Shown here one piece after another: positions 1 through 46,241 of a stretch of 46,241 nt of DNA. The position numbers and the translations under genes are program-made. Each line of letters begins with the position of its first letter. The stretch's first letter is position 1. The stretch is from positions 1 to 46,241 of the forward strand of contig JABGQL010000142.1 of assembly GCA_018648825.1 (NCBI GenBank), given 5' to 3'. The DNA is from Gammaproteobacteria bacterium. Lineage in GTDB: Bacteria; Pseudomonadota; Gammaproteobacteria; GCF-002020875. The notes under the pieces were generated by a model that saw only the letters and a program-made list of their open reading frames with translations, was not told the DNA's origin and made no database searches.

Positions 1-1591
1 AGTGTAAGGTGTCATCATCACTCCACACCTCCATTCGAACATACCCCTCTGAGGTGAACTTAACAGCATTTCCTAACAGGTTGATCAGAATCTGGGAGAC
101 CCTTCTCCCATCTCCCATCGGTTGATAGGTGGGCAGGGTTTTTAGCTCTACAGAAAAGTCGAGCCCCGAATCTAGGGCATGAGTAGAAAATATATGCTGT
201 ACATCATCTATCATCGCTCGGATGCTGTAGGGCGCTTGATCGACTTCAAATCGACCGGCCTCAATTTTTGAGCGGTCGAGAATGTCATTAATTAGCGAAA
301 GTAGCCCCTTTCCTGAAACTTCAACGGCACGCAACAGTTGGTTTTGATCATCATTTAAAGGGGTTTGTGCAAGAATTCCACTGTTACCGATAATGGCTGT
401 CAGCGGTGTACGTAGTTCATGACTCATTGAGGCTAGGAAGTCATCTTTTGCTTTGCTGGCTGCCTCTGCTTGTTCCAGAGCATTTGCCATAGCAGTAACT
501 TCTTGGATTAGCAGCACCTCTTCACTCTCATTTCCCTTGACTGCAAAGAAGTTGAAGGCACGATCTTTTCCAGAGAGGTCCGTGATTCTGTGGTGAGTCA
601 AGGTATCATTATTTACTAAAAAAGGCTCTAGCCCCCCGCACTCATCAGAGAACCGCTCAATGGTCTCATTGAATGGCTTAAATTGGTCTCCTGCCCTCTT
701 TATCATCATACCCACCCCCAATGTCTGGGTTGCTGCCAACAGTATATTGAGCTCTTGAGCTTGATGCCTGACCTGTAGGTTTCGAATAATTGAAGAGACT
801 CGCATCAGGAAAATATTTGCAGGGTCATCCTTCCAGAGCAGGTCAATGGCTCCGGCATCAAGCGCTTGTTCGAGCACGTCTCTACTCTGTGAGTGCATGA
901 CGACGGTAATATCAGAGGTCAGTGGGTTCGATAGTAGTGCGCGACAGAGCTCATCGCCATTACCGTTCGGCATATAGTGATCTACAATGGCCAACTTAAA
1001 GTATTGGCTCTTTGAGATCTCTAGCGCTGCCGACATGGAGTGGGCAACGGTGACTTCGTAACCGTTGGTACGCAGCATCTCTCCATATTTTGCACATACC
1101 GTGGGTGAATCATCTACAAATAGAATCTCCCCCCCCAGTTTTTCCTGGCTGTACTGCTGCTGGCGGGCAACCCAGTTCCCTACTGCGCTATTGCCGCTGT
1201 AGGTCTTGAGAAATTTCTGCATCCGATACGGGAGAAGGGTTAAATCCTCTTTATGTTGAATGTCATTATTGGGGCGCTCACTGGCAAGTTGATACGCTTT
1301 CTCATCGGGGCGTTCGGTAAAGATCATTACAGAAAGTGCATCAAAACGTCTCTCTGAGCCGACTTTTTTCAGCAGATCTGCACCTGACATATCCGGTAAC
1401 ACCCAATCCAATAAAAGGCCATCATAGGGGGTGTGTTGCTCTAGCGCCTGCTCTAACGTGCTATATCCAGACTCCCCTGTGTCGGTGGTGCTTACATCAA
1501 ACCCCTGCTGTTTCAGGAGCTGCTCGCAGACAGCACGCATTGTTGGTGAGTCATCAACAACCAAGACTTTAAAAGAGCTATAACTGCTCAT
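1..1591 (-). CDS. Hybrid sensor histidine kinase with two N-terminal REC domains (C-terminus off window)
   Basis: This is an open minus-strand frame of 530 codons from the ATG at 1591 to the left edge. It is absent from the ORF track because it has no stop inside the window. Translation shows REC1 (KVLVVDDSPTMRAV near the N-terminus, LLLDWVLPDMSG around residue 55) and REC2 (ILFVDDSPTVCAKYGEML, then LAIVDHYMPNGNGDE). A linker follows, then a classic HisKA box, ASMSHELRTPLTAIIGNS, with His391, and an N-box, INLLGNAVKFTSEG, of the HATPase domain near the edge. No TM segment is visible, so it is probably cytoplasmic. The kinase core closely resembles that of the MHYT kinase at 28583-31372, suggesting paralogy. 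More domains (rest of HATPase, perhaps REC or Hpt) must lie outside. Signal unknown. Confidence 0.9.
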   Translation of the reverse strand, partial: MSSYSSFKVLVVDDSPTMRAVCEQLLKQQGFDVSTTDTGESGYSTLEQALEQHTPYDGLLLDWVLPDMSGADLLKKVGSERRFDALSVMIFTERPDEKAYQLASERPNNDIQHKEDLTLLPYRMQKFLKTYSGNSAVGNWVARQQQYSQEKLGGEILFVDDSPTVCAKYGEMLRTNGYEVTVAHSMSAALEISKSQYFKLAIVDHYMPNGNGDELCRALLSNPLTSDITVVMHSQSRDVLEQALDAGAIDLLWKDDPANIFLMRVSSIIRNLQVRHQAQELNILLAATQTLGVGMMIKRAGDQFKPFNETIERFSDECGGLEPFLVNNDTLTHHRITDLSGKDRAFNFFAVKGNESEEVLLIQEVTAMANALEQAEAASKAKDDFLASMSHELRTPLTAIIGNSGILAQTPLNDDQNQLLRAVEVSGKGLLSLINDILDRSKIEAGRFEVDQAPYSIRAMIDDVQHIFSTHALDSGLDFSVELKTLPTYQPMGDGRRVSQILINLLGNAVKFTSEGYVRMEVWSDDDTLH

Positions 1592-1717
1592 GGTTTCACT
1601 GTTTGACCGATGTGCTCAATTTCATAGCTACAGATTATAGCATTGTAAATGGGCTAAAGATTTCATCCTCTTGTGCCGATAACTATAGACAAGACTTCCT
1701 TTAATGAGGCGCACGTA

Positions 1718-2617
1718 ATGAACAGCATTCCATCGTTGGTACCTACCTCACCAGACTCCCTGAAGAAGGCGAGCCCTTTTCTGCATAATGTTCTTAATGA
1801 TCTGGATTCAGAGAGTCATAAGGGTGCAAAAAACCCACTCCCGTTAACGGCTTATTCTTCTTCAGCTGTACAGCAAAAGCAGGTGCTCCATGCTGAGCAT
1901 ACCCAAGCCTTTCAGATGCAGCAGTCGGGTAGCACTTCGCTTAAGATTGTTACCCAAGATGGTGATGAGATCACCCTGCAGATGCACAGTGAGTGGCAGG
2001 TCAGCGCAGAGAGTGGAAAAACCTATTCTCAGAATGGGCAGGGACAACAGTATAGTCAGTATGCATCCCTACAGCAGTACCAAGGCTATGCTATCCAGTA
2101 CCAGGTAGAGGGGGAGCTAGATGAGGGTGAGTTAGAGGCTCTCGACAAGCTGATGGAGCAAGTATCGGGGGCGGCCAACCAGTTCTTTAGTGGAGATCTT
2201 GCCGGAGCCGTTTCAGACCTCAGCCAATTTGAGCTGGATGCCAGTGAATTCACACAGATGTCACTGACCATGCAACGCAGTGTGACCTACTCCATGGCAG
2301 AGGCCTACAAAGAGGTGAGTCAGATGGCTCCAGCCTCGCCACCCTCCAGTGGTGATAAACCGACCAATTTATTAGGGCTTTCCAGCTTTGTGCATGATAT
2401 GCAGGCGATGATGGATGAGGTGAATGAGCACCTAGATCGAATCTTGATGCCCTATGATTTTGTGGGTGGGCTGATGGAGCAGGCGATTGAACGAGACCCC
2501 CGCAGTGATCTGTTTGGTGATGAGTTGATGGAGAAGATTGACAATTTCCTCACCCAAGTTTTGGATGAACTCCACCCCGTACTGCCGGTAGCGGAAAAAG
2601 AGGTGACTGAGGCGTAG
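1718..2617 (+). CDS. Hypothetical protein, Gln-rich N-terminal part and acidic helical C-terminal part
   Basis: I do not recognise this gene with confidence. The ORF track begins at a GTG (1673), but the ATG at 1718 has GAGG 8 bases upstream while the GTG has no Shine-Dalgarno, so I prefer 1718 (299 residues). The protein has no signal peptide or TM segment. Residues from about 70 to 130 form a Gln/Ser/Tyr-rich beta-like stretch (LKIVTQDGDEITLQMHSEW). This is followed by an acidic helical region (VEGELDEGELEALDKLMEQV, then FFSGDLAGAVSDLSQF) and FTQMSLTMQRSVTYS. Gammaproteobacterial uncharacterised proteins with a similar acidic-helix layout exist (DUF5610-like is one guess, not verifiable here). 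It is divergent from the hybrid kinase at 1-1591 and convergent with ppnN, so it is probably a single-gene unit. Confidence 0.7.
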   Translation: MNSIPSLVPTSPDSLKKASPFLHNVLNDLDSESHKGAKNPLPLTAYSSSAVQQKQVLHAEHTQAFQMQQSGSTSLKIVTQDGDEITLQMHSEWQVSAESGKTYSQNGQGQQYSQYASLQQYQGYAIQYQVEGELDEGELEALDKLMEQVSGAANQFFSGDLAGAVSDLSQFELDASEFTQMSLTMQRSVTYSMAEAYKEVSQMAPASPPSSGDKPTNLLGLSSFVHDMQAMMDEVNEHLDRILMPYDFVGGLMEQAIERDPRSDLFGDELMEKIDNFLTQVLDELHPVLPVAEKEVTEA

Positions 2618-2627
2618 CAGTTACTGA

Positions 2628-4016
2628 TCATTTTACGATCTCATAACAGGGGGTGTAGGTGTGTGTGGGCAACTTCATACGGTGTTGATCGACAAACTCC
2701 TGTAGTAGCTCGCCTAGAGGGGCCATCAAATCCGCATCCCCACTGAGTTGGTATGGGCCATGTTTCTCCACTGAGCAGATCCCCTCTTCGCGCACGTTAC
2801 CTGCGACGATACCAGAGAATGCCTTGCGCAAATTAGCCGCCAGTAGGTGGTGATCCTGATCTTTGTGTAGATTGAGTGCAGCCATCGACTCATGAGTTAC
2901 ATGGAATGGGTGTTGAAACAGCAGGTCGATATGGAGCTGCCAGTTGAAGAAGTAGGCATCGCCACTCTGTTTACGGTACTCACTCACCTCTTGTACACCA
3001 CGTGTTACCGTACGAGCTACGGCAATCGGATCATTGAGAATAATTTTGTAGCGCTGTTGGGCCTCATATCCCAACGTCTTACCGACAAAGGTGTTGAGTC
3101 GTTCGAAATAGTCGTGACTGGATTCCGGTCCAGTTAGAATCAGAGGAAAGGGGATATCTCGGTTCTCTGGGTGCAGCAAGATACCCAGCAGATAGAGTAG
3201 CTCCTCTGCGCTACCCGGACCTCCTGGAAAGAGGATGAAGGCGTGTCCGGTGCGTACAAAGGCCTCCAGTCGCTTCTCGATATCTGGTAAAACCACCAGA
3301 TTACTTACAATGGGGTTGGGTGGCTCAGCTGCAATGATGCCCGGTTCGGTAAGGCCAATATAGCGCCCTTCACGATTACGCTGCTTGGCATGACCAAAGG
3401 TGGCGCCCTTCATCGGCCCCTTCATCGCACCGGGACCACAACCGGTACAGATATTCAGGTTACGCAGCCCCAGCTGATAGCCTACCTCTTTAGTATAGCT
3501 GTACTCCTCACGACCAATGGAGTGCCCTCCCCAGCAGACGACCAGCCCTGAGTGGTCATGACGGTCAAAGATGGTGGCTCGCCGCAGGATATGGAATACT
3601 GCATTGGTGATCCCACTGCTCTCCCCTTCGGCATGGTCAAAGTAGGTGGAGTGGCGTGTCTCATGAGCCGAGTGGATATCACGCACCACGGCAAATAGGT
3701 GTTCACGAATACCGTGAATCAACTCTCCATCGACAAAGGCATCTGCTGGAGCATTCTGGAGTCCAAATTGAATACCCCAGTCCCGCTGTTGTGGGATGAT
3801 ATCAAAATCATGATAGTGCTCCAGTACGGCTCTAGAGTCATCCACATCGGTACCGGTATTGAGTACAGCCAGCGCACAGCGCCGGAACAGTTCGTGGAGC
3901 TCACCCTGTTCTTCACTGCTCCCCAAAATATTCTGCACCTCATGCTGAGAGAGTACTCCTAGGGTACCATCAGGGGAGATGGTTGCATCAACACGATCTT
4001 GCTGTAGTGGACTCAT
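2628..4016 (-). CDS. ppnN: Pyrimidine/purine 5'-nucleotide nucleosidase PpnN (LOG family, YgdH)
   Basis: PpnN hydrolyses nucleoside 5'-monophosphates to a free base and ribose 5-phosphate. In E. coli it is regulated by (p)ppGpp. The 462 residues match the roughly 454-residue E. coli YgdH in length, much longer than cytokinin-type LOG proteins. The central Rossmann domain shows CWGGHSIGREEYSYTKEVG, the CTGCGPGAMKGPMKGA loop, and the LOG signature as FPGGPGSAEELLYL (canonical PGGxGTxxE, with Ser in place of Thr). N- and C-terminal extensions typical of the YgdH type flank it. The gene sits 4 bp downstream of yjbQ on the same strand, so the two are probably co-transcribed. Nothing appears broken. 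Confidence 0.93.
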   Translation of the reverse strand: MSPLQQDRVDATISPDGTLGVLSQHEVQNILGSSEEQGELHELFRRCALAVLNTGTDVDDSRAVLEHYHDFDIIPQQRDWGIQFGLQNAPADAFVDGELIHGIREHLFAVVRDIHSAHETRHSTYFDHAEGESSGITNAVFHILRRATIFDRHDHSGLVVCWGGHSIGREEYSYTKEVGYQLGLRNLNICTGCGPGAMKGPMKGATFGHAKQRNREGRYIGLTEPGIIAAEPPNPIVSNLVVLPDIEKRLEAFVRTGHAFILFPGGPGSAEELLYLLGILLHPENRDIPFPLILTGPESSHDYFERLNTFVGKTLGYEAQQRYKIILNDPIAVARTVTRGVQEVSEYRKQSGDAYFFNWQLHIDLLFQHPFHVTHESMAALNLHKDQDHHLLAANLRKAFSGIVAGNVREEGICSVEKHGPYQLSGDADLMAPLGELLQEFVDQHRMKLPTHTYTPCYEIVK

Positions 4017-4020
4017 CGTA

Positions 4021-4428
4021 TTACGCTCCCAAGTGGATCATTAATTTGCGGGTGTGGTTACGTTCACGATGCTCCCAGAGGAAGATCCCCTGCCAAGTCC
4101 CCAACGGCAAGCGGCCATCTACCACGGGGACGGAGAGTGAACTCTGTGTCAGCATTGATTTGATATGTCCCGGCATATCATCCAATCCCTCATCAATATG
4201 GGTATAGAGAGGGTCACCACGGGGTACCAGACGCTCCATCCACTCTTCCAGATCACGCTGACAAGAGGGGTCAGCATTCTCTTGAATCAGCAGGCTGGCC
4301 GAGGTGTGGCGAATAAATAGTGTGCACAGCCCCTCTTTGAGTCCACTCTCCTGCACCAACTGCTGAATTTCAGAGGTGATCTCATGCAGCCCACGGCGAC
4401 CGACAGTTAGTTCAATTTCCTTAATCAT
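4021..4428 (-). CDS. yjbQ: YjbQ/UPF0047 family protein (secondary thiamine-phosphate synthase-like)
   Basis: This is a 135-residue small single-domain protein of the YjbQ/UPF0047 family. E. coli YjbQ has weak thiamine-phosphate synthase activity, and the true role is uncertain. Visible family motifs are [40 protein letters not shown] and the C-terminal [15 protein letters not shown]. Length is normal for the family. It lies 4 bp upstream of ppnN in the same direction, and 40 bp separate it from the divergent bioA, so the short gap 4429-4468 should hold both promoters. Confidence 0.92.
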
Positions 4429-4468
4429 ATATTCTATCCACTCTTGTATATGTCGGTATCATAACCCG

Positions 4469-5764
4469 ATGACGCTTTCTACGGATACCCTGTTACAGAT
4501 TGATCGAGACCATCTCTGGCACCCCTACACATCAATGACTCACCCACTAGCCGTCTATCCAGTGCGCAGTGCTGAAGGGGCGATATTGACACTGGAGGAT
4601 GGTCGGCAACTGATCGATGGTATGTCCTCTTGGTGGTCAGCGATTCATGGCTACAATGTCCCCGAAATCAATGCTGCGTTACAGCAGCAACTGTCTGACT
4701 TTTCTCATGTGATGTTTGGTGGGTTGACTCATCGCCCTGCGGTTGAGTTGGCTCAACGGCTGCTACAGCTTACCCCAGAACCACTACAACATATCTTCCT
4801 AGCAGACTCAGGCTCGATCTCGGTTGAGGTTGCGCTAAAGATGGCCCTGCAATACTGGATTGCATGCGGAAAAACCGATAAGTGCGAGATCGCTGTACTA
4901 CGTGGTGGTTATCATGGTGACACCTTTGCCACTATGGCACTGGCTGACCCAGAGAACGGTATGCATACCCTGTTTGGGAAACAGCTGACACCCCACCATT
5001 TTATTGATCGCCCCGCTGTGGCCTTTGCTGCTGAGTGGGATCAACAGGCTATCGAACCTTTGCGACAACAGTTGGAGCAGCACCATCAACAGTTGGCTGC
5101 ACTGATTTTAGAACCGATTGTACAGGGAGCTGGGGGGATGTATTTCTACCATCCTGAGTATCTCAAGCAGGCACGAGCGCTCTGTAGTGAATATGAGGTG
5201 CTATTGATCGCTGATGAGATTGCGACCGGATTCGGGCGCACTGGAAAATTGTTTGGATGTGATCATGCCAATGTTGTACCCGATATTCTCTGCATCGGTA
5301 AAGCACTCACTGGGGGTACGATGAGTCTGGCCGCCACGCTGACCACCAGTGAGGTCGCCGACACTATATCCAGCTACCAGAGCGGTGCATTGATGCATGG
5401 CCCTACGTTTATGGGTAACCCACTCGCCTGTAGTGCCGCCAATGCCAGTATTGGTCTGTTGCTCAATACCCCTTGGGAGAGCCGAATTCAGCAGATTGAG
5501 GATGGGTTACGTTGTGGGCTGGCTTCGTGTATCGAGCTGGAGTCGGTGGCTGAAGTGCGCATATTGGGTGCGATTGGTGTGGTTGAGATGAAACAGCCGG
5601 TTGATCTGGCACAGATACAACCCCTGTTGGTGGATCAGGGGGTCTGGGTACGCCCGTTTGGGAGGCTGATCTATCTGATGCCCCCCTATATTCTTGACCC
5701 AGAGGGGGTAAGTCGCCTCACACAGGGGGTGATTAAGGTGATACGTGCTATTTCAGCGGGATAG
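4469..5764 (+). CDS. bioA: Adenosylmethionine-8-amino-7-oxononanoate aminotransferase
   Basis: BioA is a PLP enzyme that uses S-adenosylmethionine as amino donor to convert 8-amino-7-oxononanoate (KAPA) to diaminopelargonic acid in biotin synthesis. The ORF track extends to 4376 inside yjbQ. The ATG at 4469 ([20 protein letters not shown]) gives the normal family N-terminus and 431 residues. Motifs: [40 protein letters not shown], the cofactor Asp in [14 protein letters not shown], and the PLP lysine in [11 protein letters not shown]. No other bio gene is nearby. Its last 17 bp overlap the 3' end of the convergent kinase gene on the minus strand. Confidence 0.95.
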
Positions 5765-7697
5765 CAAGGGTAACCACCACCCCTGAGCCATCGCTGCGGT
5801 TTTTAACATCAAACTCGCCATGGATTGCGTTGATATAGTTGCCTACGGCATGCAGCCCATTACCTCCCCCTTTCTCTTTAGTGGTAAAACCGGATTTGGC
5901 CACCTTGGGAAGAGTCTCTTTATCAATCCCCGTTCCATTATCGATGACTTGGATAATAAGCCAATTTTCATCCGTTTTACGCTGCTCTTGGTCGGCTCTG
6001 ATTACAATCTTCCCCTGCTGTCCGGCCTTCAGTGCATCAATACTGTTGCTCATCAAGTGGTCGATGGCCTGTAATAGCAAATTTCGAGAGAGCATTAAAT
6101 GGCCTACACTGTGTGATATCTGATGCTCTACTTCAATATTTTTCTCTTGTAACGCTTGCCCCAGCAGGGTCTCTACATCTTTTAGCAGGTTATCCAGTTC
6201 AAAGTCTTTACTACGCTTACTATCCCCTGCTGTCAGAGGCGTTGCCCGGATTACCGACTGAATATGCCCAGCCAAATTATTGATATCACCAATGGCTACA
6301 TTGACTTCACTGCTGATAATTGTATCAATGGAGTGACCACTTTTCTCAAGAACCAATGGGACTTTCTGCAAAGCGGGTCCAATGACTGAGGCATGCTCTC
6401 CCTGGCGAATCTCTTCAATCTCTTGCATCACATCACTGGAAAATCTGCCAAGCAGGGCAGAGATCTTTTTCAAATGCCCACTCTGCTGCTCAATTTTTAA
6501 CACTCCACCACGAATACCGGTGAGATTGTTTCCAATATTGTGCAATACATTTGCACTCATCTCATTCAGCCCCTCCTGGAAGGAGAGGAAGCGTTCCCCC
6601 TCTTCCGCCCGCTTCAACTCGCGCAGATCTTGTGCAGTGATGACGGTAAAGCTGCCCTGTTGATTGTTATCCTGAATACGAGAGGCCATCATCAGTACCG
6701 GTAGGCGCTCCCCTGTTTTGGTAAGCAGTAAGAACTCCTCTCCAGTCTGAATTTGCTGCTCGATAAGCTGATTCAGTCGCTGTTGATCATGCTCTTCATT
6801 GATCAGCATGTCGATATTCTGGTGTAGTAACAGCTCCTCATCATACCCCAGCAGGCGACTACTGGCTGGGTTGGTCATCTGAATATCCCCCCTCTCATCC
6901 ACTACCAATAGAATCTCTGACATCGATTGCAAGATACTCTGTAGGGATTCATTGGCATATTTCAGCTGCTGGGTACGCTTTATAACCTGTCCTTCCAGTG
7001 AGGCGTTGAGTCGATTGAGTTCATCGGTTGAGTGCTGCAGGGCCAGAGACATTTGATTGAAGTGTTGTGCTGTTTCAGCGATCTCGTCACTGCCTTTGAC
7101 TGGGATCTGCATCCCCAGCTGACCATTCGCAATTTCACTGGAGGCATGACGCAGCAGCTCTAGTTGTCGCACCAACCAAGAGCCTAAAAGAAAGGAGAAG
7201 AGTGCGGAGAGCACAATCTCAACCATTGCCAAGCTACTGGCCTTCCAAGTGGCTGCCTCCAGCTTCTGCTCCAGCTGTTTGGTGTTCAGCCCAACTTCGA
7301 CTCTGCCATAGAGCTGTTCTGACTCGATAATATCGGCATCGATATCAAACACGGCATCCGTGGCAGAGCCAAGAGAGTGGTCTGGCTCAAAGGGGCGAGC
7401 CAACTGTGTTGAGTCTCCCCCAGATGCCAGCAGCTGATCCTGATCGTAAACACGTACATAAACCAGCCCCTTATTCTTCATCAGCTCAGAAACGAAGGTC
7501 TCCAGTGTGGCCAAATCGTAAGAGAGCACTGCATCTTTTACCATTGAGGCAAACAGTCTGGAGGTGGTCTCTGCACGCTGAATTAACTGCTCTTCGCCAG
7601 AGCGACGCATCAGGTCCATGCTGTTCCAGACCAGAACCACCAGCAGGGTCACCTCAATCAGTGCCACCCCAAAAATGGTTTTTAGCCGAAACGACAT
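5748..7697 (-). CDS. Membrane sensor histidine kinase with HNIGN phosphoacceptor box (cassette A, kinase 1)
   Basis: This 649-residue kinase has TM1 at about residues 7-25, a periplasmic domain of about 130 residues, TM2 at about 155-176, and a HAMP linker (about 176-222). A coiled coil and PAS domain (about 250-360; [18 protein letters not shown]) follow, then the kinase core. The phosphoacceptor box is [16 protein letters not shown] with His386. Asn follows His where canonical HisKA has Glu or Asp, and there is no R-TP. The HATPase parts are N-box MSNSIDALK (about 550), G1 IDNGTGI (586-591), FTTKEKG, and a lid [12 protein letters not shown]. Spacing from His to N-box (about 165 residues) is longer than usual. 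The upstream neighbour 46 bp away is a PhnD-like binding protein, presumably its ligand carrier. Ligand and partner regulator are inferred, not shown. Confidence 0.9.
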
Positions 7698-7743
7698 GAG
7701 TGGTTAAAATGTCCTCTGTAACGGGTTTAGGGGAAGAACCTAT

Positions 7744-8583
7744 TTAAAGGTCATCTAACAGGTCAATTTTAAGTGCACGTACGTCATCCCAATCACTGTG
7801 CTGAGCCGCCTCAAACCCTTTGAAGCTGATCGCCTTGATTAAGGAGGTTGCCTGAGGGTCACTATTCATCGCCAATAAGATCTGTTGGACCTTATCAACG
7901 GTTGAAGAGTCAACCGATGGGTGTGCTGCAAAAGCGTGTGGCGTAAAAGTGTTGGAGGTCCAGAAAATCTTCAATTGATCACGAATCTCTGGCTCTGTGT
8001 TATTAAAGGTACGCACTACACCACCACCTGAGGGAAACAGCCCTTTGGCTACTGCGCGGTAGACAGAGTCATGTGATTTGACATACTTAGGGGTAAAATC
8101 GACACCAATCTCTTTAAGGTGGGCACGGGTCAGGATGCTCGCAGCAAATGCGGCTGGAGCGGGAAATGCCAGTTTGTTGCCATTAAGAGCCTTCAGGTCT
8201 GCCATAGTGGTGTCTTTACGAGCCACCATGATACCTTTGATTCTTTTGTTTTTCTGTTTGGCAAAGGCGCGATAGCCAGGCTGATCGCCAAATACGGTGT
8301 AATGGTAGGGGTTCATATATGCAAGGTCATACTCACCTTTGCTCAGACGACGCTCAAACTCTGGAATGTTTGGAGCTGTTTTGAAACGGATGGTAACGCC
8401 AGCCCGCTCTCCGATATACTGAAACAGTGGCCCCCATTTCTTTGCCAACTTTTTTGCCGCCTGTTGTGGCACAACACCGAAGGTCAATACTTGCTGATTT
8501 TCAGCCACTGAGGGCGGGCTAATGAGTAACAGACTCAAAAGAGCTAGGAAGGTTGGGCGTAGCAGTCTCATTCTAAAATTCAT
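7744..8583 (-). CDS. PhnD-like periplasmic phosphate/phosphonate-type binding protein (cassette A, 1)
   Basis: This is a 279-residue secreted binding protein of the PhnD-like superfamily. The signal peptide covers about residues 1-28 (FLALLSLLLISPPSVAENQ, cleavage after SVA). The mature start LTFGVVPQQAAKKLAKKWGPL and the hallmark YDLAYMNPYHYTVF are typical of PhnD-like proteins. The later LKALNGNKLAFPAPAAFAAS corresponds to the family's second-lobe loop. No ABC permease or ATPase gene is nearby. Instead the gene is followed after 46 bp by the HNIGN kinase at 5748-7697, so a sensory role (binding protein presenting ligand to a kinase) is likelier than uptake. The ligand cannot be read from sequence. 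A terminator-like hairpin lies just upstream of its start. Confidence 0.88.
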   Translation of the reverse strand: MNFRMRLLRPTFLALLSLLLISPPSVAENQQVLTFGVVPQQAAKKLAKKWGPLFQYIGERAGVTIRFKTAPNIPEFERRLSKGEYDLAYMNPYHYTVFGDQPGYRAFAKQKNKRIKGIMVARKDTTMADLKALNGNKLAFPAPAAFAASILTRAHLKEIGVDFTPKYVKSHDSVYRAVAKGLFPSGGGVVRTFNNTEPEIRDQLKIFWTSNTFTPHAFAAHPSVDSSTVDKVQQILLAMNSDPQATSLIKAISFKGFEAAQHSDWDDVRALKIDLLDDL

Positions 8584-8618
8584 AATGCTGTCTCGTACTC
8601 AGGAAGGTGAAGTCTCTT

Positions 8619-8645
8619 TAAAAACACTTATTGACCACTAAGTGT
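8619..8645 (-). terminator. Terminator/attenuator-like hairpin between kinase 2 and PhnD-like gene 1
   Basis: On the minus strand the sequence reads ACACTTA, an 8-base loop, TAAGTGT, then TTTTT: a perfect 7-bp stem with a short U-tract. It lies in the 164-bp gap after the kinase at 8748 and ends only about 36 bases before the ATG at 8583. That leaves little room for a complete promoter downstream, so it may act as a partial terminator or attenuator within cassette A. The rest of the gap shows nothing else I can support. Confidence 0.55.
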
Positions 8646-8747
8646 AATTTCTTAGAGTTGAGTCGCTATCTTAGGCCATTTCTATCAAAAGATATACCAT
8701 CTTGCTTCTATTTTCGCCCATCTGTGGCGTTACCACTGGCAATGGCT

Positions 8748-10688
8748 TTAACTTGATTTAGGCAGCCAAATCTCAAGAATTGCACCTTTTCCAACTCCAT
8801 AACTTTGCAGTGTTATGGTCCCCCCAAAACTCTTCACAAAATTACCGCTATTGTGAAGTCCTCGCCCCTGTTTATCTTGGTCTGCACTATGCCCTGCAGC
8901 AAACAGTTGGCTGGTATCCTCAGATTCAATACCGATGCCGTTATCCTCAATCAGTAACTTTAACCCCGGTTGTTTATTACGCACAGCGGTAGAGAAGCGG
9001 ATTGTGATTTGTCCATTCTGGGGCTGCTGGAGCCGAATGGCATCAATGGCATTCTGAACCAGTGCGGTTACAACCGGAAGCAGCTGGTTTCTGGGTAGAT
9101 AGGCCTCATTTAGGCCGGAGGCTACATCAATCTCGGTTGATATACTGTATTTCTGTAACTGAGGGGCCAGTAGTGACACCACCTCCTTAAAGAAAGAGTG
9201 TGGGTGAAAACGGGAAAGCTGAAAATGGGGTTTGCTGCTGTGCTCTTGTTGTCGAACAATCTCAGCAATATCCTGGAGCCGTAACTCCAACTGCTGTAGC
9301 GGTGTGGACCACTCCTTCTCTACAACCCCTACCAGCATATCTTCTGTGCGCTGTAATACGGTCTTCAACTGCTCTGGTGAGAGCTCTTCGACCTGCTCTG
9401 AAAGCTTGTGCAGTAGTGTACTTCCCTTGAGGACCATCTTCTCTCCATTTCTCATCTGGAAAGTTTTCCCACTCAACCCAGCAAGGATGTTGCCAATGTT
9501 ATGCATCATATTGGCTGATATCTCTGCAACCCCTGACTGGAAGGCGATCATCTGCTCTTTCTCCTCCAAGTCATGCTGACGGGTGATGTCCCGAATCAAT
9601 ACCAACTTATGATCTTCCTCTTCCATGGGGAGTGGAGCGAAAGAGAGTTCCAATAGTACTTTGCTCATATCACTATTGGAGAACAGCAGGCGATCACTGC
9701 ACAGCGCTGTTGAAGAGAGTAGTTGATCTACTTGTGGTATTAGTTCTGGTGGGAAGAGAGCATTGAGTATGACCCCTTCCAAAGTCTCTGCATAAGCAGG
9801 AAAAAGTGCTTTTGCAGCAGGGTTGCTTACCAGAATCTCCCCTTGTGGATTGACCACAAACAGTGCATCCCCCATATTCTCCATAATGGACGAGAGTTGA
9901 TCATTGCTCTTTTTTAGATCACGAGTACGCTCAATCACCTTATCTTCAAGAGTGGCCAGCAGCTGTTCACGCTCATCACGTAACTCTCTCTCTGCAGCCA
10001 TACTTTCAAGCAGTGCCATTACCCCTTCACAGAGGTGAATCAACTCTTTAGAGTTGTATGTTGCAGAGGTTTTCTCTACCTCTTCACTGTGTTCAACCTG
10101 TTGCAGATAGTCATCGACTTTACGGATTGGGCGTACTACCAGTAGATGGACCAGTATAAAGAGAACCAGAGCCAATAGTAAAACAGCAAAAACCAGCATG
10201 GTGGTAATCTGTTGGACTTGTTGCTCTAAGTTTTTAAAAGATTCGACCAGATCCCAGCGCAGGGCAATCGCACCGAAGCGCTCTCCTTCAAAAATAACCT
10301 CACGGTAGGTGGTCAGAATCAAATTTTGGTCCAACCCTTTAACAACAGCATCGGGATGGCATTCAGGTACATTTTCTCCCCAACGCAACAGAGGATGATT
10401 CTGGTAGTTACAGAACTCAGCGCCTAACAGGTTTGGGTGGATCTCAACCAAGCCACTGAGTGAGGTCTCAAGGATGGGGGTGTCTTCACTGACCAAGGCA
10501 TCCAACAATGTGGTAGAGAATAGTGCCGTACGTTTATCAATATCCTGCTGAATCTGCTGCTGCTGGTAGCTATGTAACAGCTGAGAGAGTGTGGTCGCCC
10601 CAATCCAGACCAGCACCAAACTGACACCCAACATTAACCAAAAGGTCTGGGTGCCAATAGACCAACTTTTAGGTTGAAAGAGTCTCAA
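8748..10688 (-). CDS. Membrane sensor histidine kinase with HNIGN phosphoacceptor box (cassette A, kinase 2)
   Basis: This 646-residue kinase has the same architecture as its neighbour: TM1 at about 15-33, a periplasmic domain about 34-160, TM2 at about 162-185, a HAMP-like linker, a coiled coil, and PAS (about 262-370; GDALFVVNPQGEILVSNPAA). The core box is EISANMMHNIGNILAGLSG with His396. The HATPase region has VQNAIDAI, IEDNGIGI and a lid reading GRGLHNSGNFV. The periplasmic domain contains two cysteines 17 residues apart (Cys93 and Cys110). It lies 27 bp downstream of the second PhnD-like gene, forming a binding-protein/kinase pair. The linker also carries DIAEIVRQQEHSS, a stretch seen in related form in the 1197-residue kinase. 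Confidence 0.9.
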   Translation of the reverse strand: MRLFQPKSWSIGTQTFWLMLGVSLVLVWIGATTLSQLLHSYQQQQIQQDIDKRTALFSTTLLDALVSEDTPILETSLSGLVEIHPNLLGAEFCNYQNHPLLRWGENVPECHPDAVVKGLDQNLILTTYREVIFEGERFGAIALRWDLVESFKNLEQQVQQITTMLVFAVLLLALVLFILVHLLVVRPIRKVDDYLQQVEHSEEVEKTSATYNSKELIHLCEGVMALLESMAAERELRDEREQLLATLEDKVIERTRDLKKSNDQLSSIMENMGDALFVVNPQGEILVSNPAAKALFPAYAETLEGVILNALFPPELIPQVDQLLSSTALCSDRLLFSNSDMSKVLLELSFAPLPMEEEDHKLVLIRDITRQHDLEEKEQMIAFQSGVAEISANMMHNIGNILAGLSGKTFQMRNGEKMVLKGSTLLHKLSEQVEELSPEQLKTVLQRTEDMLVGVVEKEWSTPLQQLELRLQDIAEIVRQQEHSSKPHFQLSRFHPHSFFKEVVSLLAPQLQKYSISTEIDVASGLNEAYLPRNQLLPVVTALVQNAIDAIRLQQPQNGQITIRFSTAVRNKQPGLKLLIEDNGIGIESEDTSQLFAAGHSADQDKQGRGLHNSGNFVKSFGGTITLQSYGVGKGAILEIWLPKSS

Positions 10689-10715
10689 GGAGCAAGGTGC
10701 AATCTACAAGTCTAC

Positions 10716-11579
10716 TTATTTAAAGAAGGCATCACTGTTGTGGATCGCCTTGCGCACAGAGTTATAGGCTGCATCATCCGCAGCTACAAAACCATCTTTC
10801 TTCAACACCTTTAGTGCTTTTTTGTCATCAAACTCTAGCAATACTTGAGTCAATGCCTGCTGTACCCGAGCAGAAAGCCCTTGTCGTGCAGCCCAAGCCT
10901 TGGTTGCTAGCTTAAATTCTTTAAGAATGCGGATTTTTCTGCCTTTCTTTACCAGTTTCTTGAAGGTGCTGGACTTAAGCGCGCCTGCAGCGTAGTCCCC
11001 TTTGGCAACCGCCTCTCCAACTTTATCGTGTCGTCCTAGGTAGCTATACCCTTTTAGCTCTTTATCATGAACCCCGGCTTCAGCCAGCAGTAGTTGGGCA
11101 AAGTAACGACCAATGGTTGACTGTTCGTTTCCAAAGGCGAAACGCTCCCCTTTTAATGCGCTCATGTCTTGAATTGCGCTGTCTGCATGGGCGATGATAT
11201 AACCGCTACGCATCTTCTTCCCTTTTTTACTCTCCATGGCAATCAGCTCTACTGCACTGTTTTTATCCTTAGCCAATACATAGGAGGCGGGCCCAAAACG
11301 GGCAAAGTCCACCTCACCATTTGCTAGCTTGTTGATGGCTTGGTCATAGGTTGGAGAGATGCGGGTGTGAATACGGACCTTCTCACCCAGCACTTTTTCC
11401 ATTCGAACCTCAATTTGGCTCAATAAGGGTCTGAACTGTGTTACCACTGCGGTTGCTTTATCTGAGGCGTATAGTCCAAAATTAAGAGCTAGATCGGCCT
11501 GTGCCGTTGTGGACACTGCAGTAAGCGATAGTGCTAACCCCAATGCCTTATTCAGCACCCTATTTCTAAAAGTGATCAC
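10716..11579 (-). CDS. PhnD-like periplasmic phosphate/phosphonate-type binding protein (cassette A, 2)
   Basis: This 287-residue protein has a signal peptide of about 28 residues (ALGLALSLTAVSTTAQAD). Mature features are LNFGLYASDKATAVVTQFRPLLSQIE, the ligand-lobe loop VDFARFGPASYVLA (PhnD family: D-A/R-x-G-P-x-Y), and LSALKGERFAFGNEQSTIGRYF, the hinge and second-lobe motif. It diverges from the other PhnD-like protein in this cassette, so the two probably recognise different ligands. It starts 3 bp after the response regulator stop and is followed after 27 bp by the kinase at 8748. No transporter genes accompany it, which favours a sensory role. Confidence 0.88.
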   Translation of the reverse strand: MITFRNRVLNKALGLALSLTAVSTTAQADLALNFGLYASDKATAVVTQFRPLLSQIEVRMEKVLGEKVRIHTRISPTYDQAINKLANGEVDFARFGPASYVLAKDKNSAVELIAMESKKGKKMRSGYIIAHADSAIQDMSALKGERFAFGNEQSTIGRYFAQLLLAEAGVHDKELKGYSYLGRHDKVGEAVAKGDYAAGALKSSTFKKLVKKGRKIRILKEFKLATKAWAARQGLSARVQQALTQVLLEFDDKKALKVLKKDGFVAADDAAYNSVRKAIHNSDAFFK

Positions 11580-11582
11580 AAA

Positions 11583-12152
11583 TTATGCTCCAGATTGTTG
11601 TTTACATTGACTAAGCTGTTGCTCTAGCTTGGCCAGTTTTTCAGTATGGATGATATCACGCGCCCAGTAATAGGAGAACATGCGGGCAACTTGAAACAGC
11701 TCGTCGGGGATAAATGGCTTTTTAAGGTAGACAAAATTATACCCCAAGTGGGTATAGATCTCATCTGTGGAGTAGTCTGCATAGGCGGAGACGATGGCAA
11801 TATTGGTCCGTGGATCAATACGTCGCAGCTGTCCACTACACTCTACCCCATCCATCCCCGGTGGCATACGCACATCAAGAAATACGGTAGAGAATGGCTC
11901 TCCTTCGTCAAATGCCTGCTTAAATAGAGAGATCGCCTCCTTTCCTGAGTTGGCTGTGACCAGCTCAAAGCTGTCTGCAGATTGATCAATGGCTTGTTTG
12001 CTCTCATCCTCTTCCAGAGAGAAACCATCGGTCAATAGTTGCATCAACTCATCAGTTTCAGAGTTTGCTGCAGTGACCAGAATCTCATGATAAGCCTCCA
12101 GCACATGAATATCATCGTCTACAACAAGGATTTTTCGGTTGGGTATGATCAT
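11583..12152 (-). CDS. Stand-alone response regulator with expanded REC domain
   Basis: This 189-residue single REC protein has no DNA-binding or enzymatic output. Acidic pocket VVDDD is at residues 11-14, phosphoacceptor Asp93 is in FLDVRMPPGMDG, the switch Ser is in IVSAYAD, and Lys144/145 is in LKKPF. The domain is longer than a normal receiver because about 35 residues are inserted between helix 1 (VLEAYHEIL) and strand 2 (FELVTANSG). The receiver in the REC-kinase fusion at 38043 has the same kind of insertion. A short helical tail (EKLAKLEQQLSQCKQQ) could mediate pairing. It is encoded between the HD-GYP-like gene (24 bp) and a PhnD-like gene (3 bp), so it is a likely target of the HNIGN kinases, by context only. 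Confidence 0.9.
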   Translation of the reverse strand: MIIPNRKILVVDDDIHVLEAYHEILVTAANSETDELMQLLTDGFSLEEDESKQAIDQSADSFELVTANSGKEAISLFKQAFDEGEPFSTVFLDVRMPPGMDGVECSGQLRRIDPRTNIAIVSAYADYSTDEIYTHLGYNFVYLKKPFIPDELFQVARMFSYYWARDIIHTEKLAKLEQQLSQCKQQSGA

Positions 12153-12176
12153 ATCCTTATACTCCTCAAACAGAAA

Positions 12177-13382
12177 TTAGAATAGCGTAACTTCGCTACT
12201 TTCGTCAGCATCTTGTGCGTCAACACCCAAGTTCTCCTCAATTGTGCGAAATAGGGCCATACCCTTCCGGTTAGGCTTCTCCTCGTCGCCCCAGAATAGA
12301 TCTGCGTTCAGCCTATGGGTATCATCATGGCTGAAGTGCTCAACGATCATATAATTAGGGAACACTGTATCACGCTCTTTTGGCATTTTATACGGTTCAT
12401 TCGAGGGGTCCCAAACGGCATAGACGAGAGGACAGGTACGTTTGCTCCGCCGACGGGCAACAACAGCAACCTCTCCACTCTTCAGCATTACAGTTACACC
12501 GGGAGGGTAGACACCTACCTCGGCGATAAAGTGGCGTGCGAGAATTGAGTCATACTGATCCTTCTCCTGATCAAGAAATACACGCATGATATCCTGTGGA
12601 TTTCGGGGCTTACGTCCAACACGAGGAGAGATCGCTGAGCCATAGCGGTCTGCGATTGCAAGCAGCCGAGCTTCTTCAAGAATAGTATCCCCTGCCAACC
12701 CATTGGGATAGCCACTACCATTTAAGCGTTCATGATGATAGCCCACAGCTTGTAACCACGCCTTATCCTTAACCCCCATTGCAATCAGCATCTTTACCGC
12801 CTGTGAAGGGTGTTTACGAACCATCTTCTTCTGCCACTCTTCTAACGGTCCTTCATGCTTGGCGAGGTCGTCCTGTAGTGGGTACATCCCCAAGTTAGCC
12901 GTGAGTGAGGCACAGGCCAGTTTGATGATACGTTTTTTCTCCCACTTCATATTCTGTGCTGTGAGAACGGAAAAAACGGTATTCTGCAAGGTGCGAATAA
13001 CGGAGTGTTTGAGGTCAGAACGAATATGGACGATACCGATCATGGTGTCTGGATCATCCTCCAGCTGTTTTACAACCTCAACCGCAATACGCATGATATC
13101 GTTCACCAAGTTGTAGCCATTGGTGACGAAGTTGTTGTAAGCAATATCCAGTCGATAGATCAGGTCTTCAACATATTCAGTGGCTGTAGGTTCACTTGGA
13201 GCCTCTTCAAATAGCTCCACTTCACCATCAGGGGTGTTATAGCAGCGTCGCTCATAGATGTTGTCGATTTGGGATTGGTTGTAGATAACAACCCCTTTGC
13301 GCAGCAACAGCGTACCCTCTTCCGTATAAATATCGAAAGTAAGCGGGTGCTCAACCTCAATCATGCCTTGAGTAATACGCAT
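12177..13382 (-). CDS. Degenerate HD-GYP domain protein
   Basis: This 401-residue protein starts with a short beta-rich segment (DUF3391-like: MRITQGMIEV, LTFDIYTEEGTLLLRKGVVI), followed by an HD-GYP fold at about 115-300. The second motif survives (HHERLNGSGYPNGL, residues 216-229, canonical HHE-DGSGYP), as does the HP of KHPSQAVKML. The catalytic HD of the usual LLHDIGK is replaced by SLTANLGMYPL (159-168), and the later DxxDA-T motif reads ADRYGSAISPR. It has therefore probably lost part of its metal site and may bind rather than hydrolyse c-di-GMP. It is first in cassette A. Start not fully certain because no good Shine-Dalgarno precedes either Met1 or Met7. Confidence 0.85.
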   Translation of the reverse strand: MRITQGMIEVEHPLTFDIYTEEGTLLLRKGVVIYNQSQIDNIYERRCYNTPDGEVELFEEAPSEPTATEYVEDLIYRLDIAYNNFVTNGYNLVNDIMRIAVEVVKQLEDDPDTMIGIVHIRSDLKHSVIRTLQNTVFSVLTAQNMKWEKKRIIKLACASLTANLGMYPLQDDLAKHEGPLEEWQKKMVRKHPSQAVKMLIAMGVKDKAWLQAVGYHHERLNGSGYPNGLAGDTILEEARLLAIADRYGSAISPRVGRKPRNPQDIMRVFLDQEKDQYDSILARHFIAEVGVYPPGVTVMLKSGEVAVVARRRSKRTCPLVYAVWDPSNEPYKMPKERDTVFPNYMIVEHFSHDDTHRLNADLFWGDEEKPNRKGMALFRTIEENLGVDAQDADESSEVTLF

Positions 13383-13451
13383 TGATCTATCTATTCATGA
13401 TCTAGTAAAAAAGGAAGGGGGCCATAGTATAATAATCTTAGTGGGTAGAGG

Positions 13452-13478
13452 TAGCCCTCAACGATATGCTGAGGGCTA
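13452..13478 (-). terminator. Perfect 9-bp stem-loop after the P-loop gene, no U-tract
   Basis: TAGCCCTCA, a 9-base loop, then TGAGGGCTA form a perfect inverted repeat 13 bp past the stop of the 637-residue protein and 69 bp before the HD-GYP start. A U-run does not follow on either strand, so it is a weak terminator, a processing or stability hairpin, or an operator ahead of cassette A. The rest of the 109-bp gap shows nothing clear. Confidence 0.5.
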
Positions 13479-13491
13479 TCAAAGACAAGAG

Positions 13492-15405
13492 CTACACTAG
13501 CTGAAGTCCCAAAATACCCTCCATTTTCTCAGCAGTCTCTGATTTTCCAGTACGACTGTCTCCTACCAGTGCCACGGTGATACTCACCTCATCGCGCTGC
13601 TTGCTGCCACTGCCACGCTTCTCTAGAGCAATCTCTTTGATCAGGTCGATGATATCTTCAGCCAGACGTGCAGGTGCAAGTTGCTCTACATCATCACGAC
13701 TTTGGTAGCCGCAACGTGTGAGATCATCATCACTGTTTTCACTGTATACACCAGCCATCAACTGGCTGAAGGCAACACCAAGGCGTAATTCGTTACGCTC
13801 TACCAACACCTTGGCAGCGGTCATGAAACGAGACTCATTATCTAGGAACTGTTCATAGAGTTCTGGGTGCAATACTTCATTCTTCTCATCCCTCAACAGT
13901 GGGAATGGGTTGGCCCAGTAGCTGCTCTCTTTGGCTCCACGGTGGGTATGGGTACTGCCCGCTGCAACACGCTGCCCCAGACGGAAGTGCTCAACCGCCT
14001 CATCTACCTGCATGTTGGCATCAATGGCAGAATTTTCCTGCTCCACCAGTTCAAAGTTATTCATATAGAGCAGCACATCCAGAGGATCTCCACTCATCAC
14101 TTCAATATCTTCTGTTACTGGCACAATCTGTCGTGCGTTTGAGCCGGTATCTTTGTTGTAGCCCACCTCTCGACCTACCATCAACAGTTTGGCTTGCTCA
14201 CTGAATCCGTCGAGACAGGCAAAGGCGCCTGTTTCGGTACCATAGAAGATGGGGCGAACAACGCCGTCGTCTCCGCTCTTCATCTGAACACGACCCATAT
14301 CATCAGCCTTGATCAACATCTCTGTGATATAGGGGCCCTGCTCCTCATCAAAGCGAACGATATAGCGGGTACAGCCACAATGCAACGGCAACTCACCCTT
14401 ACGAATTGCCAGTACATTATGTAGCGTCAAAATTGGCTTCTTGGAGTAACCAAAATATTTCAGCTCATCTCGATTAGGTACCACGCCGACCAGCAGTTGG
14501 CTTTTCTCATCCCAGTAGTAACCGAGATCATCATGGCCAGCATTGGGGTCACCGAAGATAAAGACGCCATCGGGACGGCGATTATTCTTGATGTCATCTA
14601 CGCTGGCAAACGGGAATAGGTTGAGGAGCCCTGGCTCCATCTCTACACTCCCACGTGATTTGTGCAGATAGGCAACAATCAACCAAGCGCCTACCTGTAG
14701 TGGTACAGAGACCCACTCATCTGGATTGAATTTCTCCAAGTTGAGCGGATTGTAGTCCAGCTCGTAGAACGGCTCTGCTCGCTTGTTTGAAGGGGTCGAG
14801 TAATCTACGCCGGTACGAATATCTGCAGCAATCGTCAACGGTACATGCGAGAGCCCTACATAGTCTGCAGGAAGGTTGAAGTAGTGGCCAGAGATCTCTC
14901 CTGCGGTCACGTTGGGGGAGGCATCGAGACCATGACTACGGCGCACACCGTGCTCCATACCGACTTTACGCAGTAGGTGTCTACGGGTCTTGAGGATGAG
15001 GTCCGAGAGGCTTTGGGCCTTATCGGTCACCTTATCTTTTACGGAGTCTGGGGTCTCCAGTCCGGTGGCAACTACATCATTTTGCAGACGCACCAACCGT
15101 GAATAGCTGCTGGAGCGAAAATGGTGAAAGGCACCATCGATGAAACGGACCAAATTACGCGCTCGCTCCATCTCACTGCCTGAGGCAATCTCATCACGTT
15201 CCAACAAATCAAGGAAATCACGCGCACACACTACCTTAATGAAGCTGACTCGGTGAATAGCTTCGTTTTTCCGTTTACTATCTCGATGATCCAGACTGTC
15301 AATAAATTCAGCCTTGTACATCTTCAAAAAGCGGGAAAATGGGAGGCTTTTAATCAGCTGCTCCGGTGTGTTGCATCCTTCACGGATCTCTAGAATCTGC
15401 TCCAT
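13492..15405 (-). CDS. Uncharacterised 637-residue protein with a C-terminal HprK-like P-loop
   Basis: I do not recognise the family with certainty. It has no signal peptide or TM segment and looks like a well-folded cytosolic protein. The only clear motif is VALVGDSRTGKSETAEKME at about residues 609-627, a Walker A of the kind seen in HPr kinase (GxSGxGKSETA) and PEP carboxykinase-like proteins. It lies only about 20 residues from the end, so Walker B and the rest of a nucleotide-binding core cannot follow. Central stretches such as DGVFIFGDPNAGHDDLGYYW and GTETGAFACLDGFSEQ may be conserved. Its length would suit uncharacterised families such as DUF4914 (a guess). It is divergent from the tyrosine phosphatase gene, and a hairpin follows the stop, so truncation by frameshift seems unlikely. 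Confidence 0.75.
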   Translation of the reverse strand: MEQILEIREGCNTPEQLIKSLPFSRFLKMYKAEFIDSLDHRDSKRKNEAIHRVSFIKVVCARDFLDLLERDEIASGSEMERARNLVRFIDGAFHHFRSSSYSRLVRLQNDVVATGLETPDSVKDKVTDKAQSLSDLILKTRRHLLRKVGMEHGVRRSHGLDASPNVTAGEISGHYFNLPADYVGLSHVPLTIAADIRTGVDYSTPSNKRAEPFYELDYNPLNLEKFNPDEWVSVPLQVGAWLIVAYLHKSRGSVEMEPGLLNLFPFASVDDIKNNRRPDGVFIFGDPNAGHDDLGYYWDEKSQLLVGVVPNRDELKYFGYSKKPILTLHNVLAIRKGELPLHCGCTRYIVRFDEEQGPYITEMLIKADDMGRVQMKSGDDGVVRPIFYGTETGAFACLDGFSEQAKLLMVGREVGYNKDTGSNARQIVPVTEDIEVMSGDPLDVLLYMNNFELVEQENSAIDANMQVDEAVEHFRLGQRVAAGSTHTHRGAKESSYWANPFPLLRDEKNEVLHPELYEQFLDNESRFMTAAKVLVERNELRLGVAFSQLMAGVYSENSDDDLTRCGYQSRDDVEQLAPARLAEDIIDLIKEIALEKRGSGSKQRDEVSITVALVGDSRTGKSETAEKMEGILGLQLV

Positions 15406-15494
15406 AACTCATCCTGTATTAACCTGGGGCCGAGCATTCTATCACAACCCTTAACATTTCGTCTGCAGCAAAGGCTGTGGTATCCTTTTGACGC

Positions 15495-15992
15495 ATGAAA
15501 AAGAGCAAGAAAATATCCGTCCTAATGGTCTGCATGGGGAATATCTGTAGATCCCCTACTGCACACGGTGTATTCAGAAAGATAGTTGAAGAAGAGGGAC
15601 TTACGGAATCTATTGAAGTTGATTCCGCAGGTACTCACTCCTATCATATCGGTAATCCACCAGACTCACGCGCACTACAGACAGCACTGCGTAGAGGGTT
15701 GGATATGAGTGACCTTAAGGCACGCAAAGCTAAAGAGCGAGACTTTGAGCGTTTTGATCTAGTATTGGCAATGGATCGGGATAATTTTGCAATATTAGAG
15801 AGCTACACCACTCCCCAGACTGCCCCCAAGCTGAAGCTGTTTATGGAGTTTGCCTCGGATCAGTGGCGTACTAGTGAGGTGCCAGACCCCTATTATGGTG
15901 GGGCCAATGGGTTTGAGACGGTATTTGATATGGTGGAGGATGCCTCTCGTGGTTTGATTCGTTATATTCGGCAGCAGCACCAGTTACCGTAA
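15495..15992 (+). CDS. Low-molecular-weight protein-tyrosine phosphatase
   Basis: This 165-residue cytosolic phosphatase acts on phosphotyrosine or small phosphoesters. The P-loop is near the N-terminus, VLMVCMGNICRSPTAHGVF, matching C-x5-R-S. The general-acid aspartate is in EVPDPYYGGANGF, also normal for the family. The gene begins 89 bp from the divergent P-loop gene at 13492 and ends just before a strong bidirectional terminator shared with rne. No tyrosine kinase or exopolysaccharide genes are beside it, so its substrate is unknown. The neighbouring protein with an HprK-like P-loop is a possible functional partner, by position only. Confidence 0.93.
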   Translation: MKKSKKISVLMVCMGNICRSPTAHGVFRKIVEEEGLTESIEVDSAGTHSYHIGNPPDSRALQTALRRGLDMSDLKARKAKERDFERFDLVLAMDRDNFAILESYTTPQTAPKLKLFMEFASDQWRTSEVPDPYYGGANGFETVFDMVEDASRGLIRYIRQQHQLP

Positions 15993-16033
15993 CCAATGTA
16001 GAGCCCTAGGAGCTAGGCGCCTTCCCAGTATAA

Positions 16034-16070
16034 AAAAAGGGCTACCCCAACCTTAGGGGTAGCCCTTTTT
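16034..16070. terminator. Bidirectional rho-independent terminator
   Basis: AAAAAGGGCTACCCC, a 7-base loop, GGGGTAGCCCTTTTT: a perfect 15-bp inverted repeat with a GC-rich core and A/T runs on both sides. It therefore works in both directions, ending the phosphatase transcript from the left and the rne transcript from the right. Confidence 0.93.
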
Positions 16071-16105
16071 CAGTCTCGGCATAAGCCGTTACTTCATCAC
16101 TTCAA

Positions 16106-18685
16106 TCAGTCAGCATCATCCCAATCAGTAGAGGGGGACTTAGCTGCTGCCTTGGGTTTCGCCTCAGGTTTAGGTTTGGCCTCTGACTGGGCCTCCTGTG
16201 GTTTTGGCGCTGGTGCTTTAGCTTCAGCCTTAGGCTCAGCCTTCGCTTCTGTCGTTGGCTTTGGCTTAGCTTCGGGCTTTGGCTCAGGCTCAGGCTTAGC
16301 TTCGGGTTTTGATTGAGGCGCGGCACTCTCCCTCTTCTCAACAGGTTTTGCTACCTGCTTAGGCTTACTCTCAGCGGCCTTGCTTTCAGGGGCTTTATTG
16401 TCCCCTTTATTTTCTGTGGTTTTGCTCTCTACAGGCTTGTTCTCTGTTGCTCTGTTCTCCTGAGGCTTACGTTGGCGGCGTGGTTTATTCTCTCTCTTTG
16501 GTGCGCTGGAAGCCTCTTTTCCGGATGTACTGGGTTGCTGCTCAGCAGGCGCAGTGTTGGGCGTGTTTGAACTGCCGTTTTCACTCTGGGTATTTTGCCC
16601 CTGACCGCCTTGGTTTCTATCCTGCTGACCTTGACGGTTTCGGTTACCTGAACGGGAGCGGCGGCGACGATTGGAGCTCTTCTGCTCCTGTTGTCCCTCT
16701 TGCCTCTTATCGTCTGTTTTTTCAGCTTCGGGCTTACGTCCTCCTTGTCGCTGGTTGGCAGGCTTTTCGTTGCGCTGCTGCTGTTGCTGCTCCTGATCTT
16801 CACGAGAGCGACTGTTACGGTTACGATTGCCTTGGTTGCGACGACTGTTGTTGCGGTTGCCGCCACTGCTGCGATTACCACTCTGGCGATTACGGTTGCG
16901 GTTTCTCCCGCGTCCAGACTCCTGCTTCTCTTTCGCGGGCTCCTGTTTTTTCTCCTCAACTTTCTCTTCACGACCAAATAGTGAAGAGAACAGCTTCTTC
17001 ACAAAAGATCCAGGCTCACTGCCACTCTCAGGGGCTGCCTGCTCCTCAACAGCTTGTTTCCGAGATACTTGAGGTGCTGGCGCATTGGGCATAATCTCAC
17101 GCACTGCAGGTTGGTCGCGCTGAACGGAGGCAGCCTCTTCGAAAACCTCTTTTTCAGGCTCTTTCTCTTCGACCTGCTTGTAGCTGGGGCGGCTCTCTCC
17201 CGCTTCTTGATCTGCGCTTTTACGTAGGCGTTCAATGCTATAGTGTGGCGTCTCAAGAGTATGGTTTGGAATCAGCAGGATAGAGACCTTGCAACGGCTC
17301 TCTATCTCAGTAATGACATCCCGCTTCTCATTCAACAGGTAGGTTGCGACAGAGATAGGAAGCTGTGAAACAACCTGTCCCGTTCCCTCCTTAAGTGCCT
17401 CTTCCTGAATCAGACGCAATACAGAGAGTGCGATTGATTGTGTTCCACGAATGGTACCTTGACCACTGCAGCGTGGGCAGACATTATGTGCGGACTCTCC
17501 CAGTGAAGGACGTAGACGTTGACGAGACATCTCTAACAAGCCGAAGCGGGAGATGCGTCCTACTTGTACACGGGCACGATCGGGTTTCAGGGCATCCCGC
17601 AGGCGGTTCTCAACGGCACGCTGGTTTTTGTTGGACTGCATATCGATAAAGTCGATAACAACCAGTCCACCGCTATCACGCAGACGCAGTTGGCGCGCAA
17701 CCTCATCGGCCGCCTCAAGATTTGCGTTAAGTGCGGTCTCTTCGATATTGCTCCCTTTGGTCGCACGAGCAGAGTTGATATCGATAGAGATCAACGCCTC
17801 CGTTGGGTCAATCACAATAGAGCCACCAGAGGGCAGACGCACTTCGCGTTGGAAGGCAGACTCTAGTTGGCTCTCAATTTGGAAGCGGGTAAAGATCGGG
17901 CTCTCTTCCTGATACCGTTTCAACTTTCTCAAGTTATGCGGCATGACACGAGACATAAACTCATGTGCCAGCTGGTAGGTATCCTCATCATCGATAAGGA
18001 TTTCCCCAATGTCATCACGTAGATAATCACGTATCGCACGCACTACGATATCGCTTTCACGATAGACCAAGAAGGGGGCGGGTTTCTCAGCGGCTGTCTC
18101 AATACTGCTCCAGATCTGGTGCTGGTAGTTGAGATCCCACTGTAGCTCTTCGGTGGTTTTGCCGATTCCGGCAGTACGTACAATGGCGCCTGAGCCTGAA
18201 GGGATCTCCATGTCCTTCATCGCAGTGCGTAGCTCTTGGCGCTCTTTCCCCTCAATGCGTCGAGAGATGCCGCCAGCACGGGGGTTGTTTGGCATATAGA
18301 CCAGATAGCGACCTGCCATACTGATAAAGGTGGTCAGTGCTGCGCCCTTGTTGCCACGCTCCTCTTTTTCAATCTGAATAATGACCTCTTGGCCTTCACT
18401 CATCGAGTCTGCGATATTGGGGCGGCCACCGCCTTCAAAGGCACCCTCCTTAAAGTAGCTGCGGGAGATCTCTTTAAACGGGAGAAAACCGTGTCGCTCA
18501 CAACCGTAGTTTACAAAAGCGGCCTCAAGGCTGGGTTCGATACGGGTAATCTTGCCTTTGTAGATATTCCCTTTTTTCTTCTCATATGCGGCACTCTCAA
18601 TATCCAGGTCATACAAATATTGACCGTCCACCAGTGCTACACGCAACTCCTCTTGCTGAGTTGCATTCATCAAAATTCTTTTCAT
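16106..18685 (-). CDS. rne: Ribonuclease E
   Basis: This is the endoribonuclease that initiates mRNA decay and processes rRNA and tRNA precursors at the membrane. The N-terminal half is a complete catalytic core: [19 protein letters not shown], the S1 domain (about 35-125), the DNase I-like domain with catalytic aspartates in [11 protein letters not shown] and [11 protein letters not shown], the Zn-link CPRCSGQG, and [14 protein letters not shown]. From about residue 520 the protein is disordered. It carries basic RNA-binding runs ([20 protein letters not shown]) and then a long Lys/Glu/Pro/Ala repeat tail ending STDWDDAD. At 859 residues it is shorter than E. coli RNase E (1061) but much longer than RNase G (489). 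A 507-bp gap with several hairpins precedes it, consistent with autoregulation. The ORF track here lists many shadow ORFs produced by the low-complexity tail. Confidence 0.96.
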
Positions 18686-19192
18686 TAAACTATTTCTCTA
18701 CTTCATCTTTTGGTGAAGAGAGTTTCCAAGCGTCGTCCAACAGAGGGATGGGGATCAGGCAGACAGAACTCACAAGCAGGATGTGCCCTGCTTTTATTCT
18801 ATACTTTACGCGATTACCATTTAATTAACAGGTAGTTACGATTAATTGTAGGCCGGTCTGGCTAATTCCAGTTAAGGTGCTGTCACCTTCTCTTCTGATA
18901 TTTTCTTAATATCAGGTATCTAATCCTCTGTAAGAAGATGACGAACATTCACGCCACAGCGTGACCTCTCAGTCTCTCTTCTATTTATCTGTTCTATTCA
19001 TTTGTCGTTGCACTAGGCTTAACTCTTTAACCGCAAATCCAGTGATTCACTTGCCTATCCAACTCTGTTCCTCTCACCTGCAAGCCATTTATAGAGCATC
19101 CTGCTTAAGCGGAGCCTAATAACAGCCTCTTACAGTGGAGTGAGGCGACTATACCAGTGAATCAACTGTGCTGCAATCTGTAAAATTTCCCC
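18686..19192 (-). promoter_or_regulatory. Long structured rne leader region
   Basis: This 507-bp stretch has no convincing gene. On the rne strand it contains a chain of short hairpins: a bulged CTCT/CTTCA...TGAAG/AGAG stem at 18696-18722 (its 3' arm includes the weak rne Shine-Dalgarno AGAG), AAGCAGG/CCTGCTT at 18774-18793, AAGGTG/CACCTT at 18874-18889, CTGATATT/AATATCAG at 18895-18915, and TCACGC/GCGTGA at 18949-18964. E. coli rne is known to have a long leader whose hairpins let RNase E cleave and control its own mRNA, and I infer the same here. I could not assign a promoter confidently. From 18965 to 19192 I see nothing specific. Confidence 0.55.
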
Positions 19193-19888
19193 CTATTTTT
19201 TGTCAGTTTCCACCTCACTCCCCAACCTTTTTTTCATCTCCCTCTTGGCTGATGCCGCCTTTGAGTACGCATGTTGATGCTTATAGTGTTGAATCAACTT
19301 TTTCCATGCCCTCCTATTTTTGGGGTTAAAGGCGAGTGCAACACGTAGAAATTTTTCAACACGCCGATGGTGATACTTTGCTCCCGCCTGTTTGGCTACC
19401 AAACGCAAAAATGTATCGGAGCGCTTGGTGTAGATGGTGGAGAGTTTATTGCGAGTCACTTTGCGGACTTTTGTTTTTTTGATCCAGCGCTTTAGGCGCT
19501 CTACTGCTGGCGTTAATGGTTTATCATCAGGAATATTGATGATGGTGCTGATTTTTTTATCAACATGAGAAACTTCCACCGTAACTTGCTCGAGAGGCTC
19601 TGTCCCACTCTCTTTCTCCCCTGTTCCAAAAAGAAGATAGAGCAGGATCAGTAGTATGGCTGCAGATATAGCAGCTAGAGTTTGAGGGCGACTCAGGCTG
19701 CTATTGCCCTGTTTTTGCTCAAGCGACTCATCTTCATCAGGCAGCGTAGAGTCAGGCTGGAGAGAGGATATTCCTTCATTCATTTCATAGCTGACTTTAC
19801 AGCCATGCTCGGTGTAACCCTGTAAAAATGAAGATGCCTGATTGATGTTGGAAAATGGCTTTGGAACGGTAAATGGCGCATGCTCCAT
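19193..19888 (-). CDS. Hypothetical single-TM protein with basic C-terminal domain; N-terminus probably extends upstream
   Basis: This gene is not recognised. From the first ATG (19888) it gives 231 residues: about 75 N-terminal residues, one TM segment at about 75-92 (LAAISAAILLILLYLLFG), and a very basic helical domain (KKTKVRKVTRNKLSTIYTKR, then FLRVALAFNPKNRRAWKKLI, TPR-like). The reading frame stays open upstream to a TAA at about 20030. The extra roughly 47 codons look coding (LTITRFPKLNSTKWKIVQRK, then EFEWSTEQAAAAMEH). Joined to APFTVP and LQGYTEHGCKVSYE they resemble the C-terminal domain of ribosomal protein bL12 in layout. No ATG, GTG or TTG exists in that stretch, so the start, or a frameshift, is unresolved. 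Same strand as merR. Confidence 0.6.
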   Translation of the reverse strand: MEHAPFTVPKPFSNINQASSFLQGYTEHGCKVSYEMNEGISSLQPDSTLPDEDESLEQKQGNSSLSRPQTLAAISAAILLILLYLLFGTGEKESGTEPLEQVTVEVSHVDKKISTIINIPDDKPLTPAVERLKRWIKKTKVRKVTRNKLSTIYTKRSDTFLRLVAKQAGAKYHHRRVEKFLRVALAFNPKNRRAWKKLIQHYKHQHAYSKAASAKREMKKRLGSEVETDKK

Positions 19889-20043
19889 TGCTGCAGCGGC
19901 CTGTTCTGTAGACCACTCAAATTCACGCTCCAGCTTACGCTGTACGATTTTCCACTTGGTACTGTTCAGTTTAGGGAAGCGGGTAATGGTTAGAGTAAAA
20001 ATAGCAGTGCTCTCTTGTAGTCCACCTGGTTATGAATGAAGGC

Positions 20044-20406
20044 CTACCCCGTTAGTGCCTGCAGCAGTGTCTCTAATTCGCGCCTTACTTCAGGAATGTC
20101 AGCCTTTACGCTGATCCCTTCCCCCTTACGCCCCAGCTTATGCCGTGCGCCGCTGATGGTAAAGCCCTCCTCATAGAGTAGGCTACGAATCTTACGAATC
20201 AGCTTTATATCGTGCTGCTGATAGTAACGGCGATTACCGCGTCGTGTGACGGGTTTAAGCTGCGCAAACTCTTGCTCCCAGTAACGCAACACATGAGGCT
20301 TGACCGCGCAAAGTTTCGAGACCTCTCCAATCGTAAAATATCGTTTGGAAGGGATCGGCGGTAACTCGCTGACGGTAACCTCAGATGCCGTAGGGTCGTG
20401 ACTCAT
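20044..20406 (-). CDS. MerR-family transcriptional regulator
   Basis: This 120-residue regulator has one MerR winged-helix domain: RYFTIGEVSKLCAVKPHVLRYWEQEF, then RGNRRYYQQHDIKLIRKIRSLL and GFTISGARHKLG. No cysteine-rich metal-binding loop or long effector-binding domain follows. This short MerR form next to ihfA is common in gammaproteobacteria, where it closes the pheST-ihfA block. Its target is unknown. It is 62 bp downstream of ihfA and probably co-transcribed with it. Confidence 0.92.
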   Translation of the reverse strand: MSHDPTASEVTVSELPPIPSKRYFTIGEVSKLCAVKPHVLRYWEQEFAQLKPVTRRGNRRYYQQHDIKLIRKIRSLLYEEGFTISGARHKLGRKGEGISVKADIPEVRRELETLLQALTG

Positions 20407-20468
20407 GTCGTGTGGCTCATATTGGATTGTCGTTACTATGCTTCACACAAGAACAGGAATCTAAATTT

Positions 20469-20774
20469 TTAGTCTGTAAACACGGAGTTACTGTAGTTAT
20501 CTACACTCTCCTTGAGCTTTAACCCTGCCTTAAAGGTGACTACACGGCGTGCCGTAATTGGAATCTCCTCTCCGGTCTTTGGGTTGCGCCCAGGGCGTGG
20601 GGATTTATCTCTGAGATCAAAATTACCGAAACCGGAGAGTTTTACATTCTCGCCCTCTTCCAAGGCTCCACGAATCTCTTCGTAGAACTGCTCGATCATC
20701 TCTTTTGATTCACGCTTATTGAGCCCTAGCTCTTCGTTGAGGGTCTCACAAAGTGATGCTTTGGTTAGCGTCAT
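20469..20774 (-). CDS. ihfA: Integration host factor subunit alpha
   Basis: IhfA pairs with IhfB to bind and sharply bend DNA in the nucleoid, acting in replication, recombination and transcription. The 101-residue length is typical. Motifs: [59 protein letters not shown], where the RPGRNPKTG arm carries the intercalating proline. Located after pheT as in E. coli. A sigma-70-like promoter in the 153-bp gap upstream (20837-20864) could drive it independently of pheST. Confidence 0.97.
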
Positions 20775-20836
20775 TCTACCAATTCCTTATTTCGTTCATT
20801 TTTCGTTTAACATAGGATGAAAATATCACCCCTGTT

Positions 20837-20864
20837 ACTATAGTTTGCATATTTGCCGTAACAA
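20837..20864 (-). promoter_or_regulatory. Predicted sigma-70 promoter for ihfA-merR
   Basis: On the minus strand TTGTTA (4 of 6 to consensus) and TATAGT (5 of 6) are separated by 16 bases, about 60 bp upstream of the ihfA start. A prediction from sequence only. Confidence 0.5.
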
Positions 20865-20892
20865 TATAAAATTTAACAGCTTTCAGCAACCT

Positions 20893-20916
20893 TTTTATTC
20901 TGAAATCAGAATAAAA
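20893..20916. repeat. AT-rich 11-bp inverted repeat between pheT and ihfA
   Basis: TTTTATTCTGA, 2 bases, TCAGAATAAAA is a perfect 24-bp palindrome 11 bp past the pheT stop. It could end pheT transcription weakly (no U-run follows on the minus strand), or be a protein-binding site just upstream of the predicted ihfA promoter, for example for autoregulation. Confidence 0.5.
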
Positions 20917-20927
20917 TTATCGCGGTT

Positions 20928-23300
20928 TTATACTCTCAACTTGGCACCATGCTGCATATCTAGCTGCTCAATCACGCTCTGTACAACCGCCTCAATCTCT
21001 TCATCGGTCAAGGTGCGTGCATCATGCTGCAGAAATATACCGAAAGCAAGGCTCTTCTCACCCGCTTTCAGGTGCTCTCCCTGGTAGAGGTCAAATAGAC
21101 GAACATCGCGTAAAAGTTGTTCATCTACGCTCTGTTTGACGGTATTCAGTACCGACTGTGCTGGGATTTGATCGCTCAACAAAATTGCAAGATCACGGCG
21201 AATCATCGGAAACTTGGAGAGAGCTGAAAACTGAGGGATGGTGCGCTGTTGCTGTAGCGCTAGATCCAACTCAAACAGAATGATATTTTTAGGCAGTGAA
21301 AGTTTGGCAGCAACTGCGGGGTGTAACGCCCCCATCCACCCCAGCAACTCTTCTCCAGTCCGGATCTGCGCACTTTTCCCCGGATGTAAAACAGGGTGCT
21401 CTGCTGCAATGAACTCCACTTCGCTGCACTGCTGTAGCAACTGCTCTACATCCCCTTTCATGTCGAAAAAGTCCACAGTACGTGAGCTTGCCCCCCATTG
21501 TTCAGGCTGAATATCACCATAAATCAATCCGGAAATCACCCGTTGCTGCTGTAACCCTTCCGTGCCTGGTATAAATCGAAGTCCTGTCTCAAACAGGCGT
21601 ACCTGACTCTGTTGACGTTTACTGTTGAACTCTAGGCTCTGTAACAACCCTGGCCAGAGAGAGGTGCGCATTACCGAAAGATCGCTGGAGATGGGGTTAG
21701 CCAGTGCCAAAGCCTCATGCTCAGGATCCATCACCTGCTGTAGTTTAGGGTCAACAAAGCTATAGGTAATTACTTCATGATAACCCTGATCAACCAGTGT
21801 TTGGCGGATCAATGAAAGCGGTGTAATCGCCTCAGGGTTGCTGCGAATCTCTGCGCTCAGCTCAGGGTGTGTGCTGGGCAGCTGATCGTAACCGTAGATG
21901 CGGCCGATCTCTTCGATAAGATCGGCCTCAATAGCGAGATCGAAACGCCAAGAGGGCGCTGTTGCTCGCCACCCTTCGGTGATCGCCTCAACCTTTAACC
22001 CTAATCCTTGTAAGGTCTGTGTCACCCAGTCGACCTCTAGCGACAGTCCGAGCATCCGTTGCAGGCGCTCGGCACGTAGGGTGATGGTCTCTTGCAGAGG
22101 TAGCGTCGTATCATCACAGACTTCTTGCACTGGACCCGCTTCTCCACCTACGATATCAATTAATAGTTGAGTTGCGCGCTCCATGGCCTGTTGCTGTAAC
22201 TGTGGATCGACTCCTCGTTCATAACGGTGTGATGCATCGGTATGTAGCCCATAGCTACGCGCCTTTCCAGCAATGGTTAGTGGCGCAAAGAAGGCGCACT
22301 CTAAAAACAGGTCCGTTGTGTCTTCGGCAATACCGCTCGACTCCCCGCCCATAATGCCAGCCAAGGCCAGCGGCCCTTTCTCATCTGCGATCAATAGAGT
22401 CTCTTCAGTCAACTCCAGCGCTTTACCATCGAGCAGCGTCAGCTGCTCGCCCTCTTTGGCACTGCGCACTGTGATTGATCCACTTAGTTGCGCCAAATCA
22501 AAGGCGTGCATCGGCTGCCCCAGCTCTAGCATGACATAGTTGGTCACATCGACCAGCGGCCCCAGCGATCGCAACCCGGCTCGACGTAGCCGCTCTTGCA
22601 TCCAGAGTGGTGTAGCTGCGCTAGAATTGATCCCTTCAATTACCCGCCCTAAGTAACGGGGGCAGCCAGCAGGGGCCTCTACTTTGACTGAGAAAATACG
22701 CTCAGAAGTGACTGCAACTGGCTTAAATTCAACCGTTTTAACAGCGGTATTATTGATTACGCCAACCTCACGCGCGACCCCAGACAGGCTGAGACAGTCG
22801 CCGCGATTGGGGGTCAGATCAACCTCAATAATCTGATCATCCAGCCCCATGTATTCACGAATTGAGCTGCCCACAGGCGCATCAACAGGTAAGCGCTCAA
22901 GCGCCTCGCTCTCCTCCAGCAACCCTAAGGTTCCCATAGAGCAGAACATGCCAAATGAGGGAACCCCCCGCAGTTTCGCCTTCTTGATCTTCATTCCGTC
23001 TGGTAGTACACACCCTACTTTGGCAACGGCAACCTTTTCACCCACTGCGATATCTGCCACGTTGGTGACAATGGTCAGTGCGCTCTCTTCTCCCGCATCC
23101 ACTTGGGTAACCCGCAAGCGATCTGCATCAGGGTGAGGCTCAACAGAGATTACTTCAGCCACCACCACCTTTTCAAAAGGGGGAGCAGCAGGCTCAATGG
23201 AGTCCACTTCCAAGCCGGCCATTGTCAGCTGCTCTAGCAGCTTCTCTGTGGTAACCTCTGGATTGACCCATTTACGCAGCCATGATTCACTAAATTTCAT
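20928..23300 (-). CDS. pheT: Phenylalanine--tRNA ligase subunit beta
   Basis: This is the 790-residue beta subunit of the (alpha-beta)2 synthetase. It houses tRNA binding and editing, and is close to the 795 residues of E. coli. Visible: N-terminal MKFSESWLRKWVNPEVTTEKLLEQLTMAGLEVDSIEP, the EMAP/tRNA-binding-like domain (VVVAEVISVEPHPDADRLRVTQVDAG), LTPNRGDCLSLSGVAREVG, B3/B4 editing domain, GRIYGYDQLPST, and the C-terminal anticodon-binding FDX-ACB domain (FSALSKFPMIRRDLAILL). It lies 52 bp after pheS in one operon controlled by the pheM attenuator. Confidence 0.97.
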   Translation of the reverse strand: MKFSESWLRKWVNPEVTTEKLLEQLTMAGLEVDSIEPAAPPFEKVVVAEVISVEPHPDADRLRVTQVDAGEESALTIVTNVADIAVGEKVAVAKVGCVLPDGMKIKKAKLRGVPSFGMFCSMGTLGLLEESEALERLPVDAPVGSSIREYMGLDDQIIEVDLTPNRGDCLSLSGVAREVGVINNTAVKTVEFKPVAVTSERIFSVKVEAPAGCPRYLGRVIEGINSSAATPLWMQERLRRAGLRSLGPLVDVTNYVMLELGQPMHAFDLAQLSGSITVRSAKEGEQLTLLDGKALELTEETLLIADEKGPLALAGIMGGESSGIAEDTTDLFLECAFFAPLTIAGKARSYGLHTDASHRYERGVDPQLQQQAMERATQLLIDIVGGEAGPVQEVCDDTTLPLQETITLRAERLQRMLGLSLEVDWVTQTLQGLGLKVEAITEGWRATAPSWRFDLAIEADLIEEIGRIYGYDQLPSTHPELSAEIRSNPEAITPLSLIRQTLVDQGYHEVITYSFVDPKLQQVMDPEHEALALANPISSDLSVMRTSLWPGLLQSLEFNSKRQQSQVRLFETGLRFIPGTEGLQQQRVISGLIYGDIQPEQWGASSRTVDFFDMKGDVEQLLQQCSEVEFIAAEHPVLHPGKSAQIRTGEELLGWMGALHPAVAAKLSLPKNIILFELDLALQQQRTIPQFSALSKFPMIRRDLAILLSDQIPAQSVLNTVKQSVDEQLLRDVRLFDLYQGEHLKAGEKSLAFGIFLQHDARTLTDEEIEAVVQSVIEQLDMQHGAKLRV

Positions 23301-23352
23301 TGTAATTACAACCTGATATTTGAAAGTTCTAATCTATTTTACTAGCCATTTA

Positions 23353-24381
<1,029 letters not shown>

Positions 24382-24426
24382 TTAACTACTCAAAAATAAA
24401 AAAGGGGCAGCAAACCCAAATAGCAT
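24382..24426 (-). CDS. pheM: pheM leader peptide of the pheST attenuator
   Basis: This short reading frame is missed by the ORF track. It encodes MLFGFAAPFLFLSS: 14 residues, four of them Phe, ending in TAA 6 bp before pheS. E. coli PheM is also 14 residues with five Phe and sits in the same place. A purine-rich Shine-Dalgarno (AGAAGGGG) precedes the ATG. The ATG lies at the inner end of the 5' arm of a terminator hairpin. Phe codons 3 and 5 fall in the loop and codons 9 and 11 in the U-tract, so translation directly covers the terminator. This supports classical Phe-tRNA-dependent attenuation of pheST. The exact mechanics with overlapping hairpin and peptide are inferred. Confidence 0.85.
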   Translation of the reverse strand: MLFGFAAPFLFLSS

Positions 24427-24436
24427 GCCACCCCTT
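24392..24436 (-). terminator. pheST attenuator hairpin overlapping pheM
   Basis: On the minus strand AAGGGGTGGCA pairs with TGCTGCCCCTT (11 pairs, two of them G-T) around a 13-base loop, and the transcript then runs TTTTTTATTTTT. The 5' arm holds the pheM Shine-Dalgarno and ends at its start codon. A ribosome paused on the early Phe codons would cover this arm and favour read-through into pheS. Confidence 0.8.
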
Positions 24437-24475
24437 CTCTTCGACTCTTGTCTGCTTTTTAGCTCAATCGAGCGC

Positions 24476-24829
24476 TTACAATGCAGCTTTCGCCTGCTCT
24501 GCAATTGCAGCAAATGCAACCTTGTCGTGAACGGCCAGATCAGCCAGTACCTTACGGTCTACTTCAACACCTGCTTTGGTGAGGCCGTTGATCATGTTGC
24601 TGTAGGAGATTCCGTTAACACGGGCCTCAGCATTGATACGGACAATCCACAGTGAACGGAATTGACGCTTCTTCTGACGACGATCGCGATAAGCATATTG
24701 ACCCGCTTTGGTTACCGCTTGCTTGGCAACGCGATAGACTCGGCTACGGGCACCATAATAACCACGCGCCTCTTTAAGGACCTTCTTGTGACGTGCGCGT
24801 GCTTGTACGCCTCTTTTTACTCTTGGCAT
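24476..24829 (-). CDS. rplT: 50S ribosomal protein L20
   Basis: L20 (bL20) is an early-assembly protein of the large subunit and binds 23S rRNA. It also acts as translational repressor of rpmI-rplT in E. coli. The 117 residues are typical: [55 protein letters not shown]. It is 15 bp downstream of rpmI with a good Shine-Dalgarno (GGGAGAAG). Confidence 0.98.
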
Positions 24830-24844
24830 TTTACTTCTCCCGGA

Positions 24845-25039
24845 TTAAGCGTAGGGCAGCATCTGCTTCACAGCAGCTACATTGCTCTCATGGACATTCA
24901 GTGGACTACGTAGCTGACGCTTACGCTTAGTGGATTTCTTGGTCAGGATATGACTGCGAAAACCTTGGCCACGCTTAAAACCGGACGCGGTCGCCTTGAA
25001 ACGCTTGGACGCGCCTCTCTTTGACTTCATTTTTGGCAT
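24845..25039 (-). CDS. rpmI: 50S ribosomal protein L35
   Basis: L35 (bL35), 64 residues, strongly basic: [43 protein letters not shown]. It is located between infC and rplT as in E. coli, with GAGGTG upstream of the ATG. The 125 bp upstream gap (25040-25164) may hold the L20 control site, but I could not identify it. Confidence 0.97.
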
Positions 25040-25164
25040 CTTATCACCTCATTACATAGTGCGGGATAGTTCCCGTTAATTACTCCCTGCCGGTGTGCCA
25101 TTAACCAGACAGGAACCTAAAGTTGCTCACCACACTGCATGTCACAGATTGTGGAGCGCGTATT

Positions 25165-25725
25165 CTACTTCTTTTTGGAGATGGGGCCAACCACCATAAT
25201 CATTTGTCGCCCTTCCATCTTGGGGAACTGCTCGACCTTGCCATACTCTTCCAAATCTTTCTCGATCCGCTTCAGCATCTCCATGCCGAGCTCACGGTGC
25301 GCCATCTCGCGCCCACGATAACGGATGGTGATCTTCGTTTTATTACCCTGCTCCAGAAACTTCATCAGATTTCTCAATTTGATCTGATAGTCTCCTTCAC
25401 CAGTGCCGGGGCGGAACTTGATCTCTTTGATCTGCACCTGCTTCTGCTTTTTCTTCGCGGCACTTTTCTTCTTGCCCTCTTCGAAGATGAACTTTCCATA
25501 GTCCATGATGCGACAGACGGGTGGCTCTGCTTTTGGTGAAATCTCAACTAGATCAAAACCTGCTTCGTCGGCCATAGCTAATGCGGCGGCACGGGAGATA
25601 ATCTCTGACTCTGACTGATCTGCTGCAAACACGCGAAGTGGTGAGGCGGTAATCTCCTCATTGATTTGATGCTCACGTGTCTTCTCTGGCATCCGGCCGC
25701 GAGGCCCTCTTGGGTTAAGTGCGAT
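25165..25725 (-). CDS. infC: Translation initiation factor IF-3, ATC start
   Basis: IF-3 binds the 30S subunit, prevents premature joining and rejects non-standard start codons. The ORF track begins at an internal ATG (25692), but the frame continues upstream as [20 protein letters not shown] to an ATC at 25725. AGGAG lies 8 bases in front of that ATC, while nothing similar precedes the ATG. Starting infC at a rare AUU/AUC/AUA is known in E. coli (AUU) and is the basis of IF-3 autocontrol. Motifs: [40 protein letters not shown], and the C-terminal [19 protein letters not shown]. From ATC: 186 residues. It lies 45 bp after thrS. Confidence 0.92.
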
Positions 25726-25738
25726 CTCAAGTTCTCCT
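25723..25738 (-). promoter_or_regulatory. infC ribosome binding site with ATC start codon
   Basis: AGGAG (25738-25734), an 8-base spacer AACTTGAG and ATC. An ideal Shine-Dalgarno with a rare start codon is the arrangement that lets IF-3 repress its own translation. Confidence 0.85.
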
Positions 25739-25770
25739 GTTCAATAATAGTAAGTAGGTACGGTTAGGAA

Positions 25771-27696
25771 TTAGTCACTCTCTACCTGCCGGCGCTTTGC
25801 CACATCTTCTTGAAGATGTGCGATAAAGTCTGCCACAGGGAGCGTACCCAACTCTTTACCACCGCGCATACGCACAGCGACTGTACCCTCTTCCATCTCA
25901 CGATCCCCAATCACAAGGATATAGGGGACACGCTGCATGGAATGTTCACGGATTTTAAGCCCTATCTTCTCGTTTCTCAAGTCAGATTCAACCCGAAAAC
26001 CCGCATTATTTAAGGTTTCTGCCACTTTTTCGACTGCTTCACGCTGATTGTCGGTGATATTGACCACTACGGCGTGCAGTGGAGAGAGCCAAGGGGGCAT
26101 GGAACCAGAAAACTCTTCAATCAAAATGCCGACAAAACGCTCTAGTGAGCCGAGAATTGCACGGTGCAACATCACAGGGTGCTGCTTCTGCCCCTCTTCA
26201 TCAATATAGGTTGCATCCAGTCGTCCCGGCATAGAGAAGTCAACCTGAATGGTGCCACACTGCCAGACTCGACCAATACAGTCTTTGAGTGAGAACTCAA
26301 TTTTAGGGCCATAGAAAGCCCCCTCTCCTGGTTGTAGCTCCCAATCTAATCCCTTGGTATTGAGCGCAGTCTCTAGCGCTAACTCTGCCTGATCCCACAC
26401 CGCATCGGACCCCACACGCTTTTCAGGGCGAGTGGAGAGTTTGATCAACACCTCTTTAAAGCCAAAGTCCTCATAGACCTCAAACAGCAGCTCCATAAAG
26501 GCGGCTACTTCATCCTGAATTTGCCCTTCGCTACAGAAGATATGGGCATCGTCTTGGGTGAAATTACGTACCCGCATCAGCCCGTGCAGGGTGCCTGAGG
26601 GTTCATTACGGTGACAAGAGCCAAACTCTGCAAGGCGCAGTGGCAGGTCACGGTAGCTGCGCAATCCCTGATTATAGATCTGGATATGGCCGGGACAGTT
26701 CATCGGCTTGATAGCGTAGTCACGGTTCTCTGAGTGGGTGGAGAAGATCATGTCACCAAATTTATCCCAGTGGCCGGACTTCTCCCACAGTACGCGGTCG
26801 ATTACTTGCGGAGTATGCACCTCTTGATAACCGTGATGGCGCAACTTCTCACGCACATAATCCTCCACCTCACGGTAGATCGACCACCCCTTGCTGTGCC
26901 AGAAGACCATTCCTGGTGCTTCTTCTTGGCTATGGAACAGATCCAGTTTCTTGCCAATCTTGCGGTGGTCACGCTTCTCGGCCTCCTCCAGACGATGCAA
27001 GTGCTGTTTGAGCTGCTTCTTGTCTGGGAAGGCGGCACCGTAGATACGCTGTAACATCTCATTATTGGAGTCACCGCGCCAGTAGGCTCCGGCCAATTTC
27101 ATTAGCTTGAAGCCACCCTTGAGGTGCCCAGTTGACGGTACATGGGGGCCACGACAGAGATCGATAAAGTCTCCCTGGCGGTAGAGTGAGAGTACCTGAT
27201 CTTGTGGGATGTCACGGATAATCTCTGCTTTATAGACCTCACCCTGCTCCTCAAAGAAGGTGATGGCTTCGTCACGCCCCATCTCAGAGCGTTCGATTTT
27301 GGTGTTGGCCTTGGCCAGCTCCGCCATCTTCTTCTCAATCCCCTTAAAGTCTTCTGGGGTAAACTTCTCTTCACGGGCGAAGTCGTAATAGAAGCCGTGC
27401 TCTACAATAGGGCCAATAGTGATTTGGGTCTCTGGATAGAGCGCTTTCACTGCCTGCGCCAAGAGGTGGGCGGTAGAGTGTCGAATCACCTCAACCCCCT
27501 CTTCATCACGGCTGGTGATTAATGAGAGCATGACATCTTGATCAATCAGATAAGAGGTATCAACCAGCTCTTCTCCAATTTTCCCCGCGAGTGCTGCTTT
27601 AGCAAGACCGGGGCCGATATCCGCCGCTACGTCGTAAACTGTAACAGGGTTATCAAAAGAGCGTTGGGAGCCATCAGGCAGGGTAATTACAGGCAT
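25771..27696 (-). CDS. thrS: Threonine--tRNA ligase
   Basis: This is class II ThrRS, 641 residues (E. coli 642). Domain order: TGS ([28 protein letters not shown]), editing domain with the Zn-like [12 protein letters not shown] and [15 protein letters not shown], the class II core ([57 protein letters not shown]), and the anticodon-binding domain ([15 protein letters not shown]). Its Shine-Dalgarno is GGAGAG. It heads the translation block just after the tRNA-Val terminator. Confidence 0.98.
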
Positions 27697-27766
27697 TTCT
27701 CTCTCCAGTGGCGACCCACACTAGAGGCCGCATGTTGTAGTGTTTTAATAAAAAAACGCTTTAATC

Positions 27767-27805
27767 AAAAAAAATGGTCAGCCACCAATCTGATGTGCTG
27801 ACCAT
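27767..27805 (-). terminator. Rho-independent terminator after tRNA-Val
   Basis: ATGGTCAGC, a 14-base loop, GCTGACCAT, followed by eight T on the minus strand. The stem (9 bp, perfect) begins 8 bp past the CCA end of the tRNA. It separates the tRNA transcript from thrS, which then needs its own promoter within 27697-27766 (not identified). Confidence 0.88.
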
Positions 27806-27813
27806 ATAGTATT

Positions 27814-27890
27814 TGGTAGGCGCGAGTGGATTCGAACCACCGACTTCCACCATGTCAAGGTGACACTCTAACCAACTGAGTTACGCGCCT
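27814..27890 (-). tRNA. tRNA-Val (GAC anticodon)
   Basis: This is a 77-nt cloverleaf with encoded CCA. Acceptor stem AGGCGCG/CGCGCCT, D-arm CTCAGTTGGTTAGAG, anticodon arm TCACC-TTGACAT-GGTGG with anticodon GAC (decodes GUC/GUU), and T-arm GGTGG-TTCGAAT-CCACT, then A-CCA. Folded by eye. The unusual A1-U72 closing pair does not disturb the structure. Confidence 0.95.
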
Positions 27891-27906
27891 AAAATGTAGG
27901 ATGGGG

Positions 27907-27934
27907 ATTTTACAGAGCAATTATTTTTTGTCAA
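27907..27934 (-). promoter_or_regulatory. Sigma-70 promoter of tRNA-Val
   Basis: Perfect -35 TTGACA (27934-27929), 16-base spacer, -10 TAAAAT preceded by TG (27912-27907), then a GC-rich discriminator CCCC just before the start region. GC-rich discriminators mark stringently controlled stable-RNA promoters. It lies 16 bp upstream of the mature tRNA 5' end. Confidence 0.8.
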
Positions 27935-28041
27935 TACATTTATATCTCATTGAATTGAATGGATATTTTTTATACAAAGCTTGTTCCGTTAAAAATAGCT
28001 CTACACCTATTTTCTTCCCAACACTTCACCACTAAACTTTC

Positions 28042-28560
28042 TTAACGCTGATCGCGGTAACCCTTCATCACCTCAAGAATATTATTACCATTAAATGGTT
28101 TAGGCAAATAGCTGTTTGCTCCCAACTCAAAGGACTTTGAGGCGACCTCCTGTGGGTCTGCGGCACTGGCGATTACGATAAAAGGGATATCTCCCCCCTC
28201 CATGGCGCGTATATCCTGAAGAACATCTAGCCCGCTCTTCTGCTCGGTCTTTGAGCTACCGGTTAAATTGATATCGAGGAAGATCAGGTCTGGTCCCTTC
28301 CACTGCTTATCAGAAGCTGATGGTGCCATAAGGGGGGCATTCATCTGAGGGTTATTATTCCAGTTTTCTAACCAAGATTTAGCCTGCTTAACAGAATAGG
28401 TATCCTTGATATCTTTAAATTGTAGTTTTTTTAAAACATTCATCAATGCAAATCGCATCAGCCGTGTATCGTCTAAGATAAGCACTTTATCGGTGCTAAA
28501 TGAGAGGGGTGAGTTATTCATATTGATAGTTATTATCTCAGGAAAATCCCATACTTTCAA
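28042..28560 (-). CDS. Single-domain response regulator paired with MHYT hybrid kinase
   Basis: This 172-residue protein is one REC domain and nothing else. Acidic pocket LILDDTRLMR, phosphoacceptor FLDINLTG, switch IVIASAAD, Lys in YLPKPFNG. About 30 residues are inserted before the phosphoacceptor strand (WLENWNNNPQMNAPLMAPSA), a further variation on the receiver fold. The start could be the downstream ATG at 28521 (MNNSPLS), as neither start has a strong Shine-Dalgarno. It lies 22 bp downstream of the MHYT kinase, whose Hpt domain is the likely phosphodonor. Confidence 0.87.
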   Translation of the reverse strand: MKVWDFPEIITINMNNSPLSFSTDKVLILDDTRLMRFALMNVLKKLQFKDIKDTYSVKQAKSWLENWNNNPQMNAPLMAPSASDKQWKGPDLIFLDINLTGSSKTEQKSGLDVLQDIRAMEGGDIPFIVIASAADPQEVASKSFELGANSYLPKPFNGNNILEVMKGYRDQR

Positions 28561-28582
28561 TAGCTTTAATTATTGCTAATAT

Positions 28583-31372
28583 TTATGGTGGATTACTTGA
28601 AATAGCCTTTAGTCTAGACAATAGCATTTCTGCCACAGTAATGGGCTGTTTGTTCTCTTCAAGCCCATCACAGATGGTAGCTCCCAACTCACTTAATTCA
28701 GGAAATCCAAAGGTACCGCCAACCCCCTTGATGGTATGAGATATGCTACCGATCTGTTCCCAGTCCCTCTCAGCAAGAGCGATTGAGAGGCTCTCATAGT
28801 GTTCAGTTGCAAACTCATTAAACATCTCAAGCATGCTTTCATCCATAGCAGCGCTAGATAGCGCACTATCGATCTCTTGCAGATCAGTAAGAGGAGCCTC
28901 TTTTTCTACTTGATGATCACTCTCTTTACGGCGATCACCCCCTTTACGACGATCTGAAGAGGTGCGAGGTTGAGTCGTTGTAAGGGTAAGGTACTGTTTA
29001 AGGATAAGATGGAGTGCGGGCCTCTCTAATGGTTTACTCAAAAAGCTACTGCACCCCGCCTCATGAAATGCTTTACGATGCTTCTGCATTACGTTGGCCG
29101 TTAGAGCAACAATGGGAGTGGTAACCCCCTGCTCCTTCAAGGTATGTGTCGCCTCAATCCCATCCATCAGTGGCATCTGCATATCCATCAAAATCAGATC
29201 AAACGACTGCTCAGTGGCTGCATTTACTGCTTCGATACCATTGTTCGCAACAGAGACGGTGATCCCCATCGACTCCAGCATACGTCGCTCCATTTTTTGC
29301 AGTACTGGAGTGTCCTCAGCAATCAACACATGGCCACTAAAGAGCAGCTTTTTACCAACCTCTGATACGCTACTGTGGTCAGAATGGTTTTCCAGCTCAC
29401 TCTCAACATAGGGCAGAGTGAGATGAAATTCTGATCCTTGGTTAACCTCACTCTCTACCTGAATATCCCCTCTCATCAAAGAGACTAAATTCTGAGAGAT
29501 ATAGAGCCCAAGCCCACTTCCGCCAAAACGGCTTGTGATGCTGCTATCCGCTTGCTCAAAGCGTTGAAAAAGACGAGAGAGCACCTCTGGAGACATACCG
29601 ATGCCACTATCTTTCACTACAAAATGGAGCTGATCGTTAGACCTAAATGCGTTGAGGGTAATCTGTCCCTTCTCAGTAAACTTAATCGCATTACCCAATA
29701 GATTAATCAGCACCTGCCCAATTCGCTGTCGATCACCAATCAGCTGATAGTCTGAGTCAATGCTTGAGTTGATCTCAAATTCAAGCCCTGCATCTTGAGC
29801 GCGAACGGCAAAGATCTGTCTGACCTCGTAGAGAAACAGGTTGAGATCATAGGGCGACTCATCAATAGAGAACTTTCCTGACTCAATTTTTGACATATCA
29901 AGAATGTCGTTGACTAGGGCCAGTTGGCTACGGCTTGCAACCTCTACAGCCTGAACCAGTTCGAGCTGTTCTGGAGTCTGTTCAAGCTCCATCAGTAATT
30001 CGCTGTTACCAATGATTGCCGCAAGTGGTGTGCGTAGCTCATGACTCATACTGGCAAGAAAATCACTCTTCGCCTCAGTAGCTGCCTCTGCACTCTCTTT
30101 TGCGTTCACCAGTTCAATAGAGGCCTGCTTGATTCCGGTATGGTCGGTCTGGATGCTGATGTACTTCAGTGGGGCCCCCTGCTCATCCATAAAGGGGACG
30201 ATGGTTGTGCGTAGCCAGTAGTGAGTAATGCCGTCCTTTTTGAGATTGCACAGCTCACCCTCCCACACTACCCCAGCAGTGATGGTCTCAAGAATTTCAT
30301 TGTAGAACGCCGTAGATTGCTGGCCTGACTTGAGAATACGGTGGTTTTGGCCCAAGAGTTCATCTCGGCCATATCCAGAAATTTCACAGAAACGGTCATT
30401 GACACTGGTGATAGCACCCGTTGCATCAGTGACACTGATAATGGAGTGTAGATCCATGGCAAGATTTAGCCGTTCCAACTCAACTTGCTGTAGGCGTAGT
30501 GCATTGGTACGTTCAGCAACACGCTCTTCGAGCAGTTGATTTACCCCCTGTAGGCTGTGTGCCTTGGATGCTATCAGGCCGATACCAAGAATCAATATCA
30601 TAAATAGGGTAAGGAAAAATCCCATCTGGGAGTTTTCGATCTGCATATCAAACAGCCCCGTATTCACACCACAGAAGCCGCCACTGTAGAAATTGGCTGC
30701 GGCCATTCCAGTGTAGTGCATGCCACTGGTTGCGGCACCCATCAGCAGTGCAGTACCAATCTGTAGAGGCACAATCAGGCGGTTTTTTACCGTAAGGATG
30801 TAACGTAGCAGTAGCAGTGCAGCCAGAGATGCGGAAATTGCAATAACCACCGATAGAACCCAAAGGCCCGGTTCATAGCGCAGGAGTGCGGGCGCAAGCA
30901 GTGCGGCCATCCCGCTATAGTGCATGGTGACAATACCGGTGGCCATCAGTAGTGCAGCTGAAATAATGTTGATTAGCTGAACCGTTGGATAGCGAATCTG
31001 CCGCAGACCGATGGCTGATGCGACAACCGCTGAGAGCAGTGAAAAGAGGGTCATTCCAATGTCATAACGAAAGGTGACCGGAATAGAGAACGCCAACATG
31101 CCGATAAAGTGCATGGCAAAGATGCCGCCCCCCAAAGAGAGGGAGCCTCCAAGCCACCAATAGCGTGCTGTGCTGGTTTTCCCCGCCGCATAGGCATCAC
31201 GCATCTGACTGACCAGGTGGAGCGTAGTGTAGGAGGCAAAGGTGGCTACACAAAAAGAGAGAATGACCAATATTAGGTCATAGTTTGCTTGTAGTAGTAC
31301 GCTGCTATTCTGTTCGAGCAGAAAGTACCCTTTAATTAACTGTTCCATGATTGATATATCAAGTAAGTCCAC
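28583..31372 (-). CDS. MHYT-domain hybrid histidine kinase (PAS-HisKA-HATPase-REC-Hpt)
   Basis: This is a 929-residue phosphorelay kinase. Residues 30-270 form a seven-TM MHYT sensor with three signature copies: FAMHFIGML (86-93), TMHYSGMAA (149-157), GMHYTGMAA (217-225). MHYT domains are proposed to bind a metal, perhaps copper, and sense O2, CO or NO. A coiled coil and PAS (about 300-410) follow, then HisKA with His444 in ASMSHELRTPLAAII, HATPase, REC (DLILMDMQMPLMDG), and Hpt with His879 in SISHTIKGVGGTFGF. The REC-Hpt linker carries a basic repeat (DRRKGGDRRKESD). Divergent from the TetR/RND operon across 228 bp. Confidence 0.94.
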   Translation of the reverse strand: MDLLDISIMEQLIKGYFLLEQNSSVLLQANYDLILVILSFCVATFASYTTLHLVSQMRDAYAAGKTSTARYWWLGGSLSLGGGIFAMHFIGMLAFSIPVTFRYDIGMTLFSLLSAVVASAIGLRQIRYPTVQLINIISAALLMATGIVTMHYSGMAALLAPALLRYEPGLWVLSVVIAISASLAALLLLRYILTVKNRLIVPLQIGTALLMGAATSGMHYTGMAAANFYSGGFCGVNTGLFDMQIENSQMGFFLTLFMILILGIGLIASKAHSLQGVNQLLEERVAERTNALRLQQVELERLNLAMDLHSIISVTDATGAITSVNDRFCEISGYGRDELLGQNHRILKSGQQSTAFYNEILETITAGVVWEGELCNLKKDGITHYWLRTTIVPFMDEQGAPLKYISIQTDHTGIKQASIELVNAKESAEAATEAKSDFLASMSHELRTPLAAIIGNSELLMELEQTPEQLELVQAVEVASRSQLALVNDILDMSKIESGKFSIDESPYDLNLFLYEVRQIFAVRAQDAGLEFEINSSIDSDYQLIGDRQRIGQVLINLLGNAIKFTEKGQITLNAFRSNDQLHFVVKDSGIGMSPEVLSRLFQRFEQADSSITSRFGGSGLGLYISQNLVSLMRGDIQVESEVNQGSEFHLTLPYVESELENHSDHSSVSEVGKKLLFSGHVLIAEDTPVLQKMERRMLESMGITVSVANNGIEAVNAATEQSFDLILMDMQMPLMDGIEATHTLKEQGVTTPIVALTANVMQKHRKAFHEAGCSSFLSKPLERPALHLILKQYLTLTTTQPRTSSDRRKGGDRRKESDHQVEKEAPLTDLQEIDSALSSAAMDESMLEMFNEFATEHYESLSIALAERDWEQIGSISHTIKGVGGTFGFPELSELGATICDGLEENKQPITVAEMLLSRLKAISSNPP

Positions 31373-31434
31373 TGTTGCTGCTGTTTACACTTGAGAAATA
31401 GAACACCTATTTTAAGGTGGTTGAGGAGTAAAAT

Positions 31435-31452
31435 CATAGTGTAGTTACTATG
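31435..31452. repeat. Short inverted repeat in the kinase-tetR intergenic region
   Basis: CATAGT, 6 bases, ACTATG, flanked by AAAAT on the left and TTTT on the right. It lies in the 228-bp divergent promoter region. Possible operator or weak hairpin, function unknown. Confidence 0.35.
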
Positions 31453-31542
31453 TTTTGTAATGACAATAATGCTCCCCATTGAAGTGAACAATTGTATCAA
31501 CTGGCCTCAGCATTGAGGTATACGAGTAGATTTATAGTTGAA

Positions 31543-31566
31543 ATTAAATCAAACGTTTGTTTTAAT
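31543..31566. promoter_or_regulatory. Probable TetR operator
   Basis: ATTAAATCAAACGTTTGTTTTAAT is a 24-bp palindrome with a single mismatched pair and a perfect CAAACGTTTG core, ending 34 bp before the tetR start. Size, symmetry and position fit the autoregulatory site of the TetR-family repressor at 31601. Confidence 0.75.
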
Positions 31567-31600
31567 GCTCATCAGAAAACACTAACTACTGGAATCTACC

Positions 31601-32278
31601 ATGCCTAAAGAGCCCTCTACACTCAGTAAAAACAGAACTCAAGAACAGCTCTTAATCGCCTCTCTCAGTGCCTTTGGCAACAAGGATTATGATGCTGTCA
31701 GCACCCGTGAGATCGTTGAGCTGGCTGGCGCCAACATCTCCTCTATCTCCTACCATTTTGGTGGAAAGCACCCCCTCTATCTTGCAACTGCTGCTTATCT
31801 TGCCAACTCTATCCGCCAAGAGATGCAGGGTACGTTGGATACAATCCGCACAAAAGTAGAGGAGAAAAACCGAGATCCTGCCATTTGTAGAGCACTACTG
31901 AAACAGTTGGTTGAGGCGTTAGTGCATAATGTATTGCAGGGGAAACTCAGTGCAGATGCTGCTGGCTTTATCTTTCGTGAGCAGCTTAAACCCACAGAAG
32001 CTTTTGACATTCTCTATCAAGAGTTGATGGAGCCGATGCTGTCAATCTATGCCGGTCTCCTCTCCTGCCTGTTTGAACAGTCTGACAGTGACCGTGAAAT
32101 CAAGCTGATGACTCACGCCTTGCTGGGACAGATTTTGATTTTTCGTATCGGCCAGACAACCATCCTGCGCAGACTAGATAGTAGTCAATTCAGTAACGAT
32201 GACTGTAAACAGATCACTGAGCTGATCACCCAACAGACTTTTGCCGCAATCGACCAACGATTGCAATCTACATCATAA
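31601..32278 (+). CDS. TetR-family repressor of the RND efflux operon (CecR-like)
   Basis: This 225-residue regulator has an N-terminal TetR helix-turn-helix: AFGNKDYDAVSTREIVELAGANISSISYHFGGKHPLYLA. The C-terminal part (LLKQLVEALVHNV ... AGFIFREQLKPTEAFDILYQELMEPM) resembles the CecR/YbiH group, which in E. coli also sits ahead of an HlyD-type adaptor. It should repress its own operon through the palindrome at 31543-31566 and be released by a pump substrate. The periplasmic adaptor follows 13 bp downstream. Confidence 0.92.
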   Translation: MPKEPSTLSKNRTQEQLLIASLSAFGNKDYDAVSTREIVELAGANISSISYHFGGKHPLYLATAAYLANSIRQEMQGTLDTIRTKVEEKNRDPAICRALLKQLVEALVHNVLQGKLSADAAGFIFREQLKPTEAFDILYQELMEPMLSIYAGLLSCLFEQSDSDREIKLMTHALLGQILIFRIGQTTILRRLDSSQFSNDDCKQITELITQQTFAAIDQRLQSTS

Positions 32279-32291
32279 CAGGAACAGATCC

Positions 32292-33623
32292 ATGTCTAAA
32301 GCAGATACACCCAGTAACCGACTTCGTATGTTGTGGCTGGTTCCTCCGGTAGCGCTTGGTATTTTTGCCCTCACCTCACTGGTAGGAAGTAAGCCCGCCC
32401 CAGTAAAGGTTAAGCAAGCTGAAGTGGTACATGCAGTGCGTACCATCAGCGTACCTCAGGTTAATCTACGCCCTATGGCTGAAGGCTATGGTGTGGTCCA
32501 ACCTGCAAAGGTGTGGAGCGCAGTAGCTCAGGTCAGTGGGCGTATCATTGAGATGCACCCTCGCCTACGTGATGGTGAGATTATCCCGGAAGGCACTCTG
32601 CTGTTTCGTATTGACCCAGTCAATACAGAGCTGGCACTGGAGCAGCTTAAGGCGCAACTGCTAGAGCTAGAGGTGCAGCAACAGAACACCAGTGAACTGT
32701 TAGAGATTGAGCAACGTAACCTTACACTGGCACAGCGTGAATCGGCCCGTCTGCAAGAGTTGGCCAATAAAGGCACCACCTCACGTAGCAGTGCAGACAG
32801 TGCCGAGCGCAGCATGCTCAACTCACGTAGTGCGGTACAAAATCTGCGTAATACCTTGGCCTTGATTCCCACTCAGCGCCGTGTGATTGATGCCAAGGTA
32901 CGACAGGCGCAACGGGACTTGGAGAATACCCGTATAGAGGCCCCATTCAATCTGCGTATTGCCAACCTCACTATGGAGACTGATCAATATGTCACTACCG
33001 GACAGAAGCTATTTGAGGGGGATGGTGTAGACCGTGCAGAGGTCATCGCACAGGTGGCGATCTCCTCGATGGCCAAACTCTTTACCCACCATGGTAAAAC
33101 TGCACCCAACCCACTACAGATGAGTGAAGGACTTGCTGAATATGCTGATCTCCACCCCGTGATTCAGATGGATATGGGGGATCACACCGCCGAGTGGGAG
33201 GCGAAGTTCGTCCGCTTTACCGACCGTATCGATAGCGAAACCCGCACCATTGGTGCCGTAGTGGCGATTGATAAACCGTATAAGAAGATTATTCCAGGGC
33301 AGCGGCCTCCCCTCTCCAAGGGGATGTTTGTACGGGTACAACTGCATGGACGGGTTCAACCAAAACAGCTGATCATCCCCCGTACCGCTCTGCGTAATGG
33401 ACGGGTATTGAGCGTGGACCAAGAGCAGCGGCTTAAAATTTCAGAACTGAAGGTACTCTACCATCAGGGCGAGGTCAGCATCATTGATCCCCAGTCTACC
33501 ATCAAGGCAGGAGAGCAACTGGTGGTCACCGACTTGATCCCGGCTGTAGCTGGGATGCGTCTGCAGCCTCAACCCGATACACTGCTTCAACAGCAGCTCA
33601 ACGCCGCCGGGGTTACCCCATGA
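32292..33623 (+). CDS. RND efflux periplasmic adaptor (membrane fusion protein)
   Basis: The ORF track starts at 32241 inside tetR, but the ATG at 32292 with AGGAAC upstream is the better start (443 residues). An N-terminal TM anchor at about 12-30 (MLWLVPPVALGIFALTSLVG) is followed by lipoyl, coiled-coil hairpin (LEVQQQNTSELLEIEQRNLTLAQR, then SADSAERSMLNSRSAVQNLR), second lipoyl half (IEAPFNLRIANL) and beta-barrel regions. It bridges the inner-membrane pump to the outer-membrane channel. Its stop overlaps the pump start by 4 bp. Confidence 0.94.
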   Translation: MSKADTPSNRLRMLWLVPPVALGIFALTSLVGSKPAPVKVKQAEVVHAVRTISVPQVNLRPMAEGYGVVQPAKVWSAVAQVSGRIIEMHPRLRDGEIIPEGTLLFRIDPVNTELALEQLKAQLLELEVQQQNTSELLEIEQRNLTLAQRESARLQELANKGTTSRSSADSAERSMLNSRSAVQNLRNTLALIPTQRRVIDAKVRQAQRDLENTRIEAPFNLRIANLTMETDQYVTTGQKLFEGDGVDRAEVIAQVAISSMAKLFTHHGKTAPNPLQMSEGLAEYADLHPVIQMDMGDHTAEWEAKFVRFTDRIDSETRTIGAVVAIDKPYKKIIPGQRPPLSKGMFVRVQLHGRVQPKQLIIPRTALRNGRVLSVDQEQRLKISELKVLYHQGEVSIIDPQSTIKAGEQLVVTDLIPAVAGMRLQPQPDTLLQQQLNAAGVTP

Positions 33624-36600
33624 TCAACTGGTTCACCCACCACCCCAATGCATCCAATCTATTGATGGTTGCCATTGTCTTGTTGGGGCTGGTCTCCCTG
33701 CCCAACCTACAACGTGAAACCTTTCCAGAGATTGAGAATGACAAGGTACAGGTCAGCGTGCCGTATCGGGGGGCTACAGCAACCGAGGTGGAAGATGCCA
33801 TCTGCCAACGCCTAGAGGAGGCAACAGAGAGCGTGGTTGGACTGGATGAAGTGCGCTGTGAATCGAGAGAGGGGCGTGGTGTTGCTACATTAGTGAAGAT
33901 GGAAGGGACCGACATGGCCCGCTTCTTAGATGATATCAAGTCTGGTGTCGATGCTATTGATGACTTTCCAGAGGATGCGGAACTACCGATTACCGAAGAG
34001 CTGGGGCGTACTGGTGCGGTTGCCTCCATCGCTATTACTGGCCCAGAAGATCCTATCACCCTCAAGGCCTATGCCGAGGCGGTAAAGAGTCGTCTAAAAA
34101 AACAGGCCAATGTTGCTGATATCACTATTCAGGGGTTCTCTGACCATCAGCTACGCATTGAGATCCCTGCAGAGCGGCTACGGCAATTTGGCCTCTCGGC
34201 TGCAGATATCGCCAACACCATCCAGAAGCAGAGTATCGGTACCCCCAGCGGACAACTAGAGGGGGATCAGGAGGATATTCTGTTACGTTTTGATGACCAA
34301 CGAAAGGGGATCACAGCACTGGAGGAGCTGGTGGTGATCTCCGGTCAATCAGGCGCAGCGATCAAACTGGGGCAGATTGCCACTATCCGCGATCAATTTG
34401 AACAGGCCGAGCGCAAGGTCTCCTTTGATGGCAAGCGTGCTGCAATCCTCAACATTACCAAGACCCAGCAACAGGATATTCTTATCATATTTGATCAGGT
34501 TGCTGCATTTGTGAAGCAAGAGCAGGCAGTGGCGCCAGCCGGTATCACCCTAACACTGACTCAAGACCGCTCCTCACCGGTGCGGGATCGGTTGAAGATG
34601 TTACTCGATAACGGCATCGCCGGACTGTCACTGGTATTTCTGGTGCTGTGGCTCTTTTTCAGCTTTCGCTACAGCTTCTGGGTTACAATGGGACTGCCGG
34701 TCTCTTTTCTGGGGGCACTGTTTATCCTGCCAATGATGGGGGTGACCATCAATATGATCTCCATGGTGGGGCTACTGATTGGTATCGGCCTATTGATGGA
34801 TGATGCTATCGTCATCGCTGAGAATATCGCCTCCCGTCTGGCACAGGGTGACCGCCCCATGGAGGCCGCTACCACCGGTATACGTCAGGTGTTACCGGGC
34901 ATTCTCTCCTCCTTTACCACCACGGTTTTGGTATTTGGCTCACTCGCCTTTATCAGTGGTGAGATCGGGCAAGTGTTGCGGGTGATGCCGATTGTGCTAC
35001 TGGTGGTGTTGAGTGTCAGCCTAATTGAGGCCTTTCTGGTGCTGCCCAGCCACTTGGGACACTCACTCAAGCACATTGACAAACGTGAAGCGTCACGCTT
35101 TCGTCAAAGCTTTGAGCGTGGTTTTGATGCACTGCGTGAGCGCTTCTTTGGCCCCTTGATCGACTTTGCGGTAGAGCAGCGTTATTTTACTCTGGGGCTG
35201 ATTATCATGTTGATGCTGCTGGCTGTTGCCATGCCTGCGGGTGGAAAACTGAAGTTTGTCGGCTTCCCCGCTATTGAGGGAGACCTGCTGGAAGCACGCA
35301 TACTGCTACCCCAAGGCACCCCACTGAGTCGTACCGAAGCAGTGGTTAAGCAGTTGACCGATGCGCTGGAGCAGACCAACCAGCATTTTCAGGGTCGCCA
35401 ACCAGAGGAGCAAGATTTGGTGCAGCACGTCACCGTTATCTATGGTGAAAATCCAGATGCCCATGAAACAGGGCCCCATGTAGCTCGCATCATTACCGAT
35501 CTATTGAGTGGTGAAGTACGTGATGGTTCACTGGATGAATTCCGTCAAGTATGGCGTGAAAAGAGCGGCCTGTTGACTGATGTGATTGCCATCACCTTCG
35601 TCGAACCCACGGTAGGACCCGGTGGTCGCCAGCTCGATATTCGACTGATTGGAGGCAATCTCAACCATCTCAGTGATGCCGCCGCCGAGGTTAAACAGTG
35701 GTTCGGTAGTTATGCTGGGGTGATTGATCTGAATGATGATTTGCGCCCCGGAAAGCGTGAGTATCAGCTCCACCTCAAAGAGGGTGCTGGGGTGCTGGGG
35801 TTGGATGCACAGCAGGTCTCTAACCAGCTGCGGGCCGCCTTTCAGGGGATCAAGATTGATGAGTTTCCACTTGGCAGTGAGACCTATGAGGTGGATCTGA
35901 GGCTCACCGCCAATAATCGAGGTAGTAGTGGCGACCTCGATCAACTCACCATTATGGGGCGCAATGGCGCATTGATTCCACTGGATGTGGTGGTGAATAT
36001 TGAGGAGAGTCGTGGCTGGGCGCGCATCCATCGTGTTGATGGAGAGCGTGCAGTCACCATTCAGGGGGATGTACAGAGTGAGGTTGCCAATGCACAGGAG
36101 CTACTGACGCTGGCATCCAAGGAGCTATTCCCAGCATTGATACAGAAGTACCCCGGTCTGCAGGTTGATGTTCAGGGGCAGAGCAATGAGTCGGCCAAAA
36201 CTGGTAAGTCAATTATACGTAATGTGGCGCTGGGGATGATCGGGATCTATATGCTGCTGGCGCTACAGTTCCGTGGCTACCTGGCTCCTATCACGGTGAT
36301 GGCGGTAATCCCTACCGCACTGATTGGCGTGGTATTCGGCCACATGGCGATGGGGTTAGACCTCACCTTGCCGAGCATGATTGGCATGGCCTCACTATTT
36401 GGGGTGGTGGTCAACGACTCCATTCTACTGGTGGTCTTTATCCGTGATGCCCGTGCGCAGGGCATCGCCGTTCCGGTTGCTGCCAAACAGGCTGGGCGTG
36501 CCCGCTTCCGTCCCATTCTGCTCACCTCTATCACCACCATTGCTGGGCTTATTCCACTACTGACCGAGACCAGCCTTCAGGCACAGATTCTGATCCCTCT

Positions 36601-36736
36601 GGCAACCAGCCTCGCCTTTGGGCTCACCTCAGCCACCCTGATTGCCATCTTTCTGGTTCCCGCCATCTACTGTATTCTGGATGACTTTGATGCACTGGGC
36701 GAAGTAGAACCTGTCAACAACGGACAAACATTATGA
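33620..36736 (+). CDS. RND efflux pump permease (AcrB/HAE-type)
   Basis: This 1038-residue proton-driven inner-membrane pump is a normal RND length. TM1 lies near residues 12-32, two large periplasmic loops follow TM1 and TM7. The proton-relay Asp pair is in GIGLLMDDAIVIAENIASR. C-terminal TM8-12 include GMIGIYMLLALQFRGYLAP and SMIGMASLFGVVVNDSILLVVF. Substrate cannot be predicted. It overlaps the adaptor by 4 bp at the 5' end and the outer-membrane factor by 4 bp at the 3' end, so the three components are translationally coupled. Confidence 0.96.
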   Translation: MINWFTHHPNASNLLMVAIVLLGLVSLPNLQRETFPEIENDKVQVSVPYRGATATEVEDAICQRLEEATESVVGLDEVRCESREGRGVATLVKMEGTDMARFLDDIKSGVDAIDDFPEDAELPITEELGRTGAVASIAITGPEDPITLKAYAEAVKSRLKKQANVADITIQGFSDHQLRIEIPAERLRQFGLSAADIANTIQKQSIGTPSGQLEGDQEDILLRFDDQRKGITALEELVVISGQSGAAIKLGQIATIRDQFEQAERKVSFDGKRAAILNITKTQQQDILIIFDQVAAFVKQEQAVAPAGITLTLTQDRSSPVRDRLKMLLDNGIAGLSLVFLVLWLFFSFRYSFWVTMGLPVSFLGALFILPMMGVTINMISMVGLLIGIGLLMDDAIVIAENIASRLAQGDRPMEAATTGIRQVLPGILSSFTTTVLVFGSLAFISGEIGQVLRVMPIVLLVVLSVSLIEAFLVLPSHLGHSLKHIDKREASRFRQSFERGFDALRERFFGPLIDFAVEQRYFTLGLIIMLMLLAVAMPAGGKLKFVGFPAIEGDLLEARILLPQGTPLSRTEAVVKQLTDALEQTNQHFQGRQPEEQDLVQHVTVIYGENPDAHETGPHVARIITDLLSGEVRDGSLDEFRQVWREKSGLLTDVIAITFVEPTVGPGGRQLDIRLIGGNLNHLSDAAAEVKQWFGSYAGVIDLNDDLRPGKREYQLHLKEGAGVLGLDAQQVSNQLRAAFQGIKIDEFPLGSETYEVDLRLTANNRGSSGDLDQLTIMGRNGALIPLDVVVNIEESRGWARIHRVDGERAVTIQGDVQSEVANAQELLTLASKELFPALIQKYPGLQVDVQGQSNESAKTGKSIIRNVALGMIGIYMLLALQFRGYLAPITVMAVIPTALIGVVFGHMAMGLDLTLPSMIGMASLFGVVVNDSILLVVFIRDARAQGIAVPVAAKQAGRARFRPILLTSITTIAGLIPLLTETSLQAQILIPLATSLAFGLTSATLIAIFLVPAIYCILDDFDALGEVEPVNNGQTL

Positions 36737-38076
36737 ACAGATCACTAGCCACCATTATTACTACAGCACTCACCCTGCTCTCCGCCCCCTTGCAAGCAGA
36801 GGATCTGCTAGAGGTGACCCACTATGCACTGGAACAAGATCAGCAGTTAGCCATATCTCGCTTGGACCTATCGATACAGCAGGAGCAACAGTATCAAGCA
36901 GGTGCCCTGCTACTCCCCGCCCTCTCCACTGCGGCCTCTTATAAGTATGGAGATAACTCTCGTTATGCAGACCAAAACCGCACTGCAGCCTATAGCTTCA
37001 ATCTGACCCAAAGCCTCTACCGTCCAGAACTGCAGAAACAGCTGGAGAAAACCGTGGTGTTAACCCAGGAGCGTGAGCTGGTGCTCAACCTGACCCAGCA
37101 ACAGCTGCTGTTGCGTGTAGCCAATGCCTATTTTGATCAACTCTCTGCGGAGGATTCTCTGCAATTAGCGCAACAAGAGCACAATGCGATTGCCGAACAG
37201 CTTAAACAGATCCGTCAAAAATATGATGTGGGCAGCGTATCAATGATTGATCTACAGGAGGTTCAGGCTCGTTTTGATTTGGTTAATGCACAGCAAATCT
37301 CTGCCAAGGCTGCCGTCAGTAATAGCCGTGAGCTGCTGTTTGAGATGGTCAACCGTGACCTCTCTGCATTGCAGCCCTTAACTACTGAGTTAACTACCGA
37401 GCTGCTATTAGCACCATCCGCCACGGATAGTGCTAATAGTGTAGAGCCATGGATTAAACAGGCGATCAACAACAATATCGAACTACAGCAGCTGGAGAAG
37501 CAGCTACGTTCTGCCACGTTATCTACCGAGATTGCTCAATCAGCCTACCACCCAAAAGTGGACCTGGTCGCTCAGCTGGCTAGCAGTGACAACAGCAATA
37601 GTAATTATGGTAGCGACAGTGACAGTTACTCCGTAGGGATTCAGGCCACATTGCCTCTGTTCAATGGCGGCTCTACCCGCTCAAAAGTGGCTCAGGCACG
37701 TCTCCAAAGAGTGCGTATCGAGGCCCAGCAAGAGCAGAAAAAACGTAGCACCATCAAGATCATCCGTTCCAACTATCTGGCGATTCAAACGGCTATAGAG
37801 CTGGTTAAGGCGCAGACTCAGGCGCAGCTCTCCGCACAGAGCGCCTTCCATGCCACCCGTAGTGGCATAGAGGTTGGAACACGCACCACCGCCGATCTGC
37901 TTGATGCGCAGAGAGAGCTTTATAGTACCCAGCGCGATCTGGCTCGTTCCAAATATGAGCTGATACTGGCTCAACTCAATCTGAAACAGTCTGCCGGAGT
38001 GTTGAGTTTGGCAGATATTGAGGGGGTGAATCGGTTATTAGACTACTCTCCCCTCAAGCATGTTGTAGGCAGATGA
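36733..38076 (+). CDS. TolC-family outer-membrane efflux channel
   Basis: This 447-residue protein has a signal peptide (about 1-22: IITTALTLLSAPLQAED) and two repeats of the TolC alpha-beta barrel fold (first repeat VTHYALEQDQQLAISRLDL and SLYRPELQKQLEKTVV; second IKQAINNNIELQQLEKQLRS and IQATLPLFNGGSTRSKVAQAR). The tail is YELILAQLNLKQSAGVLSLADIE. It completes the RND tripartite system. Its last 34 bp overlap the convergent REC-kinase gene. Confidence 0.95.
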   Translation: MNRSLATIITTALTLLSAPLQAEDLLEVTHYALEQDQQLAISRLDLSIQQEQQYQAGALLLPALSTAASYKYGDNSRYADQNRTAAYSFNLTQSLYRPELQKQLEKTVVLTQERELVLNLTQQQLLLRVANAYFDQLSAEDSLQLAQQEHNAIAEQLKQIRQKYDVGSVSMIDLQEVQARFDLVNAQQISAKAAVSNSRELLFEMVNRDLSALQPLTTELTTELLLAPSATDSANSVEPWIKQAINNNIELQQLEKQLRSATLSTEIAQSAYHPKVDLVAQLASSDNSNSNYGSDSDSYSVGIQATLPLFNGGSTRSKVAQARLQRVRIEAQQEQKKRSTIKIIRSNYLAIQTAIELVKAQTQAQLSAQSAFHATRSGIEVGTRTTADLLDAQRELYSTQRDLARSKYELILAQLNLKQSAGVLSLADIEGVNRLLDYSPLKHVVGR

Positions 38077-39428
38077 GCCCTAAAGCAGCGACCCACCCCA
38101 TTTTCACCCGCTTGAGCGATGATCTCCCCTTTTAGGGCGGCAACAAAATTGGCAATATTATGTAGGTCGGCTCCCCCTTCAGCAACATGCCCCCGCTGCA
38201 GTGAAGAGAATATACCCTCTTTCTCTTCTGCGCTGGAAAATCCGGGACCACTATCCGTCACTCGAACTTCAAAGGCACTTTGGGAGGGCTTGCTGTCGGC
38301 ATAAAGTGAGGGTGATGAGGCACCTAAACGAATAATGTCCAGCTTAATAAAGTGGTTAGATGGCAATGAGTCACTCTCTCGCACTAAATCCATAATCGAG
38401 TCGAGCGCACTTTTTAACAAGCTGACAATTAACTGTTGCAGGGGGTGTTTAGGCAGATGTAGCTGTTGCAAAGAGTCATCTACGTTGCACTCAAAACGAA
38501 CACCCAACCGAGTCATCACCCCCTCTAAAACCGCTACAATCTCGTCAACAACCTCTTTGATATCAAAATCACTACACCAAAATGGTGTCCCCTCTTTGAC
38601 TGAATTACGCTGATTCTCCAACATCACCTTCATATAACGGATGACCTCGTGTGTAGAGTCGAGATTGGAGGAGAAGTAGTGGTCGCCAAACTCTTTTAGG
38701 ACCAATCCAACCTGCGTATGGTCGGGCCCCTTCCCTCTCTTCTCTTCACTTGGGTTGGGATCAAGTAGCAGTGTACTTAACCCTTTAATCTGCTCACGTG
38801 CCATTTCCAGCTCCTGCAGGTAGTAATCAATTCCTGCAATGGCATTGCCAAAGTTGTGCAAAATAAAGGAGCTTACTTCAGAGACCCCTCCATGATAAGC
38901 CGCCTCCATCTCTGATTTTGATACGCTCTGTTCTAAGTCACGGTCTTTTTGCCAGCTCTGCGTCAAATTACGAGCAAGCTGAAAGATCTCTTCATTCACA
39001 AATGGTTTTTTCAACAGTAGTACATCGTGCTCCAGTACTTGGTGCAGCTCATTCGCAGTACGGTCAGCAAAAGCGGTGACAACAACGATATAGATACGAC
39101 TGTCTAGTTTACGCAACTGTCGTGCGGTCTCTAGCCCATCAATCCCCGGTGGCATGCGCATATCGATAAAGGCAAGTGGAAAGGGGTGTCCCTCCTGTAT
39201 CGCCTGACGGGATGCAGCAACCCCCTCTTCTCCTTGGTCTGCCGTGGTGACTAGAAACCCCTCCTTTTTCAGTTCTAACTCAGGAGCCGTCTCTGCTTCA
39301 GTTACATCACCAAAATAGTTAATAGGGGCTGTTGCGGCCTGAGGTTGCAGTATGGAGAGGTAGGACTCCAGTAGAACCTGATCATCATCAATTACCAGTA
39401 CTGGGATAGAATATTCACTCATTATCAT
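38043..39428 (-). CDS. REC-kinase fusion with expanded receiver and HNFGN box (cassette B)
   Basis: This 461-residue cytosolic protein has an N-terminal receiver with acidic pocket VIDDD, phosphoacceptor Asp89 in FIDMRMPPGIDG, and KKPF (140-143). About 30 residues are inserted between helix 1 and strand 2, just as in the cassette A regulator. The linker is helical, then the kinase box VSSFILHNFGNAIAGIDYY with His191, and HATPase-like sequence to DSGPGF and GGADLHNIANFVAAL. The N-box region (LLKSALDSI) and lid are degenerate (SLLKSALDS in place of N-NA-DA), so ATP binding may be weak. It overlaps the 1197-residue kinase by 4 bp upstream and the TolC-type gene by 34 bp at its 3' end. Confidence 0.87.
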   Translation of the reverse strand: MIMSEYSIPVLVIDDDQVLLESYLSILQPQAATAPINYFGDVTEAETAPELELKKEGFLVTTADQGEEGVAASRQAIQEGHPFPLAFIDMRMPPGIDGLETARQLRKLDSRIYIVVVTAFADRTANELHQVLEHDVLLLKKPFVNEEIFQLARNLTQSWQKDRDLEQSVSKSEMEAAYHGGVSEVSSFILHNFGNAIAGIDYYLQELEMAREQIKGLSTLLLDPNPSEEKRGKGPDHTQVGLVLKEFGDHYFSSNLDSTHEVIRYMKVMLENQRNSVKEGTPFWCSDFDIKEVVDEIVAVLEGVMTRLGVRFECNVDDSLQQLHLPKHPLQQLIVSLLKSALDSIMDLVRESDSLPSNHFIKLDIIRLGASSPSLYADSKPSQSAFEVRVTDSGPGFSSAEEKEGIFSSLQRGHVAEGGADLHNIANFVAALKGEIIAQAGENGVGRCFRAHLPTTCLRGE

Positions 39429-42400
39429 GCTCCTTTTGAGGTGACAGAGGGACTCTTCTCCCCGCTATTTGAGTTCATCAAAGCCTTCTTGGCTGAGAGC
39501 GGTAGCTCAATAACCATATGGGCTCCATGCCCCTCCTCTCTATTTTTAGCTAAAACCATACCATCGATTGACTGTACAAAGGTAGCTACAGAGTGCAGGC
39601 CAAAACCGGTACCCCGCTCTTTTGTAGTTTCACCTCGTTGGAAGATGCTCTTTAGTTTATTTGGGGCAATGCCACAGCCGTTATCAATGATCTCAATATT
39701 GAAACGATCGGGTTGAATCGGTTTTACCTGAATAGCCAATACCCCCTCAAAAGAGCTGATCTTTTCATTCTGCTCATTTCTATACTGCTGAATCGCCTCT
39801 CGACTGTTCTTGATGAAGTTGCCGATCATCTGCATGAATGGGTTATAAGGTAGCTCTACCTCATCGATCTCATTAGAGATCTGCATCTGAACTCGTACAT
39901 GATATTTTTGATTAGAGTCCTCCTGCATGCGAACTCCATCACGCAGTGCACGTTCTAATGAGAAGCTAGAGACGTAGAATGCACGCTCTGCTGAGAGTGA
40001 CTGCTGCAGACTAATAATATCTGCCATGTGGTCTGTGGTAGAGAGGATGGCCTCTCTGATCTTCTCTACCCCCTCTAGGCGCACCTCTCTCAGGTCGGTA
40101 ATGGCCATCTGTAACCCTTGTTGCAACCGTTTAGGATCATCCACCTTTAGCCCGGCCTCTAACGCCTGCTCCATCTCCTCTAAACGCTTCACCGATTGCC
40201 CCAAGCTCTGTGCACGATGCATCAAGCCACTCACCGCATTGCCAATATTGTGCAACACATTGGCCCCCATCTCTGCCAGTCCCCCTTGGTAGGCCGCTGT
40301 ACGCTCAGCCTGCTCCAGCTCATGCTGCTCGGTTACATCATTGATGACCAGTAGCTGTGACTGTTCGATCTCTTGTTCATTAGAAAAAAGCAGCGCCAGT
40401 GGCTGGTCCAATAACAACTCTGCCTCCACGTTGAGTGTCCGCTCTGCCTCTTTGTTAAGAAATTGGATATTGCTCCAGCCGTCTACCAGCAGTGCTGCAG
40501 GCATCTCCGGCTGCTCCAGAAGCGTGGGGTCAAGGGTTCCACTGTATTGGATCTCATCAGCCAGTGAGCGCTGCAAGGTGATGTCGTGCATCGACTCCAA
40601 AACGGCCCAGACCTCTCCATCTTGATTACGGATCGGGTAGTAGTTTAGGCTGACACGACGCTCTTGGCCTGAGTCGAGATGAAGGTGAACCCCCGATGTG
40701 GGCGTTTGGTAATTGACATCATGGATTGGGCAGGGGTGCTCCTCTTCCGTTTGTTCAATTTCCCAACAGGGCCTATCACTTCCATGAGAGACCTGATAAC
40801 AGCAGAGTGGTTTTCCTGTTTTATCAAGCACACCTTGCTCGGTAACCTGCAGATCAGGCATCCCCTGAAGGTAATTCTGGTTTGCTGCCAACAGTTGATG
40901 CTGCAGGTTAAACAGTGCAACTTTATGCACTTTGACCTGCAGCATCAATTGTTGAAGTTCTAATAGAGAGACCCCTTTCTGCGTGTGCTCGGCAATGCCA
41001 GCGATCTCGGATAGATCCTCAACCAATAGCAGGCACTGGTGGCCCCACATCTCTTCATGATAGAAAGGGATTAAACTTAATGAAAATTGCTTCTTCTCTC
41101 CAGTAGTGGTGGTCATGGGGATTGAGAGACCATGATGGGCCTGCTTTAGGCGGTGTCCGGGATAATACAGATATTTCCGCACATCACTGTCCAAGGTCAT
41201 TCCGAGACGCTCCATCTGTAGGTCATTCAGGCGAAAGTAAGCCTGACGGAGCAAGTTGAGGCGCTGGAGTCGATAACGTTTAACCACCTCCGTCTCAACT
41301 TCAATCGAGTACTCTTGATCGATCTGTTGTTGAGACTCCATCTGCTGCTGCAGTAGGGGGGGGATATGTAACTGTTGGAGTAGTTGTTGAGTGGTTTCTG
41401 GCTGCCCTTCTCTATACAACAACTTCATATGCCGATTCATGGTGGTGATCTTTCCCCCTTGAATGGTGGCAATTGCCTCTGGCATGGAGTGGATCACCCC
41501 TCGTACAAACTTGGTTTGATCATGAAGGTGACGGTGAGACTCTCTTAACTCTTTAATCTGATTTCGTATCTGTGAACTCATTCGATTTACACCGTTGGCC
41601 ATATCACGAAACAGATCATTTCTCTCCCCGGTATCCGCTTGCAGCTCTAACTCCCCCTCTGATATAGAGACAACGGTGGTTACCAACTCCATTGCTCGTG
41701 CAACCTTGTAACGCTCCTCCTCCTTGATATCATGAAGAATACTGGTTAGTGCACGTTGGCTATCCAGCAGTTTCTGCTGCTGCTCAACCACTTCACTGAT
41801 ATCTTTGGCCACAATAATCAAACTCTCCGGTTCATCCCCTCCCCCTTCAAGTAGAGAAACATTGACTAAAACAGGCACCTTTTCTCCTCCCTTTTTGCGG
41901 TACTGAGCCTTCAGGTTACGCAGTATGGTTCCCCCTTCGGCGGCCTCCAGATGCAGTTGTGCTTTAACCTCCCCCCAGTCACTGTCTGATAACAGTTGAC
42001 TCCGTTGTAGGTAGTGAATCAAGGGGTGATGCAGATCAACAGACTCAATTAAACGACCAAAAGGTGCCCCCAGTAATCGGTCGGCAGGGTAATCGAGTAG
42101 CTGAGAGGCTTCATGATTAAACAGTTTGATACGCCCTTTGATATCCACCTGAATCAGCGCTTCAGGGGTACTCTGTAACAACCGTTCTAGGCGGTTGTGC
42201 TCATGCTCAATGGTGGAGTGTCCTTGCCGGATTGCGGCTGACATCTCATTGAATGAGTCTGCAATGGCACCTAACTCATCCTGATAGGGCCACACCATCT
42301 CTACACTATAATCACCGGATGCAATTTGTTGTGCCAACAGGCGCAGCTGTTTAATCGGCAGAAAAAAGCGCACAGAGAGTACCCACAGCACCAGCAACAG

Positions 42401-43018
42401 CAACAAGATAAGTATAGTAACCATCAGAGAGGCAATATTGATTCTGCGCTCTCGGTTTTTGACCTCTTGCTCATAAGAGAGTGCATACTGCTGAATGATC
42501 TCTTCAATATCTTCTTCCAGAAGATGTCGCTGCGCATCAAACTGCTGCAACAGAAATCGACTCTGTTCCATCCATTTTAGAGGGTGCTCTTTAGTGGCTA
42601 ACAAACGAGCAGCGGTATTGAAAATTTCACGCATGTAGTTTCTAAAACTGGTACGCAGTAGCTCCAGCCGGGAGGCCACTCTATGGTCTAGTTTAGATGC
42701 TTCAACCAGTGCTTCAAGGGTATCCAGCTGCTTAAAAAAGAGTCCGGGTAACTTGGCGCTCTGCAGTAGATGCTTTTCACTACGTTCCACAACGCTGGAG
42801 AGTGCCAGTACCTGGATATTGAGTGCAGGACCTCCAAGATGATGAATAATCTCCAGAATTTCTGTGTGTACCCGTTGCTGCTGTTGTGCCTCACGATTAC
42901 CTTGTGAGAGTAGTAGCTGCCCTAAAAACATCCCCAGTAGTGAGATCACCCCTAAAAATAGCACTAGTGAGATAAGTATGGTGCGAACTGAGAGCTGAAA
43001 TTTAAACTGTTTTTTCAT
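39425..43018 (-). CDS. Large multi-PAS membrane histidine kinase with HNIGN box (cassette B)
   Basis: The 1197 residues hold TM1 at about 12-34, a helical periplasmic domain (about 35-190), TM2 at about 192-218, HAMP (SGDYSVEMVWPYQDELGAIADSFNEM), and PAS (STPEALIQVDIKGRIKLFNHEASQLL). Long helical and PAS-like regions follow, including one with a cysteine cluster (LCCYQVSHGSDRPCWEIEQTEEEHPCPIHDV), then another PAS. The core is [19 protein letters not shown] with His923, N-box GNFIKNSREAIQQ, G1 IDNGCGI, TTKERGTGFGLHSVATFV. A stretch ADIISLQQSLSAE sits between box and ATPase. It is preceded by a PstS-like binding protein (12 bp) and overlaps the REC-kinase fusion by 4 bp. Confidence 0.92.
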   Translation of the reverse strand: MKKQFKFQLSVRTILISLVLFLGVISLLGMFLGQLLLSQGNREAQQQQRVHTEILEIIHHLGGPALNIQVLALSSVVERSEKHLLQSAKLPGLFFKQLDTLEALVEASKLDHRVASRLELLRTSFRNYMREIFNTAARLLATKEHPLKWMEQSRFLLQQFDAQRHLLEEDIEEIIQQYALSYEQEVKNRERRINIASLMVTILILLLLLVLWVLSVRFFLPIKQLRLLAQQIASGDYSVEMVWPYQDELGAIADSFNEMSAAIRQGHSTIEHEHNRLERLLQSTPEALIQVDIKGRIKLFNHEASQLLDYPADRLLGAPFGRLIESVDLHHPLIHYLQRSQLLSDSDWGEVKAQLHLEAAEGGTILRNLKAQYRKKGGEKVPVLVNVSLLEGGGDEPESLIIVAKDISEVVEQQQKLLDSQRALTSILHDIKEEERYKVARAMELVTTVVSISEGELELQADTGERNDLFRDMANGVNRMSSQIRNQIKELRESHRHLHDQTKFVRGVIHSMPEAIATIQGGKITTMNRHMKLLYREGQPETTQQLLQQLHIPPLLQQQMESQQQIDQEYSIEVETEVVKRYRLQRLNLLRQAYFRLNDLQMERLGMTLDSDVRKYLYYPGHRLKQAHHGLSIPMTTTTGEKKQFSLSLIPFYHEEMWGHQCLLLVEDLSEIAGIAEHTQKGVSLLELQQLMLQVKVHKVALFNLQHQLLAANQNYLQGMPDLQVTEQGVLDKTGKPLCCYQVSHGSDRPCWEIEQTEEEHPCPIHDVNYQTPTSGVHLHLDSGQERRVSLNYYPIRNQDGEVWAVLESMHDITLQRSLADEIQYSGTLDPTLLEQPEMPAALLVDGWSNIQFLNKEAERTLNVEAELLLDQPLALLFSNEQEIEQSQLLVINDVTEQHELEQAERTAAYQGGLAEMGANVLHNIGNAVSGLMHRAQSLGQSVKRLEEMEQALEAGLKVDDPKRLQQGLQMAITDLREVRLEGVEKIREAILSTTDHMADIISLQQSLSAERAFYVSSFSLERALRDGVRMQEDSNQKYHVRVQMQISNEIDEVELPYNPFMQMIGNFIKNSREAIQQYRNEQNEKISSFEGVLAIQVKPIQPDRFNIEIIDNGCGIAPNKLKSIFQRGETTKERGTGFGLHSVATFVQSIDGMVLAKNREEGHGAHMVIELPLSAKKALMNSNSGEKSPSVTSKGA

Positions 43019-43030
43019 TATCAGGCTCTG

Positions 43031-43864
43031 CTACGGCAGTGGTGCATACCCCAGTGCTTTAACAATTTCCTGACCTTCCCGGCTCAACAAAAAATCAATA
43101 AAACGCTGCTCCATGACTCCCGGATTACCCAAAGTAACCAAGTTTAGTGGCCGCTTGCCCAACGGGTAGCGGTTACTCAATATATTGCTGAAAGTTGGCT
43201 CATAACCATCACTACGTAGCATTTTGACGGCTACTCCAAGAGATTGAGCATAACGGGTCGCGCCAATGGAGACAAAGGTGATGGCATCTGGGTCAGCCCC
43301 AACAAAGATCAGGGCCTCTACATTGGCCCCCACCTGATAGTCCTCTTTTAATGGCTCTCCCTCTAATCCAGCATACTGTTCAAGTTGCTTACGGATAGAG
43401 CGCCCCGGTTCCTTGACAACCGTGACTACGGGCCGCTCGCTCCCACCCAGCTGACTCCAGAGACGAACCTCTCCGGTCAGTAGTGATCTCAGTGTTTTTC
43501 GGTCCATCTCTTTTAATGGATTATCTTGATTCACCACTACGGCATTTCCATCAATCCCTATGGTGAAAGTTTGCAGTTCAGCCCCTAAAGCAAGTGGGCT
43601 ATCCCCCAGACTATTTAATTCACGGGAGACCATTGCAATACTGTTTTTCCCCTGTAGCAGATCTTCAATCCCTACATGGCTACCGCCTCCCCAGCTCTGA
43701 ACTTTACCCAAGCCCTTTGCCTCAAACTGCTCTGCTGCTTGACGTATAATGGGGAGAAAGGTGCTTGAACCACTGATTACAATGGCTTCTTGTGCAACCA
43801 CCATACTCCAACTGGTGAACAACAGTACACCGATCATTGACCTCTGTATCCAGTAGCGGCTCAT
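43031..43864 (-). CDS. PstS-like periplasmic phosphate-type binding protein (orphan)
   Basis: This 277-residue secreted protein has a signal peptide of about 25 residues (MIGVLLFTSWSMVVAQ). The PBP-like opening IVISGSSTFLPIIRQAAEQFEAKG, then SWGGGSHVGIEDLLQGKNSIAMVSRELN, is typical of PstS-like proteins (SGS loop and G-GS-G). Later EPGRSIRKQLEQY, and AITFVSIGATRYAQSLGV. No pstCAB genes accompany it. It lies between hemerythrin (7 bp) and the 1197-residue kinase (12 bp), so it is most likely a ligand carrier for that kinase. Ligand is inferred to be an oxyanion, not shown. Confidence 0.9.
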   Translation of the reverse strand: MSRYWIQRSMIGVLLFTSWSMVVAQEAIVISGSSTFLPIIRQAAEQFEAKGLGKVQSWGGGSHVGIEDLLQGKNSIAMVSRELNSLGDSPLALGAELQTFTIGIDGNAVVVNQDNPLKEMDRKTLRSLLTGEVRLWSQLGGSERPVVTVVKEPGRSIRKQLEQYAGLEGEPLKEDYQVGANVEALIFVGADPDAITFVSIGATRYAQSLGVAVKMLRSDGYEPTFSNILSNRYPLGKRPLNLVTLGNPGVMEQRFIDFLLSREGQEIVKALGYAPLP

Positions 43865-43871
43865 GAGTTAT

Positions 43872-44249
43872 TCAGCGCCTTCCTTCCACCCAGTGTACAT
43901 ATTCCATATCAGCCTTTTGAATATGCTCTACCAACCACTGCAGCAGAAAAGTGTGTAACGATTGTGGGTCAACAGCGTTCTCTTTCAATGCGGAAACTTG
44001 GTCACGCAGTTGTCGATGAAGCTTCTGGTGCGCCTCCAGTCCCGGCCACCCGCTAGTACGACAAAGCGCCTCTTCATGCTCAAAATGGGTCAAGGTATAC
44101 TCCATCAATCCATTGATAATTTGTGCCAGAGGTGCAGTACTCCCGTTATCCAAAGCCTGTTCTAGTGCATTGATCATATTGAATAGCTTTTGATGCTCAC
44201 GATCAATCATCTCTATTCCGGTTTTCACCTCTTCATTCCACTCAATCAT
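43872..44249 (-). CDS. Bacteriohemerythrin
   Basis: This 125-residue non-haem di-iron protein binds O2 in a four-helix bundle. Metal ligands are visible in order: REHQKLF, THFEHEEALC, EAHQKLHRQL, WLVEHIQKADMEYV, matching the H-HxxxE-HxxxH-HxxxxD pattern. Its start overlaps the stop of the Cache/PAS sensor by 4 bp and its stop is 7 bp before the PstS-like gene, so it is an integral part of cassette B. It may sense or deliver O2 or protect against NO. Confidence 0.95.
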   Translation of the reverse strand: MIEWNEEVKTGIEMIDREHQKLFNMINALEQALDNGSTAPLAQIINGLMEYTLTHFEHEEALCRTSGWPGLEAHQKLHRQLRDQVSALKENAVDPQSLHTFLLQWLVEHIQKADMEYVHWVEGRR

Positions 44250-46241
44250 AAACCCTCCATATTATAGGGAGCCACCTCTCCCAACTGCTCTTTCAGCTGG
44301 TTGATCTCTCTCTTCATCTCAATCACTCTATTTTCGCGCTCTACAAAGGCTTGATGGATCATCTCCATCTGCCCCATCTTCTCTTTCAGCTCATCACTGC
44401 GCTGCTGTAATTGCTTAGTGAGTTGTTCTCTTTCATCCAATTCCAGCTCGGTACGGCGCAATTGAGAAATGTCTTTGATAACTAAAATGACCTGCTGAAG
44501 CCTCTCCTCACTATCCTCATGCTCCCCTTGTACTGCAGTCTCATACACCACCTTTCCAGAGATCAGTACCGGCAGTGTTGAGCCGTTAGCCAATCGAAGT
44601 TGCCTCTCCATGCCCTGAAATGTGCCCTGCTCATCCGGATAGTCCAACAGTCGGCCAAATGGAGTGGGTTCAACTTGCAACCAATCCTCCACAGTAAAGG
44701 CATCTCGCATCACCACAACTACAACGGGTTCATTATCCCTCTGCAGACGATAGAGATTAAGCTGTACGGAGATCGGAGTGCCATCACCACAGCGTGCGGT
44801 CGCCACCTGATTCTCTCCAACCATTCGTGAGCGCCCTCTGGCAAGAAAACTGGTCCACAGTGTCGCATGTTGGTGCTGCATCTCCGCAGGGAGCAGTTGT
44901 TCGATATTCATCCCCTCCATACTCTTTTCAGAGTAGTGCAACAGTTGATGTGCTGCATCGTTGGCTATATCAATGGTTCCATCTTCCCGGCTGAGCCAAG
45001 TAGCAAGTGGGGCTTGATGGAGAATCTCTTCAAATTGCTGCGGATTCTGCTCCAACCGGGATTGCATATGCCCCCCAAGCATACGTGTCACCTCTGTTGA
45101 GAAGCGCCCTCTCCCCAGCTGTTGCTCCTCCTCATCAAAAAGCAGCTGGAGTGGTTTCCCCAACAGCTTGTCACTACTTACCCCCATGGTTTGAGTAACC
45201 GCACGGTTGACCTGTTTGATATCCCCCTGTTGGTCAACCACAACCAGTAGGTCATCCATTGCCGACAGCGCCTCTTCCACATTGTGCAGTGAATTTTTAC
45301 TCTGTTGCAGAGCGTGAGCCATCTGGTTAAAGGTGGCTGATAGTTGCCCCAACTCATCCAGACTATTGGTGTTAATTCTGGCTGTAAAGTCTCCTCTTCC
45401 AATAGCCCTAGCCATCCCCATCAAACGTTCAATGGGGCGTACAAAAAGCTTTGTAGAACGAACCACGATGGCAATAATGAGTAAAGTTAGTGTCAGCAGC
45501 ACTGCAAATACCATCTCGCGCAACGGGTCCAGAATGGCTGCTCCCGGAAGTGTTCGGATCAGGGTCCAGCTACGCTCATCATCATCAGGGTGAATTTGAA
45601 ACTGCTCTTTGGAAACTACTCGGTGTAGCGAGGGTACCCACTGAAAGGTGCCATCTGGGGGGATCACTTGCAGCGCCTCTTTGCTATCAATACCGTCAAT
45701 CCAATATTCAGGAAAACGATACTCTGGATGCTGAAGATCAAAACCAAAGCGCTTCTCTTTGTCGGGGTGATAGAGATACTCTTGCTGACTATTGAGCAAC
45801 CAAGCCTGACCACTCTCCAGTTTCAGTGCTTCCAGCATGCTGTTCATATCAATGTTGATCACAACAATCCCTCGTACCTCCTCCTGTGTACCGTATAGAG
45901 CCTTGGCAACCCGCAGCACAGGGCGATGAGGCTCTTCGATCTTACCATTTTCACGATTCAGATTGAGGGGGGAGAGGTAGTATTGATCAGCCGGCAGCTG
46001 AATTGCCTGTTTAAAGTAACCACGGTGTGATTTATCCTGCCGACTCTCTGTGGCGACAATTTGGACCGCCCCTTCTGCAAAGGAACGGTCCAGTCGCACC
46101 TGCTCTATTCCAAACTGGTCAATAAAACGAATTTGGAGGTAATTACCCTTCCCCTTCAACACCGCAGAGAACATGTTGACGACATTGTTGTACTGCAGCT
46201 GAGGCACTGTAAAATCTGCAGTCACTTGCTGGTCATAATGG
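44246..46241 (-). CDS. Cache/HAMP/PAS membrane sensor without kinase domain (N-terminus off window)
   Basis: The frame continues past the right edge (HYDQQ precedes the ORF-track GTG at 46225), so the N-terminus and TM1 are missing. Visible: a dCache-like periplasmic domain (LQIRFIDQFGIEQVRLD, GIVVINIDMNSML), TM at about 230-252 of the visible part, HAMP (RPIERLMGMARAIGRGDFTA), and at least three PAS domains (DLLVVVDQQGDIKQVNRA; FEEILHQAPLATWLSREDG; and one before VILVIKDISQ). The C-terminal coiled coil ends AFVERENRVIEMKREINQLKEQLG. The sequence stops there with no H-box or HATPase. It probably transmits its signal to the neighbouring HNIGN kinases by contact. Confidence 0.9.
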   Translation of the reverse strand, partial: HYDQQVTADFTVPQLQYNNVVNMFSAVLKGKGNYLQIRFIDQFGIEQVRLDRSFAEGAVQIVATESRQDKSHRGYFKQAIQLPADQYYLSPLNLNRENGKIEEPHRPVLRVAKALYGTQEEVRGIVVINIDMNSMLEALKLESGQAWLLNSQQEYLYHPDKEKRFGFDLQHPEYRFPEYWIDGIDSKEALQVIPPDGTFQWVPSLHRVVSKEQFQIHPDDDERSWTLIRTLPGAAILDPLREMVFAVLLTLTLLIIAIVVRSTKLFVRPIERLMGMARAIGRGDFTARINTNSLDELGQLSATFNQMAHALQQSKNSLHNVEEALSAMDDLLVVVDQQGDIKQVNRAVTQTMGVSSDKLLGKPLQLLFDEEEQQLGRGRFSTEVTRMLGGHMQSRLEQNPQQFEEILHQAPLATWLSREDGTIDIANDAAHQLLHYSEKSMEGMNIEQLLPAEMQHQHATLWTSFLARGRSRMVGENQVATARCGDGTPISVQLNLYRLQRDNEPVVVVVMRDAFTVEDWLQVEPTPFGRLLDYPDEQGTFQGMERQLRLANGSTLPVLISGKVVYETAVQGEHEDSEERLQQVILVIKDISQLRRTELELDEREQLTKQLQQRSDELKEKMGQMEMIHQAFVERENRVIEMKREINQLKEQLGEVAPYNMEGL

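Follow-up and report, generated by a model that had tools for sequence, protein, structure and literature searches.

The window, meaning the whole stretch of DNA that was analysed, is one entire contig (G000:C31, 46,241 bp) of a 2.65-Mb genome in 168 contigs. Its last part carries cassette B, five collinear minus-strand genes (38043-46240) that form one tight operon. In gene order, these encode a Cache-HAMP-PAS-PAS sensor, a bacteriohemerythrin, a PstS-like binding protein, an HNIGN kinase of 1197 aa, and a fusion of a receiver with a kinase-like core (REC-DHp-CA). The gene spacings are -4, 7, 12, and -4 bp, confirming the five parts and the 4-bp overlaps or 7-12 bp gaps described in the first-pass annotation. 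The identical five-gene set was found only once, and it contains no gene for a DNA-binding or enzymatic output.

The 5′ end of the sensor gene runs off the contig, leaving its 3′ 664 codons in the window (44246..46240, minus strand). A protein search showed that the end of another contig, C12, repeats the first 18 residues of the truncated sensor, and the ends of C31 and C12 share an exact 55-bp overlap across which the sensor reading frame is continuous. From the overlap and the frame, we infer that the two contigs join; the first 86 codons would then lie on C12 (L145:8681-8992), giving a full-length sensor of 750 aa with two TM helices, including an N-terminal one. Since C12 supplies the sensor N-terminus and first membrane helix, the operon appears complete, and cassette B would consist of five complete genes and nothing more, provided that the contig join is correct. 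The window part of the sensor comprises a Cache domain, a TM helix, a HAMP domain, two PAS domains, and a C-terminal coil, and Pfam analysis (HK_sensor/dCache-HAMP-PAS-PAS) identified no kinase domain. Thus, the domains of the kinase-less Cache/PAS sensor had been named correctly, although the gene as then seen was cut by the contig end. The coil motif ENRVIEMK was also considered as a signature and was rejected, as only one true copy occurred among the loci examined then.

An exact shared end of 55 bp is typical of an assembly k-mer break. Upstream of the operon, C12 carries ~370 bp without a long ORF and then a desaturase-like gene, and the downstream flank carries a convergent TolC-like gene; both genes were named by sequence inspection. 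Promoter and terminator scans gave no clear excess over shuffles.

The bacteriohemerythrin (43872..44249, minus strand; 125 aa) scored 113.5 bits against NF033749, for which the cut-off is 84, indicating that it belongs to this family. Alignment to DcrH-Hr (2avk) and the motif positions revealed all seven diiron ligands, H19, H55, E59, H74, H78, H109, and D114. The adjoining gene (43031..43864, minus strand) encodes an orphan PstS-like periplasmic binding protein of 277 aa, which matched PBP_like_2 (4e-24) and has a hydrophobic, signal-type N-terminus. Its TIGR02136 score of 126.4 bits was under the cut-off of 206.6, and ORF inspection of the operon and the C12 flank revealed no ABC transporter permease or ATPase gene; therefore, the protein was not assigned to the phosphate ABC transporter PstSCAB. 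Alignments to 4gd5, 4q8r, and 1twy further showed that the phosphate loop, of the RExGSGTR type (REDGSGTR), is altered to KEPGRSIR, so that phosphate should not be assumed as the ligand. A gap of ~12 bp separates the gene of the nearest PstS relative (G005:C137, 49% identity) from the downstream gene of a HisKA-CA-REC-hemerythrin-Hpt hybrid kinase. The association of a PstS-like protein, hemerythrin, and a kinase was thus seen twice, in different architectures.

Two independent units might nevertheless share one transcript, namely the sensor with the hemerythrin for O2 or redox, and the PstS-like protein with the kinase and the hybrid response regulator; the hemerythrin would then serve O2 storage or delivery and not kinase input. 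Consistent with this, the nearest PstS relative is tied to another kinase type (the HisKA hybrid), 16 hemerythrin sites were found in the genome, mostly away from cassette B, and stand-alone hemerythrins are known as O2 buffers or carriers (PMC11841059). However, the 4-bp overlap and the 7-bp gap tie the hemerythrin gene to both of its neighbours, and the PstS relative again adjoins a hemerythrin-bearing kinase. Elsewhere, expanded receivers carrying a fused hemerythrin lie next to HNIGN kinases (C146 twice; G002 C206), and in Magnetococcales (L155) hemerythrin is fused to an HNIGN kinase itself. Two separate units are accordingly rather unlikely in our judgement, and the five genes are considered below as one multi-input unit.

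The HNIGN kinase and the receiver fusion

The kinase gene (39425..43018, minus strand) encodes HAMP-PAS-PAS-HATPase_c domains according to Pfam and alignments, in the layout TM, periplasmic region of ~165 aa, TM, HAMP, PAS, long linker, PAS, DHp, and CA. HNIGN is located at residue 923, and H923, the N-box N1067/N1071, G1, and G2 are all intact. No DHp model of Pfam, including HisKA (PF00512), matched this kinase or the fusion; the kinase-core profile still aligned with ZraS/FixL kinases over the CA domain and part of the DHp. The gene of the fusion (38043..39428, minus strand) adjoins that of the kinase with a 4-bp overlap, the arrangement of a kinase/hybrid-response-regulator dyad.

The receiver of the fusion (Response_reg PF00072, 6.8e-12) retains the acid pair, phospho-Asp, Thr, and Lys (D14, D89, T118, and K140). 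The spacing from the acid-pair Asp to the phospho-Asp is 74 residues, and it is 80 in the receiver of cassette A, the other locus of this kind noted in the window, compared with ~44 in ordinary receivers such as CheY and PhoB, indicating that the expansion noted earlier is real. The spacing was bimodal in the fetched loci, few receivers being at 40-50 and most at 65-84.

The kinase-like part of the fusion retains its HNFGN box at 191 with His191, as well as the G1 motif DSGPG. Comparison at the 21 positions that do not vary among 22 other cores revealed N180S, N184S, E187D, K246H, and G253D in the fusion; both N-box Asn are replaced with Ser, the lid Lys with His, and a G2 Gly with Asp. N184, which corresponds to the metal-binding N-box Asn in kinases already characterised, was intact in 48/48 other genus cores and lost only in the fusion. 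The HATPase_c score was 17 bits against the Pfam cut-off of 26.4, and the fusion was absent from the 134 PF02518 hits of the genome. In the kinase tree, no branch is longer than that of the fusion (2.66, compared with a median of 0.83), as would be expected if kinase constraint were relaxed. Thus, the term REC-kinase fusion holds in so far as a receiver is fused to DHp-CA, but key ATP-site residues are gone. Judged from sequence only, the fusion does not qualify as a functional histidine kinase effector and instead combines a phosphorylatable His with a degenerate ATP site, as in pseudo-kinase phosphotransferases. It is most likely a pseudokinase, and autokinase activity is unlikely given the N-box loss.

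An AlphaFold (AF2) model of the fusion (mean pLDDT 79, pTM 0.49, 17-row alignment) contained a receiver, a DHp with long helices, and a domain folded like CA; confidence was very low in the receiver insertion (residues 32-54). All six top-ranking PDB matches of the model were LvrB chains (8vc9, E about 1e-15). The global TM-scores were low (0.32-0.39), as the domain orientations probably differ at this pTM.

Alternatively, the fusion could be an active hybrid response regulator kinase that resembles LvrB or NmpS and copes with the substitutions in its ATP site; the dyad would then be an ordinary two-kinase cascade. LvrB, of the same architecture, autophosphorylates and is stimulated by D56 phosphorylation (PMC5863495). 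In addition to the intact His191 and DSGPG of the fusion, the ATP site is preserved in its siblings at C21, G005, and G002. In the REC-DHp-CA sibling at C86 the loss is reversed, with an intact ATP site but a box that reads DNIGN. However, the two N-box Asn are replaced in the fusion together with the lid Lys and one G2 Gly, and its branch length also argues against a working kinase. We consider such activity quite improbable and retain the assignment as a predicted pseudokinase.

Abundance, descent, and neighbours of HNxGN kinases

A profile of 22 cores gave 34 matches at E <= 1e-40, two being halves of one gene. The genome encodes 33 HNxGN kinases among its 134 HATPase_c matches in 2.65 Mb, plus the fusion, and expanded receivers are also numerous; the kinase type, called rare in the first-pass annotation, is therefore not rare in this genome. 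The counts in its relatives ranged from 0 to 18. Beyond the genus, 14 other sampled gammaproteobacterial genomes (~5% of 274) gave matches at E <= 1e-40, and the named records with matches include Magnetococcales, Betaproteobacteria, Tepidiphilus, Legionella, and a Bdellovibrionales bacterium. Saanich Inlet metagenome genomes gave the nearest matches. In the set of papers searched, none dealt with HNIGN, HNVGN, or HNxGN.

Cassette B had been regarded as a second system, paralogous to cassette A. Both indeed have a binding protein, an HNIGN kinase, and an expanded receiver, which would fit the duplication of a single rare system. AU tests of A+B monophyly, applied to trees of 49 kinase cores and 54 receivers, addressed the condition that the first-pass annotation had named as refuting paralogy. 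Constraining A and B to one clade cost 158 log units for the kinases (p-AU 2.85e-6) and 76 log units for the receivers (p-AU 2.59e-6), indicating that neither is monophyletic, within the limits of long branches, above all that of the fusion, which make exact placements uncertain. For each of these kinases and receivers, many copies elsewhere in the genome are closer than the counterpart in the other cassette. Moreover, the binding proteins differ in family (PF12974 in A and PF12849 in B, by Pfam), and G002 contains a separate counterpart of cassette A (receiver-PhnD-kinase, PhnD identity 72%). A shared origin of the two cassettes is thus not supported by these sequences, and, with 33 such kinases present, their duplication from one another is highly improbable.

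Outside the genus, a same-strand expanded receiver was found within two genes for 13/19 HNxGN kinases compared with 0/5 HExNN kinases (Fisher p = 0.011), the controls being a small set (n=5) of ordinary HExNN kinases in H-NOX control loci. Within the genus, a receiver of the B-type group lay beside the kinase in 6/6 cases for the B-type kinase clade and in 0/10 for other kinases, with a grouping that was chosen after the trees were seen. A Mantel test of kinase/receiver co-divergence was not significant (r 0.23-0.25, p 0.066; r 0.17, p 0.18 for the own genome alone). The order of a kinase and then a REC-kinase recurs at C86, C21, G001:C73, G005:C25, and G002:C32, and in Bdellovibrionales, where a 1789-aa HNIGN kinase is followed by REC-PAS-HisKA-CA (L152). 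In Gammaproteobacteria, Magnetococcales, and Bdellovibrionales alike, HNxGN kinases repeatedly adjoin receivers that carry an insertion of ~30 residues, and stand-alone sensors (PhnD, PstS, hemerythrin, FIST, H-NOX) often accompany them.

Stand-alone sensor genes were likewise observed beside HNxGN kinases. PhnD-like genes occur there twice in this window and at L044, L154, L162, L169, L204, and G163, of which L154, L162, L169, and L204 represent several other genomes. A PstS-like gene occurs in this window and at L085 (the same locus as L167), where it overlaps an HNVGN kinase gene by 4 bp. Other binding-protein families (L039, L046, L057), FIST genes (L047, L082, L086), an H-NOX gene (L040), and an MHYT gene (L049) are also located next to HNxGN kinases. 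Together with the hemerythrin fusions described above, PstS-like and hemerythrin genes or domains thus recur beside HNxGN kinases or expanded receivers, in line with the co-occurrence anticipated earlier. The idea of a modular system survives for the kinase/expanded-receiver pair, which recurs beyond the genus, but not in the sense of specific common ancestry of A and B.

A predicted relay and its nearest known counterparts

Cassette B is a new arrangement of known signalling parts and not a copy of cassette A. We favour, as reasonably probable, a relay in which several inputs act on a kinase/hybrid-response-regulator pair. With a small anion bound, the binding protein would dock on the periplasmic domain of the kinase and/or on the Cache sensor, and the hemerythrin would inform the cytoplasmic PAS region of either the sensor or the kinase about O2 or redox state; the choice of contact partner is guesswork for both proteins. 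Hemerythrin-regulated enzymes are known, providing a precedent for hemerythrin as an O2/redox input (PMC8846402). The HNIGN kinase would autophosphorylate on H923 and then phosphorylate D89 of the fusion, by analogy with LvrA/LvrB and NmpU/NmpS, in which the upstream kinase phosphorylates the receiver of its partner (PMC5863495; PMC11841059). Because the fusion very probably cannot use ATP, D89~P would either be relayed via H191 to response regulators encoded elsewhere, in a ChpT-like manner, or alter the binding of the fusion to those regulators, as a scaffold switch. The operon has no output gene, so the output would pass through other regulators.

A broader reading is offered tentatively and is itself doubtful. 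Here, HNxGN kinases and receivers expanded by ~30 residues would be a co-evolving class fed by stand-alone sensors, and cassette B a coincidence detector for oxyanion and O2/redox on one kinase, whose phosphate would pass to the receiver-pseudokinase as a single-chain Asp-to-His phosphotransferase branching to other regulators.

The main interest lies in the receiver-pseudokinase and in the HNxGN/expanded-receiver partner class, an unnamed and recurring class with ~33 kinases in a 2.65-Mb genome and a DHp matched by no Pfam model. Cassette B provides a compact and testable example of a predicted pseudokinase with a fused receiver and, as predicted, of oxygen-type and anion-type inputs converging on one kinase. 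The genome that carries it has relatives among bacteria of the Saanich Inlet oxygen-minimum zone.

Among described systems, cassette B comes closest to two kinase/hybrid-response-regulator pairs, LvrA/LvrB and NmpU/NmpS, with an AioX-like periplasmic input added. LvrA/LvrB of Leptospira (PDB 8vc9, PMC5863495) similarly consists of an adjacent kinase and then REC-DHp-CA without a DNA-binding domain; branched output has been proposed for it, and LvrB was the best full-length structural match of the fusion. However, LvrB autophosphorylates on H161, whereas the fusion is without the N-box and G2 residues, and LvrA is soluble and itself a hybrid, in contrast to the membrane-bound kinase of the HNxGN type in cassette B. 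Unlike LvrA/LvrB, cassette B also has a binding protein, a hemerythrin, and a Cache sensor alongside. In NmpU/NmpS (NmpRSTU of Myxococcus xanthus, PMC11841059), a gas-sensing first kinase phosphorylates a REC-HisKA-CA receiver, likewise with oxygen-related input. The Nmp sensor is a heme protoglobin inside the kinase, whereas cassette B has a separate diiron hemerythrin; the Nmp output is the dedicated NtrC-like regulator NmpR, whereas cassette B has a degenerate second kinase and no such gene.

The pseudo-kinase phosphotransferases ChpT and Spo0B (PMC9981736) resemble the fusion in having a DHp with a phosphorylatable His and a functionally degenerate CA, and they act between receivers. ChpT is a DHp-CA without its own receiver, whereas the fusion carries a receiver in the same polypeptide. 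In the arsenite system AioXSR, the gene of a stand-alone periplasmic binding protein also lies beside that of a sensor kinase, and AioX serves as the kinase input (PMC7533571). AioR is a DNA-binding regulator, in contrast to cassette B, which is without one and has a hemerythrin and a second sensor in addition.

NosP-NahK-NarR and H-NOX-kinase units (PMC11237717, PMC12329717) also place a stand-alone sensor protein beside a kinase. An HNOB-kinase-receiver unit at C6 had suggested HNxGN as a general H-NOX kinase type. This was rejected, since the kinases beside H-NOX genes in other Gammaproteobacteria were HExNN in 5/6 readable cases, and only G046 had HNIGN; the HNxGN class is therefore not simply the H-NOX kinase class. 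As in the NosP and H-NOX units, FIST and H-NOX genes do adjoin HNxGN kinases in this genus.

Possible sensory partners of the kinase and expanded receiver

Two PhnD-HNIGN kinase units lie back to back in the window (5748-12152), and the second of these, with the gene order receiver-PhnD-kinase, has a counterpart in genome G002 (locus L092), where PhnD identity was 72%. PhnD, an HNIGN kinase, and an expanded receiver were also consecutive at locus L204 (G163:C32) of a gammaproteobacterium from a family other than that of the window, which is the same parts list as that of cassette A. Because H-NOX or FIST genes adjoin HNxGN kinases at other loci, we suggest that the kinase/expanded-receiver unit has NO-sensing versions; H-NOX, HNIGN kinase, and expanded receiver are encoded by consecutive genes at L040:4074-6529, and a FIST gene is located in front of an HNxGN kinase at L047, L082, and L086.

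Hemerythrin was fused directly to an HNIGN kinase in Magnetococcales (L155:9239-10915), and an expanded-receiver gene adjoins this fusion gene. Hybrid kinases with a hemerythrin domain after the receiver were recurrent (L117, L123, L124, L125, and L128), and domain scans of L117 and L123 showed the architecture HisKA-CA-REC-Hr-Hpt.

Candidate degenerate kinases at other loci

Several HNxGN kinases and expanded receivers are clustered at L035 (G000:C86:1-20000) of the source genome. As observed there, a REC-DHp-CA protein (7950-9308) had its phospho-His replaced by Asp (DNIGN) and its ATP site intact, the mirror image of the loss in cassette B. An HNIGN kinase of Magnetococcales that adjoins an expanded receiver (L163:7768-9684) is an independent candidate pseudokinase, in which the N-box Asn is also gone (N184H), as in cassette B.

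Genomic setting

No HNxGN kinase was detected in two same-genus genomes at the profile threshold used (E <= 1e-40). The signalling density of the source genome is very high, with 134 HATPase_c matches in 2.65 Mb (~1 per 20 kb). Contig ends overlap exactly over 55 bp (window 46187-46241 = L145:8938-8992), by which we infer that C31, the window's contig, joins C12.
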